64,000 nucleotides of DNA from Dokdonella sp. (GTDB lineage: Bacteria; Pseudomonadota; Gammaproteobacteria; Xanthomonadales; Rhodanobacteraceae): contig JANQAE010000001.1 of NCBI GenBank assembly GCA_024707225.1, forward strand, positions 1,857,387 through 1,921,386, given 5' to 3'. This document shows positions 1-64,000 of this stretch, piece by piece. Each line of letters opens with the position of its first letter. Position 1 is the stretch's first letter. The translations under genes were made by a program, and so were the position numbers. The notes beneath the pieces are model-generated. The model saw nothing but the letters and a program-made list of their open reading frames with translations. It did not search any database and was not told the origin of the DNA.

Positions 1-1597
1 GCAGGCCGGCATCGCTGCTGGCCCAGCTCGCGCCGGCATCGGTGCTCTTGAGCACGCGCCAGGCACGCACGCCGCCGACGCCGCGCGTGCCGGTCGCGGT
101 CGCGTACAGCGTGCGCAGCGGGCCGCTCGTGCAGGGGCCGCTCGCCGGCGGCGCGAGGCACGAGCGCGGATCGGCGACCAGGTTGCGCACGGTGCCGATC
201 GCGCGGCCGAACGCATTGCTCGGCACGCCGGCGTCGATCGTGCTCCAGGTCGCGCCGCCGTCGAGGCTCTTGTAGAGACCGCCGTCGCGCAGGCCGGTCG
301 CGGGATCCTCGCCGCTGCCGACCGCGTACAGCGTCGGCGACGGCGCGGTCGCCGTGGTCGGATCGAGCGTGATGCCGCGCACCTGGTAGGCGTCCAGGCC
401 GATGTTGGCGGCAGCCCAGCCGCTGCCGAGGCGGCGGTACAGCGCCGGCGACGGCGAGGTCGCCGCGTCACCGTAGCCGGCGTAGACGCGCATGCCGTCG
501 AGCGGATGCACGGCCAGGGCGCGGATGTTGGTCGCGGCCAGGCCGGCATTCGACGAGGCCCAGCTGAGCCCGTCGTTGCTGCTCACATAGAGGCCGCCGG
601 CCTCGGTCGCCAGCCACAGCGTCGGTACCGCCGGATAGCTCGGATGCACGGCCAGGTCGGTCGGCTGCGGCACGTGCTCGCCGTTGGTCGTGACGCCGGC
701 CGCGCGCGGCGCGAACGTGACGCCACCGTCGGTCGAGAGCTGCGCGTCGAGCCAGACACGCTCGGCGCCGCCGGGACGCGGCACCGCCAGCGCTGCGCCC
801 TGGTGCGCAGTCGCGGTCCAGCTCGCGCCGCCGTCGGTACTGACGTAGAGCGTGCCGACCCGCTGGAAGTACGGACCGATCAGCGCATAGAGACGGTTCG
901 GGTCGGCCGCCGAGCGCGCCGCCGCGAGCAGGCTCTGCTGGCAGGTGCCGGCGACCGGAATCGCGGTCCAGGTCGTGCCGCCGTCGACGCTGCGGCGCAG
1001 CGGCTGCGTCGTGCCGCTGCAGGCGGTCTCGGGCGTGCCGGCCAGCAGCACGGCCGAGGGCGCCGGCGCGGCCCAGACGTACTCGGACTCGACACCGGCG
1101 AGCGCGGCGACCGGCGCGAACGTGGCGCCGTCGTCGTCGCTGCGCGAGAGGCCGCCGCCGCGCGTCGCCAGCCACAGTACGCGGCCGCTGCCGGCATGGG
1201 CGACCGCCAGGCGCGCACGGCCGGCGTTCGGGAAGAAATCGTTGCGGTAGCCGGTCTCGGTCCAGCTCGACGCGCCGTCGGTACTGCGGTGCAGGCGACC
1301 CTGCGCGTCGATCAGCCAGAGCAGGCCGGCGGCGTCCGGATCGGTCGCGAAGACGCCGTTCCACGGCCGCGGCACCGGCAGGCCGGTCTCGGCGCTGTGC
1401 CAGCTGATGCCGGCGTCGAGGCTGCGGAAAAACCCGTTCCGCGTCGCCGCGTAGAGCCGGTCCGGCAGCAGCGGATCGGCGGCCACGGCGTGGATCTGGC
1501 CGCCGAACGGCCCGCTGCCGGTCCAGCTGCCCGGCGCCGCCGCCAACGGCAGGGCGGCCAGGGCGAGGCCCAGGCCGATCACTCGTACGATACGCAT
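1..1597 (-). CDS. Secreted BNR/Asp-box beta-propeller protein (3' end outside window)
   Basis: Secreted repeat protein of the BNR/Asp-box beta-propeller class. About 532 N-terminal residues lie in the window and the gene runs off the left edge with no stop. The ATG at 1597 gives a clear signal peptide (MRIVRV, then an L/A-rich core ending in PLAAAPGSW). The body is a run of Asp-box units of the form S-x-D-x-G-x-x-W, for example STDGASSW, SVDGGTTW, STDGGASW, SLDGGATW and STDAGASW, separated by blade segments with phrases such as RLYA and AVHP. Such propellers occur in sialidase-like and adhesion proteins, but no catalytic residue set can be assigned here, so the function is unknown. A second, unrelated-length BNR protein lies at 3211-5217. 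The frame was checked as consistent at both ends. Confidence 0.85.
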   Translation of the reverse strand, partial: MRIVRVIGLGLALAALPLAAAPGSWTGSGPFGGQIHAVAADPLLPDRLYAATRNGFFRSLDAGISWHSAETGLPVPRPWNGVFATDPDAAGLLWLIDAQGRLHRSTDGASSWTETGYRNDFFPNAGRARLAVAHAGSGRVLWLATRGGGLSRSDDDGATFAPVAALAGVESEYVWAAPAPSAVLLAGTPETACSGTTQPLRRSVDGGTTWTAIPVAGTCQQSLLAAARSAADPNRLYALIGPYFQRVGTLYVSTDGGASWTATAHQGAALAVPRPGGAERVWLDAQLSTDGGVTFAPRAAGVTTNGEHVPQPTDLAVHPSYPAVPTLWLATEAGGLYVSSNDGLSWASSNAGLAATNIRALAVHPLDGMRVYAGYGDAATSPSPALYRRLGSGWAAANIGLDAYQVRGITLDPTTATAPSPTLYAVGSGEDPATGLRDGGLYKSLDGGATWSTIDAGVPSNAFGRAIGTVRNLVADPRSCLAPPASGPCTSGPLRTLYATATGTRGVGGVRAWRVLKSTDAGASWASSDAGL

Positions 1598-1703
1598 GAC
1601 GAACTCCGATTCGCTCCAGTCTGCAGAACCGATACGCAAAATCGCGGCGAAGCAAGACATCGGCGGGCTTTGGTATCGTCCCGGTTTTGCTTGAGGAGTC
1701 GCC

Positions 1704-3146
1704 ATGCGCCTTGCACCGCCGTACGCCGGCCTGTTCACGTTGCTGGCGGCCGCCGCCCCCGCGTTCGCGGCCGGGCCGGCCGCGACGACGATCCCCGACC
1801 GCGCGCTGGCGACCGCCGAGAGCGCTGCGCGCGCAAGGACTCAAGGACGAGCTGGCCTGGTCGCTGACCGAGGACCTGACCACGACGATCGGCCCGCGCC
1901 TGGCCGGCGGCGCCAACGACCTGAAGGCACGTGAGTGGATGGAAGCGCGCTTCCGTGCGCTCGGCTTCGACCGGGTCTGGACCGAGCCGGTGACCTATCC
2001 GAAATGGGTGCGCCGCAGCGAGAGCGGCGCGATCGTCGCGCCGGTGCAGCAGACGCTGGCGCTGACCGCGCTCGGCAATTCGGCGCCGACGCCGAAGGGC
2101 GGCCTGAGCGCCGAGGTCGCCGCGTTCGCATCGCTCGACGCGCTGCGGGCGGCGCCCGACCCGGCCGTGCGCGGCAAGATCGTCTACGTCGCCAACCCGC
2201 GCATGACCGCGCGCGTCGACGGCGCCGACTACGGCAAGGGTTCGCGCGTGCGCTCGAGCGGTCCGTCGCTGGCCGCGCAGAAAGGGGCGCGGCGTTCGTG
2301 CTGCGCTCGGTCGGCTCGGACCACAACCGCACGCCGCATACCGGCGTCACCCGCTTCGCCGAGGGCGTCGCGCCGATTCCGGCTGCGGCGCTGTCCAATC
2401 CCGACGCCGACCTGCTCGACCGCCTGCTCGGCCGCGGCCAGCCGGTGTCGCTGCGCCTGGACCTCGACTGCGGCACCGAGGGCGAGTACACCGGCGCCAA
2501 CGTGATCGGCGAGATCCGCGGCCGCGGCGACGGCGGCGAGTACGTGCTGACCGGCGGCCATCTGGATTCGTGGGACCTCGGCACCGGCGCGATCGACGAC
2601 GCCTCCGGCATCGCGATCACGACCGCCGCGGCCAGGCTGATCGCGCAGCTGCCGCAGCGGCCGCGCCGCGCGATCCGCGTGGTCGCGTTCGCGAACGAGG
2701 AAGCCGGTCTGTTCGGCGGCGAGGCCTATGCCCAGCGACATCGCGACGAGATCGCCAAGGCCGTGCTCGGTGCCGAATCCGATGCCGGCGCCGACCGCAT
2801 CGTCAAGCTGACCGCGACCGTCAAGCCCGAGGCGCGCGCCGCGATCGACCGCATCGCCGCGGCACTGGCGCCGCTCGGCGTCACCTACGACGCCGCCGCG
2901 CCCGGCAGTGGAGGCTCGGACCTGTCGGCCGTGCACGCGGTCGGCATGGCCGGCCTGTCGCTGCACCAGGATACCTCGCGCTATTTCGAGTGGCACCACA
3001 CCGCCAACGACACGCTCGACAAGGTCGACCCCGACCAGCTGCGCCAGAACGTGGCGGTCTACGCGGTCGCGCTGTACCTGGCCGCCGAGGCGGAGGGCGA
3101 TTTCGGCTCGGCGCCGGGTGCGTTTGCGAAGGACGAGAAGAACTGA
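1704..3146 (+). pseudogene. M28 family metallo-aminopeptidase, reading frame broken twice
   Basis: Exported zinc aminopeptidase of family M28. The start at 1704 gives a signal peptide (MRLAPPYAG to PAFAAG). The reading frame then changes near 1818-1833, where the protein continues as QGLKDELAW and TTTIGPRLAGG. It changes back near 2281-2293, beside the run AAAGGGG, where it continues as FVLRSVGSDHN. Downstream the co-catalytic metal site is complete: H and D of GGHLDSWDLGTGAIDD, the NEEAGLFGG glutamates, the ESDAGAD aspartate and the final H of WHHTANDT. The second break is explained by two surplus bases in adjacent homopolymers. Intact conservation on both sides of each break argues for sequencing error or a very recent pseudogene. 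Strand-opposed to the BNR gene upstream; the BNR gene at 3211 follows on the same strand. Confidence 0.8.
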
Positions 3147-3210
3147 TCGATCGCAGGCGGTTTCGCATTACGCGATCCCCGCGACGGAGCCGGCGACTGC
3201 GGAGGGAGAC

Positions 3211-5217
3211 ATGAAGCGCTGCCTATGGACCGCCACTCGCTCATCAGGCGCCCCGCGTTGCCGCGTCCTGCCGGCGGCTGTCGCGCTGTCGGCCGCGATG
3301 TTCGTACCCGCCGAGTCGATGGCAGCCTCCGTCTGGAGATCGGCCGGTCCGGACGGCGGACCAGTCGAACATGTTGCGGCATCGGCGACGACGCTCTACG
3401 CCGCCACGCAGAGCGGTGTGTACCGCTCGTTCGACGAAGGCCGGCAGTGGACGTGGAGCAGCGCGGGTATGCCGCGCGCCTATCACGTAAGGCGCGTGGA
3501 CATCAGTCCGACCGACCCGAATGTGCTGTGGGCCTACGGCGACTCGGCCCATTGGCGCAGCGGTGATGGCGGCACGTCATGGACACGTATGGATCCGGGT
3601 TGGCCTCCGGACTTCAAGCCAGTCGTGTTCGACGATGCGAGCAATGGCGACAGCCTCGTCACATTCCGGTCCGGGGAGCGTCTGCTGCGGCATTCGACCG
3701 ACGGCGGTTTCAGTTGGCGACGGCTGGGTTTCGGCACCAGCGGCCAAGGCCGGGTCGACACGTTCGCGGTCGATGCCCGTCACCGCACCTACTATGCGAT
3801 CGTCGACGGTCGACTGCTGACGTCTCCTTCCGGCGTCGGCGTCTGGCGCGTGCTCAGTCACCATCCGTACGGCCAGGACTGGCTGCTGCCCGACGGCTCG
3901 AATGACGGCCTGATCCTGGGTTTTCAGAACATCGAGAGCTACCGGGTCATGCGCTACGAGATTCCGACAGGTACCTACCAGCAGGTGCTCGACCTGCCGA
4001 ACGGTGGCTGGCCGATCGCCGATCCGGCCACGCCGGGGCGACTGTGGCTGCAGACCTGGGGGTACGACGGAGCGATCACCTATCAGTTGCGCGAGAGCCG
4101 TGATTTCGGACGTAGTTGGGATGCCCCGCACAGCACCGGCGCCTTGCGCACGCTGGCCGCGGATTCTCACCTGCCGGGCCGCCTCTACGGCGCGAGCCTG
4201 CGCGGATTCGCTCTTTCGGACGATGCCGGTCGCCACTGGGAAACGCGAACGCGCGGCGTACCGCAGGCCATCGTCAATGCGGTCGCGCTCGACCCACGCG
4301 ATCCCACACGATTTCTGGCCGGCACCGAACTGGGTGAGGTCTTGCTCGGCACCGGCGACGGCACGCAATGGAGCAGCCCGGCGACCGGCCTGTCCGGCGC
4401 GCCGGTACTCGCGCTTGCCTACGCGCCTTCGATGGCTATGGTCGCGTTCGCGGCGACCCGAGAAGGCCTCTACCGCAGTGACGACGGCGGCCTGCACTGG
4501 AATCGGATCTCCTCGACCGGCTTGCCGAGCGATGACGGCTCGATCGACAGGCTGATCGTCGATGCCGGTGATATCTCCTTGCTCACCGCACGTACGCGCG
4601 GCGGCGGTCTGTACTGGTCCGACGACGCCGGTCTTACCTGGCGCCTGGGTGAGTCGAACGTTCTGCAGATCGAAGCTTCGCCGAATGGGCGGCGCCTCTA
4701 TGCGCTTCAGCAACCCTGGCCGAACACGAATCGATGGCTGCATCTGCTGAGGGCGGACCGTCACGGCGCACCGTTCGAGCGAGTCGACGAGCGCACGCTG
4801 ACGATGGCACTGGCGGTCAATCCACATGCCGACAACGTGATCCTCGCACTGTCGAACGAGACAGGGGCCAGCCTGTCCTACGCGACCCGCATGTCGAGCG
4901 ACGGCGGCCACACCTGGCACGAGCGCGATCGTTTGTTCCTGTCCTGGACGAGTGACGTCAGATTGCGCTTCGACCCGTGCGACTCGCGAACCGTGTACGC
5001 GACCACGTCAGGCAGCAGCTTCGCGCGCAGCCGCGACCTGGGCCTGACCTGGGAATACGAGGAGCTGCCGCTGCGCGGCGATCGCGTGTCGGAACTCTCG
5101 ACCCGCTGTCACCGTGGCCGCAACCACTTGACCGTGCACGGCGGTCCACGCGGTGTGCTGGTGCGCGAGCCGGAAACCGTCGATGCGATCTGGCGCTGGG
5201 GCTACGACGGCGACTGA
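3211..5217 (+). CDS. Secreted BNR/Asp-box repeat protein
   Basis: Exported beta-propeller protein of 668 residues, function unknown. The ATG at 3211 follows GGAGGGA at 3201-3207 and gives a signal peptide (MKRCLWT, then PAAVALSAAMFV, cleavage near SMAAS). The long open frame continues upstream to 2908, but that part overlaps the M28 gene and lacks a signal. Asp-box motifs recur through the protein (SFDEGRQW, SGDGGTSW, STDGGFSW, SDDAGRHW, SDDGGLHW, SDDAGLTW, SSDGGHTW), so nearly the whole chain is propeller blades, as in YCF48 and sortilin-type repeats. It does not carry the F-x-x-GFE C-terminus seen on two other exported proteins here and ends in WRWGYDGD. It starts 64 bp after the aminopeptidase gene and could share its transcript. 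Confidence 0.82.
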   Translation: MKRCLWTATRSSGAPRCRVLPAAVALSAAMFVPAESMAASVWRSAGPDGGPVEHVAASATTLYAATQSGVYRSFDEGRQWTWSSAGMPRAYHVRRVDISPTDPNVLWAYGDSAHWRSGDGGTSWTRMDPGWPPDFKPVVFDDASNGDSLVTFRSGERLLRHSTDGGFSWRRLGFGTSGQGRVDTFAVDARHRTYYAIVDGRLLTSPSGVGVWRVLSHHPYGQDWLLPDGSNDGLILGFQNIESYRVMRYEIPTGTYQQVLDLPNGGWPIADPATPGRLWLQTWGYDGAITYQLRESRDFGRSWDAPHSTGALRTLAADSHLPGRLYGASLRGFALSDDAGRHWETRTRGVPQAIVNAVALDPRDPTRFLAGTELGEVLLGTGDGTQWSSPATGLSGAPVLALAYAPSMAMVAFAATREGLYRSDDGGLHWNRISSTGLPSDDGSIDRLIVDAGDISLLTARTRGGGLYWSDDAGLTWRLGESNVLQIEASPNGRRLYALQQPWPNTNRWLHLLRADRHGAPFERVDERTLTMALAVNPHADNVILALSNETGASLSYATRMSSDGGHTWHERDRLFLSWTSDVRLRFDPCDSRTVYATTSGSSFARSRDLGLTWEYEELPLRGDRVSELSTRCHRGRNHLTVHGGPRGVLVREPETVDAIWRWGYDGD

Positions 5218-5532
5218 GCGGTCGTAGCCCGGTGCAGATCCTAGCGAAGGCCCCCAGTCGCCCGCGCTCGACTCCGATCCCACCTACAGCCGCACTGCTG
5301 CCCGATCTCGCCGTGCGATATCCCCCGGTCGTGTCGCCGAAGAGGAGACGGGTCGTTCGTCGGGAAGAGCCGTTCCCACGGCCGCGATTCCAGACTCATC
5401 GGCGTTCTCATCGCGGTGATGAGACGGAAAGGATCGATCCCATGACGATGTCCCGAGATCGTGTCGCATCGCACGATGGAACGGGCACCGCGCAGCGCTA
5501 GAGTCCGAACTCGGAACCGGATCTCAGTCCGC
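5218..5532. other. Intergenic stretch, no gene seen
   Basis: No convincing coding frame, RNA gene or repeat was seen in these 315 bases. A short dyad, CTCATC-GCGGT-GATGAG, lies near 5406-5422. The stretch may carry the promoter of the gene at 5533, whose exact start is uncertain. Confidence 0.4.
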
Positions 5533-6774
5533 ATGCCATGGAGTGCCCAAGTGTCGCAGGATCAAAACGCTCGCTCGGCGAGAAACCCCATCACACCCCG
5601 TTTCAGGAAGCGGGGTCGATCGACGAGCGTCACGCTGATGGCACTTTGGTGCTTCATCGCGTCTCCGGCGTTCGGTTTCCAGATCGCCGCATCGGTTTCT
5701 TCGATCGAGTCCCGCCTGACCAACGAGCCCGACAGCACCTTGCGCCGCACCGGGCTCAAGCTGGGCGTTCTGCTCAAGAGTCCGGTGCACGAGGAAATCA
5801 CTCAACTCGCATACGGGTGTCCGGTATCGCCGGCCAAGCTCGCGAAGGACGAATTCTGCGGCCGAAAAGACGGATCCTTCGCCGACGCGTTCGTGATCTA
5901 TGGCGTGCGCTGGAACGATGTGCCGCCGTTCCGTCTGCTTCCGGAGGAAGGCAACTGCTCCTATCTTGGCAAACGATGCCGAACGGATCAGACGATTCGG
6001 TTCGCAACGCAACCGGACTGCTGGCTGTGCCTGTTCAAGGATGCCGAAAAGAAGACGGTTCATACGCCGATCCGCGGCTGCCTGGCGCAGTCGTCGCACG
6101 GGGCGGCGCGTGGCAACCTCATGACGCGCTCGCACTTCGGGGATCTGCAGTTTCTTCACTCGATGGCCTACACGGCGGGCCAGCCGGCCATCGAGACGCG
6201 CGACGACGTCATCGATTGGATCGAGTTCGCCTGGAAGGTGGCCTCGCGCGAGATCACGCCGCAGCAAAAACTCAAGGACATCGACAATCCGACATTGAAG
6301 ACACACTTCGGCTGCTCGGAGTGGACGGTGGCCGATCTCTACATACTCGGCAGGCAGGATGCGGGTTCGGGGCTGATATCGCGCCTTCATCAGATCGCAT
6401 TCGGATCGATCCTGCACACGGTCCAGGATTCGTTCGCGGCCGGCCACACGACCAGGGAGCCACGACGTCCCGAAGGGACGTGCGCAAGCACTTCGTTTCG
6501 CAGTGTGCCTCGCATCGTCGAGTTTCACAGCTACGCCGAACAGGACGGAGCCTTACATGACCATGAAGACAGCCGGGAGGCCCTGGTCGGTGGCGTGATC
6601 GGAGAAGATTGGCCTCTCGCGGTGGAGACCACGCGACACTTGTTCGATTTGCACGATGCAAGGACCAACTGGGACGAGGTACGCCCCTACGTCGAGTGCC
6701 TGTTCATGGTGACGCCGGATGCAGCTGCTTCATCCGGCGGGAAAGCGTTCGCGCGCGGGCGCGCCGTCCAGTAG
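5533..6774 (+). CDS. Exported protein, possibly zinc phospholipase C/S1-P1 nuclease-like
   Basis: Hypothetical secreted protein of about 413 residues. A basic n-region (RFRKRGRSTS) and hydrophobic core (VTLMALWCFIASPAFGFQ) form a signal peptide, so mature protein starts near residue 55 if the ATG at 5533 is used. The frame is also open back to a GTG at 5461, and an ATG at 5638 is another candidate; no good ribosome-binding site decides. Spaced histidines and acidic residues (SPVHEEITQLA, RSHFGDLQFLHSMA, LHTVQDSFAAGH, DLHDART) recall the H-x3-H and HxxxD ligands of the zinc phospholipase C/S1-P1 nuclease fold, which is suggestive only. Multiple cysteines (GCP, FCGR, NCSYLGKRC, CWLC) suggest disulfides in an exported domain. 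Function is not established. Confidence 0.6.
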   Translation: MPWSAQVSQDQNARSARNPITPRFRKRGRSTSVTLMALWCFIASPAFGFQIAASVSSIESRLTNEPDSTLRRTGLKLGVLLKSPVHEEITQLAYGCPVSPAKLAKDEFCGRKDGSFADAFVIYGVRWNDVPPFRLLPEEGNCSYLGKRCRTDQTIRFATQPDCWLCLFKDAEKKTVHTPIRGCLAQSSHGAARGNLMTRSHFGDLQFLHSMAYTAGQPAIETRDDVIDWIEFAWKVASREITPQQKLKDIDNPTLKTHFGCSEWTVADLYILGRQDAGSGLISRLHQIAFGSILHTVQDSFAAGHTTREPRRPEGTCASTSFRSVPRIVEFHSYAEQDGALHDHEDSREALVGGVIGEDWPLAVETTRHLFDLHDARTNWDEVRPYVECLFMVTPDAAASSGGKAFARGRAVQ

Positions 6775-6787
6775 TGCACGTCGACTC

Positions 6788-7639
6788 TCATCGATTCGCG
6801 CGCACCTGCCGCCACCATTCCGCGAACGTCACGGCCGCGCTGGCGGCGATGTTGAGGCTCTCGACCGCGCCGCTGCCGGGGATCGTCAGGCGCAGATCGG
6901 CCGCGTCGACCAGCGCGCGGTCCATGCCCTCGCCTTCGGCGCCGAACACCAGCAGCAGGCGCTGCGGCAGCTGCGCCTGGTACAGCGGCGTGCCTTCGCG
7001 CGGCACGGTCGCGCCGATCGCGTAGCCGGCGCGGCGCAGCGTCGCGAACGCGGCACGCGTATCGTCGATGCGCGCCAGCGGCACGGCCTCGGCACCGCCT
7101 TCGGCGACGCGCGCGGCTGCGCCGGACAGATCGAGCGAAGAGGCGGCCGGCACGATCACGCCGCCGGCGCCGAAGTGCGCGGCGCTGCGCAACACCGCGC
7201 CGAGGTTGTGCGGGTTGCCGACGCCGTCGAGCCAGATCAGCAGCGAGGCGCCGGCGGCCGGCTGCAGCGCGAGCAAGGCGTCGAGCGACAGCGGCGCGCG
7301 CCGGCGCAGGTCGAAGCACACGCCCTCGTGATGGCGCGAGCCGGTCAGCTTGTCGAGATCCTCGGCGGCGACGACGCGATAGCCGAGCCGATGCTGGACG
7401 CACCAGGCCAGCACCGGCTTCAGTGCCGGGATGCGCGATTCGAGCAGATAGACCTTGCGCAGATCGTCCGGTCGCCGCGCGAACGCGGCCAGACAGGCGT
7501 TGAGGCCGTACAGGCGCTGCTCGGCCGGCGGCCGCGCGGCTGCGGGCTCCTCGGCGATGCGCGTATCGGGCGGACGCCGCGCATTGCGCCACGGCGAATC
7601 GGCGGGCGGACCCGGACGGCGCGGGCGGTGGTCGGACAT
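6788..7639 (-). CDS. TrmH/SpoU-family RNA 2'-O-methyltransferase
   Basis: SAM-dependent RNA ribose methyltransferase of the SPOUT superfamily, 283 residues. The N-terminal part (RLYGLNACLAAF to DKLTGSRHHEGVC) is the L30e-like substrate-binding domain common in RlmB-type enzymes. The C-terminal domain shows the three SpoU motifs in order: GVGNPHNLGAVLRSAAHFG (motif 1), LLVFGAEGEGM (motif 2) and IPGSGAVESLNIAASAAV (motif 3, the knot). The basic, proline-rich first 40 residues are a variable extension similar in position to that of E. coli YfiF. Whether the target is rRNA or tRNA cannot be read from sequence. It begins 5 bp after the stop of the GNAT gene, so it is the last gene of the efflux-pump transcript. 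Confidence 0.9.
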   Translation of the reverse strand: MSDHRPRRPGPPADSPWRNARRPPDTRIAEEPAAARPPAEQRLYGLNACLAAFARRPDDLRKVYLLESRIPALKPVLAWCVQHRLGYRVVAAEDLDKLTGSRHHEGVCFDLRRRAPLSLDALLALQPAAGASLLIWLDGVGNPHNLGAVLRSAAHFGAGGVIVPAASSLDLSGAAARVAEGGAEAVPLARIDDTRAAFATLRRAGYAIGATVPREGTPLYQAQLPQRLLLVFGAEGEGMDRALVDAADLRLTIPGSGAVESLNIAASAAVTFAEWWRQVRANR

Positions 7640-7644
7640 CGGGT

Positions 7645-8211
7645 TTACCTTCGGTCGGCGGCGCCCTCGTGCGCCGGGCGCAGGCGGGCATAGAGCAGGA
7701 CGTCCAGTATCTCACCGCGCTTGATCGCGGCGCGACGCTGGATGCCCTCGAGCACGAAGCCGCTGCGCTCGAGCACCTTCGCCGAGGCCGGATGGCCGGC
7801 GTAGACGATCGCCTGCAGACGCTCGAACGGGTACCGCGCAAACAGATACGCGCACCACAGCGGCAGCGCCGCGCTCATCAGGCCGCGGCCCCAGTACGCA
7901 CGGCCGAGCCAGTAACCGATCTGACCGGTCAGGCGGTGCACGTCACGGCCGGGTTCGACGCCGATGCCGCCGATCGCTTCGCCAGCGGCCGTCCCTTCGT
8001 CGATCGCGATCGCCCAGGCCGTGCCGGTCTGCGCAAGCCCGTCGAGGAAGGCCTCGGCGTCGGCGGCCGTATACGGATACGGGAAACGGTCGGACAGGAA
8101 GCGCGAGACCTCCGCGTCGTCGGCGTGCCGCTGCAGCGACCTGGCATCCTCGCGCCGCCACGGCCGCAGCACGAAGCCGGGGCCGGCGATCGCCTCGGCG
8201 GCGCCGCTCAT
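7645..8211 (-). CDS. GNAT family N-acetyltransferase (RimJ/RimL-like)
   Basis: Acetyl-CoA-dependent acetyltransferase of 188 residues, in the RimJ/RimL-like GNAT branch (acetyltransf_3). The chain starts with the typical LRPWRREDARSL strand, continues with IGYWLGRAYWGRGLMSAAL (the pyrophosphate-binding loop region, R-G-x-x-x-A form) and ends with the ASAKVLERSGFVLEG segment that closes the fold. The ATG at 8211 was chosen because it overlaps the TGA of the RND transporter gene as ATGA, so translation is coupled. The open frame continues upstream only as overlap with the pump gene. The substrate may be a protein N-terminus, an antibiotic or a metabolite. Lying between a drug-type pump and an RNA methylase it might have a resistance role, but that is a guess. 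Confidence 0.9.
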   Translation of the reverse strand: MSGAAEAIAGPGFVLRPWRREDARSLQRHADDAEVSRFLSDRFPYPYTAADAEAFLDGLAQTGTAWAIAIDEGTAAGEAIGGIGVEPGRDVHRLTGQIGYWLGRAYWGRGLMSAALPLWCAYLFARYPFERLQAIVYAGHPASAKVLERSGFVLEGIQRRAAIKRGEILDVLLYARLRPAHEGAADRR

Positions 8212-11200
8212 GCCGCGCCGCCGACGTCCGGCGTCTCGCGTTCGAGCCGCTCGAGCTTGCGCGACAGCGCCTCGGGCGAGCGCGTGAACGGCGCCAGCAG
8301 CGCGTAGAACGACGGCACCACGTACAGCGACAGCACGGTCGAGAACGCGACGCCGAAGATCACGACGATGCCGATCGTCGAGCGGCTGGCCGAGCCGGGA
8401 CCGCCGGCGACGACCAGCGGCACCGCGCCGGCGATCGTCGCGACCGAGGTCATCAGGATCGGGCGCAGGCGCACCGCGGCCGATTCGGCGATCGCCTCGC
8501 CGACGCTGCGGCCCTCGTCGCGCAGCTGGTTGGCGAACTCGACGATCAGGATGCCGTTCTTGGCGGCCAGGCCGATTAGCATGACGATGCCGATCTGGCT
8601 GAACAGGTTCAGCGTGCCGCCGGTCAGCCACAGGCCGATCAGCGCGCCGAGCACCGCGAGCGGCACGGTCAGCATGATCACCAGCGGATGGATGAAGCTC
8701 TCGAACTGCGCGGCCAGCACCAGGTAGACGATCAGCAGCGCCAGCGCGAAGGTCAGGATCACCGCGCCGCCGGCCTTCCGGTACTCGCGGCTGTCGCCCT
8801 TGTAGTCGATCAGCGCGGTCGGCGGCAGCTCCTCGGCGGCGACCTGCTCGATCCAGGCCAGCGCCTCGCCGAGCGTCGCGCCGGGCGCGAGGCCGGCCGA
8901 CAGCGTGATCGCGCGCAGCCGGTTGAAGCGGTTGAACTGGCCCGGCTCGGCCAGCTCGCTCAGCGTCACCAGGTTGGCCAGCGGAATCAGCTCACCGCTG
9001 CGCTGCGAGCGCACGTAGAGGTTGTCGAGGTCGGCCGGCGCGGCGCGGTCGTCGCGGCGCGCCTGCAGCATGACCTCGTACTCCTCGCCGTCCTGCACGT
9101 AGGTGGTCACGCGGCGCGAGCCCATCATCGTCTCGAGCGTGCGGCCGATCTCCTGCGCCGAGACGCCGAGGTCGGCGGCGCGCGCGTGGTCGATCTCCAC
9201 GCGCAGCTGCGGCCGCGTCTCCTTGTAGTCCGAGTCGACCGCGAACAGGGCCGGGTTCTGCTCCATGCGCACCAACATGCGGTTGCGCCATTCGGCCAGC
9301 TCGGCGTAGTCGGGCCCGCCGAGCACGACGCGAACCGGCTGGCCGCCGCTGCGCACCAGGCCGGTGCGCACCTGCGGCAGCGCGCGCACGCCCGGCAGTG
9401 CGGTCAGGTCGCGGCGCAGGCGGTCGGCGACGTCGCTGGTCGTCTCGGTGCGTTCGCTCCACGGCTTCAGGAACACCGTGGCCTGGCCCGAATGCATCTC
9501 CTCGCTGGCCGACCAGCCGCCGGGCACGCGCGTGTTGACGCGCTCGATCGGGCCGTCGCCCTCGATCAGCGTCTGGAACGTGCGCTCGACCTGATGCACC
9601 TGCTCGACCGTGTAGTCGAACCCGGCACCTTCCGGACCGGTGATCTGCACCATGAACACGCCGCGGTCCTCGGTCGGCGCCAGCTCGGTCGGCACCACGC
9701 GCAGCAGCAGAGCGCTGGCGCCGAACGCGGCCAGCATGACGATGCCGAACAGCACCGGATGGCCGCTGGTGCGCTCGACCTGGCGGCGATAGGCCTGGGT
9801 CAGCCGGTCCAGCCGGCGGTTGACGAACGCGTTGAAGCCGCGCGGCTCGCGATGCGGACGCACCAGCTTGGACGACATCATCGGCGTCAGCGTCAGCGCG
9901 ACGAACGCCGACAAGGCGACCGCACCGGCCAGCGCGACCGACAGCTCGCGGAACAGGCGGCCGGTATTGCCCTCCATGAAGCCGACCGGCAGGAACACCG
10001 CGACCAGCACCGCGGTCGTCGCGATCACCGCGAAGGCGACCTGGCGCGTGCCGCGCCGGGCGGCGACCAGCGGCGGCTCGCCCAGATCGGCGCGGCGCTG
10101 GATGTTCTCGAGCACGACGATCGCATCGTCGACGACCAGGCCGATGCACAGCACCAGCGCGAGCAGGGTCAGCAGATTGATCGTGAAGCCGAACGCATAG
10201 AGCGCGATGAACGCCGAGATCAGGCAGACCGGCACCGTCACCGCCGGAATCACCGCCGAACGCAGGCTGCCGAGGAACAGGAAGATCACGACGACGACCA
10301 GCACGCCGGCCTCGATCAGCGTCGCGTAGACACGCTCGACGGCGGCCTCGATGAACAGCGTCGAATCGAACGCCGCGAAGATGTCGGTGCCGGGCGGCAG
10401 CGAATCCTGGATGCGCTCGGCCTCGGCACGCGCGGCGCGCGCGACGTCGAGGCTGTTCGCGGTGGAGGTCTTGACAATGCCGAGGCCGAGGTTCGGCTGG
10501 CCGTTGCTGCGCAGGTACGCGCGCCGCTCCTCGGAGGCGCGCTCGACCGTCGCCACGTCGCCGAGACGGACCAGATAGCCGTCCTCACCCTTGGCCAGCG
10601 TCAGCCGCGCGAAGTCCTCGGGCGCCTGATAGCTGCGCTGCACGCGCAGCGTGAAGTCGCGCGTGTCCGACTCGATGCGGCCGGCCGGCAGCTCGACGTT
10701 CTCGCGCAGCAGCGCGGTCTCCACGTCCGATACCGCCAGGCCGCGCGCGGCCAGCGCCTCGCGGTCGAGCCAGATCCGCATCGCGTAGCGCTGGCCGCCG
10801 GCCATCTGCACGCGCGCGACGCCGTCGAGCGCGGACAGGCGGTCGACGACGTAGCGGTCGGCGTAGTCGGTCAGCGCGAGCGCGTCCATGCGGTCCGAGC
10901 GCATGTTCAGCCAGAGGATCACCTCCGCATCGCTCTCGACCTTGGCGATCTGCGGCGGATCGGCCTCCTCGGGCATGCGGTCCTGGACGCGGCTGACCGC
11001 GTCGCGCACGTCGTTGGCGGCCGCCTCGATGTCGCGGCTCAGCGTGAACTCGATCGTCACGCTGGCGCGGCCGTTCTGACTGCGCGAGTCGATCGTGTCG
11101 ACGCCTTCGATGCCGGCCAGCGCGTCCTCGAGGATCTGCGTCACGCGCGTTTCCACGACCGCGGCCGAGGCGCCCGGATAGGTGACGTCGACCGAGACGA

Positions 11201-11330
11201 TCGGTGGATCGATCGCCGGCAGCTCGCGCAGCGTCAGGCGTGTGAATGCCATCGCGCCGAGCACGACCAGCAGCAGGCTGACGACCGTCGCGAAGACCGG
11301 CCGGCGAATCGACAGGTCCGACAGGCTCAT
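8208..11330 (-). CDS. RND efflux transporter, inner-membrane permease (HAE1/AcrB family)
   Basis: Proton-driven multidrug exporter subunit of 1040 residues, the usual AcrB length. It starts with the diagnostic N-terminus MSLSDLSIRRPVFATVV, followed by a periplasmic loop with YPGASAAVVE, TRVTQILEDALAGIEGV and the SRVQDRMP helix. The TM4 proton-relay aspartates appear in GLVVDDAIVVLENIQRR. The second half repeats the fold (SGHPVLFGIVMLAAF, then IGIVMLIGLAAKNGILIVEFANQLRDEG), and the C-terminal TM bundle ends in VVPSFYALLAPF. Sequence is closest in style to the MexK/VexD type rather than AcrB itself. The adaptor gene lies 49 bp upstream; no outer-membrane channel gene is present, so the pump presumably uses a TolC-like protein encoded elsewhere. 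The stop overlaps the start of the GNAT gene. Confidence 0.95.
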   Translation of the reverse strand: MSLSDLSIRRPVFATVVSLLLVVLGAMAFTRLTLRELPAIDPPIVSVDVTYPGASAAVVETRVTQILEDALAGIEGVDTIDSRSQNGRASVTIEFTLSRDIEAAANDVRDAVSRVQDRMPEEADPPQIAKVESDAEVILWLNMRSDRMDALALTDYADRYVVDRLSALDGVARVQMAGGQRYAMRIWLDREALAARGLAVSDVETALLRENVELPAGRIESDTRDFTLRVQRSYQAPEDFARLTLAKGEDGYLVRLGDVATVERASEERRAYLRSNGQPNLGLGIVKTSTANSLDVARAARAEAERIQDSLPPGTDIFAAFDSTLFIEAAVERVYATLIEAGVLVVVVIFLFLGSLRSAVIPAVTVPVCLISAFIALYAFGFTINLLTLLALVLCIGLVVDDAIVVLENIQRRADLGEPPLVAARRGTRQVAFAVIATTAVLVAVFLPVGFMEGNTGRLFRELSVALAGAVALSAFVALTLTPMMSSKLVRPHREPRGFNAFVNRRLDRLTQAYRRQVERTSGHPVLFGIVMLAAFGASALLLRVVPTELAPTEDRGVFMVQITGPEGAGFDYTVEQVHQVERTFQTLIEGDGPIERVNTRVPGGWSASEEMHSGQATVFLKPWSERTETTSDVADRLRRDLTALPGVRALPQVRTGLVRSGGQPVRVVLGGPDYAELAEWRNRMLVRMEQNPALFAVDSDYKETRPQLRVEIDHARAADLGVSAQEIGRTLETMMGSRRVTTYVQDGEEYEVMLQARRDDRAAPADLDNLYVRSQRSGELIPLANLVTLSELAEPGQFNRFNRLRAITLSAGLAPGATLGEALAWIEQVAAEELPPTALIDYKGDSREYRKAGGAVILTFALALLIVYLVLAAQFESFIHPLVIMLTVPLAVLGALIGLWLTGGTLNLFSQIGIVMLIGLAAKNGILIVEFANQLRDEGRSVGEAIAESAAVRLRPILMTSVATIAGAVPLVVAGGPGSASRSTIGIVVIFGVAFSTVLSLYVVPSFYALLAPFTRSPEALSRKLERLERETPDVGGAA

Positions 11331-11379
11331 CGCGCCACCCTGCGCTCGCCCGCGCGCGCGGCGCGCTGCGGCCGGCCGC

Positions 11380-12489
11380 TCATCGGCCGGTGCCTGCCGG
11401 CGCCGACGCAGCCGGCGCGGTACCAGCCGGCGCGGCCTCGGTGATGCGGGTGCCGTCGCGCAGCTTGACGGTGCCGTCGACGACGATGCGGTCGCCGTCG
11501 TCGAGGCCCTCGCGGATCTCGACGACGCCGCGGCGACGCGCGCCCGGCACCACCTTGACCTGGGCCACGCGCTGATCCTCGCCGACCTTGAACACGGAGG
11601 CCTCGGTGCCGACCTGGACCAGCGCGATCTCCGGCACCGCCAGCGCCTCGCGCTCGGGCCGCAGCACGCCGACCGTCAGCAGCATGCCGCCGCGTAGCGC
11701 GCCGTCGGGATTCGGGATCTGCGCGCGCACCTGGAACGCGCGCGTGACCGGATCGACGCGCGAATCGAGCGAGAGCACGCGGCCCTCGAAACTGCGCTCG
11801 GGAAATGCCGGACTGCGCGCGATCACGGTCTGGCCCGGCGTGATAGCGGCCAGATGGACCTCGGGCAGCGAGAAGTCGACTTTGACGACCGAGATGTCGT
11901 CGAGCGTCGTGATGACGTCGCCGGGCCGGACCAGCGCGCCGGGGCTGATCTGGCGCAGTCCGAGCACACCGGAGAACGGTGCGGTGACGACGCGGTCGGC
12001 GAGCTGCGCACGCAGCGCCTCGACGCGTGCGCTGTTGGAATCGCGCGTAGCCTGGGCGGTGTCGAACACCGCGCGCGAGATCGTGCCCTGGCGCACCAGG
12101 TCCTGCTGGCGCTCGAACTGGCGCGTCGCGTCGCGCGCGGTCGCCTGCGCCTCGGCAAGAGCGGCGACCTGCTGGCCCGAGGTCAGCTCGACCAGCACGT
12201 CGCCGGCAGCCACGGTCTGGCCGTCGCTGAAATTGACCTTACGCACGGTCTCGGTGATCTTGGCGGTCAGCGTGACCGACTCGTTGGCCTTGGCGGTGCC
12301 GAGCGCCTCGATCGTGTCGGTCCAGGCCTGCGGCTGCACGGCGACGGTGGTCACGGTGACCGGCGGCGGCGGCGCGCTCGCGACCTCGTCGCGGCGGCAG
12401 CCGCCGAGCGCGATCGCCGCGACGGCGCTCAGGCCGATCAGCAGGCGCGCGCCGGGCCGGCTCGGAGCTGCGCGGCGCGGCAGCGTCAT
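11380..12489 (-). CDS. RND pump periplasmic adaptor (membrane fusion protein), lipoprotein
   Basis: Periplasmic adaptor of the HlyD/AcrA class, 369 residues. The start at 12489 gives MTLPRRAAP, a hydrophobic stretch and the lipobox-like IALGGC, so the mature protein is probably anchored by a lipidated cysteine. Downstream come the lipoyl half-motifs flanking a coiled-coil hairpin (KVNFSDGQTVAAGDVLVEL; then a helix pair rich in A, Q, R; then VTAPFSGVLGLRQISPGALVRPGD), the beta-barrel (PEVHLAAITPGQTV) and a membrane-proximal domain. An ATG at 12555 is in frame but adds a region without signal character. It is the first gene of the operon with the RND permease (49 bp apart). The proline/alanine-rich tail after RITEAAP is atypical but short. 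Confidence 0.93.
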   Translation of the reverse strand: MTLPRRAAPSRPGARLLIGLSAVAAIALGGCRRDEVASAPPPPVTVTTVAVQPQAWTDTIEALGTAKANESVTLTAKITETVRKVNFSDGQTVAAGDVLVELTSGQQVAALAEAQATARDATRQFERQQDLVRQGTISRAVFDTAQATRDSNSARVEALRAQLADRVVTAPFSGVLGLRQISPGALVRPGDVITTLDDISVVKVDFSLPEVHLAAITPGQTVIARSPAFPERSFEGRVLSLDSRVDPVTRAFQVRAQIPNPDGALRGGMLLTVGVLRPEREALAVPEIALVQVGTEASVFKVGEDQRVAQVKVVPGARRRGVVEIREGLDDGDRIVVDGTVKLRDGTRITEAAPAGTAPAASAPAGTGR

Positions 12490-12768
12490 CGAAAACGGCG
12501 CGGCGCGGCGTGGCGAGGCGGCGGAGTCACGGCGGCAAGGGGGCGTAGCGGGCATCGAATCATCGAACCGGACGGAGAGCGGAGACGACCGGCCGCGGCA
12601 CGTCGACGGCACGGCCCGGCCCGATCGACGTGACGGCCGGTGCGCGCCGAGGAGCGGCGGCGACAGGCCGGGCATTATGCCGCGCCCTCGCGAGCGCCCG
12701 GAGCGCGTTCATGCAATGCAACGTAAAGATCGGACGCGCCGCGGCGCAGCATCGGCGCGCACCGCGCG

Positions 12769-13515
12769 TCAGCGCCGCGCGCGCAGCGCACGCACGTAGA
12801 CGGCCTTGGCGATGCCGCCGCCGATCGCGCGCTCCTCGATCTCGAACAGGCGCGTGGCCTGCACCAGATCGCGCAGCTTGCGGTAGCCGTAGTTGCGCGA
12901 GTCGAACTCCGGCGCCTGCTTGGCGATCGTGCTGCCGACCGCGCCGAGATTGGCCCAGCCGGTATCGTCCGAGGCGGCATCGGTCGCGTTGCGCAGCAGG
13001 TTCACGAGCCGCTGGTCCTGCTTGAGCTCGCGGTCGCTGCGCGGCGCGATCGCCGCCCCGTCCTCTTCCTTGCCGGTCAGGATCTCGCTGTAGATGAACT
13101 TGTCGCAGGCGGCGACGAACGGCTCGGGCGTCTTCTTCTCGCCGAAACCGTAGACGATCAGGCCCGACTCGCGGATGCGCGCGGCCAGCCGCGTGAAGTC
13201 GCTGTCGCTGGAGACCAGGCAGAAGCCGTCGAGACGGCCCGAGTACAGCAGATCCATCGCGTCGATGATCAGCGCCGAGTCGGTCGCGTTCTTGCCCTTG
13301 GTGTAGCCGAACTGCTGGATCGGCTGGATCGAATGGGTCAGCAGCGCGTCCTTCCAGCCCTTGAGCTGCGGACCGGTCCAGTCGCCGTAGGCACGCTTGA
13401 CGTGCGCGGTGCCGTATTTGGCGACCTCGGCGAGCAGACCCTCGGTGATGCCCGGCTGCGCGTTGTCGGCGTCGATCAGGACGGCCAGCCGCGGATTGCC
13501 GATCGCTTGCGCCAT
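12769..13515 (-). CDS. NYN-domain protein with C-terminal LOTUS-like region (DUF88/LabA type)
   Basis: Predicted PIN-like ribonuclease-fold protein of 248 residues. The NYN domain (residues about 9-150) shows the conserved acidic positions in RLAVLIDADNAQPG, NATDSALIIDAMDLLYSG and FCLVSSDSDFTRLA, the three aspartate-bearing strands of this family. The C-terminal part (about 170-245) has the features of an OST-HTH/LOTUS RNA-binding module: LRNATDAASDDTGWANLGAVGS, KQAPEFDSRNYGYRKLRDLV, then FEI. This domain pair is known in bacterial LabA/DUF88 proteins thought to act on RNA; the substrate is unknown. It is transcribed away from the small membrane protein gene at 13588, with 72 bp between the starts, and lies 279 bp upstream of the pump operon. 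Confidence 0.9.
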   Translation of the reverse strand: MAQAIGNPRLAVLIDADNAQPGITEGLLAEVAKYGTAHVKRAYGDWTGPQLKGWKDALLTHSIQPIQQFGYTKGKNATDSALIIDAMDLLYSGRLDGFCLVSSDSDFTRLAARIRESGLIVYGFGEKKTPEPFVAACDKFIYSEILTGKEEDGAAIAPRSDRELKQDQRLVNLLRNATDAASDDTGWANLGAVGSTIAKQAPEFDSRNYGYRKLRDLVQATRLFEIEERAIGGGIAKAVYVRALRARR

Positions 13516-13587
13516 GACGCTCCCTCAAGGACGTGGTGGGCCGCATCGTATACCCTGCCCGATGCCCGCGCCGAACCGGAGGCTTGG

Positions 13588-14247
13588 ATGGCCAGCGCCG
13601 CCGCACCCCGCGATCACGAATACCCCGGCCTGCTGGTCTCCAACCTGCTGGTACTGATCGTGGCGCTCTGGCAGGACTGGCCGGTGGCGATGCTGATCTG
13701 GCCGTTCTGGATGCAGAGCGTCGTGATCGGCGCGCTGCACGTGCAGCGCATGCTGGCGCTGCGCAATTTCAGCACCGAGGGTCTGAAGGCCAACGGTCGT
13801 CCGGTGCCGGAAACCGAGGCCGGCAAGCGCTCGACCGCGTGGTTCTTCGCGCTGCACTACGGACTGTTCCACGTCGGCTATCTGGCGTTCCTGTCCGGCA
13901 TGGCGCCGGTGCCGGCCGGCGAATGGCGCTGGGTGCTGATCGGCGGTGCGGCGTTCGCGATCGGCCAGGTGTTCGAGCAGCGCGCGGTGCTCGCGCGCGA
14001 CGCGCGCGGGCGGCCCAACCTCGGCTTCCTGATGTTCATGCCGTATCTGCGCGTGGTGCCGATGCACCTGGCGATTCTCGCCGGCGCCACTCAGACCGGC
14101 GGTTTTGCCCTGGTCTGCTTCGTCGCGCTCAAGACACTGGCCGACCTCGGCATGGCGCGCGCCGAGCGGCGCATCGAGGCCGGCGCGAACAAGAACGCTG
14201 AAAAGCGAACGGGCGCCGCAGCGCCCGTTCGTGAACCGGTCGACTAG
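13588..14247 (+). CDS. Small integral membrane protein (DUF6498-like)
   Basis: Hypothetical inner-membrane protein of 219 residues. The ATG at 13588 follows GGAG at 13578-13581. Hydrophobic segments are seen at YPGLLVSNLLVLIVALW, WPVAMLIWPFWMQSVVIGAL, WFFALHYGLFHVGYLAFLSG, WRWVLIGGAAFAIGQVF and MHLAILAGATQTGGFALVCF, giving about five to six membrane spans with conserved-looking W, H and R residues near the ends (HVQRMLALR, FMPYLRVVPMH). This arrangement matches what I know of DUF6498 proteins; no biochemical role is established for them. The last coding bases contain a GC-rich inverted repeat (14206-14231). Confidence 0.75.
   Translation: MASAAAPRDHEYPGLLVSNLLVLIVALWQDWPVAMLIWPFWMQSVVIGALHVQRMLALRNFSTEGLKANGRPVPETEAGKRSTAWFFALHYGLFHVGYLAFLSGMAPVPAGEWRWVLIGGAAFAIGQVFEQRAVLARDARGRPNLGFLMFMPYLRVVPMHLAILAGATQTGGFALVCFVALKTLADLGMARAERRIEAGANKNAEKRTGAAAPVREPVD
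14206..14231. terminator. Inverted repeat at the 3' end of the membrane-protein gene
   Basis: A perfect 11-bp stem (CGAACGGGCGC / GCGCCCGTTCG) with a 4-base loop lies inside the last codons, before the stop at 14247, and 50 bp from the stop of the convergent aldolase gene. There is no T-run, so terminator function is inferred from position between convergent genes only. Confidence 0.4.
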
Positions 14248-14281
14248 CCCGGCCGCGCGAAGCGGGCCGGACGCGCCGCGC

Positions 14282-15292
14282 TCAGGAGGCCTTCTTCCAC
14301 TGGCCGAGCGCGGCCAGACCGTTCTCGCGCGCACGCTGGGCGACGGTCTTCTGCGCGGCGGCGAAGTTCTTCGCCATGTCCTGGCCCCACAGCTTCAGCG
14401 CGGCCTGCTGCATCGCGCGGCCGTAGCTGAAGGACAGCGGCCACGGATGCGGACCGCTCTGGTTCATCGCGTTCAGGTGCGCGGTGGCGGCCTCGTCGCT
14501 CTGGCCGCCGGACAGGAACACGATGCCCGGCAGCGACGCCGGCACGCTGGCGCGCAGGCAGCGCACGGTCGCGTCGGCGACGTCGTCGACATCGGCCTGG
14601 TCCGGGCAGTCCTTGCCGGCGATGACCATGCTGGCCTTGAGGATCGTGCCCTCGAGCATGACGTTGTGCTCGTACAGCGAGCCGAACAGGCTGCGCAGCG
14701 TGGCCTCGGTGACCTCGTAGCACTCGTCGATGTCGTGGCTGCCGTCCATCAGCACTTCCGGCTCGACCATCGGCACGATGCCCGCTTCCTGGCACAGCGC
14801 CGCATAGCGCGCCAGCGCGTGGCAGTTGGCCTCGATGCAGGTGCCGCTGGGCGTGTTCTCGGCGATCGTGATGACCGCGCGCCACTTGGCGAACTTGGCG
14901 CCGAGCTTGGCGTACTCGTTGAGGCGGTCACGCAGGCCGTCCAGGCCCTCGGTGACCAGCTCGCCCGGATAGCCGGCCAGCGGGAACGGCCCCTTGTCGA
15001 CCTTGATCCCGGGCAGGATGCCGGCGTCGAGCATCAGCTTCGTGAACGGCACGCCGGCCTTGGTCGACTGGCGGATCGTCTCGTCGTACAGGATCGCGCC
15101 GGAGATGTGGTCGGACAGGCCGGGCGTCGTCAGCAGCATCTCGCGATAGGCGCGGCGGTTCTCCTCGGTGTTCGGCACGCCGACGCTGTCGAAGCGCTTC
15201 TTGATCGTGTTGTTCGATTCGTCGATGGCGATGATGCCCTTGCCCGGCGCGACCATCTGCTGGGCAATGCTCTCAAGCTGCTCGATACTCAT
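14282..15292 (-). CDS. Fructose-bisphosphate aldolase, class I
   Basis: Cytoplasmic glycolytic/gluconeogenic enzyme that cleaves fructose 1,6-bisphosphate to dihydroxyacetone phosphate and glyceraldehyde 3-phosphate by a Schiff base. It is 336 residues long and of the eukaryote-like class I type. It contains GKGIIAIDESNNTIKKRF near the N-terminus (active-site aspartate in AIDES), KWRAVITI with the substrate-binding lysine, VEPEVLMDGSH, and the Schiff-base lysine K219 in MLEGTILKASMV. The phosphate-binding LSGGQSDEAATAHLNAMN loop is also present. Class I aldolases of this type occur in many Xanthomonadales in place of the class II enzyme, which is background knowledge. Monocistronic by spacing: 168 bp from pepP and convergent with the gene on its left. 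Confidence 0.95.
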   Translation of the reverse strand: MSIEQLESIAQQMVAPGKGIIAIDESNNTIKKRFDSVGVPNTEENRRAYREMLLTTPGLSDHISGAILYDETIRQSTKAGVPFTKLMLDAGILPGIKVDKGPFPLAGYPGELVTEGLDGLRDRLNEYAKLGAKFAKWRAVITIAENTPSGTCIEANCHALARYAALCQEAGIVPMVEPEVLMDGSHDIDECYEVTEATLRSLFGSLYEHNVMLEGTILKASMVIAGKDCPDQADVDDVADATVRCLRASVPASLPGIVFLSGGQSDEAATAHLNAMNQSGPHPWPLSFSYGRAMQQAALKLWGQDMAKNFAAAQKTVAQRARENGLAALGQWKKAS

Positions 15293-15460
15293 GAACTGCT
15301 CCGCGAAACTGGTAGGGGACGCCGCAGCGGACCGCCGGGCGGATGGGAAGAGGGGCGCGGATTATAGGCCAGTTTCCGCGGCCCTGCTGCCGGGTGCAGC
15401 GGCCCGCCCCGGCGTCGGCAGAGCGTCGTGCTCGATGCGAGGCGAGGCGCCGCGCCGGCC

Positions 15461-16771
15461 TCAGCGGCCGGCCATCAGCGCCTCGATGGCGTCCGGATCG
15501 CTCGGCACGTCGGCGGTGATGACCTCCGGCGCGCCGCGCGTGACGACGACATCGTCCTCGATGCGGATGCCGATGCCGCGCCAGCGCGCCGGCACGCCCT
15601 TGAGGTCCGGCGCCACGTAGAGGCCCGGCTCGACCGTGACGACCATGCCGGGCTCCAGCTCGCGGTACTCGCCGTCGATGCGGTAGTCGCCGACGTCGTG
15701 CACGTCCAGGCCGAGCCAGTGCCCGGTCTTGTGCATGTAGAACCTGCGATAGCTCTCCTCGCGCAGGTTGCGCTCCAGATCGCCCTTGAGCAGGCCGAGC
15801 GCGATCAGGCCTTCGGTGATCGTGCGCACGGCCGCGTCGTGATAGGCAATGAACGAGCGGCCCGGGCGGACCTGGTCGATCGCGGCGCGCTGCGCGGCCA
15901 GCACGATGTCGTAGAGCGCGCGCTGCTCGGGCGAGTAGCGGCCGTTGACCGGAAACGTGCGCGTGATGTCCGAGGCGTAGCAGGCGTACTCGGCGCCGGC
16001 GTCGATCAGCAGCAGGTCGCCGTCGCGCAGCGGCGCGTTGTTGGCACGGTAGTGCAGCACGCAGGCGTTGTCGCCGCCGCCGACGATCGGCTCGTAGCTC
16101 GGCACCGCACCGTGACGGCGGAACGTGTGCAGCAACTCGGCCTCGATCTCGTGCTCGTTCATGCCGGGACGCACCGTGCGCATCGCGCGCACGTGGGCCT
16201 CGGCGGCGATCCGCGCGGAGCGGCGCATCACGCGCAGCTCGTCGCGCGACTTGTACAGGCGCAGGTCGTGCAGCAGGTGCGACAGCGCGACGAACTCGTG
16301 CGGCGGCCGCGCGCCCTGGCGGATCCGCTCGCGCACGCGGTTGACCCAGCCGATCAGCGTCAGATCGAAATCGGTGTCGCGGCCGAAGTGGTAGTAGACG
16401 CGCGAACGGCCCTCGATCATGCCGGGCAGGATCTCGTCGATGTCCTCGATCGGGAACGCATCGTCCATGCCCAGGTCGGCCAGCGCGCCTTCCTGGCCTG
16501 CACGCGGCCCGTCCCAGCGCTCGCGATCCGGGTCGCGCGGCCGGTTGAACAGGATCGTCTCGCCCTGTTCGCGCCCCGGGATCAGCGCCAGCACGGCCTC
16601 CGGCTCGCCGAAGCCGGTCAGGTACTGGAAGTCGCTGTCCTGCCGATACGGATAGTGCGCGTCGTTGTTGCGCACGCGCTCCGGCGCGGCCGGCACGATC
16701 ACGATCGCGTCGCGGCCGGCCATGCGCATCAGCTGCCGGCGGCGGCGGCGGTACTCGCGCGGGTCGATCAT
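15461..16771 (-). CDS. pepP: Xaa-Pro aminopeptidase P
   Basis: Dinuclear-metal aminopeptidase (M24B) that removes an N-terminal residue preceding proline, 436 residues. The N-terminal creatinase-like domain begins MIDPREYRRRRRQLMRM and contains NDAHYPYRQDSDFQYLTGF, the hallmark of bacterial PepP. The C-terminal pita-bread domain shows the metal ligands: D in LLIDAGAEY, D in SDITRTFP, H in MHKTGHWLGLDVHD, E in TVEPGLYV and E in GIRIEDDV. The ATG at 16771 lies 10 bp after the ygfB stop, matching the ygfB-pepP order of enterobacteria. In E. coli ubiH follows pepP, but here the next gene is an aldolase. Confidence 0.96.
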   Translation of the reverse strand: MIDPREYRRRRRQLMRMAGRDAIVIVPAAPERVRNNDAHYPYRQDSDFQYLTGFGEPEAVLALIPGREQGETILFNRPRDPDRERWDGPRAGQEGALADLGMDDAFPIEDIDEILPGMIEGRSRVYYHFGRDTDFDLTLIGWVNRVRERIRQGARPPHEFVALSHLLHDLRLYKSRDELRVMRRSARIAAEAHVRAMRTVRPGMNEHEIEAELLHTFRRHGAVPSYEPIVGGGDNACVLHYRANNAPLRDGDLLLIDAGAEYACYASDITRTFPVNGRYSPEQRALYDIVLAAQRAAIDQVRPGRSFIAYHDAAVRTITEGLIALGLLKGDLERNLREESYRRFYMHKTGHWLGLDVHDVGDYRIDGEYRELEPGMVVTVEPGLYVAPDLKGVPARWRGIGIRIEDDVVVTRGAPEVITADVPSDPDAIEALMAGR

Positions 16772-16781
16772 CGGCCGCGCC

Positions 16782-17326
16782 TCAGTGCAGACGCTTGGCG
16801 CGTGGTACGCGGGCGCCGGCCAGCTCGCGCTGCAGCAGCAGCACGCCGATGCGGACGAACTCCTGGACCTCGGCCAGTGCCGCCTCGTCCTCCTCGTCGC
16901 CGGCGTAGTCCAGCTGCGAGGCAGCGATGCCGGCGAAATCACGCAGGATCTCGTCGGCATCGTCGCTGAGCGCGCGCGAGTCGAGGCCGGCCAGACCGGC
17001 GCCGCCGAGAAAGCCGCGCACCAGGCGACCAGGGCCTCGGCACGCTCGGCCAGCGGCGCGTCCTCGTCGGGCAGCAGCGGCTGGAATCCGAAGTCCGGAT
17101 CGTCGAGCTGGCGCCGGCAATCCTCGTACAGCGTGCCGGCCAGCTGCGCCGGCAGCGTGCCCGGATCGTCCAGCTGCAGCGCCTGCAGCCATTCCTGCGA
17201 TCCGGCGCGGCCACCGGCGCACAGATAGCCGGTCAGCGAGCCGTGCAGCTCACCGGCGCCGATGCCGCTGCGCGCCTCGCGCAATGCACGATCGAGCTCG
17301 GCCAGAGTGGGAACGCTTTCGGTCAT
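16782..17326 (-). pseudogene. ygfB: UPF0149/YgfB family protein, one frame break
   Basis: YgfB-type helical protein of unknown biochemical role, encoded just upstream of pepP as in E. coli. The start at 17326 gives MTESVPTLAELDRALREAR and the family's conserved ELHGSLTGYLCAGG, WLQALQ and FGFQPLLPDED segments. After ALVAWC (near 17018) the frame is lost; the rest of the family sequence, GFLGGAGLAGL, LSDDADEILRDFAGIA and FVRIGVLLLQREL, continues in another frame to the stop at 16782. One missing C (TGC-CGC read as TGCGC) restores a normal protein of about 181 residues. The conservation on both sides makes a sequencing error more likely than true loss. Confidence 0.85.
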
Positions 17327-17604
17327 CGGACGGACCCGCAGGGATACCCGGCGAATCTTAACATCGCGCGTCGCGCCGGCCGGACGCGCGTCGCCGCCGC
17401 GGCGCACCGGTAGTCACCGCGATAGCGATTGCCTACACTCCGGCCGACGATGCCTGTCCATCCGCGGCTCGCTGCCGGTTGCGGCGGCGGTCGGGGCACG
17501 CCGGCGATGCCGGTTCGTGTGCGCATCGGTCGACCCGGCACGGAATCGAGCGCGGGACACGGGCGTTTTCGAGCGACGGACGGTTCCGGGGAGACACCAC
17601 GAGC

Positions 17605-20600
17605 ATGCTGCCGACAGGTCATCGACGATCACGTGCGCTGCGCGCGCTGCTCGCAGCGGTGCTCGTCCTGGCCGGCGGCCCGGCGGCGGCCGTGCAGCGC
17701 GACTACGTGTTCGAGGGCGTCGGCCGCGAACAGGGGCTCGGCCAGAGCACCGTGCACGCGATCGCGCAGGACCGCATCGGCTATCTGTGGGTCGGCAGCG
17801 AATCGGGCCTATATCGCTACGACGGCCGCCATTTCGTGCGCTTCGACGGCCATCAGGCCGGCCAGCCCGACCTGTCCGGCGTCGTCGTGACCTCGCTCGC
17901 GGTCGACGGCGCGGGCCGGCTCTGGGCCGGACTGCTGACGCACGGCCTGGTCCGCCTCGATCCGGCGAGCGAGGGGGCCTGGTACACGCCGTCCGGCGTC
18001 GAGCCGGGCCTGCGCGCGATCAACGTGCAGGCGCTCGCGTTCGACGGCCGCGACGCGCTGTGGGTCGCCGACGACGCCGGCCTGCGCGCGGTGTCGACCG
18101 ACGACGGCGCGACGCTGCGCCGCGTGGCCTCGCCGCAGGTCGACGGCGCGCCGGCCGACATCACCGCGCTGCGCGCGACCGCCGACGGCGCGCTGTGGGT
18201 CGGCACCACCACCGGCGTCTGGCGGCTGGCCGCCGGCGCCGGCGAGCTGGAGCGCCTGCCCGAGACGCGCAATGCCTATGCGTTCCACGCGTCGGCCGAC
18301 GGCACCGTCTACGCCGGCACCAGCGACGGCCTGATCGCGCTGGGCGCCGACGGCTCGACCCGCAGCGTGTGGTCCGCCCGCGAGGCGGCCGTGCGCGCGA
18401 TCGGCGAGGACGTGCACGGCCGGCTCTGGCTGGCGGTGTCCGGACAAGGCCTGGTCGTGGTCGATCCGAAGACCGCTTCCGTGCGCCTGCTCGGCCCGAA
18501 CCGCGCCCTGCCCGGCTATCTGCCCGACACGACGATCCGCAGCCTCGCGGTCGACCGCTCCGGCCTGCTCTGGATCGGCATGCGCGCGCACGGCCTGCTC
18601 CGCGTCACGCCCGACGGCGCGCCGCTGCCGTACATCGCCGATCTGGACGAATCGCGCGCATTCGCGCCGACCAACAACATCCGCGCGCTGCTCGAGGGCG
18701 GCGACGGCCAGCTGTGGATCGGCACCGAGGGCGACGGCCTGAAGCGCTACGACCCGCAGAGCGGCCGCTTCGCCTATTACCTCAAGCCGCTGCTCGATTC
18801 GCTGCGCCCGCAGAGCAGCAGCGGCCGCCTGCGCGTGAACCGGCTGGCCGACGCCGGCGACGGCCGCGTGCTGGTCGCCAGCGAGTACGGCCTGAGCCTG
18901 TTCGATCCGAAGACCGGCAGCGCGACCACGATCACGCTGGCCGAGGAGACGCGGCGCAAGACACGCACCGTCGACGTGCTCTCGGTGCTGCGCGCGTCCG
19001 ACGGCCGGATCTGGTACGGCACGCGCTCGGGCAGCCTCGCCCGCGGCGACGTGACCGGCGAGGGCTGGCAGGTCTTCGACGACCCGCCCGATCCGGCGGC
19101 GCCGCACGCGCGCAACAGCGTGTTCGCGCTGTTCGAGGACCGGCAGGGCCGGGTCTGGGCCGGCACGCTCGACGGACTGCGCCTGATCGATCCGGCCAGC
19201 GGCCACGTGCGCGCGTTCCGCTACGTACCGGGCGATCCGCGCTCGCTGTCCAACAACATCGTGCGCTCGCTGCTCGAGGACCACGACGGCCGTCTGTGGG
19301 TCGGCACCCACGGCGGACTGGACCGGCTCGACACGCTCGGCGAGACGTCGGCGCGCTTCACGCGCTGGACGCGCGAGGAGGGCCTGCCCGACGACACCGT
19401 CTACGCGCTGCTCGAGGATCCGCTCGGACGGGTCTGGCTCAGCACCAATCGCGGCCTGACCTGGTACGACCGCGCCAGCGGCACGTTCCATACCCTGTCG
19501 GCCGGCGACGGACTGCAGGACCTGGAATTCAACGGCGGCGCCGCGCTGCGCCTGCGCGACGGACGCATGGCGTTCGGCGGCCTGCGCGGCTTCAACCTGT
19601 TCCCGCCGGCCAAGATCACCGCGAGCCGCTACGAGGCGCCGGTCATGATCACCGGCGTGCGCGTCGGCGCGCAGCCGCGCGTGGACACGATCGCCGGCCC
19701 GGTGCAGATGCACCATGCGGACGGCATGGTGCATTTCTCGTTCGCGACGCTGGATTTCGCCGCATCGGCGAACCGCCGCCTGAGCTACCGGCTCGAAGGT
19801 TTCGATGCCGGCTGGGTCGATGCCGGCGAGCAGAGCGAGGCGATCTACGCCAACCTCGATCCAGGCCACTACCGGTTCCGCGTCCGCGCGACCGACCGCC
19901 CGGGCGGCCACGAGGGACCGCAGGCCGAGGCCGACTTGGTCGTCGAGGCGCCGTGGTGGGCCAGCGACCTGGCCAAGCTGGTCTACGCGCTGAGCGCGGC
20001 CGGCCTGATCGCGCTGGCGCTCGCGCTGCGCGCCAGCCGCAACGCCGCGATCCGCCATCACCACCAGGAGCTGCGCGAGCGCGAGGACCGCCTGCGCATG
20101 GTGCTGTGGGGATCGGGCGACGAGTTCTGGGACTGGAACATCCCGCGCGGCGTGCTGATCCGCTTCGGCAGCCGCCTGCTGATGAACGGCAATCCGCAGG
20201 ACGAGATCCCGATCGACCGCTGGCAGCAGCAGTCGGTGCATCCGGACGATCTGCAGGGCATGCGCGAGCGGGTCCGCGCGCATCTGGAAGGCGAGACCGA
20301 GATCTACGAGTCCGAGCACCGCCTGCGCCGGCGCAACGGCGACTGGATCTGGGTCATGGCGCGCGGCAAGGTCGTCGAGCGCGACGGCGCCGGCCGGCCG
20401 CTGCGGCTGTGCGGCACCGCGCGCGACATCACGCACTCGCGCGCCGCCGACCGCGAGCGCCGCATCGCGCTGGAGGTGATCCGCAGCATGAGCGAGGCGG
20501 TCGTCGTGACCGACCTGCAGTCGCGGTTCGTCTCGGTCAACCCGGCCTTCACGCAGATGACCGGCTGGCGCGAGGAGGAGGTCGTCGACCGTCCGACCTC

Positions 20601-22290
20601 GATCCTCGACTGCAGCCAGCATACGACCGAGTTCTACGAGGAGCTGCGCGCGACGCAGGCGCGCACCGGCCACTGGAACGGCGAGCTGTGGCAGCGCCGC
20701 AAGGACGGCAGCGAGTTCCTGTGCCTGCTGCAGCTCAGCGAGGTCTGCGATGCGGACGGCGTACGCACGCACTACGTCGGCGTGCTGACCGACATCACCG
20801 ACCGCAAGCGCTCCGAGCAGGAGCTGCGCTACCTCGCCAACTACGACATGCTGACCGGCCTGCCGAACCGCTCGCTGCTGTCCGAGCGGCTCGCCCACGC
20901 GATCGTCCGTTCGCGCCGCAGCGGCCGCAAGGTCGCCGTGCTGTTTCTCGACCTGGACCGTTTCAAGCACGTCAACGACTCGATGGGCCACGCCGCCGGC
21001 GACCGCCTGCTCAAGGCGGCCGGCGCGCGGCTGCGCCGCATCGTGCGCGACAGCGACACCGTGGCGCGCCACGGCGGCGACGAGTTCACCGTGGTGCTCG
21101 ACATCGTCGACTTCCACGAGGCCGAGCGCGTCGCGCAGAAGATCATCTCGGCGTTCAGCCAGCCGCTGGAGCTCGGCAACGGCCAGGACGTCGTGATCTC
21201 GCCGTCGATCGGCATCAGCCTGTACCCGGACCACGGCCAGTTCTCGGTGGACCTGCTCAAGTACGCCGACACCGCGATGTACCAGTCCAAGGAACGCGGC
21301 CGCAATACCTACATGTTCTACACCGAGGCGATGGATGCCTCCACGCGGATGCGCGCCACGCTGGTCGGCGCGCTGCGCAAGGCGATCGAGCGCGGCGAGC
21401 TGCACCTGCTCTACCAGCCCAAGCTGTCGCTGCTCGACGACCGCATCACCGGCGTGGAGGCGCTGCTGCGCTGGAACAGCGAGGAGCTGGGCCTGATCTC
21501 GCCGTCGGAGTTCATTCCGATCGCCGAGGAGACCGGCATGATCGTCGAGGTCGGCGAGTGGGTGCTGCGCGAGGCCTGCGCGCAGCTGACGCGCTGGCGC
21601 GACGCCGGCATCGAGGACATCGGCATGTCGGTCAACGTCTCGGTGCTGCAGCTGCTGCGCGGCGAGCTGCCGCAGCGGCTGTGCGACATCCTCGCCGAGT
21701 TCGACGTGGCGCCGAACCGGTTCGAGCTGGAGCTGACCGAGAGCATGGTCATGGCTAATGCCGAGCAGTCGATCACGACGCTGCGCCAGCTCAAGACCGT
21801 CGGCGTCACGCTGGCGATCGACGACTTCGGCACCGGCTACTCGTCGCTGGCCTACCTGAAGCGGCTGCCGATCGACACGCTGAAGATCGACAAGGCCTTC
21901 GTCGGCGACATCACGACCGATCCGGACGACGAGGCGATCACCGCGACGATCATCAACATGGCGCACTCGCTCGGACTCAACGTCGTCGCCGAGGGCGTCG
22001 AGTCGGCCGAGCAGATCGAGTACCTGCGCGAGCAGGGCTGCGACGAGGTGCAGGGCCACTGGCTGTCGTGGCCGCTGACGCAGGATGCGTGCCTGGAATT
22101 CCTGCGCGCACGTCCCGCGCGCCGCGCGCCGAGGCGCCGGGCTGGGGCTGAAGCCCGTGCCGCGACCGGCCGCTGCGGCCGGTCGCCCGAAACAGCCGCC
22201 GCCCGCATCGCGCGGGCGGCGGCGAGACCTCACTCGAAACCGCTCTCGAAGATCGTATCGTCCGACACCTCCGGCACGGTCACGCCGTAG
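17605..22290 (+). CDS. Reg_prop propeller-Y_Y_Y-PAS-PAS-GGDEF-EAL membrane signalling protein
   Basis: Large cyclic-di-GMP signalling protein of 1561 residues. Order: signal peptide (to about residue 30, PAAAVQRDY); a periplasmic two-component-regulator propeller of about 14 repeats with motifs like DRIGYLWVGSESGLYRYD and DHDGRLWVGTHGGLDRLD; a Y_Y_Y domain (YRLEGFDAGWVDAG to YRFRVRATD); one membrane span (LVYALSAAGLIALALAL); two PAS domains (WDWNI, and MSEAVVVTDLQSRFVSVNPAF); GGDEF at 1157-1161, intact; and EAL at 1285-1287 with the catalytic set still visible (VNVSVLQL, ELTESMV, IDDFGTGYSSL, KIDKAF, AEGVES). Both synthase and phosphodiesterase activity are therefore possible. The ligand sensed by the propeller is unknown. 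The 3' end overlaps the convergent protease gene by 61 bp because no earlier stop occurs, giving a basic, low-complexity tail after LEFLRAR. Confidence 0.93.
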   Translation: MLPTGHRRSRALRALLAAVLVLAGGPAAAVQRDYVFEGVGREQGLGQSTVHAIAQDRIGYLWVGSESGLYRYDGRHFVRFDGHQAGQPDLSGVVVTSLAVDGAGRLWAGLLTHGLVRLDPASEGAWYTPSGVEPGLRAINVQALAFDGRDALWVADDAGLRAVSTDDGATLRRVASPQVDGAPADITALRATADGALWVGTTTGVWRLAAGAGELERLPETRNAYAFHASADGTVYAGTSDGLIALGADGSTRSVWSAREAAVRAIGEDVHGRLWLAVSGQGLVVVDPKTASVRLLGPNRALPGYLPDTTIRSLAVDRSGLLWIGMRAHGLLRVTPDGAPLPYIADLDESRAFAPTNNIRALLEGGDGQLWIGTEGDGLKRYDPQSGRFAYYLKPLLDSLRPQSSSGRLRVNRLADAGDGRVLVASEYGLSLFDPKTGSATTITLAEETRRKTRTVDVLSVLRASDGRIWYGTRSGSLARGDVTGEGWQVFDDPPDPAAPHARNSVFALFEDRQGRVWAGTLDGLRLIDPASGHVRAFRYVPGDPRSLSNNIVRSLLEDHDGRLWVGTHGGLDRLDTLGETSARFTRWTREEGLPDDTVYALLEDPLGRVWLSTNRGLTWYDRASGTFHTLSAGDGLQDLEFNGGAALRLRDGRMAFGGLRGFNLFPPAKITASRYEAPVMITGVRVGAQPRVDTIAGPVQMHHADGMVHFSFATLDFAASANRRLSYRLEGFDAGWVDAGEQSEAIYANLDPGHYRFRVRATDRPGGHEGPQAEADLVVEAPWWASDLAKLVYALSAAGLIALALALRASRNAAIRHHHQELREREDRLRMVLWGSGDEFWDWNIPRGVLIRFGSRLLMNGNPQDEIPIDRWQQQSVHPDDLQGMRERVRAHLEGETEIYESEHRLRRRNGDWIWVMARGKVVERDGAGRPLRLCGTARDITHSRAADRERRIALEVIRSMSEAVVVTDLQSRFVSVNPAFTQMTGWREEEVVDRPTSILDCSQHTTEFYEELRATQARTGHWNGELWQRRKDGSEFLCLLQLSEVCDADGVRTHYVGVLTDITDRKRSEQELRYLANYDMLTGLPNRSLLSERLAHAIVRSRRSGRKVAVLFLDLDRFKHVNDSMGHAAGDRLLKAAGARLRRIVRDSDTVARHGGDEFTVVLDIVDFHEAERVAQKIISAFSQPLELGNGQDVVISPSIGISLYPDHGQFSVDLLKYADTAMYQSKERGRNTYMFYTEAMDASTRMRATLVGALRKAIERGELHLLYQPKLSLLDDRITGVEALLRWNSEELGLISPSEFIPIAEETGMIVEVGEWVLREACAQLTRWRDAGIEDIGMSVNVSVLQLLRGELPQRLCDILAEFDVAPNRFELELTESMVMANAEQSITTLRQLKTVGVTLAIDDFGTGYSSLAYLKRLPIDTLKIDKAFVGDITTDPDDEAITATIINMAHSLGLNVVAEGVESAEQIEYLREQGCDEVQGHWLSWPLTQDACLEFLRARPARRAPRRRAGAEARAATGRCGRSPETAAARIARAAARPHSKPLSKIVSSDTSGTVTP
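22162..22222. terminator. Two adjacent GC hairpins between convergent genes
   Basis: Two perfect inverted repeats: 22162-22171/22177-22186 (GCGACCGGCC, 5-base loop) and 22196-22206/22212-22222 (CCGCCGCCCGC, 5-base loop). They lie just before the stop of the protease gene (22230) and inside the 3' tail of the GGDEF-EAL gene. Neither has a T-run. Position suggests a two-way transcription barrier, and suggests that the natural end of the upstream protein lies before them. Confidence 0.4.
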
Positions 22291-23975
22291 GTGCAGCCGC
22301 GCGCGCCGCCGGCATTGCCGGAATTGAACGCGAAGCCGATCTGGTTGACCTGATCGGCCGTGTAGCCCATCGCCGCGGCGGCGTTGATGACCGCCTGGGC
22401 GGCCGTCTTCTGGTTGACGCCGCTGCCGGTGGTCATCGACAGGCCGCGCGCGTGCGCGCGATCCATCGCCTGGCCGCCGATCAGCTCGCGCGCGTAGAAG
22501 TTGCACGAGGCCCAGTACTGGCCCTGCGCGTGGATGCCGCTGCCGATGTTGCCCGGATAGGTGCGGTTGAGCTGCCAGTTGACGACGCGGCCGGCCCAGA
22601 ACGGGTTGTGGCCGTCCCAGCTGAACATCCAGTAGTACTGCGCGTCCGCCGGCGTCCACTGGCCCGGGAAGTCCGCGCTGTAGGAATGCGCGAAGTAGTC
22701 GCCGACGCCCTCGGACAGGCCTTCGGTCTGCGAGATCACGCCGGCCAGCCAGTGATGCAGGCCGTGGCCGAGCTCGTGCACGATCACGTCGGCGTCCTCG
22801 GCGTCGTCGACGCCGCCTTCACCGAACTGCAGACGGCGCGTCGCCGGCGTGTAGCTGGAATTGTCCTGGCCGCTGAAGCCGTGCGGGTCGAAGACCACGG
22901 CGGTGTTGCTCGGGTTCGGCACCGCGGTGATGCCGAGCGTCTGGTTGACGTACCGCATGTAGGTGTCGATGTGGTAGTACGTGTTGACGCCTTCGAACGC
23001 GTCCTGGCCGCGCGTGAAGTTGAAGTCGCTCGAGGCCTGCGTCACGCAGTCGCCGGCCGAGGGCGGTGCCCAGTCCAGGCAGGAGGCATAGGTGCCGACC
23101 AGGCTGTGCACGCCGCCGCTGAAGGTCAGGTCACGCAGCGTCACCGCGTGGCGCGCGGCGGTCAGCTGGGTCGTGTCGGCGTCGCCGCCGTCGGTGTAGC
23201 CCGGACTGTTGTAGGTGCTGCGCGTATACGACAGCGGATCGGGATAGAACACCATCGCGGTGCCGTCGGCGTAGGCGTTGGTGTCCTCGGCGCGCAGGAT
23301 CTCGCCGGTCTGCGCATCGACCAGCACTTCCCAGGCGCCGTCGAGGCCGACCGCCTGCACGGTGGTCTGCCAGACGCGGTGCGTGCCGGTCGGCGCGCGG
23401 TAGACGACCTCGCGCGCGTCCTCGAACAGGATGCGCGCGTCGGCCGCGATGCCCAGATAGGCGCGCGCGATCGACAGCGCATCGGCGCCGCTGCGGCGCG
23501 ACACCGTGTCGACGGTCTGCAGCCCGCGCTGCGTGCCGTTGGACACGAAGATCACCTTGCCGGCCGGCGTGACGCTGACCGCCAGCCAGCTGTCGTAGAC
23601 CGGCAGTCCCTGCGCGGTCTGGTTGAAGCGCACGACCGAGAAGTCATCGCCCTGGCGCACCTCGTGCGTGACCAGCGTGTCGAGCTCGGCCTGCTGCAGC
23701 CCGAGCACGCCGTGGCGCGCGGCGAGGTATTCGCGTGCCATCTGCTCCGCCGCAGCACGCTGCGCGATGTACCGAGGCGTGTGGATCGAGAGCGCGGCTC
23801 CGTCGCTCAGGTACTGTCCGTCCTCGCGATCGGCCGGGCGCTCGGCGGCGACGACGCCGCGCGTCAGCGCCGCGTTCTGCGCGGGGATGTACGGCTGTGC
23901 CTGTACGTGCCCGGCCGCGCAGGCCAGTATGATCGACAAGGTCAACGGGCGCAGGGCCCCGGGTGTTCGTTTCAT
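22230..23975 (-). CDS. Secreted zinc metalloprotease, M36/fungalysin-like with FTP propeptide
   Basis: Exported zinc endopeptidase precursor of 581 residues. The ATG at 23975 follows GGAG at 23985-23988 and gives the signal MKRTPGALRPLTLSIILACAAGHVQAQ. The N-terminal third is an inhibitory FTP/PepSY-type prodomain (YLAARHGVL, VVRFNQTAQGLPVYDSWLAV, ILRAEDTNAYADG). The catalytic domain has HELGH at 400-404 (residues H400, H404 as zinc ligands) followed by EGLSEGVGDYFA, where E422 is the probable third ligand, the arrangement of M36/gluzincins. The C-terminus ends DDTIFESGFE, the same type of tail as the repeat protein at 35590-37080. The HELGH + EGxxE pattern could also be called M4-like, but the spacing and FTP domain favour M36. 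Confidence 0.85.
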   Translation of the reverse strand: MKRTPGALRPLTLSIILACAAGHVQAQPYIPAQNAALTRGVVAAERPADREDGQYLSDGAALSIHTPRYIAQRAAAEQMAREYLAARHGVLGLQQAELDTLVTHEVRQGDDFSVVRFNQTAQGLPVYDSWLAVSVTPAGKVIFVSNGTQRGLQTVDTVSRRSGADALSIARAYLGIAADARILFEDAREVVYRAPTGTHRVWQTTVQAVGLDGAWEVLVDAQTGEILRAEDTNAYADGTAMVFYPDPLSYTRSTYNSPGYTDGGDADTTQLTAARHAVTLRDLTFSGGVHSLVGTYASCLDWAPPSAGDCVTQASSDFNFTRGQDAFEGVNTYYHIDTYMRYVNQTLGITAVPNPSNTAVVFDPHGFSGQDNSSYTPATRRLQFGEGGVDDAEDADVIVHELGHGLHHWLAGVISQTEGLSEGVGDYFAHSYSADFPGQWTPADAQYYWMFSWDGHNPFWAGRVVNWQLNRTYPGNIGSGIHAQGQYWASCNFYARELIGGQAMDRAHARGLSMTTGSGVNQKTAAQAVINAAAAMGYTADQVNQIGFAFNSGNAGGARGCTYGVTVPEVSDDTIFESGFE

Positions 23976-24159
23976 TCCGGTGATCTCCAGCAATGCGTTG
24001 GTGTTTCGAGTGGTCCCCCAGCTGCCGCAAATCTCCTCGGCAACCGGTCGATCATAGCCCTCGCGGGCCCGCCCGGGCGCAGCTGCGGGCGCCACGTCAC
24101 TGGTGTATGATCCGCGCCCCCAAGCATCCATTCATCCGTATAGAAGGATATTCGCCGCA

Positions 24160-25359
<1,200 letters not shown>

Positions 25360-25393
25360 CGCCGCGCGGCGACACGCGGTAGCCGACACGAAG

Positions 25394-25425
25394 ACGGGGC
25401 GCCTGGCGCCCCGTTTTCATTTTTT
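25394..25425 (+). terminator. Intrinsic terminator after metK
   Basis: ACGGGGCGCC / GGCGCCCCGT hairpin (25394-25403 and 25405-25414; in practice the loop opens to GCCTGGC) followed by TTTTCATTTTTT. It starts 34 bp after the metK stop. A textbook Rho-independent terminator. Confidence 0.9.
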
Positions 25426-25757
25426 CAGCCGGCATCGATCGCCGGTCGCGCCCTTCCCGCGTCAGCCGGTCGCAGTGCGCGACCGTGGCGGTGCCGTCGC
25501 GGCCTGGTTCGCATCGAGGCACACCAGAACCCGGGCTGGCCGCGACCTGCGTGCGCCGGAAGGGCGGCGCCGCCGTCGACGCCGCGCGACGCGAGCGCCC
25601 CGGATCGTCGCGCTGCGCGCGTGCGGCCGCGAACGATCTTGCGGATCCGACGCGGCCGGCACGGCAAGACGAGGCGGACCGGCCACGCCGACCGGACGAT
25701 CCGGTCCCCGGCGCGGAATTGGCGACGCGGATCGATCGCAGCGCCTGGCATGACCTC
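25426..25757. other. Intergenic stretch between metK terminator and LysR gene
   Basis: About 330 GC-rich bases with short open frames on both strands, none with recognisable protein sequence or ribosome-binding site. Nothing further was seen. Confidence 0.5.
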
Positions 25758-26669
25758 TCATATCGAACCGGCCATGCGTTCGCGCAGCCATTGGTGCGCG
25801 GGATCACGGTGGACGCGTTCGGGCCACAGCATCAGCATCTCGAAGCCCGGAACGTCGAGCGGCGGCTCGACGACCCGCAGCGCCGGATCGTTGCGCACCA
25901 GGCGCGAGGGCAGCATCGCCACCAGATCGGTGCCGGCCAGCACCGCGCCGAGAAACAGGAAATGCGGTACCGACAGGACCACGCGGCGCGTCAGGCCGCG
26001 TTCGGCCAGCGCCGCATCGGTCACGCCGAGAAAGCCGCCGCCGTCCGGCGACACGATCGCGTGATCGAGCTTGCACAACTGCGCCAGCGTCGGGCGGCGT
26101 TTCAGACCAGGGTGCCCGGCGCGGCCGGCCAGCACGTAGCGCTCCATGAACATCGATCGGCGACGCAGGTTCGGCGGTGCCTCGGCGCCGATCATGAAGG
26201 CCAGATCGACGTCGCCCTGCTCGGCCTTCCTTTCGACCTGGCCAGGCGGCGCCTGCACGACGGCCAGACGCATCGCCGGCGCAGTCGCGCGGATCGCCGC
26301 CAGGGCCGGCAGCACGATCGTGTACTCGCTGTAGTCGAAGGCCGCAATGCGCCAGGTCCGGGCAGCGTGCGCGGGATCGAACGCGTGCGAAGGGGCGACC
26401 GCCTGCTCCAGCGCGGCCAGGGCCTGATGCAACGGTTCGCGCAGCTCGTCGGCCCGCGCGGTCGGCCGCATGCCGCGCGGTCCGGGCAGCAGCAGCGGAT
26501 CGCCGAAGAAATCGCGCAGGCGCGTGAGCTGCGCGCTGACGGTGGGCTGCGACAGATGCAGACGGCGCGCCGTGCGCGTCACGTTGTGTTCGATCAGCAG
26601 CGCATCGAGCGTGATCAGGAGATTCAGATCGAGGCGCCGCAAGGAATTGTCCACGCCTATATCAGCCAT
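25758..26669 (-). CDS. LysR family transcriptional regulator (NodD/PBP2_NodD type)
   Basis: DNA-binding regulator of 303 residues. The N-terminal winged helix-turn-helix reads RRLDLNLLITLDALL, NVTRTARRLHLSQPTVSAQL and RLRDFFGDPLLL, typical of LysR proteins. The effector domain (from about residue 95, RTWRIAAFDYSEY) ends with VEPPLDVPGFEMLMLWPERVHRDPAHQWLRE, the pattern of the NodD-like branch in which conserved W-x-x-R and H-x-D-P positions occur. It is transcribed away from the quinone reductase gene (69 bp between starts), with a 16-bp palindrome next to its own start, so control of that gene is the natural inference. The inducer is unknown; a quinone or electrophile would fit. Confidence 0.93.
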   Translation of the reverse strand: MADIGVDNSLRRLDLNLLITLDALLIEHNVTRTARRLHLSQPTVSAQLTRLRDFFGDPLLLPGPRGMRPTARADELREPLHQALAALEQAVAPSHAFDPAHAARTWRIAAFDYSEYTIVLPALAAIRATAPAMRLAVVQAPPGQVERKAEQGDVDLAFMIGAEAPPNLRRRSMFMERYVLAGRAGHPGLKRRPTLAQLCKLDHAIVSPDGGGFLGVTDAALAERGLTRRVVLSVPHFLFLGAVLAGTDLVAMLPSRLVRNDPALRVVEPPLDVPGFEMLMLWPERVHRDPAHQWLRERMAGSI

Positions 26670-26671
26670 CC

Positions 26672-26687
26672 TGGAAATTCATTTCCA
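26672..26687. promoter_or_regulatory. Palindrome between LysR and quinone reductase genes
   Basis: TGGAAAT-TC-ATTTCCA, a perfect 7+7 inverted repeat beginning 3 bp upstream of the LysR start codon. LysR proteins bind such dyads, so it is a candidate autoregulatory and divergent-control site. It lies 51 bp from the start of the reductase gene. Confidence 0.5.
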
Positions 26688-26738
26688 CTATATCGGAAGC
26701 AGTCCTAAGGTGCCTGCCTGTCCCGATCGGAGCACGCC

Positions 26739-27617
26739 GTGAACATCCTGCTGGTCCATGCCCACCCCGAGCGCACGTCGGTCACGCGTCGGCTCGTCGA
26801 GAGCGCTGCCCAGGTGCTGACCGGCCAGGGCCACGAGGTCGTGCGGTCGGATCTGTACGCGATGCGCTGGAAGGCGGTCTTCGACGCCGCGGATTTTCCA
26901 GTGCGCGTCGATCCGGGCCGCCTGTCCTTCGTCGACGAATCGAGGCATGCCTATGCCGGCGGCTGCCAGACGGCCGACGTCGAGGACGAGCAGCGCAAGC
27001 TGCGCGCGGCCGACGCGGTGATCCTGCACTTCCCGCTGTGGTGGTTCGGCATGCCGGCGATCATGAAGGGCTGGGTCGACCGCGTATGGGCCTACGGTCT
27101 GGCCTACGGCTACCGCGGCGCGGGCAACACCCACCGCTACGGCGAAGGCGGCTTCGCCGGCAAGCGCGCGCTGCTGGCCGTCGCGGTCGGCGGGCCGGCG
27201 ATCGACTACTCGCCGCGCGGCATCAACGGCCCGCTCGAGCAGCTGCTGTTCCCGATCACGCACGGCACGCTGTTCTTTCCGGGCATGCAGGTGCTGCCGA
27301 CGTTCGCGGTCTACGGCGCCGCGGCCCTCGATGCCGCCGGCATGGCCGAGGCCGACGCGGCCTGGCGCGGCCGCGTCGCACGGCTGTTCGACGATGCGCC
27401 GATCGCGTTCCGTGCGCAGAACGGCGGCGACTATCCCGATCGCCACGTCCTGGCCGATCACGTCGCGCCGGGCCGGTCCGGTCTGATGGCGCACATCGCC
27501 GAAGCAACGCGATCGCCGCTCGATGCCGTGAAGATCGCGCATGCGCCGGGCGTGGCGATCGATTGCGAACACCGATCCGCTGGAGATCGGACCTCCCACA
27601 CCGGCAATCGCCGGTAG
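26739..27617 (+). CDS. NAD(P)H:quinone oxidoreductase, flavodoxin-like fold (NQO1/KefF family)
   Basis: Flavoprotein predicted to reduce quinones or similar electrophiles with NAD(P)H, 292 residues. It starts at a GTG preceded by GGAG at 26729-26732. Family motifs are MNILLVHAHPERTSVTRRLV at the N-terminus (flavin phosphate loop), the segment DAVILHFPLWWFGMPAIMKGWVDRV, the strongest signature of this family, and FPITHGTLFFPGMQVLPTF. The C-terminal 30 residues are less conserved. Divergent from the LysR gene and probably controlled by it. Similar enzymes include MdaB and the KefF ancillary protein; the exact quinone substrate is not predictable. Confidence 0.92.
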   Translation: MNILLVHAHPERTSVTRRLVESAAQVLTGQGHEVVRSDLYAMRWKAVFDAADFPVRVDPGRLSFVDESRHAYAGGCQTADVEDEQRKLRAADAVILHFPLWWFGMPAIMKGWVDRVWAYGLAYGYRGAGNTHRYGEGGFAGKRALLAVAVGGPAIDYSPRGINGPLEQLLFPITHGTLFFPGMQVLPTFAVYGAAALDAAGMAEADAAWRGRVARLFDDAPIAFRAQNGGDYPDRHVLADHVAPGRSGLMAHIAEATRSPLDAVKIAHAPGVAIDCEHRSAGDRTSHTGNRR

Positions 27618-27810
27618 CGCATGCCGGCACTCGCAACGGACGATCGCGATCGCGCGATGCGTGGCGGCACCGCGCGAGGCGGTTCCCGTTTCGTGACGCT
27701 GACGATCGGGTACCGGACGCGAAACGCCGCCGGCGCCACGGCCGCGCTGCGCCGGCCGGCCGCTCGCGACGGGCGGATCTGCCTGCCCGTCGCGAGCGAT
27801 GCCGTTTCCG

Positions 27811-30279
27811 CTACGGCGTCGCCGCCTTCTCGCTGCGCGGCGGCGCGTTCTTGACGTAGCGCTCGAGCCAGCGATCGGTTTCGGCCAGCATCTGCAGCAC
27901 CGATTCGCGCGCGCGATAGCCGTGGCTCTCGTTGGGCAGCATGACCAGGCGGGCCGTGCCGCCGAGGCCCTTGATCGCGGCGAACATCCGCTCGCTCTGG
28001 ATCGGGAACGTGCCGGAGTTGTTGTCCTGCTCGCCGTGGATCAGCAGCAGCGGATCGGCGATGCGGTCGGCGTAGTTGAACGGCGACATCGCCTGGTAGA
28101 CCGGCTGCGCCTGCCAGTAGCTGCGCTCCTCGGACTGGAAGCCGAACGGCGTCAGCGTGCGGTTGTAGGCGCCGCTGCGCGCGATGCCGGCACGGAACAG
28201 CCGCGTATGCGCGAGCAGGTTGGCGGTCATGAACGCGCCGTAGGAGTGGCCGCCGACCGCGATGCGGTCGCGATCGGCGACGCCGCGGCGGACCACCTCA
28301 TCGATCGCCGCCTCGGCGCCGGCGACGAGCTGGGTCACGTAGGTGTCGTTCGGCTCGGCATCGCCCTCGCCGACGATCGGCATCGACGGATCGTCGAGCA
28401 CCGCGTAGCCGCGCGCGAGGAACGCCTGCGGGCCCCAGTAGCTGATGAAGTTGAAGCGGTACGGCGAATCGGTGACCTGGCCGGCCGCATCGGCCGATTT
28501 GAACTCCTGCGGATAGGCCCACATCAGCAGCGGCAGCGGACCGTCGCGGCGCGCATCGTAGCCGGGCGGCAGATACAGCGTGCCGGTCAGGTCGACGCCG
28601 TCCTTGCGCTTGTAGCGGATCTGCTCCTTGCTGACGCCCTTGAGCTGCGGCGTCGGATGCGCGAACCGCGTCAGCGCGACCGGCGCGCGACGGCCGTTGC
28701 GCAACATGTAATTGGCCGGCTCGGTCGGCGACTCGCGCGTCGTCAGCAGACGTTCGCCGCGATCGTCGAGCAGCGCCTTGGGCTGCTCGTAGTACGGCGC
28801 CTGCGAATGGAACAGCCGCGTCTTGCGGCCGCTCTCGAGGTCGAGCCGGTCGACGAACGGCCGGTCGCCCTCGGGCGAGGCGCCCTCGCCGATCAGGAAC
28901 AAGGCGCGGCCGCCGTCGGCCAGCAGCACGCGTGCATTGCCGGCCGCGTCGGTGACCGTCACCGGCATGCCCGGGTCGTTGTAGCGGTCCTCGAACGAGC
29001 CGTCGCGCAGCAGCTGCGGCGCGGTCTGCGGCGCATCGGGCTTGACGCGCCACAGCTTGATCGCGCGCGTCTTCCACCAGTACTCGTGGATCAGCGCCAG
29101 ATCGCCGTCGCCCCAGAGGACGCCGCCGTAGCGCTGCGCCAGGCGCGCCAGCACGACCGGCGCCTGATCGAACGGCGCCGCCTGCATCAGCACGTGATCG
29201 CGAACGGCCGCTTCGCGCGACGGATCGCCGCCGTCCTGAGCCTCGGCCCAGACCAGCGTGGCCGGCGCGTCGGCGCGCCATTCGATCGAGCGCACGCCCT
29301 CGCGTTCGGCATCGTTGCCGACCGGCAGGCCTTCGACCAGCGGCAGCGCGGCGATCTCGCGGACCAGACTGCCGTCGCGGCCGAACACCCCGATGCGATG
29401 CGGGAAGCTGTCGATCGGCACCAGATACGAGAACGGCCGCTCGACGCGCTGGGCCAGCACGTAGCGGCCGTCCGGCGAGGGCTCGGCCGACAGCCACGAC
29501 GCCGGCTCGCCGATGCGCTCGATGCGGCCGTCCAGCGCGATGCGCGCCATCTGCGAACGCAGGTAGTACTCGAGCACGCGCGCGTCGGCCTCGTTGCGCA
29601 GCAGGTCCGGATAGGTGCGGATCTGCTTGACGCCGCCACCGGCCGCGGTCTCCTGCACGGACGGTCCGGTCGGCGTGCTGTCCGACGGCGGCGGCGCGCC
29701 CTGCCCCTCCGGCTGCAGCAGCGCGAACAGGCCGCTGCTGTCGGGCAGCCAGCTGTAGCCGCGCCCGGCCACGGCGTTGAGTCCGCCGGCGAGTCGGCGC
29801 GCGCGATGCGTCGCGAGCTCGACGACCCACAGCTCGTTGGCGCCGCTGGCGGGGTCGACGTGATTGAACGCGAGATGGCGCTGGTCCGGCGACCAGCGCA
29901 CGCCGGCGATCGCCAGCGGCGCCGGCAGCCCGGCGATGCGGATCTCCTTGCGCGTGTCCAGATCGAGCAGCCACAGGTCCGAGCCGAACGAGAAGCGGCT
30001 CTGCGCATGCGTGCGCGGATGGATGCGCAGGCCGGCCAGCTTGAGTTCCGGCTGCGCGACCACGTCGATGCCGGGCAGCGACGGCACCTGCATCAGCGCG
30101 GCCAGATCGCGATGCGGGCTCAGGAACAGCTGCGGCGGACGCGCCGCGTCGACGATCGCGACCAGTTCGGGCGCGGGCGTCTCGTAGCGCAGCGGTCCGG
30201 CGCTCGGCTGCGCGCCGGCCGCGATGCTCCAGGCCAGGCAGGCCGCGATCGTCCAACGGCGCAAAGGCAATACGGTCAT
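27811..30279 (-). CDS. S9 family serine peptidase (prolyl oligopeptidase superfamily, glutamyl-endopeptidase-like)
   Basis: Exported serine peptidase of 822 residues. The ATG at 30279 follows GGAGACCCGAGG and gives a signal peptide (MTVLPLRRWTIAACLAWSIAAGAQ). Residues about 30-560 form the beta-propeller that gates the active site (WSPDQRHLAFNHVD, GYSWLPDSSGL, EPSPDGRYVL). The C-terminal alpha/beta-hydrolase domain holds the triad: nucleophile S679 in GGHSYGAFM, Asp in IHGEQDNNSGT and His in LPNESHGYRARES. The SHGY(R/S)ARES form is typical of the glutamyl-endopeptidase (S9D) branch. Convergent with the quinone reductase gene. Confidence 0.93.
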   Translation of the reverse strand: MTVLPLRRWTIAACLAWSIAAGAQPSAGPLRYETPAPELVAIVDAARPPQLFLSPHRDLAALMQVPSLPGIDVVAQPELKLAGLRIHPRTHAQSRFSFGSDLWLLDLDTRKEIRIAGLPAPLAIAGVRWSPDQRHLAFNHVDPASGANELWVVELATHRARRLAGGLNAVAGRGYSWLPDSSGLFALLQPEGQGAPPPSDSTPTGPSVQETAAGGGVKQIRTYPDLLRNEADARVLEYYLRSQMARIALDGRIERIGEPASWLSAEPSPDGRYVLAQRVERPFSYLVPIDSFPHRIGVFGRDGSLVREIAALPLVEGLPVGNDAEREGVRSIEWRADAPATLVWAEAQDGGDPSREAAVRDHVLMQAAPFDQAPVVLARLAQRYGGVLWGDGDLALIHEYWWKTRAIKLWRVKPDAPQTAPQLLRDGSFEDRYNDPGMPVTVTDAAGNARVLLADGGRALFLIGEGASPEGDRPFVDRLDLESGRKTRLFHSQAPYYEQPKALLDDRGERLLTTRESPTEPANYMLRNGRRAPVALTRFAHPTPQLKGVSKEQIRYKRKDGVDLTGTLYLPPGYDARRDGPLPLLMWAYPQEFKSADAAGQVTDSPYRFNFISYWGPQAFLARGYAVLDDPSMPIVGEGDAEPNDTYVTQLVAGAEAAIDEVVRRGVADRDRIAVGGHSYGAFMTANLLAHTRLFRAGIARSGAYNRTLTPFGFQSEERSYWQAQPVYQAMSPFNYADRIADPLLLIHGEQDNNSGTFPIQSERMFAAIKGLGGTARLVMLPNESHGYRARESVLQMLAETDRWLERYVKNAPPRSEKAATP

Positions 30280-30424
30280 CCTCGGGTCTCCACGGATCGG
30301 CGGCCGGACAGCGGCCGCTCGCGCACAGCATCGCAGGCACGCGCCGCCGCGGCCCGTGCCGTTGGTCGTATCACGCCGGACCGGCGGCGCGACCGGACAC
30401 GGCACCATCGGCTAGGATGCCGCG

Positions 30425-31051
30425 ATGAACGAGTCCGCCAATCGCCGGCCGCTGGCCTCGCGCGGCAGCCGCTGGGCGCAGGCGCTGGCCGGCGCGCTCG
30501 CGCGCAGTCCGGTCACGCCGAACCAGATCTCGGTCGCCAGCATCGCCTTCGCGCTCGCCGGTGCCGCGCTGCTGCTGTGGCGGCCGACGCCGGCCGGCCT
30601 CGTGCTGTGCGCGGTCTGCGTGCAGCTGCGCCTGCTGTGCAATCTGCTCGACGGCATGGTCGCGATCGAAGGCGGCAAGTCCTCGCCGCTCGGCGCGCTG
30701 TACAACGAATTTCCCGACCGGATCGCCGACTCGCTGCTGATCGTCGCGCTCGGCCAGGCGGCCGGGCAGCCCTGGCTCGGCTGGCTCGGCGCGCTGCTGG
30801 CGGCGCTGACCGCCTACATCCGCGTCACCGGCGGCAGCCTCGGCCTGGCGCAGGATTTCCGCGGGCCGATGGCCAAGCCGCATCGCATGGCGGTACTGAC
30901 GCTGGCCTGTCTGGTCGGCGCCGCCGAGCTCGCGACGGCCGGCAGCCGCCATGCATTGACGATCGCGGCGGTCGTGATCGCGGCCGGCGCAGCCGTGACC
31001 TGCGTGACGCGCGCAAGTGCATTGGCGCGCCGCCTGCGCGACCGCGGCTGA
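30425..31051 (+). CDS. CDP-alcohol phosphatidyltransferase family membrane protein (YnjF-like)
   Basis: Integral membrane protein of 208 residues, related to enzymes that transfer a phosphatidyl group from CDP-diacylglycerol to an alcohol. It has about six hydrophobic segments (SVASIAFALAGAALLLW, GLVLCAVCVQLRLLCNLL, SLLIVALGQAA, WLGALLAALTAYI, MAVLTLACLVGAA, LTIAAVVIAAGAAVT). The signature D-x2-D-G-x2-A-R-x8-G-x3-D-x3-D is present in altered form: N73-LL-D76-G-MV-A-I81, then G90 and N94, D98. So two of four aspartates are asparagine and the arginine is isoleucine, making standard catalysis uncertain. The ATG at 30425 lies 145 bp from the divergent S9 peptidase start. Confidence 0.8.
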   Translation: MNESANRRPLASRGSRWAQALAGALARSPVTPNQISVASIAFALAGAALLLWRPTPAGLVLCAVCVQLRLLCNLLDGMVAIEGGKSSPLGALYNEFPDRIADSLLIVALGQAAGQPWLGWLGALLAALTAYIRVTGGSLGLAQDFRGPMAKPHRMAVLTLACLVGAAELATAGSRHALTIAAVVIAAGAAVTCVTRASALARRLRDRG

Positions 31052-31311
31052 GGGCGGCGCGCGGCGGACGCCGGCACTCGATCCTCAGCGGGCGAAGACA
31101 CGCGGCGATCGCCCGCTCCGGCCCTGCGCGGGCGATGCTTCGTGCGGCGCGGCATCGGCCACGCTCACCGCGGCGCGAAGAACGCGAGCGCGGCCTCATC
31201 GGCAGCGGCCGGCGGCGCATCGCGTCCGCCGGCCGCTGCCTGCTCGACTGTCTACTCGGCGCGCGGCACCGCTGTTACGGCGCCGCGCGCCTGGACGGAC
31301 GCGATCGCGCC

Positions 31312-31962
31312 TCAGTCGCGCTCTTCGCGCAGCACTTCGCCACTGACCGGATCGATCCACAGCTCGACGCGCACGCCGGCCGGATTGATCGCGTCGGCCT
31401 CCCAGACGCCGTCGTCGAACTCCAGATCGCGGATGTTGCGATAGCCCGCGGCGGTCAGCCGCTCGACGATCTGCGTCGCGGTCAGCGCGCCGGCGACCGG
31501 GCCGCCCTCGACGCGTTCGTGGACGACCTCGCCGGTCCAGGCGTGCACGATCAGCTCGACACGGCGGCCGGCCGCGTTGCGTGCCTCGGCCTCCCAGAAG
31601 CCGTCGTCGAGCTCGAGGTCGCGGATGTCGCGATAGCCGGCCGCGCTCAGGCGCTCGCGCACCGCGGCCGCCGTCAACGGCGCATCGGCGCCGCTGCCGC
31701 CGGTGGCCCAGAGCGTGCCGGTGGCCGCGTCGAGCACCAGATCGACCCGAACGCCGTCGGCGCGCGTCGCCTCCGCGGTCCAGTAGCCGTGGGCGAGGCC
31801 GAGCTCGTAGACCGCGAAATAGCCGGCCTCGTCGAAGCGCAGCAGCGCATCGGGCGCGCCGCCGCTGACCGGGCCCTGCGCCGGTTCGGCGTCCTGGGCC
31901 AGCACCGGCGCGGCGACGCCGGCCAGCGCGAGGGCGAGAACGAGAGACTTGATAGCATGCAT
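31312..31962 (-). CDS. Exported PepSY-like repeat protein
   Basis: Small secreted or periplasmic protein of 216 residues with three PepSY-like units. The signal peptide is MHAIKSLVLALALAGVAAPVLAQ from the ATG at 31962; the open frame extends upstream but without signal character. Each unit follows the pattern RL(S/T)AAGYR(D/N)IRDLE(L/F)DDG(F/V)WEA(E/D)A, then a hydrophobic strand (VELIVHAWTGEVV, VELWIDPVSGEVL), as in the PepSY fold of protease inhibitors and sensor periplasmic domains. It is divergent from a second PepSY protein that is joined to a two-component system, 120 bp apart, so the two are probably co-regulated. Confidence 0.88.
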   Translation of the reverse strand: MHAIKSLVLALALAGVAAPVLAQDAEPAQGPVSGGAPDALLRFDEAGYFAVYELGLAHGYWTAEATRADGVRVDLVLDAATGTLWATGGSGADAPLTAAAVRERLSAAGYRDIRDLELDDGFWEAEARNAAGRRVELIVHAWTGEVVHERVEGGPVAGALTATQIVERLTAAGYRNIRDLEFDDGVWEADAINPAGVRVELWIDPVSGEVLREERD

Positions 31963-32082
31963 GGGAGAGATCCGATCGAAACCGGCCGATCGCCGGAGGC
32001 CGCAGCTTCTCGATCGGCGTCTAAACCGGTATTGACGGCCTCGTTCACAAGACATTTAGACCCGCGTCCCGAGCATCGCCGC

Positions 32083-32784
32083 ATGTTGCGAACCGCCCTC
32101 TTCCTCGCGCTCTATGCGCTGACCCCGGCCCAGGCCGGCGAGCACGACGCGATCCGCCGCGCGGTCGAGGCCGGCGAGATCCGCCCGCTCGCCGAGATCC
32201 TCGCCGCGGTGCAGTCGCGCTATCCCGGCCGCATCCTCGACGTCGAGATCGACCGCACGCGCGACGGACGCCGCGTCTACGACATCGAGCTGCTCGACGC
32301 CGACGGACGCAAGCTCGAGATCAGCGTCGACGCCGCCAGCGGTGCCGTGCTCGAGCCGCGCGCGGACGACGACGACACGCTGAGACCGCTGGCGCCGATT
32401 CTGCGCACGCTGCTCGCGGCGCATCCGGGCAAGATCATCGACGTCGAGCTCGAACGCGACCGCGACGACCGCGCGATCTACGAGATCGAGCTGCTGACCG
32501 CCGACGGCCGCACGTTGGAGCTGGTCGTCGACGCGCGCGACGGCCGCCTGCTCGACGACGGCAGTCACGGCCCGGCCGGCGGCGAACCGGTACGGCCGCT
32601 GCCCGACGTGCTCGACGCGCTCGCCGCGCAGCATCCCGGCACGATCGTCGAGGTCGAGCTCGAGCGCGACCGCCAGGGCCGCCGCTACTACGAGATCGAC
32701 ATCCGCGGCGCCGACGGCCGCACCGTCGAGCTGCGCGTCGACGCGGTCACCGGCGAGATCCTGCACGAAGGCGCAGCGGACTGA
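32083..32784 (+). CDS. Exported PepSY-like repeat protein upstream of a two-component system
   Basis: Secreted or periplasmic protein of 233 residues. Signal peptide MLRTALFLALYALTPAQAG from the ATG at 32083. Three near-identical PepSY units follow, each with the form (A)hPG(R/K/T)I(I/L)(D/E)VE(I/L)(E/D)RxRDx(R)xYxIELL-x-ADGRxLEL-VDAxxG. The stop shares a base with the ATG of the response-regulator gene (TGATG), so translation is coupled and the protein is very likely part of the same signalling unit, perhaps presenting or modulating the signal for the sensor kinase. PepSY proteins next to OmpR-type systems are a recurring arrangement in Pseudomonas and Xanthomonas relatives. Confidence 0.9.
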   Translation: MLRTALFLALYALTPAQAGEHDAIRRAVEAGEIRPLAEILAAVQSRYPGRILDVEIDRTRDGRRVYDIELLDADGRKLEISVDAASGAVLEPRADDDDTLRPLAPILRTLLAAHPGKIIDVELERDRDDRAIYEIELLTADGRTLELVVDARDGRLLDDGSHGPAGGEPVRPLPDVLDALAAQHPGTIVEVELERDRQGRRYYEIDIRGADGRTVELRVDAVTGEILHEGAAD

Positions 32785-33458
32785 TGCGGATCCTCCTCGT
32801 CGAGGACGACGCGATCCTCGCCGGCCGCCTGCGCGAGGTGCTCGAGGAGGCCGGACTGCTGGTCGAGATCGCCGCCGACGGCAGCCAGGCCGCGTTCCTC
32901 GGCTGCACCGAGGATTACGACGCGGCCGTGCTCGACCTCGGCCTGCCCGGCCAGGACGGCATCTCGGTGCTGCACCACTGGCGCGAACACGGCCGTGACC
33001 TGCCGGTGCTGATCCTGACCGCGCGTGGTCGCTGGAGCGACAAGCTGGCCGGCTTCGGCGCCGGCGCCGACGACTACCTGACCAAGCCGCTGCACCTGGA
33101 GGAAGTCGTGCTGCGCCTGCGCGCGCTGGTGCGGCGCACGCGCGGCCACGCCGATCCGGTGCTGCGCGTGGGCGCGCTCGCGTTCGACACGCTGTCCTCG
33201 CGCTTCACGCTCGACGGCCAGCCGCTGACGCTGACCGCGCAGGAGCAGCGCATCCTGGCCTATCTGATGCACCGCCCCGACCAGGTCGTCAGCCGCAGCG
33301 AGATCGGCGAGCACGTCTATGCGCGCGATCTGGAGCCTGATTCCAATACCGTCGACGTGCTGATCGGCCGGATCCGCCGCAAGCTCGGCCGGCCGCTGAT
33401 CCACACCGAGCGCGGCCTCGGCTTCCGCCTGAGCGCGCCGGCGACGCCGCCCGGATGA
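32784..33458 (+). CDS. OmpR-family response regulator (PhoP/QseB-like)
   Basis: Two-component transcription factor of 224 residues. The receiver domain starts MRILLVEDDAILAG and has the phospho-acceptor D51 in AVLDLGLPG and the conserved lysine in YLTKPLHLEE. The C-terminal winged-helix domain ends NTVDVLIGRIRRKLGRPLIHTERGLGFRL, the OmpR/PhoB signature. Its ATG overlaps the stop of the PepSY gene, and its own stop overlaps the kinase start as ATGA (33455-33458), so all three are translationally coupled. Target genes are unknown; the divergent PepSY gene is the obvious candidate. Confidence 0.96.
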   Translation: MRILLVEDDAILAGRLREVLEEAGLLVEIAADGSQAAFLGCTEDYDAAVLDLGLPGQDGISVLHHWREHGRDLPVLILTARGRWSDKLAGFGAGADDYLTKPLHLEEVVLRLRALVRRTRGHADPVLRVGALAFDTLSSRFTLDGQPLTLTAQEQRILAYLMHRPDQVVSRSEIGEHVYARDLEPDSNTVDVLIGRIRRKLGRPLIHTERGLGFRLSAPATPPG

Positions 33459-34747
33459 GACGGCCGGGCCTCGGCACGCGGCTGCTGGCGCTCGGCATCC
33501 TGGCCGCCCTGCTGGTCGCCGGCATCGGCGGCTGGCTGCTGCGCGAGAACCTGCACGCGGTACTGCTGCGCGGCTTCGAGCAGCGCCTGGCCGAGCACGC
33601 CGACCGCGTCGCGGCGCGTCTGCACGGCGGCGGCGGGCGGCGCATCGTGCACGACGAACCGCGCGCCGCCGACGAGTTCAGCCGGATCTTCTCGGGCTGG
33701 TACTGGCAGCTCGTACAGGGCAGCGAGATGCTGCATTCGCGCTCGCTGTGGGATGCCGATCTCGCCGTGCCGGCGGCCGCGCCGGGCGCGCTGCTGCGGG
33801 TGACCGGTCCGCGCGGCGAGCCCCTGCTCGGCTTCGCGCGCGCGATCGAGGTGGAGACCGCACCGGCCATGCTGTGGGTGTTCGGACCGGCCGAGGAGGT
33901 CGACCGCGAGCGGCGCGGCTTCGACCAGCTGCTCGCCAGCACGCTGGCCGGCCTGGTGCTGGCGCTGGCCGCGGCGACCTGGATGCAGGTCCGCATCGGC
34001 CTGCATCCGCTGACGCGGCTGCGCGGCGCGGTCGCCGCCGTGCAGGACGGACGGGCCGATCGGGTCGGCGCCGGCTTCGGCCCCGACCTGGATCCGCTCG
34101 CGGCCGAGCTCGACACGGTGCTCGAACGCAATGCGCGCGTGACCGCGCGCGCGCGCAGCCATGCGGCCGATCTGGCCCATGCACTCAAGAAGCCGCTGGC
34201 GCTGATCGCGACCGATGCGGCCGCCGGTGGCGAGCCGATCGCGGCCCAGGTGCGCAGCATGAGCCGGCTGATCGACCGCCATCTGGCGCGCGCCGGCAGC
34301 GGTGCCGGCGAGCGCCGCCGTCTGCCGGTCGCCGCGCGCATCGAGGCCCTGATCGAGCTGATGCGGCGCCTGCACGAGGCGCGCGCGCTGCAGTGGCGGC
34401 TCGACGCCGATGCCGCGGTGCACTGGCGCGGCGAACCGACCGACCTCGACGAGATGCTCGGCAACCTGCTCGACAATGCCGGCAAATGGGCGCGCTCACG
34501 CATCGACGTGACGGCGGCGCGCGAGGGCGCGCTGCTGCGCGTGACGATCGACGACGACGGTCCTGGCCTGTCGCCCGACCAGATCGCACAGGCGAGCCGG
34601 CGCGGCCGCCGCTTCGACGAATCGGTCGAGGGCTCGGGTCTGGGCCTGGCGATCGCGGCCGACATCGCCGAGACCTACGGCGGCCGGCTCGAACTGGCGG
34701 CCGGCCCGCTCGGCGGCCTGCGCGTGAGTCTCGAGCTGCCGGACTGA
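33455..34747 (+). CDS. Sensor histidine kinase
   Basis: Inner-membrane histidine kinase of 430 residues, partner of the OmpR-type regulator. One membrane span follows the N-terminus (LLALGILAALLVAGIGGWLL), then a periplasmic domain of about 135 residues (to VFGPAEEVDRERR), a second span (LLASTLAGLVLALAAATW) and a HAMP-like linker (LHPLTRLRGAVAAVQ). The phospho-acceptor is H242 in DLAHALKKPLALI, with LKKPL instead of the usual LRTPL, as in PhoQ/QseC-like kinases. The ATP-binding domain shows the N-box (MLGNLLDNAGKWA), DDDGPGL and GSGLGLAIA. The short periplasmic domain has no motif I recognise; a PepSY protein partner is encoded upstream. Confidence 0.93.
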   Translation: MRRPGLGTRLLALGILAALLVAGIGGWLLRENLHAVLLRGFEQRLAEHADRVAARLHGGGGRRIVHDEPRAADEFSRIFSGWYWQLVQGSEMLHSRSLWDADLAVPAAAPGALLRVTGPRGEPLLGFARAIEVETAPAMLWVFGPAEEVDRERRGFDQLLASTLAGLVLALAAATWMQVRIGLHPLTRLRGAVAAVQDGRADRVGAGFGPDLDPLAAELDTVLERNARVTARARSHAADLAHALKKPLALIATDAAAGGEPIAAQVRSMSRLIDRHLARAGSGAGERRRLPVAARIEALIELMRRLHEARALQWRLDADAAVHWRGEPTDLDEMLGNLLDNAGKWARSRIDVTAAREGALLRVTIDDDGPGLSPDQIAQASRRGRRFDESVEGSGLGLAIAADIAETYGGRLELAAGPLGGLRVSLELPD

Positions 34748-34917
34748 GTGACCACGCGCGCCTGAACCGTCGGCTCACGTCCTCGTGATGCGCGAGCGCG
34801 GCCGCGCTGGCACTGCAACGGTCGTCGGCCGGCCGACGTCCTTGTCAACACGCGGAAGGGCCGTCATCTGTGTTGCCGGCGACCCGACCCGCGCGCCGAT
34901 CCACCCGAGGCCCGATC

Positions 34918-35463
34918 ATGAACACGATGCAACGTTTTACCTTTCTGACGCTGTCGGTCGCCGCCGCGCTGACGGCCGGTTCCGCGGTCGCCGCGCCGGC
35001 ACCGGCCGCCACCGAGTCCCGCGTCGAGGTCACCTGGAATCCACCGGAGGAACTGTCCGAGGTGCGCCAGGCGGTCCGTCCGCAACGCCAGCCGCCGCTG
35101 GAGTGGCTCGAGAAGCTCGCCGCGCATCTGCGCCATCGCGCCGACCAGGTTCTGCCGGCCGGCGACCGGCTCAAGGTCACGATCACCGACATCAAGCTCG
35201 CCGGCGACTACGAGCCCTGGCACGGCCCGCGCTTCGACGACGTGCGCATCGTCAAGGACATCTACCCGCCGCGGATCGACCTGCACTATGTGCTGATCGG
35301 CAGCGACGGCACGACGCTGCGCGAAGGCGACGCCAAGCTGCGCGATCCGGCTTTCCTGAGCCGAAGCAGCGCCAACGACAGCGACTCGCTGCGCTACGAG
35401 AAGCGTCTGCTCGACGACTGGCTGCGCCGCGAGTTCGGCGGCCAGGCCGCTCGCGGCCGCTGA
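34918..35463 (+). CDS. DUF3016 family exported protein
   Basis: Periplasmic protein of unknown role, 181 residues. The signal peptide is MNTMQRFTFLTLSVAAALTAGSAVAAP from the ATG at 34918; an ATG at 34927 is also possible. The body matches the DUF3016 pattern: VEVTWNPPEELSEVR, LPAGDRLKVTITDIKLAGDYEPW, DDVRIVKDIYPPRIDLHYVLIG, LREGDAKLRDPAFL and the closing LRYEKRLLDDWLRREFGG. DUF3016 proteins are common in Gammaproteobacteria, and no biochemical function is known to me. It follows the kinase gene with 170 bp between, so probably has its own promoter. Confidence 0.88.
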   Translation: MNTMQRFTFLTLSVAAALTAGSAVAAPAPAATESRVEVTWNPPEELSEVRQAVRPQRQPPLEWLEKLAAHLRHRADQVLPAGDRLKVTITDIKLAGDYEPWHGPRFDDVRIVKDIYPPRIDLHYVLIGSDGTTLREGDAKLRDPAFLSRSSANDSDSLRYEKRLLDDWLRREFGGQAARGR

Positions 35464-35589
35464 CCGGGCGGCCGCCGCGGCAGGCTCGTCAGGCCGGGCG
35501 AATCGGGACATACTGTGACGGGTCGCACACTCCGGCAGGGGACCGGAGCGGCGATGGGTACCCGCCCGCCTTCGATGAGGATCTGCCGC

Positions 35590-37080
35590 ATGCGTCCGTT
35601 CCCGGTCCGTAGCTGGGCGCTCGCCGCCCTGTCCGCCAGCCTGATCTGCGCCGCGAGCGCGACGCTCGCGGCCTGGTCGTCCGATCCGGCCGTGAATCTG
35701 GTGATCGCCGACCGTGGCGGCGAGGAAACCCAGGCCAAGATCCTGCCGCGCGCCGACGGCGGCTTCTACGTCAGCTGGTTCGACAATACCGACGGCGGTT
35801 ACGACGTGCGCCTGCAGCGGCTCGACGCGCAGGGCAATGCGCTGTGGGCGCCGGGCGGCATCCGCGTCGCCGATCGCAGCTACAGCTCGACGACCGACTA
35901 CGGCTTCGCGGTCGACGCCGCCGGCGACGCCCTGCTCTCGTTCCAATGCTGCACGCAGGGCGCCGGCGACGAGCGCATCGTCGTCGTCAAGATCGACGCC
36001 GACGGCGATCCGGCCTGGGGTGCCGGCGGCATCGCGGTCTCGACGCTCGGCGAAGGCGCGGTCGTCTCGTACGTCGCGGCCGGCGCAGACGGCAGTGCGC
36101 TGGCGGCCTGGATGAACGACGCCGGCCAGGGCCGCGTGCAGAAGCTCGACGCCGCCGGCCAGCCGCAATGGGGCGCCACCGGCGTGACCGTGCCGGGCCC
36201 GGCCAGCGGCCTGAAGTTCATGGCCGACATCAAGGGCGCCGGCAGCGGCGACGCGATCGTCGCCTGGAGCAACCAGTCCGGTTCCACGCGCATCCTGCGC
36301 GCGCAGAAATTTGCGTCGGCCGACGGCGCGCCGCTGTGGGGGACCGACGGCGTACGCGTGTCCGACAGCGGCAATCTGCAGGCCGGCTATTTCCCGAAGA
36401 TCATTCCGGACGGCGCCGGTGGCGCGCTGTTCGCGTACTACGACGCCAGCGGCGTCGCGTTCAACGTCCGCGTGCAGCACGTCGACGCCGACGGCAGCCG
36501 CCGCTTCGGTGCCGACGGCGTGCTGGCGACCACCGATACCGGCAAGGGCCACTACAGCCCGAGTGCCACCTACGATCCGGCCACCGGCTTCACCCATCTG
36601 ATCTGGGTCGACGGCACCACGATCAACCAGCAGAGCTACGACGGCCTCTACGCGCAGCGCATCGATGCCGGCGGCGTGCGGATCTGGGCCGACGGCGGCC
36701 GCGAACTGGTGCCGATGACGATCTCGACCAACGGCGCCAACGCGCTGTCCCAGCTGGTCGCGCTGCCGGCGCCGGACGGCCTGCTGGCGGCCTGGGTCAC
36801 CGGCAACACCTCGGTCGCCGCCAACCCGATCACGACGGTGCGACTGGACGCGACGGGCGCGGAGGTCTGGCCCCAGCGCGTGTCGCTGAAGAGCCGGGCC
36901 AATCGCACCTCGCGCCTGACCGGTGCGACCAGCCAGGCCGGCTATGCGGCCTACGTCTGGAGCGAGGGCAGCGGCAACGACGCCGGCAGCCTGGACGTGC
37001 TGGCCCAGAACCTCAGCTACGCCGGCGCGCTCGGCCCGACCGATCCGGACCTGCTGTTCGCCGACGGTTTCGAGCCGTGA
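35590..37080 (+). CDS. Exported repeat protein with C-terminal F-x-x-GFE tail
   Basis: Secreted protein of 496 residues with no recognised catalytic domain. The start at 35590 is preceded by GAGG at 35577-35580 and gives the signal MRPFPVRSWALAALSASLICAASATLAAW; an ATG at 35575 is in frame. The chain is built from propeller-like repeats with recurring phrases: VRLQRLDAQGNALWAPGGIRVAD, VVVKIDADGDPAWGAGGIAV, RAQKFASADGAPLWGTDGVRVSD, VRVQHVDADGSRRFGADGVL, TVRLDATGAEVWPQRV (about seven). It ends DPDLLFADGFEP, like the M36 protease tail DDTIFESGFE, which suggests a shared sorting or processing signal. Function unknown; 106 bp separate it from pilR. Confidence 0.8.
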   Translation: MRPFPVRSWALAALSASLICAASATLAAWSSDPAVNLVIADRGGEETQAKILPRADGGFYVSWFDNTDGGYDVRLQRLDAQGNALWAPGGIRVADRSYSSTTDYGFAVDAAGDALLSFQCCTQGAGDERIVVVKIDADGDPAWGAGGIAVSTLGEGAVVSYVAAGADGSALAAWMNDAGQGRVQKLDAAGQPQWGATGVTVPGPASGLKFMADIKGAGSGDAIVAWSNQSGSTRILRAQKFASADGAPLWGTDGVRVSDSGNLQAGYFPKIIPDGAGGALFAYYDASGVAFNVRVQHVDADGSRRFGADGVLATTDTGKGHYSPSATYDPATGFTHLIWVDGTTINQQSYDGLYAQRIDAGGVRIWADGGRELVPMTISTNGANALSQLVALPAPDGLLAAWVTGNTSVAANPITTVRLDATGAEVWPQRVSLKSRANRTSRLTGATSQAGYAAYVWSEGSGNDAGSLDVLAQNLSYAGALGPTDPDLLFADGFEP

Positions 37081-37186
37081 CCGACGGCCGGCGGCCGACC
37101 GCGCCGGGCCGGCACTGCGCGGCTTTTGCCATGCGCATCGCCACCCTTTACCCTTGTGACCTCGCTCGCACCACCCATCCGGAAGC

Positions 37187-38599
37187 ATGAGCAAGCAACT
37201 TGCCCTGGTCATCGACGACGAACGCGACATTCGCGAGCTGCTGACGCTGACGCTCGGTCGCATGGGACTGGTGGTCGACACGGCGGCCAACGTCGCCGAA
37301 GCGCGCCAGCGCCTGTCCGAGAATCGCTACACGCTCTGCTTCACCGACATGCGCCTGCCCGACGGCTCGGGCCAGGACATCGTCGAATACGTCGCCGGCC
37401 ATCATCCGGAGACGCCGATCGCGATGATCACCGCGTACGGCAACGTCGACGCGGCCGTCAACGCGCTCAAGGCCGGCGCGTTCGACTTCGTCTCCAAGCC
37501 GGTCGACATCAACGTGCTGCGGCGGCTGGTGCAGACCGCGCTCAAGCTCGGCGAGACCAAGCGTGCCGAGCAGGTCGCCAGCGGCAGCAAGCTGATCGGC
37601 GAATCGGCCCCGATGCAGGAGCTGCGCGCGACGATCGCCAAGATCGCGCGCAGCCAGGCGCCGGTCTACATCGCCGGCGAGTCCGGCGTCGGCAAGGAGC
37701 TGGTCGCGCGCCTGATCCACGAGCTGGGCCCGCGCTCGGCGACGCCGTTCGTGCCGGTCAACTGCGGCGCGATTCCGTCGGAGCTGATGGAGAGCGAGTT
37801 CTTCGGCCACAAGAAGGGCAGCTTCACCGGCGCGCACGCCGACAAGGACGGCCTGTTCCAGGCCGCGCACGGCGGCACGCTGTTCCTCGACGAGGTCGCC
37901 GAGCTGCCGGTGCACATGCAGGTCAAGCTGCTGCGCGTGATCCAGGAAAAGGCGGTGCGGCCGATCGGCGCGCGCGCCGAGGTGCCGGTCGACGTGCGCA
38001 TCCTGTCGGCCACGCACAAGAACCTCGCGCGCATGGTCGACCTCGGCGCGTTCCGCCAGGACCTGTTCTACCGCATCAACGTGATCGAGCTGCGCGTGCC
38101 GCCGCTGCGCGAGCGCCGCGGCGACATCCCGCTGCTGGCCACGCGCGTGCTCGAGCGCCTCGCGCGCGACGGCGGCGGGCCGCCGGCGCGTCTCAGCGAG
38201 GGCGCCACCGCGGCGCTGATGACCTACGAGTTTCCCGGCAACGTGCGCGAGCTGGAGAACGTGCTCGAGCGTGCCGTCGCGCTGTGCGAGGACAACGTCA
38301 TCGCCGCCGCGGATCTGCGTCTGATCCCGACGCAGAGCGCCGGCAGCGTCGCCGAACCGACACCGGCCGCGCTGCACGAGGCGCCGCCGCGCGCGGCACC
38401 GGCCGCGCCGCCGGCGCCGGCCGCACCGCTGTCGGACTCGGCGTTCAACGACCTGGCCGCCGCGGTCGCCGAGACCGAGCGCGCCGCGATCATGAAGGCG
38501 CTGGAGGCCACGCGCTGGAACCGCACCGCCGCGGCCCGCCATCTGGGGCTGACGCTGCGCCAGCTGCGCTACCGCCTCGAGAAGCTCGGCATCGAGTGA
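37187..38599 (+). CDS. pilR: Sigma-54-dependent response regulator, PilR-like
   Basis: NtrC-family activator of RpoN promoters, 470 residues, most like PilR, the regulator of type IV pilin genes. The receiver has D54 in LCFTDMRLPDGSG and K in DFVSKPVDINVL. The AAA+ domain has Walker A GESGVGKE, the sigma-54 contact loop as GSFTGA (GAFTGA variant), Walker B GGTLFLDEVAELP and the arginine-finger region ELRVPPLRERRGDIP. After a Pro/Ala-rich linker the Fis-type helix-turn-helix reads ALEATRWNRTAAARHLGLTLRQLRYRLEKLGI. In most relatives pilS precedes pilR; here it does not, so the kinase must lie elsewhere or the assignment to PilR is approximate. Confidence 0.88.
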   Translation: MSKQLALVIDDERDIRELLTLTLGRMGLVVDTAANVAEARQRLSENRYTLCFTDMRLPDGSGQDIVEYVAGHHPETPIAMITAYGNVDAAVNALKAGAFDFVSKPVDINVLRRLVQTALKLGETKRAEQVASGSKLIGESAPMQELRATIAKIARSQAPVYIAGESGVGKELVARLIHELGPRSATPFVPVNCGAIPSELMESEFFGHKKGSFTGAHADKDGLFQAAHGGTLFLDEVAELPVHMQVKLLRVIQEKAVRPIGARAEVPVDVRILSATHKNLARMVDLGAFRQDLFYRINVIELRVPPLRERRGDIPLLATRVLERLARDGGGPPARLSEGATAALMTYEFPGNVRELENVLERAVALCEDNVIAAADLRLIPTQSAGSVAEPTPAALHEAPPRAAPAAPPAPAAPLSDSAFNDLAAAVAETERAAIMKALEATRWNRTAAARHLGLTLRQLRYRLEKLGIE

Positions 38600-39520
38600 C
38601 GCCGCGGCGTCGGCGCCGCCGATGCCGTTTTGCCGGTCGGTCTGCCCTCGCGTATTCCGTTCGCGCCCGTCGCATCGGTGGCACACGCGCATCGGCGACA
38701 CGAAAGTACGCGCCGGCGACGCATCGGACACCCGCACCGAGACGCGCGCACTTGGGATCACAGGCCTGAGCCGTGTCCGATCCGGAACCGGATCGACCCG
38801 CCGCCGGCACGGCACACCGCATCGGCCTGCCCGATACCTTCGCGCACCGTCGGTGCGCGAGCCGGCCACCGCTGTGCGCGCTCGCGAGGTGCGCCCGGTC
38901 GAACCCGCCGGCTTGGCTGCGCTGGCTGCGGCGACTTCGCCGTCGACGCGCGGGCACGCAGAGGCATCGCGCAGCGACGGCATCTTCGCGCGCAGGCACA
39001 GATGCCGGCCGACGTGACGATAGGCATCGCCTGCGCAGACACATGCGCACACCGAGCGATCGATCCGCACGTCGCCGACGCGATCACATCATCGGATGGA
39101 TCGATGCGAGGCGATCGACGGCGCGCATCGGGATTTTTTCCCGATCATCACAGGAAAAAATCCTGACGCATCGCGCATAAAACCGCGTTTTTCCCGGGCA
39201 AAAACGTGATTCTTCGGATCGATCGCCACGCCGCACCCCGCATCGGCGTGTAGCGAAACTGGCGCAGTCATGTGCCACGGGAGTGGCAGCACGCAGCAGC
39301 GCGATCGATGCGATGGCGCGTCCGCGCGATCGATCGCTCGCGACGCCGATCGCGAAACGGCATCCCGCGCAGCCATTTGCACGCATGCGTTCGCGGTTGG
39401 CCCGCTTCCTGCTCTTCTCATAGCCCGCACCAACCCGTCGAACACCCACGATGCGTGGTCGCAAGCTCCAGCGAAGCGCTTGTGCAACACGGCATCTCGA
39501 TCAACACAACCGGAGGGGTC
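38600..39520. other. Long non-coding leader between pilR and mxaF with A/T-rich inverted repeats
   Basis: No protein-like frame was found in this 921-base stretch; the open frames present read as low-complexity Arg/Ala/His sequence. It begins with a 14-bp self-complementary sequence just at the pilR stop (GACGCCGCGGCGTC). A tight cluster of A/T-centred inverted repeats lies at 39125-39204. The mxaF promoter should be in the downstream part, since mxaF starts the operon. No promoter could be assigned by motif. Confidence 0.6.
39125..39204. promoter_or_regulatory. Cluster of A/T-centred inverted repeats upstream of mxaF
   Basis: Three dyads within 80 bases. ATCGGGA-TTTTT-TCCCGAT (39125-39143) and CAGGA-AAAAA-TCCTG (39149-39163) are each self-complementary, and their cores GGATTTTTTCC (39129-39139) and GGAAAAAATCC (39151-39161) are also inverted repeats of each other. 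CGTTTTT-CCCGGGC-AAAAACG follows (39184-39204). They lie 317-396 bp upstream of mxaF. Candidate operator or nested hairpin element; function is inferred from position only. Confidence 0.5.
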
Positions 39521-41380
39521 ATGAGGAAAGTCCTGTTATCGGCAACGGCATTGGCGACGGCGCTCGCATCGACGCTGGCGCTGGCCAACGACAAGCTCGT
39601 CCAGCTCTCGCAGAGCGAAGAGAACTGGGTGATGACCGGCAAGAACTACAACGCCAACAACTTCAGCAAGGCGACCCAGATCAACGACAAGAACGTCAGG
39701 CAGCTGCGCCCGGCGTGGACGTTCTCGACCGGCGTGCTCAACGGCCACGAAGGCACGCCGCTGGTCGTCAACGGCACGATGTACATCCACTCGCCGTTCC
39801 CGAACCTCACCTTCGCGCTCGACCTCTCCAACCCCACGCGCATCAAGTGGATGGACAAGCCCAAGCAGAACGCGGCCGCGCGCGCGGTGGCCTGCTGCGA
39901 CGTCGTCAACCGCGGCCTGGCCTACTGGCCCGGTGACGGCAAGGTGCCGGCACTGATCTTCAAGACCCAGCTGGACGGCCACATCGTCGCGCTCAATGCC
40001 GAGACCGGCGAGACCTACTGGAAGCTCGAGAACTCCGACATCCGCGTCGGCTCGACGCTGACGATCGCGCCGTACGTGGTCAAGGACTACGTGATCGTCG
40101 GCTCCTCCGGCGCCGAGCTCGGCGTGCGCGGCTATCTGACCGCCTACGACGTCAAGACCGGCGAGCAGAAGTGGCGCGCCTACGCGACCGGCCCCGACGA
40201 GGAGCTGCGCCTGGCCAAGGACTTCAACAGCGCCAATCCGCACTACGGCCAGTTCGGCCTGGGCCTCAAGACCTGGGAAGGCGAGGCCTGGAAGATCGGC
40301 GGCGGCACCAACTGGGGCTGGTACGCGTTCGATCCGGCGACCGACCTGATCTACTTCGGCAGCGGCAATCCGGCGCCGTGGAACGAGACGATGCGTCCCG
40401 GCGACAACAAGTGGACGATGACGATCTGGGGCCGCAACGTCGACACCGGCATGGCCAAGTTCGGCTACCAGAAGACGCCGCACGACGAGTGGGACTACGC
40501 CGGCGTCAACGTCATGATGCTGTCCGAGCAGACCGACAAGGCCGGCAAGAAGCGCAAGCTGCTGACCCATCCGGACCGCAACGGCATCATCTACACGCTG
40601 GACCGCGAGAACGGCGACCTGGTCTCGGCCGACAAGCTCGACGACACGGTCAACTGGGTCAAGAGCGTGGACCTCAAGACCGGCCTGCCGCTGCGCGATC
40701 CGGAGTTCGCCACGCGCATGGACCACAACGGCCGCGACATCTGTCCGTCGGCGATGGGCTATCACAACCAGGGCCACGACTCCTACAACCCCGACAAGCA
40801 GCTGTTCTTCCTCGGCATCAACCACATCTGCATGGACTGGGAGCCGTTCATGCTGCCGTACCGCGCCGGCCAGTTCTTCGTCGGCGCCACGCTCAACATG
40901 TATCCGGGCCCCAAGGGCGATCGCCAGAACTACGAGGGGCTGGGCCAGATCAAGGCTTACAACTCGATCACCGGCGAGTACAAGTGGGACAAGATGGAGC
41001 GTTTCGCGGTCTGGGGTGGCACGCTCGCGACCGCCGGCAACCTGGTGTTCTACGGCACGCTCGACGGCTTCATCAAGGCGCGCAACGCCGACAACGGCGA
41101 CCTGCTGTGGAAGTTCAAGCTGCCGTCCGGCGTGATCGGCCATCCGATGACCTATACCCACAAGGGCACGCAGTACGTCGCGATCTTCTACGGCGTCGGC
41201 GGCTGGCCCGGCATCGGCCTGGTGCAGGATCTGGAGGATCCGACCGCCGGCCTCGGTGCGGTCGGCGCGTTCAAGAAGCTCGCCAACTACACGCAGATGG
41301 GCGGCGGCATCATGGTGTTCTCGCTCGACGGCAAGGGTCCGTACGACGACGTCAACCTCGGCGAATACGCCAGCAACTGA
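39521..41380 (+). CDS. mxaF: PQQ-dependent methanol dehydrogenase large subunit, calcium type
   Basis: Catalytic alpha subunit of periplasmic methanol dehydrogenase, oxidising methanol to formaldehyde with pyrroloquinoline quinone and passing electrons to cytochrome cL. It is 619 residues. The ATG at 39521 follows GGAGGGG at 39512-39518. The signal peptide is [23 protein letters not shown]; mature protein begins [16 protein letters not shown], very like known MxaF. Key features: the vicinal disulfide in [22 protein letters not shown]-binding [24 protein letters not shown], catalytic D325 in DEWDYAGVN, and eight-bladed propeller tryptophan motifs. Residue 327 is alanine, the calcium-type state (lanthanide XoxF enzymes have aspartate there). 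First gene of the mxa operon. Confidence 0.97.
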
Positions 41381-41390
41381 GGCCGCGCGG

Positions 41391-41417
41391 CACGGGGCGT
41401 CGCAGTGACGCCCCGTG
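41391..41417 (+). terminator. Hairpin between mxaF and mxaJ
   Basis: A perfect 11-bp stem, CACGGGGCGTC / GACGCCCCGTG, with loop GCAGT, followed by TCTTCC rather than a T-run. It sits 10 bp after the mxaF stop and 34 bp before mxaJ. Likely a transcript-stabilising or partial-termination element that lets mxaF be made in excess of the downstream genes. Confidence 0.55.
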
Positions 41418-41451
41418 TCTTCCGATCCACGCGACGAAACGGGATTCGTGC

Positions 41452-42294
41452 ATGTTCCTACGTGTGTTCCATCGCTTCTTCCGCGCCGGCGTCTGCGCCG
41501 GCGGTCTCGCCCTGGCGGCGCTGCCGGCGGCGGCCGCCCCCGAAGCGCTGCGCATCTGCGCCTCGGAGATCGAGGCGCCCTACTCGTACAAGGACGGCAG
41601 CGGCTTCGAGAACCGCATCGCCGAGATCGTCGCAGCGCAGATGGGCCGCAAGGCCGATTTCGTCTGGTCGCCGCGCGCGGCGATCTACCTGGTCCGCGAC
41701 GGCCTCGACAAGAACGAGTGCGACGTCGTCATGGGTCTGGACAGCGGCGACGAGCGCGTGCTGACGACCCGCCCGTACTACCGCGCCGGCTACGTGTTCG
41801 TGACGCGCGCCGACCGCGAGCTCTCGATCGACACCTGGAACGATCCGCGCTTGAAGCAGATGAGCTCGATCGCGATGGGCTATGCCTCGTCGGCCGAGGC
41901 GATGATCAAGAAGATCGGCAAGTACGAGGACAACGCCAACTACGTCTACTCGCTGACCGACTTCAAGTCGCGGCGCAACCAGTACATCCGTGTCGATCCG
42001 GCACGCATGGTCAACGAGGTCGCGCAGGGCAAGGCCGATCTGGCGATCGCGTTCGCGCCGGAGGTCGCGCGCTACGTCAAGGCGTCCACGGTGCCGCTGA
42101 AGATGCAGCGCGTGCCGGCCGACGACACCGGCACGGGCGAGCCGATCGCGTTCCAGTTCGACCAGTCGATGGCGGTGCGCAAGAACGACCGCGCCCTGCT
42201 CGACGCGCTCAATGCCGCGCTCGCGGCCGCGGCGCCGCAGATCCAGAAAGTGCTCAGTGACGAAGGCATACCGGTCGTTCCGGCTGCTTCCTGA
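41452..42294 (+). CDS. mxaJ: Methanol oxidation periplasmic binding protein MxaJ
   Basis: Periplasmic solute-binding-fold protein of 280 residues, required for methanol dehydrogenase assembly or activity in methylotrophs, though its exact job is not settled. The signal peptide is MFLRVFHRFF...LAALPAAAAPEA from the ATG at 41452. The SBP_bac_3-like fold shows LRICASEIEAPYSYKDGSGFENRIAEIVA at the start, YYRAGYVFVTRAD, then KADLAIAFAPEVARYV. Family members normally have about 280 residues, matching this one. It lies between mxaF and mxaG, the canonical place. The related N-terminal half of the ankyrin fusion at 53573-55240 is the xox-cluster counterpart. Confidence 0.93.
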   Translation: MFLRVFHRFFRAGVCAGGLALAALPAAAAPEALRICASEIEAPYSYKDGSGFENRIAEIVAAQMGRKADFVWSPRAAIYLVRDGLDKNECDVVMGLDSGDERVLTTRPYYRAGYVFVTRADRELSIDTWNDPRLKQMSSIAMGYASSAEAMIKKIGKYEDNANYVYSLTDFKSRRNQYIRVDPARMVNEVAQGKADLAIAFAPEVARYVKASTVPLKMQRVPADDTGTGEPIAFQFDQSMAVRKNDRALLDALNAALAAAAPQIQKVLSDEGIPVVPAAS

Positions 42295-42339
42295 GATCGC
42301 TCACGACCCAGGCCACCGGACCACCCAGATAGGTAGACG

Positions 42340-42900
42340 ATGAAGAACACCCCACGAACCGCCGGCGTGCTGAGCCTCGCCGTCCTGGCGCTCGCCGCCG
42401 CCTCCGCACAGGCGCAGATCACCTTCCGCAACGTCACCGACGGATCGACGCTGAACCTGTCCGACGCGCGCGAGGAAGGCCGCGACACACCCGGCGTCAA
42501 GCAGTTTCTCGAAACCGGAAGGAACCCGTACAACAGCAAGCCGGCCTGCCTCAAGCAGGGCGAGGATCTGATGCTGACGGCCTGTTCGGCCTGCCATGGC
42601 CACTACGCCGAGGGCAAGATCGGCCCGTCGCTGACCGACGACTACTGGACCTATCCGGAAGGCAAGACCGACGAGGGCCTGTTCTCGATCATCTTCGGCG
42701 GCGCGCGCGCGCAGATGGGTCCGCAGTACCTGTCGCTGACGCTCGACGAGATGCTGCAGGTCATGGCCTGGGTACGCCACATCTATCACGGGCCGGTCGA
42801 GGCGGCCGACTGGATGACCGACGAGGAGCGCAAGGCCTACAAACCCTGGTCTCCGGACCAGAAGCTCGAGGTACCGGACGGCGCGGTCTGCGCACCGTGA
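42340..42900 (+). CDS. mxaG: Cytochrome cL, electron acceptor of methanol dehydrogenase
   Basis: Periplasmic c-type cytochrome that accepts electrons directly from MxaFI, 186 residues. Signal peptide MKNTPRTAGVLSLAVLALAAASAQAQ. One heme-binding motif, CSACH (in TACSACHGHYAEGK), and a likely Met axial ligand in GGARAQMGPQYLSL. The preceding THNFTDGSTLNLS-like stretch (here RNVTDGSTLNLSDAREEG) and the C-terminal VPDGAVCAP match known MxaG proteins. It follows mxaJ by 45 bp. The electrons then go to a class I cytochrome c or to a blue-copper protein; azurin is encoded at 57864. Confidence 0.94.
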   Translation: MKNTPRTAGVLSLAVLALAAASAQAQITFRNVTDGSTLNLSDAREEGRDTPGVKQFLETGRNPYNSKPACLKQGEDLMLTACSACHGHYAEGKIGPSLTDDYWTYPEGKTDEGLFSIIFGGARAQMGPQYLSLTLDEMLQVMAWVRHIYHGPVEAADWMTDEERKAYKPWSPDQKLEVPDGAVCAP

Positions 42901-43001
42901 CGGCACCCGCCGCGCCGCATCGCCGGCGCGGACCTGCAACGGACGCCGCCGGACGCCGGCGGACCCATGATGGTTCCACTGCACCACACCGAGGAGCGAA
43001 G

Positions 43002-43313
43002 ATGAAATCGAACACCGCACGCATGCGCATCCCGCTGTCCCTGCTGGCGATCGGCGTCGCCGCCCTGTGCGGCGGCCAGGCGCTGGCCTACGACGGCACC
43101 AAGTGCAAGGAAGCCGGCAACTGCTGGGAGCCCAAGCCGGGCTATCCGGAGACGGTCGCCGGCTCCAAGTACGACCCGAAGCACAACCCGAACGAGCTCA
43201 ACAAGCAGTCGGTGTCGATCACCGCGATGGAGGCGCGCAACGCCCAGCGCGTGGCCCACTTCAAGAAGACCGGCAAGTTCGAGTACGACGTCGCCAAGCT
43301 GCCCAAGCCGTGA
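43002..43313 (+). CDS. mxaI: Methanol dehydrogenase small (beta) subunit
   Basis: Beta subunit of the alpha2-beta2 methanol dehydrogenase, 103 residues precursor. The ATG at 43002 follows GAGGAG at 42991-42996. Signal peptide MKSNTARMRIPLSLLAIGVAALCGGQALA; the mature part begins YDGTKCKEAGNCWEPKPGYPE, with the two cysteines that form the known disulfide, and ends in the lysine-rich helix KKTGKFEYDVAKLPKP that wraps around MxaF. MxaI is found only with calcium-type MxaF and not with XoxF, supporting that assignment. A hairpin follows at 43320. Confidence 0.96.
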   Translation: MKSNTARMRIPLSLLAIGVAALCGGQALAYDGTKCKEAGNCWEPKPGYPETVAGSKYDPKHNPNELNKQSVSITAMEARNAQRVAHFKKTGKFEYDVAKLPKP

Positions 43314-43319
43314 TTCGCG

Positions 43320-43354
43320 CGGCCGCCCGTCCGCCGTGCCGGCACGGGCGGCCG
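43320..43354 (+). terminator. Hairpin between mxaI and mxaR
   Basis: 11-bp stem CGGCCGCCCGT / ACGGGCGGCCG with a 13-base loop, starting 7 bp after the mxaI stop, with no T-run. It separates the four abundant structural genes from the accessory genes, so a role in lowering downstream expression or stabilising the mxaFJGI message is plausible. Confidence 0.5.
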
Positions 43355-43449
43355 CCGCGACGCCGGCACCGCCGCCCGCGCTGCCGCGCGGGCTCGCGTG
43401 TCCGCGCCGACACCCGCCTCACGAACCCTGCCCCGACGACACCGGCTAC

Positions 43450-44493
43450 GTGAACAGTCTCCCCGCTTCCGCGTCACCCGCCCCTCTGGATCTGGACGCC
43501 TGGCGCGAACGCGCGCTCGGCTTCGAACGCGAGGTCGCGCGCGCCGTCGTCGGCCAGTCGGCGGCGCTGCGCCTGCTGACGATCGCGGTGTTCGCGCGCG
43601 GTCACGTGCTGCTCGAAGGCGACGTCGGCGTCGGCAAGACCACCTTGCTGCAGGCCGCCGCACGCGCGATCGGCGGCGACTACGGCCGCATCGAAGGCAC
43701 GATCGATCTGATGCCGGCCGACCTGATCTACCACACCTCGCTCGACGAACACGGCCGGCCGCGCGTCGAGCCGGGTCCGGTGCTGCGTCACGGCGAGCGG
43801 CTGGCGGTGTTCTTCTTCAACGAGATCAACCGCGCGCGGCCACAGGTGCATTCGCTGCTGCTGCGCCTGATGGCTGAGCGCAGCCTGTCGGCGTTCAATC
43901 GCGAATACGCCTTCCCGTATCTGCAGGTGTTCGCCGACCGCAACCAGGTCGAGCGCGAGGAAACCTTCGAACTGCCGGCCGCCGCGCGCGACCGCTTCTT
44001 CATGGAGATCGCGATCGCGACGCCGGCCGATCCGGACGTGCGCCGCGCGCTGATCTTCGATCCTCGCTTTCACGACGTCGCGGCCCTGGTCGAGGCGGTG
44101 ACGCCGGCCGTGCTCGATCCGACGCGGCTCGATGCGGTCGCGCGCGCGATCCAGCAGCAGGTGCGCGCCAGCGACCGCCTGCAGCACTACGTCGAGGCGC
44201 TGTGGTCGGCCGTGCGCGATCCGGCGCGCGCCGGCATCCGCATCGACGACGTCGACACCGAGCGTCTGATCGCCGGCGGCGCCAGCCCGCGCGGCATGGC
44301 CTATCTGGTGCGCGCCGCGCGCGTGCGCGCCTGGCTCGAGGGCCGCGACATGCTGGTGCCCGAGGATCTGCGCGCGGTGTTCTTCGAGACCGTCGCGCAT
44401 CGCATCTTTCTCGCACCGGTCTACGAAGCGCGCCGCGCGGCGATCGTGCCGGCGCTGTGCCGCGCCGTCTTCGAGACGGTGCCGGTGCCCTGA
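43450..44493 (+). CDS. mxaR: MoxR-family AAA+ ATPase
   Basis: AAA+ ATPase of the MoxR group, about 347 residues, needed for insertion of metal or assembly of active methanol dehydrogenase. Walker A is GDVGVGKTT, Walker B FFFNEINRARPQVHSLLL, and the sensor region is NREYAFPYLQVFADRNQ, where most MoxR proteins have PFxVxATQNP. The GTG at 43450 is a likely start (VNSLPASAS); the frame is open back to a GTG at 43336 and no good ribosome-binding site decides between them. The gap of 136 bp after mxaI is the only long one in the operon. Works with the DUF58 protein MxaS and the VWA proteins MxaC and MxaL, a common MoxR chaperone-like module. Confidence 0.9.
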   Translation: MNSLPASASPAPLDLDAWRERALGFEREVARAVVGQSAALRLLTIAVFARGHVLLEGDVGVGKTTLLQAAARAIGGDYGRIEGTIDLMPADLIYHTSLDEHGRPRVEPGPVLRHGERLAVFFFNEINRARPQVHSLLLRLMAERSLSAFNREYAFPYLQVFADRNQVEREETFELPAAARDRFFMEIAIATPADPDVRRALIFDPRFHDVAALVEAVTPAVLDPTRLDAVARAIQQQVRASDRLQHYVEALWSAVRDPARAGIRIDDVDTERLIAGGASPRGMAYLVRAARVRAWLEGRDMLVPEDLRAVFFETVAHRIFLAPVYEARRAAIVPALCRAVFETVPVP

Positions 44494-44500
44494 ACGCCGC

Positions 44501-45379
44501 GTGGAATCCGCCGTGAGCGCCGCCGCCCGCGCGATCGACCCGGCGCCCGCCGAGGCGACGCTGGCCTATGCGCTGCGCTGGCGCGTGCGCGGGCTGACTC
44601 CGGGCGCGCATCGCGGCGCCGACACCGGGCCGACCGGTGCGTTCCGCCGGCTGGTGCCGTTCGAGCGCAGTCCCGATGCGCGCCGGCTCGACCTGCGCGC
44701 GAGCCTGCGCGATCCGTTCGGCGGACTGTACGTGCGCCAGTTCGAGCAGCGCAGCGCCGCCGCGGTCCAGGTATTGATCGACACCTCGGCGTCGACCGCA
44801 TTCGACGGCGGACACGGCAGCGCCTGGTCGCGCGCGATCGCGCTGACGCGCTACGTCGCCGATGCGGCCGGGTCCATCGGCGACGCGTTCGGCCTGGTCG
44901 CCGGTGCCGCGACCGCGGCGGTCGAGCGGCCACCGCTGCGGCAGCGCGCGAATGCCGCGCTCGATGCGCTGGACCGGCATGTGCCGCAGGGCCGCAGCAT
45001 AGACGCGCTGATCGACGCGGCGCGCACGCTCGGCCTGCGCCGCCGGCTGGTCTTCGTGCTGTCGGACTTCGCGTTCGCGCCGGCCGCGCTGGCGACATTG
45101 CTCGAGGCGCTGGCCGCGCACGACGTCGTGCCGGTCCGGTTCGGCCATGACGCGCTGACGCGCCTGCCGCGCTACGGCCTGGCCGAGCTGGCCGATCTCG
45201 AATCGGGCCGGCGCCGTCTGGTCTGGATCCGCCCGGCGCTGCGCACGCGCTGGCTCGCGGCCGAGGCGGCACATCGCGAGGCGGTCGCGGCGCTGTGCCG
45301 CCGCTACGGTCAGCCGCTGCTCGATCTGCCCGGCGCGCTCGACGTCGAGGCGGTCAGCCGACATCTGCTGGAGCGATGA
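44501..45379 (+). CDS. mxaS: DUF58 protein MxaS
   Basis: DUF58-type protein of about 292 residues, the partner of the MoxR ATPase. DUF58 sequence lies at SPDARRLDLRASLRDPFGGLYVRQFEQR and a degenerate VWA-like domain follows (VQVLIDTSASTAF, LVFVLSDFAFAP). The start is GTG at 44501 or GTG at 44513; both are 7-20 bp after the mxaR stop. Its role in methanol dehydrogenase maturation is known from mutant phenotypes of mxaS in Methylobacterium (established knowledge); mechanism is not clear. The 3' end overlaps the mxaA start as ATGA. Confidence 0.88.
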   Translation: MESAVSAAARAIDPAPAEATLAYALRWRVRGLTPGAHRGADTGPTGAFRRLVPFERSPDARRLDLRASLRDPFGGLYVRQFEQRSAAAVQVLIDTSASTAFDGGHGSAWSRAIALTRYVADAAGSIGDAFGLVAGAATAAVERPPLRQRANAALDALDRHVPQGRSIDALIDAARTLGLRRRLVFVLSDFAFAPAALATLLEALAAHDVVPVRFGHDALTRLPRYGLAELADLESGRRRLVWIRPALRTRWLAAEAAHREAVAALCRRYGQPLLDLPGALDVEAVSRHLLER

Positions 45380-46317
45380 GCACGATGCGCGCCTCGCCCT
45401 CACCGCTGCGCCGCTACGCCGCATCCGCCGTATTCGGTCTGCTGGCGGCGTCCGGCGCCTGCGCCGACGACGGCCCGATCCGCGCGTTGCAGGCGCTCGA
45501 CACGCGAGCGGTCGGCTATACGCTCGGCGATCGCGTGCCGCGCAGCGTGGTGCTGCGCGTCGACCGAGACTGGCAGCTGCAGAGCACCGCATTGCCGGCG
45601 CCCGGCCCGCAGACCTACTGGCTCGAGCTGCGCGCGCTCGACGTGCACGAGCGGCTCGAAGGCGATGCACGGGTCTATCGCATCGATCTGGACTACCAGA
45701 CGTTCTACGCGCCGATCCAGGCGCTCGAGCGCAGCCTGCCGGCGTTCGAGGTGACGGTCCGCCGCGGTGAGCAGACCGCGAGCGCGCGCGTGCCGCCGTT
45801 CCGCTTCACGATGTCGCCGCTGCGCGAGGTCAGGCTCAGCGCCGGCGGCGACGAACGCGCACCGTCGATGCTGCGCCCCGACATCGAGCCCGGCCCGCGC
45901 CCGCTGCGACCGGTGTTCGCCGCGCTGGGCGGCGCGGTCGTCTTGGCCGCCGCGTTCGCGCTCGCACTGGCCTGGCACTACGCGCGCTGGCCGTTCGGAC
46001 GCCGGCCGGCGCGGCCGTTCGCGCAGGCCGCGCGCCGTCTGCGCCGGCCGCCGCCGGACTATCGCGACGCGCTGCTGACCGTGCATCGCGCGTTCGACGC
46101 GACCGCCGGCCGCCGCGTGCTGGCCGAGGACGCCGCCGCGCTGATCGATGCGCAGCCGCGCTACGCGCCGCTGGCCGCCGACATCGGCCGCTTCTTCGCG
46201 GTCTCGCGCCAGGCGTTCTTCGGCAGCGGCGAACACGACGCCGCCGCGCTGCTGCCGCCGGCCGAGCTGACCGCGCTGGTGCGGCGGCTTGCCGCGGCCG
46301 AGCGGAGGCCGGCATGA
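45376..46317 (+). CDS. mxaA: Methanol dehydrogenase maturation protein MxaA
   Basis: Membrane-anchored protein of 313 residues needed for calcium insertion into methanol dehydrogenase in methylotrophs. The N-terminus MSTMRASPSPLRRYAASAVFGLLAASGACADD acts as a signal or anchor, a second span lies at VFAALGGAVVLAAAFALALAW (near residue 180-200), and the C-terminal part is a predicted cytoplasmic helical region (RDALLTVHRAFDATAGRRVLAEDAAALI). The ATG at 45376 overlaps the mxaS stop (ATGA), and the stop overlaps mxaC (ATGA). Assignment rests mainly on conserved operon position between mxaS and mxaC; the sequence itself is divergent. Confidence 0.82.
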   Translation: MSTMRASPSPLRRYAASAVFGLLAASGACADDGPIRALQALDTRAVGYTLGDRVPRSVVLRVDRDWQLQSTALPAPGPQTYWLELRALDVHERLEGDARVYRIDLDYQTFYAPIQALERSLPAFEVTVRRGEQTASARVPPFRFTMSPLREVRLSAGGDERAPSMLRPDIEPGPRPLRPVFAALGGAVVLAAAFALALAWHYARWPFGRRPARPFAQAARRLRRPPPDYRDALLTVHRAFDATAGRRVLAEDAAALIDAQPRYAPLAADIGRFFAVSRQAFFGSGEHDAAALLPPAELTALVRRLAAAERRPA

Positions 46318-47333
46318 CGGCGGCGACGGACTGGCTGCTGCTGCGCCCATGGGCGCTGCTCCTGCTGCCACTGGCGCTGCTGCCGTGGCTGTACGCGGGC
46401 CGGCACGTCTCGGCCTGGCCGTGGTCCGGCGCCCTGCCGGCCGATCCGGCCTCGGCCTGGCTCGATCGCGTCCTGCGCGTGCTCGGCTCGCTCGCGATCG
46501 CCGCCTTCGTGCTGGCGCTGGCCGGGCCGGGCCTGCGCGGCGAGCAGGTCGAGCGCATCAGCACCGGCGCGCGCGTCGCGATGGTGATCGACCGCAGCGG
46601 CAGCATGAACAGCACGTTCGCCGGCCGCGCGCCGGACGGCGGCGAGGAGTCCAAGGCCGCCGCGGCGAAGCGCCTGCTGAAGGCCTTCGTGACGCGCCGC
46701 GAGCACGACCGCGTCGGCATCGTCGCGTTCTCGACCTCGCCGATGTTCGTGCTGCCGATGACCGACCGCCATGCCGCCGTGCAGGCCGCGATCGACGCGA
46801 TCGACCAGCCGGGCCTGGCCTATACCGACGTCGCACGCGGCCTGGCGATGGCGTTCGACCTGTTCGACGCGCGCGATCCGGTCGCCTCGGAGGCGATCGT
46901 GCTGGTCTCCGACGGCGCGGCGGTGATCGATCGGCGCGTACAGGAGAAGCTGCGCGCGGCATTCGCGTCGCGGCCGCTGCATCTGTACTGGCTGTTCCTG
47001 CGCACCGAGCGCAGTCCCGGTCTGTTCGAGGCGCCGGCCGATCCGCGCGAGGACACGCCGCAGCGCATGCCCGAGCGTCATCTGCACCGGTTCTTCGAAT
47101 CGCTCGGCGTGCCATATCGCGCGTTCGAGGCCGACAGCGCGGCCGAACTGGCCGCCGCGATCGCGACGATCGACCAGGCCGAACGCGGCGAGGTGCGCTG
47201 GCTCGAGGCGCTGCCGCAGCGCGATCTGTCGCCGTTCGCGTTCGCACTGGCCGCGCTGGCCTGCGCGCTGCTGGCGATCTGCAAGTCCTTCGAAGTGCGG
47301 ATCGGCCCGCCGCTGCCGGTGCTGCGGCCATGA
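46314..47333 (+). CDS. mxaC: VWA-domain protein MxaC
   Basis: Membrane-anchored von Willebrand factor A protein of 339 residues, part of the calcium-loading/assembly module of methanol dehydrogenase. N-terminal spans: WALLLLPLALLPWLYAG and VLGSLAIAAFVLALAG. The MIDAS motif is DRSGSMN (VAMVIDRSGSMNSTF), with VLVSDGAAV as the second conserved strand; a C-terminal membrane span is FAFALAALACALLAIC. It overlaps mxaA upstream and mxaK downstream by 4 bp each. Domain order matches BatA-like proteins encoded with MoxR ATPases. Confidence 0.9.
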   Translation: MTAATDWLLLRPWALLLLPLALLPWLYAGRHVSAWPWSGALPADPASAWLDRVLRVLGSLAIAAFVLALAGPGLRGEQVERISTGARVAMVIDRSGSMNSTFAGRAPDGGEESKAAAAKRLLKAFVTRREHDRVGIVAFSTSPMFVLPMTDRHAAVQAAIDAIDQPGLAYTDVARGLAMAFDLFDARDPVASEAIVLVSDGAAVIDRRVQEKLRAAFASRPLHLYWLFLRTERSPGLFEAPADPREDTPQRMPERHLHRFFESLGVPYRAFEADSAAELAAAIATIDQAERGEVRWLEALPQRDLSPFAFALAALACALLAICKSFEVRIGPPLPVLRP

Positions 47334-47908
47334 AGCGCGCGCGGACCCTGCGCCTGCGTGCGCTGATGCCGGCCCTGCTCTGGAGCGGTCTCGCGATCGG
47401 CCTCGGCGCGGTCGCGACGAGCGCCGCGCTGCTGGCGCAGCGTCTGCACGACAACCGCCTGATCGCCGCGCTCGCCGAAGGCCGCGACGTCGAGGTCGGC
47501 GAGGACGCCTCGGCGGCGCTGATGTTCGCGCGCGCGCACTACCTGCTCGTGCGCGACCGGCTCGACGATGCGCGCGCGCCGACCGAGCGTCTCGCGCTCG
47601 GCGACGCGCGCCGGTTCGCGTTCGCGGCGCTCTACGACCAGGGCAATGCGCATCTGCGTCGCGCGCTCGAGATCGTGGGCGCGCACCGCTACGACGACAC
47701 GATCGCCCAGGTCAATCTGGCCAAGGAGCACTATCTGCGCGCGCTGCGCATCGATCCGGGCGACTGGGATGCCAAGTTCAACCTCGACGTCGCGATGCGC
47801 CTGGTCCGCGATTTCCCCGACGGCGAGGCCGAAGGCGACGAGGAACCGCCCGAGCAGCCGGACCGGCTCTGGACCGACCTGCCCGGCCTGCCGCGAGGCG
47901 GACCGTGA
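47330..47908 (+). CDS. mxaK: MxaK, methanol dehydrogenase accessory protein
   Basis: Small membrane-anchored protein of 192 residues. One N-terminal membrane span (MPALLWSGLAIGLGAVATSAALLA), then a TPR-like helical part (FARAHYLLVRDRLDDAR, YDQGNAHLRRALE, LAKEHYLRALRIDPGDWDAKFNLDVAMRLV), a pattern similar to the TPR tail of BatB/BatE-type proteins. Identification as MxaK rests on its place between mxaC and mxaL and on size; the function, probably in calcium insertion or assembly, is not defined. ATGA overlaps on the upstream side and a GTGA overlap with mxaL. Confidence 0.85.
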   Translation: MKRARTLRLRALMPALLWSGLAIGLGAVATSAALLAQRLHDNRLIAALAEGRDVEVGEDASAALMFARAHYLLVRDRLDDARAPTERLALGDARRFAFAALYDQGNAHLRRALEIVGAHRYDDTIAQVNLAKEHYLRALRIDPGDWDAKFNLDVAMRLVRDFPDGEAEGDEEPPEQPDRLWTDLPGLPRGGP

Positions 47909-48882
47909 GCGGCCGCGCCGACGCGCGGTTCCGGCTGCTGCTGGCCGCCACCGCGCTCGCCTGCCTCGGCATCGCCGATCCGCAGATCGACTACCGGCGT
48001 CAGCGCTACGACGCGCTGTTCGTCGTCGACATCAGCGGCAGCATGAACGTGCGCGACTACCGCCTGGACGGCGCGCCGCAGAGCCGGCTCGACCACGTCA
48101 AGGCCACGCTGGCGGCGCTGATCGCCGACCTGCCGTGCGGCTCGCGCGCCGGCGTCGGCGTATTCGCCGAGCGCCGTCCGTTCCTGCTGATCGCGCCGGT
48201 CGAGACCTGCGCCAACTTCGCGCCGCTGGCCGGCATGCTGCAGCAGCTCGACTGGCGCATGGCCTGGGAGGGCGACAGCTACATCGCCAGCGGGCTGTAC
48301 CAGTCGATCGACCTGGCCGCCGCGTTCGACACCGATCTGGTCTTCCTCAGCGACGGCCAGGAGGCGCCGCCGCTGCACTGGAGCGGCGCTGCGCCGTTCG
48401 AGGGCGAGCCCGGCGCCGTACACGGCCTGATCGTCGGCGTCGGCGACGTGATCCCGTCGCCGATCCCGAAGTTCGACCGCGACGGCCGCGAGAGCGGCTT
48501 TCTCGAACCCGGCGACGTCGTACAGGAGAACCGCAGCGGCACGCCGCCACCGGACGCCGAGCGGCGCGAGGGCTGGCATCCGCGCAACGCGCCCTGGGGC
48601 GCCGCCGCGGCGAGCGGCGAGGAACATCTCTCGGCCGTGCACGAAGCGCATCTGCGCGCGCTGGCCGCGGCGACCGGCCTGGGCTACGTGCGGCTGACGC
48701 CGGGCCTGCGTCTGGACCGCGCGCTGGCCGGCCACGCCGCACCGCGCGAAGCCGACGCGCGCCTGTCGCTGGCGCCGTGGTGTGCGGCGGCGGCGCTGAT
48801 CCTGTTGACGGCGGTCTGGCGACCCGAACGCGCCGGCCGTCCGCTGTCCCTGCTTTCGCTACGACCGAGGAGACCCGCATGA
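47905..48882 (+). CDS. mxaL: VWA-domain protein MxaL
   Basis: Second von Willebrand factor A protein of the operon, 325 residues, starting at a GTG that overlaps the mxaK stop (GTGA). MIDAS motif DISGSMN in LFVVDISGSMNVRDYRL, and the second strand LVFLSDGQEAPP. The N-terminus has one hydrophobic segment (LLLAATALACLGIADP) and the C-terminus another (WCAAAALILLTAVW). Like mxaC, it is a BatB-type protein thought to act with MxaR/MxaS in making active enzyme. Its stop overlaps the mxaD start. Confidence 0.89.
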   Translation: MSGRADARFRLLLAATALACLGIADPQIDYRRQRYDALFVVDISGSMNVRDYRLDGAPQSRLDHVKATLAALIADLPCGSRAGVGVFAERRPFLLIAPVETCANFAPLAGMLQQLDWRMAWEGDSYIASGLYQSIDLAAAFDTDLVFLSDGQEAPPLHWSGAAPFEGEPGAVHGLIVGVGDVIPSPIPKFDRDGRESGFLEPGDVVQENRSGTPPPDAERREGWHPRNAPWGAAAASGEEHLSAVHEAHLRALAAATGLGYVRLTPGLRLDRALAGHAAPREADARLSLAPWCAAAALILLTAVWRPERAGRPLSLLSLRPRRPA

Positions 48883-49427
48883 GCTACCGCTTCCCCCGTT
48901 TCGCGCTGGCCGCCGCGTTCGCGGCCGCGCTGCCGATCGCGCCGGCATTCGCGCACGGCCCGACGCCGCACAAGGCCGAGGAGGCCGTGACGATCGCGCG
49001 GCCGCCGGCCGAGGTCTGGAAGGCCGTCGCCGATTTCGACGCGCTGGCGAAATGGAACCCGGCGGTCAAAAGCAGCGTCGCCAGCAAAGGCAACGCGCCC
49101 GGCTCCGAGCGCACCGTCGTGCTGGCCGCCGGCGGTGAGCTGATCGACAGCCTCGACACCTACGACGCGGCCGCGATGAGCTACGGCTATCGCCTCTATC
49201 AGGAGAACGTCGAGGCATTTCCGGTCAGCTACTACACCGCCGAGCTCAGCGTGAAGCCGGCCGACCGCGGCAGCGAAGTCGTCTGGTCGGCGCGCTACTA
49301 CCGCGGCGACACCCACAACGACCCACCGGAGAACCTCAACGACGAAGCCGCGCAGAAGGCGATCCACGACCTGTTCCGCGCCGGCCTGGACAACCTCAAG
49401 CAGACGCTGGAAAAAAAGGACCTTTAA
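48879..49427 (+). CDS. mxaD: MxaD, SRPBCC-fold periplasmic protein
   Basis: Exported protein of 182 residues, SRPBCC (START/Bet v 1-like) fold. The ATG at 48879 overlaps the mxaL stop and follows GAGG at 48867-48870. Signal peptide MSYRFPRFALAAAFAAALPIAPAFAHG. The motif VTIARPPAEVWKAVADFDALAKWNP is typical of the fold; a hydrophobic groove is expected. In Methylobacterium, MxaD is reported to enhance electron transfer between methanol dehydrogenase and cytochrome cL. It is the last recognisable gene of the operon; mxaE, mxaH and mxaB of the Methylobacterium order are absent. Confidence 0.93.
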   Translation: MSYRFPRFALAAAFAAALPIAPAFAHGPTPHKAEEAVTIARPPAEVWKAVADFDALAKWNPAVKSSVASKGNAPGSERTVVLAAGGELIDSLDTYDAAAMSYGYRLYQENVEAFPVSYYTAELSVKPADRGSEVVWSARYYRGDTHNDPPENLNDEAAQKAIHDLFRAGLDNLKQTLEKKDL

Positions 49428-49791
49428 TTCATCGCTGATCGACCGGAATTATTGCTGACTCGCTTCTACTGCTGGTGCGTCGAATCGCGCCGAGCATCAT
49501 AGGTCAACTAGGTCGCTGAGATGCCCCGCGAACCGCCAGCTCTCCAGAGACTGCCAGGGAGAATAGAGCCAGGAGGAAGTCTGGGAATTCCTCTAGCCAT
49601 AGATAATGTGGACGACGTCTAAACCTAACCCAGCAACGCTTGCCGCGAGCAAGGGCCGAGTCAACTGCTGCAAGACAACTATAATGACGAGACGGGTTGG
49701 CGCTGGGGTGTACTAGGCCAAGCACGACCTCAACCTTTGTTCGAACTCAAATTACAGCATGAGCGTTCTATCAGAGCTCCTTGGCATCAAT
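49428..49791. other. Intergenic, lower G+C, start of a foreign-looking segment
   Basis: Between mxaD and the HNH gene. Base composition shifts here to much lower G+C than the mxa genes. Small open frames on both strands look non-coding. No tRNA, integrase or repeat boundary was recognised. Confidence 0.5.
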
Positions 49792-51395
49792 TCATTTGAT
49801 CATCTCCACCAAATTAAGGGGCTTGGCCAACACCTGCACACCGTGCGGGCTACGCCCAGTCTCGAACACGGTCTGCCAGAAACTGTTGTTTTGCTTCCCA
49901 CCGAACACCGTCTCCGAAAGATCTTTGTTCACCCAAAGCGGTAATGCCGACAAATTGCGGACAAAGTTGCGGATGTTGATCCACAGCTGCTCCGGAAACA
50001 AGTAGTGAAATAACTTATCCTCTTGAATCGGCTTGCCCGTATTTATGAAATAGTTCTTGGCAACGTGTTGGATGTACCGCAGCCAGTTATAAACCAATTC
50101 CTCCTTGCTCATGCGGAAGGCGCGAAGATGGTCATGCTTGAACACATCCCCTTTCTGCAACCGACTTTCGATCTTATCGGTACCGACGTCCGGATCGAAT
50201 CTCCCAACGTAGACCTCTTCTGCAATGATGTTCATCAGCTTAACGATCTGCGATGTTTCAAGCTCCGCGGATTCTCACCACTCTCAACGCCAAAATTGAG
50301 AGGAGTCGACAAGACTCCTTGATGAACAAAGAAAGAATAAAAAGTCTTGTCAATGGTGCTATAGGACAGCGGGCGCTCCTTGCCCCGACCGCCATAGTCG
50401 ATGAAGTCACGCAACTTGTTTCCCGCATCTGAAGTGACCGCATCGCGAACGGCATCCAAGATGAATCGCTTCATCTCGCGCGACTGCCCCTTAAAATAGA
50501 CCACTAGCTCCTGTTCGCTGAAACTAAGATCCCCATCGGGACGTCCCGTTTCAGCTCGAAACCGCTTCAGCCTATCGGTGTAAAGAGTGCTGCCCAGGTG
50601 GCGCTGCACCGATTTGTCGAAAGCCACCTGCTTTAGGGTGGTGCCGGCATTGGTATTGGTCGTTATCAGCGTGTCTGGATCGGGGTCGAAGAAAACCCGA
50701 ACGGGCAGCGCCTTCGCTCCCAACATGATCTGTGCTGCGGCCTTATGCTGTCCGTCAAAGACGTGGATCGCACTCTTACCACCGTCCGAACTGGCCCACG
50801 CCAACGGCACATGGAGCTGTGGACGCCGCTGGTAGAACTCCTGCACCAATTTGCCGATGTTACTACCGATGCTCCGCGGATTTATGCGATCGTCATGAGC
50901 CAAATACTGAATCGGCAACTTTGCGAAGAAGTAGCGAAAACCGCTCAGCTCGTCGATGTATACGGGCACCGTACGCACTCGCTCATCGCCAACCGCGCTG
51001 AGAGTGAAGCTCACGCTATCGTCGGCAATCTTGAACGCCAACTGCTGTGACCCCCCGCCCGCCTCTCGTAGCACATCACCAAGATTCGCATTGCGATTCT
51101 CGGGAGCGACGGCGTCCTTGAGGCGGCTGAAGCGCTGCAATATCCGAGCAACCTCCAGATTGGCAGCCTGCTTGGAGCGGTTGCAGCTGGCGTGTGTTAG
51201 TGCAAAGTTCGAAGAATCGTCCTTTCCGCCGGTGTTGATCGGCACTACATGATCGATATCGATGGCGTCCTTGTGGAGTATCAGATCGATATCCTGCTCA
51301 CAAATGAAACAATGACCATTCTGAGTTGCATGCAGTTGCGCTATTAACGCCTTTCGTTCATCAGCGGTTTTGCGCGATAAGAAGAGCGACGACAT
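49792..51395 (-). pseudogene. HNH endonuclease fused to DGQHR/DndB-like domain, one frame break
   Basis: Large protein in a low-G+C segment, possibly a defence or DNA-modification-dependent nuclease. Residues 28-75 form an HNH nuclease of the C-x2-C type: C29, C32, the [11 protein letters not shown] motif with H49, then C71-N-R-S-K. Residues about 140-240 contain [13 protein letters not shown] (214 onward), the DGQHR-type motif of DndB/DptB and ParB-related proteins. The first frame ends in SLKHRRSLS at 50237. A single-base change near 50263-50270 lets the sequence run on as [23 protein letters not shown] in the frame of 49792-50235, which reads as one coherent protein of about 534 residues. 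Alternatively the two frames are separate coupled genes (TGATG overlap). Function unproven. Confidence 0.72.
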
Positions 51396-51849
51396 CAGTG
51401 TAAACCCCTGTTCTTATCCTCGAATAAAATCCAATCAAGCACTGGACACTGATCCATCCGCCGTACTGGAGTCCGCTGAGCCTAGACCGGACCATTTTGG
51501 TCCGCTCGGCATATTACTAGCAATCCGACCGGCCGACCCATTTCCCCGACGCAAACGGGTCGGCCTGCACTGGGTTGGACCGCTATGTTGCTCAGACAAG
51601 GAAGGCACCGCGCCCCGCTCGCTCTGCTCAGAGGCGGGGTCCAAGGCCAAGGTAAGGGAAGATAACGATCAGCAAACGATCCTACTAAACCGCCTTCGCC
51701 AACAGCGACCCCATATGCGCCGCACAAAGTGAGCCAGCCGGCTGTTGCATGGCGAGCTTGTGCGGCGGATCACGGCCGCATACGACGAAAACCGAAATCT
51801 ACGTATCGGACTACACGCGATAGCGCGTGATCGGACGCCAGCGTCGCTC
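51396..51849. other. Intergenic stretch after the HNH gene, no gene seen
   Basis: About 450 bases of mixed composition with no recognisable protein or RNA. Short frames on both strands give low-complexity translations. It probably marks the junction of a foreign insert with the xox cluster, but no repeat or att-like sequence could be identified by eye. Confidence 0.45.
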
Positions 51850-52833
51850 CTACTTCCCGATCACCACGCCCCACGGCAGCTCGCCGACCGCGATGTCCTT
51901 GATCTTCTTGCGCGTGGCCGTGTCGATCACGCTGACGCTGTTGGAGCGCCCGTTGGCGACGTAGAGCTTGCGGCCGTCCGGCGTCAGCGCCGGGTTCCAC
52001 GGCCGCTCGCCGACCTTGATCTCGGCGACCGACTCGCCCTTGGCGACGTCGATCACCGAGACGCTGCCGGCGCCGCCGTTGGACGCGTAGACGAACGCGC
52101 CGTCGGCGCTGACGGTCAGGCCGGCGGTGCGCAGGCCGGTCGCGATGCTGCCGGTCTTGCTGCGCGAGGCCAGATCGATCACGTCGACGACGTTGGCGGT
52201 CTCCTGCGCGACGTAGAGCCGCGACGTTTTCGGCAGGAACGCCATGCCGCGCGGATGGCCGCTGGTCTTGATCACGGCGACCGAGCGGCCGGCGGCGACG
52301 TCGATGACGTCCAGATCGCTGCTGGCCTCGTTGCTGGTCAGCAGCCACTTGCCGTCCGGCGAGAACACGCAGTGCTCGGGATTGCGGCCCTGCGTCGCCA
52401 CGTCGGCGCGGATCTTCAGCGTCGCCGCGTCGACCAGCAGGATGTGCTGCGAGCCTTCGACGCAGACCGCCAGCGAGGCGCCGTCCGGCGAGACCGTGAC
52501 GCCCTCGGCATCCTCCTCGATCGGCACGCGCGTGCGCACGCTGTCCGAGGCGATGTCGAGCGCGACCAGCGCGTTGTGCGCGGCATCGATCACGAACAGC
52601 GTCTTGCCGGACGGATCGAGCGCGACCTGCTGCAGGCGCTTGCCGAGCTGGCCCTGCGCGCTCAGCGTGCGCACGACCTCGTCGCTGCCGGTGTCGATGA
52701 TCGAGATCGTGCCGCTGCGCTGGTTCGGCACGTAGGCCATCGCTGCGGCCGATGCATGGACGGCGCCGAACGCCGCCGCGAGCGCAATCGCGGCCGTCAG
52801 CAGACGGCCGGGGCGCAGAAACGATCGAAACAT
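51850..52833 (-). CDS. YVTN beta-propeller protein associated with PQQ-dependent oxidation
   Basis: Exported beta-propeller protein of 327 residues. The ATG at 52833 follows GAGGAG. Signal peptide MFRSFLRPGRLLTAAIALAAAFGAVHASA. Seven or eight YVTN-type repeats follow, e.g. AYVPNQRSGTISIIDTG, VFSPDGKWLLTSNEASSDLDVIDV, VYASNGGAGSVSVIDV, LYVANGRSNSVSVIDT. This is the composition of the family described as 'PQQ-dependent catabolism-associated beta-propeller'. Its position directly after the cytochrome gene of the xox cluster supports a role in that pathway, but the specific function is unknown. It is the last gene of the cluster on this strand. Confidence 0.88.
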   Translation of the reverse strand: MFRSFLRPGRLLTAAIALAAAFGAVHASAAAMAYVPNQRSGTISIIDTGSDEVVRTLSAQGQLGKRLQQVALDPSGKTLFVIDAAHNALVALDIASDSVRTRVPIEEDAEGVTVSPDGASLAVCVEGSQHILLVDAATLKIRADVATQGRNPEHCVFSPDGKWLLTSNEASSDLDVIDVAAGRSVAVIKTSGHPRGMAFLPKTSRLYVAQETANVVDVIDLASRSKTGSIATGLRTAGLTVSADGAFVYASNGGAGSVSVIDVAKGESVAEIKVGERPWNPALTPDGRKLYVANGRSNSVSVIDTATRKKIKDIAVGELPWGVVIGK

Positions 52834-52954
52834 GGGCAATCTCCTCGGGACGGTTCGGGTGCGGCGCGGCATCGGCCGGTGCCGGCACGCCGCGCGAAGA
52901 GCGGAGCGACCGCTGCCGGACCGGCGCGGCCGCTCCATCACTGCGGACGCCGGC

Positions 52955-53512
52955 TCAGTGCTTGCCGACGTCGAGCGGTGCGTCGGTCGCGTGCTTGGAC
53001 GCGTCGCCGTACTTCTTCGCCTCGCTGCCGCGCCAGTTGGAGCGGACGAACGTGATGATCTTCCACAGATCGTCGTCGGTCTTGACGATCGAGCCGAACG
53101 GCATCATCGGTCCGACCACGTTTTCCTTGCCGATCCGATGATAGCCGTCCTTCTGCAGTGCGTCGCTGCCTTCGGAGATCAGGCGGAACAGCGTATCGTC
53201 GTCGCCGCCATAGACCCAGGTCTCGTTGGTCAGCGGCGGACACATGCCGCCGCCGCCGGAGCCGCCGTGGCAGCCGTTGCAGCTGGCCCGCAGGAACAGC
53301 TTGCGTCCTTCCTCGACGATGGCCTTGTCCGAATCCTGGTACGGATTCTTGAGCTGTCCCTTCGGCGTGGACTTGATGCGCTCGAGCGGCGGCATCGTCC
53401 CGGCCGCGGGCGCGGCGGCCGGATCGGCGGCCGCGGACGTCGCCGGCAGACCGAGCCACACGGCCGCCGCCAGCACCAGCGAAACACTTGCTGCAACTGC
53501 TTTGTTCAACAC
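52955..53512 (-). CDS. c-type cytochrome of the xox cluster
   Basis: Periplasmic monoheme cytochrome c of 185 residues, probable electron acceptor of XoxF (the role of XoxG/PedF). The GTG at 53512 is chosen because GAGGAG lies 6 bases upstream and the following MLNKAVAASVSLVLAAAVWLG is a good signal peptide (first residue encoded by GTG); the frame extends to 53548 without a Shine-Dalgarno. Heme motif CNGCH in RASCNGCHGGSGGGGMCPPLTNETWVYGGDD, with an additional conserved cysteine after the glycine run, a feature of methanol- and alcohol-oxidation cytochromes of the PedF type. The likely methionine ligand is in VGPMMPFG. It lies 60 bp after the XoxJ-ankyrin gene. Confidence 0.88.
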   Translation of the reverse strand: MLNKAVAASVSLVLAAAVWLGLPATSAAADPAAAPAAGTMPPLERIKSTPKGQLKNPYQDSDKAIVEEGRKLFLRASCNGCHGGSGGGGMCPPLTNETWVYGGDDDTLFRLISEGSDALQKDGYHRIGKENVVGPMMPFGSIVKTDDDLWKIITFVRSNWRGSEAKKYGDASKHATDAPLDVGKH

Positions 53513-53572
53513 GTACGACTCCTCACTTTCGATTGCCTGGGGTAACACACCTGGGAAGGACGCAGCCGCCGC

Positions 53573-55240
53573 TCAGCCACGCTGCGCCGGGCCGCCTGAA
53601 CCGCCACCGGACGCACGCGCGTGCTCGAGCACCTCGACCACGGCGCGGTTGTCGCGTTCGCTGGCGATGCCCAGCGCGGTCGTGCCGTCCTCGCTGGTCG
53701 CGCCTGCGTCGGCGCCGTGCTGCAGCAGCAGCCGCACCGAGTCGACGCGATTGGCCGCCGCCGCGATGATCAGCGGCGTGATGCCTGCCTTGTTCTGCGC
53801 GTTGACGTCGGCACCGCGCTCGACGAGCTTGGCCGCGGCGTCGTCCCAGCCGCCGACCAGGGCCAGCATCAGCGGCGTGTAGCCGCCGGCGCCGACGCTG
53901 AGGTTGGTGTTCGCGCCGGCCGCGAGCAGCGCGGCGACCGCGCCGGAGCGGCCGTGCTGCGCCGCGATGCACAGCGGCGTCAGGCCCTGCTGATTGGCGG
54001 TCTCGAGCCTGGCGCCCTTCTCGAGCAGCATGCCGACGATCTCCGGGCTGTCGCGCCAGGCCGCATACATCAGCGGCGTCCAGCCGTCGCGGTCGGCGAG
54101 GTTGACGTCGGCGCCGTGCTGGATCAGGAAACGCGTCAGATCGTTGTAGCGCGTCTTGACCGCGGTCAGCAGCGGCGTGTAGCCCTCGTCGTCGCGCGTG
54201 TCGACGTCGGCGCCGTGCTCGAGCAGATAGCGCACGCGCACGACGTCGCCGGCGGTCGCGGCATTGGACAGCTCGTCGTTCGGGTCGGCACCCTCCTTGA
54301 GCCAGCGCTTGAGCTGGTCGAGGCTGGCGCCGGTGCCGCCGGACGGCGTCGCCATCGAGGCCACCTCGGTCTTCGGCTGCGCGCCGTACTGCTGCGCGAC
54401 CAGTTCGCCGCTGACCACGCATTCGGCACACTGCACCAGCGGCACGCCGTATTCGTCGAGAATCGCGCGGATCTGGTCCTTGCGGCTGACCAGCACCTCG
54501 TCGAGCTTGTCGCGCAGATTGCGGTCGCCGCGGCGCACGCCCAGCGCCATCTCGAACTGCAGCGGCGGATCGGCCGTCATCAGATTGACCGGCTGCAGCG
54601 TGATCGGCGCCTGCTTGATCGTCTTGTACCAGCCCGCGAACGGTCCCCAGATCGCGACCAGGTCGAGCTCGCCGTCGATCATCCGCTGCACCTGGTAGGA
54701 CGGCTGATGCTCGGGCACGGTGACGCCGTCGTAGCTGATGAAATGCGTGACGGTGTTGTCCTTGATGCCGTGGTCGGCCAGCGCCTCGCGCACCGAGGAC
54801 ATCTGGTAGACGCCGATCTTGAGCTTCTTGAGGCGCGGATCGTCGAGGTTCTCGAAGCGCAGCTTGCGGTCCGTGCGCGAGGCCAGCACGAAGGTGCTGC
54901 GATAGACCGGCCGCGTCGTCAGCACGCGCTCCAGGCCGACCGGCAGGTCGAACATCACGTCGCACATGTTGGCGTCGAGCGTGCCGCGCATCAGGCCGCG
55001 CTCGGTCGACGGACGGAAGTCGTACTGCACGCCGGTGCCGAGCGCCTCGCCGAGCACCTTGGCGATCTTGTTCTGGAAGCCTTCGCCCTTGTCGTTGGAC
55101 AACGGCATGTTGCCCGGATCGGCGCAGACGCGCAGCGCGCGGATCTCCTGCGCCTGGGCCTGCCCGGCGCCGAGCGCGAGCGCGCTGGCGGCGGCGAGGG
55201 CGGCGAGGGCACTCGCCGGCGGGTGGTGGATCCGGATCAT
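53573..55240 (-). CDS. XoxJ-like solute-binding protein fused to ankyrin repeats
   Basis: Exported two-part protein of 555 residues. The ATG at 55240 follows TGAGGAG and gives [31 protein letters not shown] as signal. Residues about 30-300 are a periplasmic binding-protein domain like those encoded beside quinoprotein dehydrogenases: [69 protein letters not shown]. After a cysteine pair (QCAECV) the rest, about 305-545, is six or seven ankyrin repeats ([59 protein letters not shown]). It is the counterpart of MxaJ with an added protein-binding module. 271 bp downstream of xoxF and 60 bp upstream of the cytochrome gene. Confidence 0.9.
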
Positions 55241-55442
55241 CGGGACACTCCTCATTGCGGTGCGCGCGTGGCGGGCGCCTGTATGCCGATCGCACGCGTC
55301 TGGATCGAACGGCGCAAGCCGCGCTTGCGCCTCCTGGCTCCGGCAACTGCGCCGCGGCGGCCTGCCGGACCGTTCGGCGCGGTCATGCATCGTGCGACCT
55401 TGCGCGCCTGGATGCCTGCGAAACAACACGACCTTGGTGGTA

Positions 55443-55479
55443 GAAAAACGAATGCCCGGCGCCTCGTCGGCGCCGGGCT
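55443..55479 (-). terminator. Intrinsic terminator after xoxF
   Basis: On the minus strand: GCCCGGCGCC-GACGA-GGCGCCGGGC (10-bp perfect stem, 55479-55455) followed by ATTCGTTTTTC. It begins 32 bp after the xoxF stop. The stem-loop plus T-run is typical of Rho-independent termination, so xoxF may be expressed partly separately from the genes behind it. Confidence 0.75.
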
Positions 55480-55511
55480 CTTCGATCGGTCGACTCAACC
55501 CACCAGGCGCA

Positions 55512-57371
55512 TCAGTCGCCCACGCGGAACGTGTAGAGCGTGCCGCCCTGCGGGATCTTGTCGAGGTTGGCCGCCTTGGTCATCGCGGTGGCGCCGATCG
55601 CGCCGAACTTGTCCTCCAGATCCAGGCCGGCGGTGACCGGCAGGCCGATCCAGCCGCCGATGCCGCTCCAGACCGACACGTACTGCTTGCCGTTGACCTT
55701 GTAGGTGATCGGATTGCCGATCACGCCGGAGCCGAGCTTGCGCGACCACAGCACCTTGCCGGTCTTGCGATCGACCGCGCGGAAGTCACCGCCGAGGCTG
55801 CCGTAGAACGCCAGGCCGCCGTCGGTGATCAGCGCGCCGCCCCAGTTCGGATACGGATCGGGGATTTCCCACACCGTCTCGCCGGTCAGCACGTTGAACT
55901 TCTTGAACTTGCCGGTCACGCCCGGCTTCTCCGGATACATGTAGACGTTGGCGAACACGTAGACCGTGCCCTGCTGGGTATGGGCACGCTCCTGCGGCTC
56001 GAGCTCCATGCACCAGTTGTTGGTCGGGCAGTAGGCGACGCCTTCCTCGTTCGGATCGAGCGCGCACGGCTGCTGGTCCTTGCCGCCCATCGCCGACGGG
56101 CAGACCTGCGTGTTCTGCTCGACCGAGAACGGCGAGTGCTCCTTGACCTTGACCGGCCTGCCGGTCTTCATGTCGACCTTCTCGGCCCAGTTGGCGGTGA
56201 CGTACTTGTGCGCCTTGAGCAGGGTGCCGTCGGCGCGGTCGAGCACGTAGGCGAAGCCGTTGCGGTCGAAGTGCACGAGGACCTTGCGCTTCTTGCCGTC
56301 GATCGTCCAGTCGGCCAGCATGTTCTCGTTGATGCCGTCGTAGTCCCACTGGTCGAACGGCGTCATCTGGTAGGCCCACACGGCCTCGCCGGTGTCGATC
56401 TTGCGCGCGAAGATCGTCATCGACCAGTGGTTGTCCTGGCTGCCGTCGTTGCACTCCTCGTGGGTCTTGTGCTTGCAGCGGAACGAGGGACTCCACAGGC
56501 CCGGATTGCCGGTCGCGTGGTAGACCAGCTTGAGCTCGGGGTCGTAGCTGTAGAAGCCCCAGCTGGCGCCGCCGCCGCGCTTCCACTCGTCGCCCGGATA
56601 GCCGGTGATGCCCAGGTCCTTGCCGCCCTGGCCGTAGTGCGGATTGGCCTTGTTGGTGTTCTTGGTCACGCACACGTCCTTGTCCGGACCGGTGGCGTGG
56701 CATTCCCAGAGCTTCTTGCCGTCGGCCAGGTTGTAGGCCGTGAAGCGGCCGCGCGCGGCGAACTCGTCACCGCCGAAACCGATCAGCACCTTGTTCTCGG
56801 CGATCAGCGGCGCCGGCGTGATCGTCTCGCCGTTCTCGGGGAACGCGTGCTTGACGACCCACAGCTCCTTGCCGGTCTTGGCGTCGAGCGCGATCACGAA
56901 GCCGTCGAGCGTGCCGAACACGACCTTGCCGTCGGCATAGGACAGGCCGCGGTTGACCGTGTCGCAGCAGGCGCGCGGCACCGCCGACTCGTCGCGATCT
57001 TCCTGCTTGACGTACTTCCAGATCGCCTTGGGATTGTCCGGATCGCTCAGGTCCAGCGCCTGCACGATGTTCGGCCAGCCGCTGATCAGATACATCATCG
57101 CCTTGCCGCCCTCGGTCACGACGACCGGCTGGCCCTCGTGGCCGCGCAGCGTGCCGCTGGACTGCGACCAGATCATCTGCAGCTTGCCGACGTTGTCGGT
57201 CGAGATGTCCTTGAGCGGGCTGTGCCGCGTCATCGACAGATCGCGGCCGGGCGCCGGCCACTGGTTCGGATCCTTCTGCCGCTCGATCGTCTCGGGGTTC
57301 GCCATCGCGCCCGCGCTGACCGCCCCCATGAGCACCGCGGTACACACCATCGCTACTCGTCGAAATTTCAT
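55512..57371 (-). CDS. xoxF: Lanthanide-type PQQ-dependent methanol dehydrogenase XoxF
   Basis: Periplasmic quinoprotein dehydrogenase of 619 residues, predicted to oxidise methanol (possibly other alcohols) with PQQ and a lanthanide ion. The ATG at 57371 has GAGGAG 8 bases upstream. Signal peptide [24 protein letters not shown]. It has the adjacent cysteines in [40 protein letters not shown], and the catalytic segment [17 protein letters not shown] with D343 and, two residues on, D345, the extra aspartate that ligates lanthanides. TKDQQP-like [11 protein letters not shown] follows. The sequence is distant from the common XoxF5 type, so its exact clade and substrate need a tree. Divergent from azurin. 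Confidence 0.92.
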
Positions 57372-57863
57372 TCGTTGCACTCCTCATTCGCAGACGGAAG
57401 ACCCCTGGCAACGGCGATGCCGAAGGCACCTACCCACGGGCCGCGCGCTACCAACCAGCACCACGTCGATCGTTGCGCGACGCTTGTTAAGCAGCGGATG
57501 TGCCAAGCGCGAAGACGGACATTGCGACCTGAGGATTCAAGGAGTTGCGGACGTGTTCGGGAGAATTTCCTGTTGCGTTGCAATAGGAATTGCTCCCGAA
57601 GTGACACACTGGCGTTCAGGCGGAACAGCGGCTGCCGCGGCCGTCCGACGCGCGGACGCCGTCTGCCGTCGCGCGACCGATCGTCGCAGTCCTCACAACC
57701 GGCGGCGCATTCATGCCGCTCGGCTTATCATGGCCGCGGCCATCGACGAGTCCGTCACGCCAAGCTCCGGAGCGCAGCAGCGACGCGATCCGGACCCGCG
57801 CCGAAGAACGGACCTGAGGCCCGCGCAATCCTTCCTCCACCGGTTCTTCAAGGAGTCACATCC
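57372..57863. promoter_or_regulatory. Divergent promoter region of xoxF and azurin, with a 45-bp dyad
   Basis: 492 bases without a gene. The outstanding feature is an imperfect inverted repeat at 57556-57600: TTCGGGAGAATTTCCTGTTGC, loop GTT, GCAATAGGAATTGCTCCCGAA (21-base arms, 3 mismatches, all outside the outer 8 and inner 4). It is 185 bp upstream of xoxF and 264 bp upstream of azurin. It may be an operator for a dimeric regulator or a leader hairpin. Promoter elements were not assigned. Confidence 0.55.
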
Positions 57864-58307
57864 ATGTCCAGACTACTGATCGCCGCCGGCCTGTTCGCGC
57901 TGGCCGCTCCGGTCTTCGCGGCCGAATGCTCGGTCGACATCGCCGGCGACGACATGATGAAGTTCGACAAGACCAGCATCGAAGTCAGCAAGAGCTGCAA
58001 GCAGTTCACGGTCAACCTCAAGCACCCCGGCCAGCTCGCCAAGAACGTGATGGGCCACAACTGGGTGCTGGCCAAGACCTCCGACGTCCAGGGCGTGGCG
58101 ACCGACGGCATGTCGGCCGGCCTCGACAAGGACTACATCAAGCCCGGCGACGCCCGCGTGATCGCGCATACCAAGGTGATCGGCGCCGGCGAGACCGACT
58201 CGGTGACGTTCGACGTCGCCAAGCTCGCGGCCGACGGCGACTACACGTTCTTCTGCTCGTTCCCGGGTCACTGGAGCATCATGAAGGGCTCGCTGAAGCT
58301 GATCTGA
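57864..58307 (+). CDS. azu: Azurin, type I blue copper protein
   Basis: Periplasmic electron carrier, 147 residues with signal peptide [19 protein letters not shown]; the mature protein begins [16 protein letters not shown], the classic azurin N-terminus with its disulfide cysteine. Copper ligands: H65 (NVMGHNW), C131 and H136 ([10 protein letters not shown]), M140 (SIMKG). Start ATG 57864 with AAGGAG at 57850-57855. It is transcribed away from xoxF. In this setting it is a plausible carrier of electrons from the cytochromes of methanol oxidation to the terminal oxidase; azurin serves this way in some methylotrophs. A strong terminator follows. Confidence 0.97.
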
Positions 58308-58331
58308 TCGCTTCGACGCGGCACCGATGAC

Positions 58332-58368
58332 AAAGGCGGAGACGGTCGCGAGACCGCTCCGCCTTTTT
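58332..58368 (+). terminator. Intrinsic terminator after azurin
   Basis: AAAGGCGGA / TCCGCCTTT stem (58332-58340, 58358-58366) with an inner CGGTC / GACCG stem and TTTTT at 58364-58368. It begins 25 bp after the azurin stop. Confidence 0.88.
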
Positions 58369-58704
58369 CGTTCCATTAATACATCATTGCAATATTCGCG
58401 GGCACCGCCGCGTTTGATATGAATTTAGTTCAAAATACCCAAGCTTCTTCAAATATCGACATTTTGAAATCTGATCTAATCTTCCTCAACGACAGTCAGA
58501 CACATATCTACCGGCAACCAGGCCTCTCGAAGGAGTCGCCATGCCTGGATCCGAAATGCCCAGACATGAGGCTCCAACCGCCCTGATGATCTGGCTCCCG
58601 CTAATTGGGCGTAAAACATTCGATTGGCCGCAAGAACCCATGCTCCGATGAATAAGACACAACACCCCTCTAATTATACGTACTGAAAATAACCGACCAA
58701 TATG
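58369..58704. other. AT-rich intergenic stretch, no gene seen
   Basis: About 335 bases, markedly more A+T-rich than the flanking azurin gene, leading into the HD/Hsp90-like gene. No open frame of note, tRNA or repeat was recognised. Likely the edge of a horizontally acquired segment. Confidence 0.5.
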
Positions 58705-61462
58705 TTAGCTTATAACCGGCCGGCGAATAACATAGGCTCGAGTTCGAATATCACCGACAGAGCCCGCTCCCACAACGATATCAAATTCGCGATCGAAGTC
58801 GTTTGCCGCGACGATAGCGCTTACCGGAACATGCCAAGAGTTTGCCGCAGCCTCTACGATAGCGCCCGCTAGCGTCATGGGAACACCATCTTCATTATTG
58901 AAAGATCCAGCATAAACCGACCCCTTTTTTATGGTCGCCTTGAAATATTACAGGCAACCCCGATGCACCTGTAACAAACACGTTGAATGCAGGCTCGAAC
59001 TCTTTGACATGTTTCAACTCATAGTCAAGCAACATAAAGTCCACAATCACTAACTCATCAGGCAGTTCCATCCGTTCGATATCGATTGCAGATACCCAAG
59101 CTCCACGATGCTTGGCAATAGGTAAACTTCCGGTACGACCACCGCAGATCCTGATGGTCTGCGCAGCAGAAACCTGAGACTCGGGCTCCTCATACAGTGC
59201 CGGGACAAGTGTCGCCTGTTCAGATGCCCAGCTCGCAAGCTGCTCTTCTGACAATACTGGCTCCGCGCGGTCGCGTGCGGCGCGCGTTGACTCACCCGCG
59301 ATAAATCCGGCAATACCTTGAAGTGGAGACGCTGCGAACCCCCCCACAGTGATCGCTCCGCCTAGGACAGGCTCCGCCAGGGCATACGATCTGTCCGCGG
59401 CGACAATGCAAATCCGGGCGATGGGTTCGCCACTGCTGCTTTTCAAAACGCGAAGATTCTCGGAGGCTTTTGACGCGAAGGCTCGCTGACTTTCGGGCGA
59501 AAAGCGGCTCTCTCGAGGGGCGGGACAGCGATCACAAAAAAGAACCTCTCCAGGAATGGATACCCAATCGTGAGGTTGTATGACGCGCTGTGTGTGACCA
59601 GCCTGCGTAACTACGAGATTAACATCAAGCGTGGGAGCCGTACGCGTGCAAAGAGATACTAACTCTGTTGATGCATTTCGAAACAAACCGTCTGCCTCGA
59701 AAGGAGACTTCCGGAGCGTCAACTCGACAATAGTACCACCATCACGGAGTCGCTCCTCGCGCGTCGCAGGACGCAGTATTGGTCGACCGCTGAGTCCGGA
59801 GCCAAACTCAAGAACGAGTGTATCTGTGGCGGCCGCGTCAGGTCGTCTCGTGACTACCTTGACGCGATCAGATGCCATAAATACCGAAAAGAATCCTATT
59901 CCGTATTTTCCAGTGCTACGGAAACCCATTGAAAGAAGACCGGGAAATTCTTCTTGAACCTGAGGCTTATTCCAAAAGCTTGATCCGAAATCAAGAAGAT
60001 AACGAGTGAGCACGCGAGAGGACATGCCGACTCCATCATCCATCACCCGAAGAGTGAATGAACCCGCACTCTCAAGCAGCTCCACAGAAACTTGCCCAAA
60101 CTCGACTGGCCGCCCCTCATAAAGTCTGCGGGCCCGAATCGCATCTGCACCATTCTGAATTAGCTCTCTAAGTGGTACGGTCGGATCATTTCCGTACAGC
60201 TCCTCACCGCCCAAACTTCTGATTATGTTGGGAAGATCGGACAGATGAATTGCAGCATGAACAGGGTGCCAGCCTGTTGTCTGTATGTAATGAGCGAGAC
60301 GCTCCGGATGATCAACGCCAGCCACACGCCGAGCAGAAAATCGAGGCATGGATCGGTCCGCCAATAGGCTATCAATTCCCCTAAGCTCCGCATCGACCAT
60401 CCGCAGCGTATCTAGGCAAAGCCACCAAGCGCTAGACTCATCAAGAGAGAAAGCTTGGCCCGAAGTAAAAATAAGGGCATCGTCTTTCACGTAGGACTTA
60501 TTTAACCGCTCTTGAAAGGTCCAATGCATCCTGGATTCAGGCTTGATATTGGAGAAAATTTTCTGAAATGGGGGCGACCTTCGCGCATCCACGTGTGCAG
60601 CATCAGCCGCTCTCAGAATGCAAGCGATCTTCAATGGATCGATCGTCCAATCTCCGGGCGCCCAATGAGGAGCGCCGATTCGGCGATCCAGGCGTTTTTC
60701 AGCCTCAGTCAGTGACCACCAGTGGCTATGTGCAATTTGACCGATAACTCGGCCGAAGGTTTGCCTAAGCTCAGTATCTTCGATGAGATATTGAGCAGAC
60801 GCTCCCATGCCAAACTGAAGGAAGGCAAGCTTTTCTGCATTTTCGGCATGTAACAAGCGCAGCAAAGAGAATAGAGCGAGTTGCCGAGCACCCTCTGGAG
60901 GCTCGGCGACTTCAAGCAAGTTCGGCGCTCTGCCATATGTGGAGCGGAAATAGGAGTGAATAGTGTCAGCCCAGCGTGGATCGCGCCTGATCGCATCCAA
61001 TCCTCCCGGTGTCGCAGCGATGGACATCGCCAGATCGTGCAACAGGAGGCTCCCTCCTAGCACGTAGCCCTCCGCAGGATTTAGTGAGAAGTTCGGCCCC
61101 ACAATTTGGGAAGCCACCTCCCATAGCGCGTCCAGATGAGTAATGTCGTGGACTGTGAGGTCGGGAAGATCCTTGGCAATCTCAAGGGAGAGAAGGCTTG
61201 CGCGCTCCCTAAAGCTCAGAAATGACGTCCGCAAACGATCACGTTCTGCCTGATACAAGTCAGGGTCCACGTTCGCCAGCGTGCGTCGCCATAATGAGCT
61301 CTGCTCGACGGTCTTGGACAGATCTAGCATTAGATTGTTCTCTCTGCGGCCTTTTTGGATGAGTCTAGTGATCGTTGGAGTGTTCTGCGTATTGCGACTA
61401 GCCACCTGACTTCGTCCAACAGTAAATTCCTCACCATCCGATTGGGTATTGCCATTTAACAT
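58705..61462 (-). CDS. HD-domain plus Hsp90-type (GHKL) ATPase protein, frame break near the C-terminus
   Basis: Large cytoplasmic protein of about 918 residues, low G+C, no known name. Residues about 100-300 look like an HD phosphohydrolase-type domain (TVHDITHLDALWEVA, GGSLLLHDLAMS, CILRAADAAHVDARR). From about 405 to 700 it is a Hsp90-like ATPase: N-box LRELIQNGADAI (E433, N437), MDDGVGM (475 onward), and GKYGIGFFSVFMASDRVKV (518 onward), then a middle domain. The frame as read stops at 58895, but one surplus base at the run CCCCTTTTTT (58921-58930, coding AAAAAAGGGG) explains it: the frame then continues as SVYAGSFNNEDGVPMTLAG and ends VIRRPVIS at 58705. Start 61462 or ATG 61330 (MLDLSKTVEQ). 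Role unknown; domain type and setting suggest a stress or phage-defence ATPase. Confidence 0.72.
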
Positions 61463-61771
61463 CCGAGAACAAGTGTTGCAAGTACCTCAAAAATTCGCCC
61501 ACCTTGCGTCCAGAGTTCCAGCATCGCACGCAGGAGGCAACGATGATGTGTCTTTCTTACGGGGGCAGAATGCAAAGCGGAGCGTGACCAGCCGGGTAAT
61601 CCGTGGCACGTGCTCGGTCAATAAATCAAATTGCAGTTCTGGTCGACCGGCAGATGATAGAGCGGTGATCGGCAACGGCTGTGTGAGTGACCGTAAGCCC
61701 TTCTTTGGGATGTTAATCCGTTGCCCCCGCAATGCCGCGTTTTTGAAAGTATGCGACCTCGCGACCGCTAG
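61463..61771. other. Low-G+C stretch between HD/Hsp90-like gene and ELM1-family gene
   Basis: Contains the small open frame described separately (61487-61732). Apart from that no gene, tRNA or integrase was seen. The right boundary of the low-G+C segment falls near 61770, where G+C-rich coding resumes. Confidence 0.4.
61487..61732 (-). CDS. Possible small protein of 81 residues, unknown
   Basis: An open frame on the same strand as the HD/Hsp90-like gene, ending 24 bp before its start. The translation is evenly composed (PLPITALSSAGRPELQFD; TEHVPRITRLVTLRFAFC) rather than Arg/Ala shadow-like, so it could be real, or could be the translation of a conserved non-coding element. No domain was recognised and no clear ribosome-binding site is seen. 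I have a vague, unverified recollection of similar short ORFs in other proteobacteria. Confidence 0.25.
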   Translation of the reverse strand: MRGQRINIPKKGLRSLTQPLPITALSSAGRPELQFDLLTEHVPRITRLVTLRFAFCPRKKDTSSLPPACDAGTLDARWANF

Positions 61772-62745
61772 TTAGATTCGCGCCTCACGCCAGCGCCGCA
61801 GCACCTCGACGGCGACCTCGGCGGTCTCGGCCAGCGGCCGCGCCGGCACGCGCGGCGCCTCGTCGAGCGACTGCAGCCAGCCACCGCGGCGCAAGGCCTC
61901 GTGGAACCGCGCGAACTTGCCGCCGATCGGCTCGGGCGCGAACGTCGCGACCGGCCGTCCGGTCGCGGCGGCCTCCGACAGCATGTTGACCGAGTCGGGC
62001 GTGACGACGATGCGGTCGGCCCAGGCCAGCAGGCCCGCGTACGGATTCTCGCCGTCGGCTTCGCTGTCCCAGAACAGGCCCGGGAATGGCGCGAACGCCT
62101 GTCGCAGCCAAGGTCGCAGCGCGGCCGGCGTACGTCGCGACAGCGTGACCAGGAAGCTGCCGCCGGCGGCGGCGTAAGCAGCGGCGAGCGCGTCGATGAA
62201 GCGGCGGAAATACGCCTCGTCGAGGCGCTGCGCGCCGTTGCCCGCGCCGATCAGCACCGCGACGCGCGGCTGCGGCCACTGCGCGAGCGCGGCGAAGCGT
62301 GCATGCGCCTCGGCCAGCCAGGCCGGCGCGACCGGATGGATCGAGCCGATCGTCCCGATCACGCGCGGACCGGCGAGGCCGTCATGGCGCGGCGCGACGA
62401 CGACATCGAAATGGCCGGCATCGATGCGCGGATCGAGGATCTGCACGGTGTAGCAGCGGCCGTCGCTGCGCGCTTTCAGCACACGCAGCAGCCAGGCCGC
62501 ACGGCGGCCGCAGCCGATCGCGATGCCGGGCCATGGAGGCGCGAACGCCGCGCCGTCGAACCTGCGCAGCGCCAGGCCCGCACCCGCGGTCAGCGCGGCG
62601 CGAACCAATCCCAGGGCGCGCGCAGGCCGATCGTCACGACGATGGCGTCCAGGCCCATCGCCTGGGCCAGTGCCGCGGCCTGACGCCGGTTGCCGGCGAT
62701 ACCGTCGCTGACGACCCAGCAGCGCGCGGAACCGGACGCGCTCAT
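61772..62745 (-). pseudogene. ELM1/GtrOC1 family protein (DUF1022), one frame break
   Basis: Protein of the ELM1 (mitochondrial fission protein-like, DUF1022) family, a GT-B-like fold with nucleoside-diphosphate-sugar features. The start at 62745 gives MSASGSARCWVVSDGIAGNRRQA, continuing as WDWFAP. Then the frame is lost near 62593: a missing C (CGCCTGACC read as CGCTGACC) makes an early TGA. The rest continues in another frame: LTAGAGLALRRF, FDVVVAPRHDGLAGPRVIGTIGSIHPV, VLIGAGNGAQRLD, FLVTLSRRTPAALRP, TPDSVNMLSEAAATGRPVATFAPEP. The conserved VTPDSVNMLSEA motif is the strongest signature. With the base restored, the product is about 325 residues. Sequencing error is likely. Function in bacteria is not established. 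Confidence 0.82.
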
Positions 62746-63006
62746 CGCGGGTCCACCGGTCGGTCGCGATTGTCCAGCCCCGTGTTCCAATCTGTTGTTC
62801 GCATCGCCGTTTATCATCGCACGGCGTTCGTTCTATCGTGCCGGCCTGGCAACGTGGCCGTACCGATCGCCGGTCCGATCGCGCGTCGCGCTTGTATTGG
62901 CGCGTTATGCCGTCAGATCGGGTGACCGGGCGGTCGTCCGACCCGTCACGTTCGCATCCACCGTACCCGGCTCCGCGCCGGACATTCGTCACCAGGAGGA
63001 AATCCG

Positions 63007-63591
63007 ATGCTCCGTCGCACCGTTCTGGCCAGCGTGCTGGCCCTCGTCTCGGCCGGCGCCTACGCCGCGCCGATCACCTACAAGCTGGACCCGAGCCACA
63101 CCGACGTGCTGTTCACGTGGAATCACCTCGGCTTCTCGAACCCGACCGGCCACTTCGGCCAGATCGAGGGCACCCTGGTCTACGACGAGGCCGATCCGAC
63201 GCGTTCCTCGGTCGAGGCCACGCTGCCGCTGGCCGGCCTGGACACGCACGTGGCCAAGCTCGACGAGCACCTCAAGAAGGACGAGTTCCTCGACGCGGCC
63301 AAGTACCCGACGATCACGTTCAAGAGCACCAAGGTCGACAACGCCGGCAGCGGCAAGCTCAAGGTCACCGGCGATCTGACGCTGCGCGGCGTGACCAAGC
63401 CGGTCGTGCTCGACGTCAAGCTCAACGGCGCCGGTCCGCATCCGATGAAGAAGGTGCCGGCGATCGGCTTCGACGCGACGACCACGATCAAGCGCAGCGA
63501 GTTCGGCATCGACGCCTACGTGCCGAACATCAGCGACGAGCTCAAGGTCAGCATCACGACCGAGGCACTGGGCCCCAAGCCGGCCGGCTGA
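63007..63591 (+). CDS. YceI family periplasmic lipid-binding-type protein
   Basis: Exported protein of 194 residues with the YceI lipocalin-like fold, thought to bind isoprenoid or other hydrophobic ligands. Start 63007 with a strong AGGAGGA at 62994-63000; signal peptide MLRRTVLASVLALVSAGAYA. Family signatures: TYKLDPSHTDVLFTWNHLGFSNPTGHF, LAGLDTHVAKLDEHLKKDEFLDAAKYPTITFKST, VTGDLTLRGVTKPVVLDV, IGFDATTTIKRSEFGIDAYVPNISDEL. Length is typical. It stands alone between a divergent ELM1-type gene and a terminator. Confidence 0.95.
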   Translation: MLRRTVLASVLALVSAGAYAAPITYKLDPSHTDVLFTWNHLGFSNPTGHFGQIEGTLVYDEADPTRSSVEATLPLAGLDTHVAKLDEHLKKDEFLDAAKYPTITFKSTKVDNAGSGKLKVTGDLTLRGVTKPVVLDVKLNGAGPHPMKKVPAIGFDATTTIKRSEFGIDAYVPNISDELKVSITTEALGPKPAG

Positions 63592-63614
63592 TCGTCCGCG
63601 TCGCCGGTATCACC

Positions 63615-63646
63615 AAAGCCCTGTCGCGCTGCGGCGGGGCTTTTTT
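63615..63646 (+). terminator. Intrinsic terminator after yceI-type gene
   Basis: AAAGCCC ... GGGCTTT hairpin (63615-63621, 63637-63643; inner GCGC pairing possible) followed by TTTTTT to 63646. It lies 24 bp after the YceI-type stop and just before the stop of the convergent partial gene, so it can serve both. Confidence 0.8.
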
Positions 63647-63653
63647 CGTTGCG

Positions 63654-64000
63654 TCAGCCGCGCTTGACGCCCTGGTTCCTGAGCGCTTCCAGGCCGGCCA
63701 GGTCGAGGCTGGCGACCGCGGACTTGAGCTGGTCGACGCTGTCGACCGTGCCGGACACCTCGACCGTGAAACGGTCGCCGAGGATGATGCTGTACGCGCC
63801 GTGGTGCGCGCGGCCGTCCCATTTCTCGCTGACCAGACGGCCGTTGTCGTTCCAGGTCTTCTCGTAGCCGTCGTCGGTCTCGCGCTGGCTCTGCACGTTG
63901 GCCAGGCCGGCCAGGCCGAGCAGGCCCTTGGCGCTGCCGACGTCGGTGATCTCCACGTGCAGCGCGCGACCGCCGTCGCCGGCGTAGGTCGCCTTGGCGA
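63654..64000 (-). CDS. Hypothetical protein, C-terminal part (5' end outside window)
   Basis: The reading frame is open to the right edge; the last 115 codons are present. The visible sequence, KATYAGDGGRALHVEITDVG, GLLGLAGLANVQSQRETDDGYEKTW, WDGRAHHGAYSIILGDRFTVEVSG and LKSAVASLDLAGLEALRNQG, is a mixed alpha/beta domain with no motif I recognise. It has the look of a small exported or cytoplasmic protein in which a variable N-terminal part lies outside. Convergent with the yceI-type gene across the shared terminator. Confidence 0.7.
   Translation of the reverse strand, partial: AKATYAGDGGRALHVEITDVGSAKGLLGLAGLANVQSQRETDDGYEKTWNDNGRLVSEKWDGRAHHGAYSIILGDRFTVEVSGTVDSVDQLKSAVASLDLAGLEALRNQGVKRG

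What the first reader, a model, noticed from the sequence alone, without database searches (positions are those of the whole stretch)
53573..55240. XoxJ-like binding protein fused to about seven ankyrin repeats
XoxJ/MxaJ proteins normally end after the binding-protein fold. Here the same chain continues with a long, intact ankyrin domain after a cysteine pair. Since the protein is exported, the ankyrins are periplasmic and could dock onto XoxF, the cytochrome or the propeller protein. I know of no described function for this fusion.
Basis: partly seen in the sequence, partly recalled or inferred. Interest (0 to 1): 0.75.

Follow-up and report, generated by a model that had tools for sequence, protein, structure and literature searches.

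The report
Ankyrin-armed helper of lanthanide methanol dehydrogenase
A helper protein that serves one branch (XoxF1) of the rare-earth-dependent methanol-oxidising enzymes carries seven ankyrin repeats on its tail, and this form accompanied that branch in the genomes sampled, which points to an undescribed step in how the enzyme is assembled or wired up.

Summary
One unbroken 555-aa ORF (53573-55240, minus) joins a XoxJ-type binding domain (TIGR03871, above cut-off) to a tail modelled as seven ankyrin repeats, after an invariant C-x-x-C and a disordered linker. It is no assembly join: other genomes have the same protein. Nor is it an oddity. All 80 loci kept from a genome scan are fused (the best 80 of 227; fused queries), in Alpha-, Beta-, Gammaproteobacteria and Methylomirabilota, with XoxF immediately upstream in 78. 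These XoxFs form one clade with 7O6Z, the XoxF1-type enzyme; its diagnostic Asp position is D/N in 81 of 82 distinct partners and in 0 of 32 other dehydrogenases. Sampled through XoxF instead, 14 of 14 XoxF1-level genes have a fused XoxJ, 0 of 23 others. Fused XoxJs form one clade (100/100). The same window holds an MxaF system with a plain MxaJ. Most likely the head opens apo-XoxF1 for PQQ and lanthanide loading, as proposed for XoxJ/MxaJ, and the ankyrin arm is a second grip, probably on XoxF1, less likely XoxG; what the arm binds is inference. The paper searches showed nothing on this fusion.

The parts
53573..55240 (-). XoxJ-Ank fusion gene, 555 aa plus stop
55151..55240 (-). probable Sec signal peptide (aa 1-30)
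   Evidence: read by eye; helix 9-25 in the model; no signal-peptide predictor was run
54434..55138 (-). periplasmic binding-protein head, aa 35-269
   Evidence: TIGR03871 250.8 bits; 6ONP XoxJ, 9ISM and 5SV6 MxaJ by sequence and fold
54419..54430 (-). invariant C271-x-x-C274 at the end of the head
   Evidence: 82 of 82 rows (81 distinct genes) of fused homologues in A3
54323..54385 (-). variable linker, aa 286-306
   Evidence: pLDDT below 50 at 290-303; lowest conservation of the three regions compared
53597..54292 (-). seven ankyrin repeats, aa 317-548 (after a capping helix 307-315)
   Evidence: Pfam Ank families; seven helix pairs; DARPin/ankyrin hits; repeat borders set by me
55512..57380 (-). 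XoxF1-type lanthanide methanol dehydrogenase, directly upstream
   Evidence: TIGR03075 568.2 bits, above cut-off; best PDB hit 7O6Z 893 bits; WDYDG and Asp172-equivalent in GGDEF
52955..53548 (-). cytochrome c (XoxG position)
   Evidence: Pfam Cytochrom_C 40.9 bits, above cut-off; MoxG model 38.7 bits, below its cut-off 147.8
51850..52941 (-). YVTN-type beta-propeller protein
   Evidence: TIGR02276 repeats 177.9 bits, above cut-off; TIGR03866 174.3 bits, below its cut-off 287.3
41491..42291 (+). plain MxaJ of the window's MxaF system (internal control, no ankyrin tail)
   Evidence: TIGR03870 357.7 bits, above cut-off 258.1

Best explanation
This is the dedicated assembly/activation factor of a XoxF1-type lanthanide methanol dehydrogenase. 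After export, the binding-protein head docks on partly folded apo-XoxF1 and keeps it open for PQQ and lanthanide insertion, as proposed for XoxJ and MxaJ. The ankyrin arm, joined by the C-x-x-C hinge and a flexible linker, adds a second grip, most likely on XoxF1 itself, less likely on XoxG. Shown here: the fusion, an export-type N-terminus, one origin in the tree, exclusive pairing with XoxF1 in the samples, purifying selection on the arm. Inferred from the family: the head's activity. Inferred only: what the arm binds.
For: Head is TIGR03871 and best matches XoxJ 6ONP in the PDB; a cryo-EM MxaF/MxaJ complex exists (9ISM, title seen), so a J protein binds its F. Paper passages read: J proteins are essential for their dehydrogenases and may bind partly folded apo-enzyme to let PQQ and metal in (PMC12997753); in M. 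extorquens AM1 loss of xoxJ equals loss of xoxF1 and xoxF2 in methanol La medium (PMC7391723). XoxF immediately upstream in 78 of 80 loci; in the other two, L088 and L096, the contig ends within 300 bases of the head match. Fused J: one clade, 100/100, 100% of 200 bootstrap trees. Partner XoxFs plus 7O6Z: one clade, SH-aLRT 100, quick method. XoxF1-level genes with fused J: 14 of 14; others 0 of 23. Arm under purifying selection: dN/dS 0.20 against 0.27 for the head, one pair of genomes. The arm is kept in the 16 of 70 loci with no cytochrome hit downstream. Mirror-tree partial correlation given the head, 58 of 80 loci: arm-XoxF 0.16 (2 of 500 permutations as high), arm-cytochrome 0.10 (23 of 500).
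Against: No complex could be modelled. Concave-face positions of the repeats are not significantly better conserved than convex ones (JSD 0.39 vs 0.34, p = 0.18), so no single conserved groove shows up. The arm diverges faster than head or XoxF (mean distance 1.13, 0.73, 0.35). The mirror-tree signal is weak and does not fully remove shared ancestry. The role data on J proteins that I saw come from XoxF5/MxaF systems, not XoxF1. The cytochrome count rests on likeness to the window's cytochrome, so a divergent XoxG nearby could have been missed.
Confidence: 0.55

Rival explanations
1. The arm docks the electron acceptor: head on XoxF1, ankyrins on XoxG (or the beta-propeller), so the protein couples enzyme to cytochrome rather than assembling the enzyme.
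For: A cytochrome c hit lies downstream in 54 of 70 loci and a propeller hit somewhere in 55 of 70; in the window the order is XoxF, J, cytochrome, propeller. A role in dehydrogenase-cytochrome interaction has been proposed for J proteins (PMC12997753, passage).
Against: 16 of 70 loci lack a nearby cytochrome hit yet keep the arm; the arm-cytochrome mirror signal is weaker than arm-XoxF. The cytochrome may be coded elsewhere or be too divergent for the query, so this is not decisive.
Confidence: 0.25
2. The arm is a heme or cofactor carrier or general chaperone, like periplasmic AnkB/Cj1386, serving cytochrome maturation or PQQ delivery.
For: Ankyrin proteins of P. aeruginosa and C. [quoted passage not shown] J sits beside a cytochrome c. 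The hinge has a His in 91% (weighted) of homologues, Gln in the window (position 283).
Against: XoxF carries PQQ, not heme (recalled). In 63 of 82 A3 rows the four invariant Cys are the only ones, so none is in the repeats; the window itself has a fifth at 424. Heme ligands were not tested otherwise. The association is with XoxF1 more than with cytochrome genes.
Confidence: 0.08
3. The arm is a structural spacer or anchor (envelope, peptidoglycan or self-association) without a specific XoxF1 partner.
For: Repeat surfaces are variable; the linker is modelled as disordered.
Against: Restricted to XoxF1 partners over two phyla and not missing beside any of the 14 XoxF1-level genes sampled; only 1 of 80 tails has a borderline transmembrane-like stretch (hydropathy 2.03).
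Confidence: 0.1
4. Artefact of assembly, or a chance fusion in one strain.
For: None found.
Against: 88%-identical protein in another genome; 80 of 80 kept loci fused.
Confidence: 0.01

Closest known systems
XoxJ of Methylorubrum (Methylobacterium) extorquens AM1 (PDB 6ONP; its XoxF is of type 5 according to PMC8546591)
   Same: Same binding-protein fold and family; best PDB sequence match of the head (134 bits)
   Different: 284-residue chain, matched at residues 37-271: no room for ankyrins, and no C-x-x-C in the matched part
MxaJ (PDB 5SV6; 9ISM MxaF/MxaJ complex)
   Same: Head fold; in complex with the dehydrogenase in 9ISM (title)
   Different: No tail; partner is MxaF. A plain MxaJ is in this same window (41491-42291)
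XoxF1-type methanol dehydrogenase of Methylacidimicrobium thermophilum AP8 (PDB 7O6Z, PMC8546591)
   Same: Closest solved enzyme to the window's XoxF (893 bits); diagnostic Asp shared
   Different: Whether AP8's own XoxJ (MTHMO_v1_1701, named in PMC7907005) has ankyrins could not be seen with these tools
Cytochrome cGJ (fused XoxG-XoxJ of Methylacidiphilum)
   Same: Another fusion involving XoxJ; beginning of the title seen in the reference list of PMC8546591, details recalled
   Different: Fused to a cytochrome, not to ankyrins
Periplasmic ankyrin proteins AnkB (Pseudomonas aeruginosa) and Cj1386 (Campylobacter jejuni)
   Same: Bacterial ankyrin proteins that support an oxidoreductase (passage in PMC7567364); AnkB is periplasmic by the title of the paper cited there
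   Different: Serve catalase; no binding-protein head (recalled)

Membership tests
XoxJ/MoxJ_2 (TIGR03871) | Score above the curated cut-off over the whole model | tested here: met
   250.8 bits against 212.15, model 1-232 of 232
XoxJ/MoxJ_2 (TIGR03871) | Encoded beside a quinoprotein dehydrogenase | tested here: met
   XoxF at 55512-57380, next gene upstream
XoxJ/MoxJ_2 (TIGR03871) | Required for activity of the partner dehydrogenase | not testable with these tools
   Reported for other members in passages read
MxaJ (TIGR03870 equivalog) | Score above the curated cut-off | tested here: not met
   128.1 bits against 258.1
Ankyrin repeat proteins | Tandem 33-residue helix-turn-helix repeats | tested here: met
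   Ank_2 169.6 bits; seven helix pairs; DARPin/ankyrin fold matches
Partner enzyme: XoxF1 clade | Asp172-equivalent, called diagnostic for XoxF1 in PMC8546591, and clade with 7O6Z | tested here: met
   Asp in the window; D/N in 81 of 82 distinct partners of fused J, 0 of 32 others; one clade
Partner enzyme: XoxF1 clade | Cys240-equivalent, the companion residue in the 7O6Z structure | tested here: not met
   Ala in the window; 66 Ala, 14 Ser, 2 Thr in 82 distinct partners; mostly small residues, but not Cys. The paper calls only the Asp diagnostic
Dot/Icm ankyrin effectors (NCBIfam AnkH, AnkY and others) | Score above curated cut-off | tested here: not met
   Best is AnkH, 90.9 against 600 bits; generic repeat matches

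The most novel reading that the evidence does not exclude
XoxF1-type dehydrogenases need a two-handed maturation factor found in no other methanol-dehydrogenase branch: the binding-protein head opens the apo-enzyme while the ankyrin arm grips a second surface of the enzyme or its cytochrome, and the invariant C-x-x-C hinge makes the hand-over sensitive to thiol redox state or to a bound metal.
Probability: 0.15. Interest if true: 0.8.

Novelty: new variant of a known kind. Interest (0 to 1): 0.6.

Why it matters
How XoxJ helps XoxF is still argued over in lanthanide-dependent methylotrophy, and XoxF clade differences are described as underexplored (PMC12482762, passage). An arm that marks exactly the XoxF1 branch gives a clean genetic handle: delete only the arm and ask whether metal loading, PQQ loading or electron transfer fails. 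It also gives a simple sequence marker for XoxF1 operons, and a case of an exported ankyrin domain tied to a known metabolic enzyme.

Tried and rejected
Assembly join or frame error: rejected. One-off fusion: rejected. Dot/Icm effector: rejected, far below cut-offs. A conserved concave binding groove: looked for, not found (p = 0.18; repeats 2-6 alone p = 0.60). Mirror-tree test: weak, reported with its limits. The first motif script missed L127; the HMM scripts found it fused, so 80 of 80. A regex for the XoxF1 Asp mostly failed and was replaced by an alignment.

Rows and limits: the genome scan kept the best 80 of 227 relatives and its query was built from fused proteins, so it is biased towards fusions; the XoxF-led samples are the control. 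Those searches scored only the best 3 to 6 candidates per genome, so weaker copies may be missed. A3 has 82 rows: window, L009-L011 and 78 of the 80 scan loci (L084 left out for its extra-long ORF, L127 as cut by the contig end); L010 and L083 are the same gene, so 81 distinct; L038 was left out because it repeats L144. J tree: 87 fused and 56 plain rows (86 and 51 distinct) thinned at 70% identity to 38 and 34. XoxF tree: 86, 26 and 7 rows (fused partner, plain partner, no J; 82, 25 and 7 distinct) thinned at 83% to 27, 18, 6 plus 5 PDB references. The first counts of the Asp position, 85 of 86 and 0 of 33, held repeats; the distinct counts, 81 of 82 and 0 of 32, are. Genome sets overlap: seven of the 14 XoxF1-level genes are also among the 80 loci (G016, G391, G753, G845, G853, G876, G1169).

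Papers: ten searches, seven of them pairing ankyrin with XoxJ, methanol dehydrogenase, xoxF, periplasm/catalase/AnkB, methylotroph, PQQ-dependent, or lanthanide and methanol. Hits were judged from titles and abstract starts in the listings (20 of 106 papers listed; 29 listed of 30), plus passages of PMC7589939, PMC7391723, PMC8546591, PMC7907005, PMC12482762, PMC7567364 and PMC12997753; no paper was read whole. PMC12426252, which holds both ankyrin and xoxF, was not opened. Featherston 2019 (PMC6814260) is not held; Zhou 2025 (the MDH assembly paper cited in PMC12997753) was not found. Neither was read.

Full report
What is there. The ORF at 53573-55240 (-) is intact and 555 aa long. Its first 30 residues look like a Sec signal peptide (by eye). 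Residues 35-269 match TIGR03871, the quinoprotein-dehydrogenase-associated binding protein family (250.8 bits, cut-off 212.15), and fall short of the MxaJ equivalog (128.1 against 258.1). The rest matches Pfam ankyrin families. An AlphaFold2 model on an alignment of 82 rows (mean pLDDT 89.5) has the two-lobed head, a disordered linker at 290-303, a capping helix and seven helix pairs; pTM 0.63 suggests that the head-to-arm orientation is not fixed. In the 50 Foldseek rows shown, the tail finds ankyrins/DARPins and the head finds 5SV6 MxaJ, 6ONP XoxJ and 9ISM MxaF/MxaJ.

Surroundings. On the same strand the order is XoxF (55512-57380), this gene, a cytochrome c (52955-53548), a beta-propeller protein (51850-52941). 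The XoxF has WDYDG, the lanthanide-type motif (motif recalled), and its best PDB match is 7O6Z, the XoxF1-type enzyme of Methylacidimicrobium thermophilum (PMC8546591): 893 bits, against 587 for 4MAE (a XoxF2, same paper) and about 497 for 6DAM and 6OC5 (XoxF5 clade, partly recalled). At 39-49 kb on the plus strand lies a separate calcium-type system: a dehydrogenase with WDYAG that groups with the MxaF of 4TQO, a plain MxaJ (357.7 bits, cut-off 258.1), MxaG, the MDH beta subunit, a MoxR-type ATPase, a DUF58 protein and von Willebrand proteins. One genome thus has a tailed and an untailed J side by side, each with its own enzyme.

How widespread. A scan of genome contigs with the head alone confirmed 227 relatives and kept 80 loci. 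All 80 have the ankyrin tail (one search saw 79), among them Hyphomicrobium zavarzinii, Methyloceanibacter, Methyloligella, Methylotenera mobilis 13, Methylophilus, Methylophaga, Solimonas aquatica, Rudaea cellulosilytica and Candidatus Methylomirabilis. XoxF lies immediately upstream in 78 of 80; in the other two (L088, L096) the contig ends within 300 bases of the head match. Four cysteines (39, 93, 271, 274) are invariant in 82 of 82 aligned rows, 81 distinct genes. A hydrophobic segment precedes the head in 76 of 80 by a simple threshold.

The other direction. That scan used fused queries, so I also sampled by XoxF. In 197 genomes of the family, 369 of the class and 289 of another class (Alphaproteobacteria, since G391 matches the Oceanicola record L144), hits fall into two groups: 14 distinct genes at 838 bits or more, and, in the alphaproteobacterial sample where weaker hits were listed, 23 genes at 555 bits or less. 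After fetching flanks, 14 of 14 in the first group have a fused J next door; of the 23, 19 have a plain J nearby (one on the other strand), 4 have none in the sequence held (one of these not extended), and 0 have a fused J. Seven of the 14 are also among the 80 loci. In the phylum-wide sample of 398 genomes searched with the whole protein at E <= 1e-25, matches over the whole length came from 3 genomes only, all fused, and the other head matches stop between residues 269 and 307. These searches score only a few candidates per genome.

History. On the head domain alone, 38 fused and 34 plain sequences separate by one branch with 100/100 support, in 100% of 200 bootstrap trees (quick tree). The partner XoxFs of fused J together with 7O6Z are one side of one branch (SH-aLRT 100, quick method only). 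The position that the 7O6Z paper calls diagnostic for XoxF1 (Asp172; passages) is Asp in 77, Asn in 4 and Ala in 1 of 82 distinct partners, and Gly or Ala in all 32 other dehydrogenases. The companion Cys240 is not conserved: 66 Ala, 14 Ser, 2 Thr. So the arm was most likely gained once and is a mark of the XoxF1 branch; whether before or after the verrucomicrobial XoxF1 split off is unknown. The count of changes cannot by itself tell gain from loss.

What the arm does. It is kept by selection: between the window and its 88%-identical relative dN/dS is 0.20 for the arm and 0.27 for the head, and mean column conservation is 0.50 for the arm, 0.60 for the head and 0.28 for the linker. Among neighbours, XoxF is the constant one (78 of 80), not the cytochrome (54 of 70) or the propeller (55 of 70). 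Mirror-tree partial correlations on 58 loci point the same way weakly (0.16 for XoxF, 0.10 for the cytochrome). Against a simple peptide groove: concave positions are not significantly more conserved than convex ones.

Mechanism. J proteins are described as essential for their dehydrogenases and may hold partly folded apo-enzyme so that PQQ and metal can enter (PMC12997753, passages), and MxaF and MxaJ form a complex (9ISM title). I propose the same for this head on XoxF1, with the arm as a second grip, most likely on XoxF1. The first half follows from the family; the second is inference, with XoxG docking as the main rival. The C-x-x-C at the base of the arm could be a disulfide or a metal or redox site; nothing here tells which.

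Novelty. Head and arm are known folds and the head is a known family member; the combination, its tie to XoxF1 and its apparent single origin look undescribed in the library searched (no title or abstract start in the listings treats it; most subscription papers are not held). I rate it a new variant of a known kind.

Noticed in passing
window 39254-49427 (+): Separate calcium-type methanol dehydrogenase cluster: MxaF-like (WDYAG), MxaJ, MxaG, beta subunit MxaI, MoxR ATPase, DUF58 and VWA proteins.
   Followed up: partly
window 49792-51395 (-): Two genes between the two methanol-oxidation clusters: an HNH endonuclease protein (386 aa, with a DGQH motif seen by eye) and a 147-aa protein without Pfam match. 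Both are absent from the list of ORFs with third-position GC above 0.8, unlike their neighbours; PADLOC matches only through the HNH part.
   Followed up: partly
window 58895-61462 (-): 855-aa protein with an HD-CE domain and an HSP90-like ATPase domain; no PADLOC match; also absent from the high-GC3 list.
   Followed up: partly
window ~57882-58307 (+): End of a long ORF reads like a small exported azurin-type copper protein, close to the XoxF1 operon on the other strand; by eye only.
   Followed up: no
L084:2874-6080: In Methyloceanibacter marginalis the fused XoxJ ORF runs on for about 440 aa beyond the ankyrin match (1069 aa in all).
   Followed up: no
L127:2-1366 and 6707-8503: A Hyphomicrobiales MAG has two ankyrin-tailed XoxJ ORFs on one contig, the first cut by the edge of the held sequence and followed by a propeller gene, then a XoxF and the second copy.
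   Followed up: no
G745 (L188): The most divergent XoxF1-level hit in the window's own family (838 bits) still has a fused XoxJ; its XoxJ and XoxF fall away from those of the family's other members, the XoxJ in an alphaproteobacteria-rich group, which may mean horizontal transfer.
   Followed up: no
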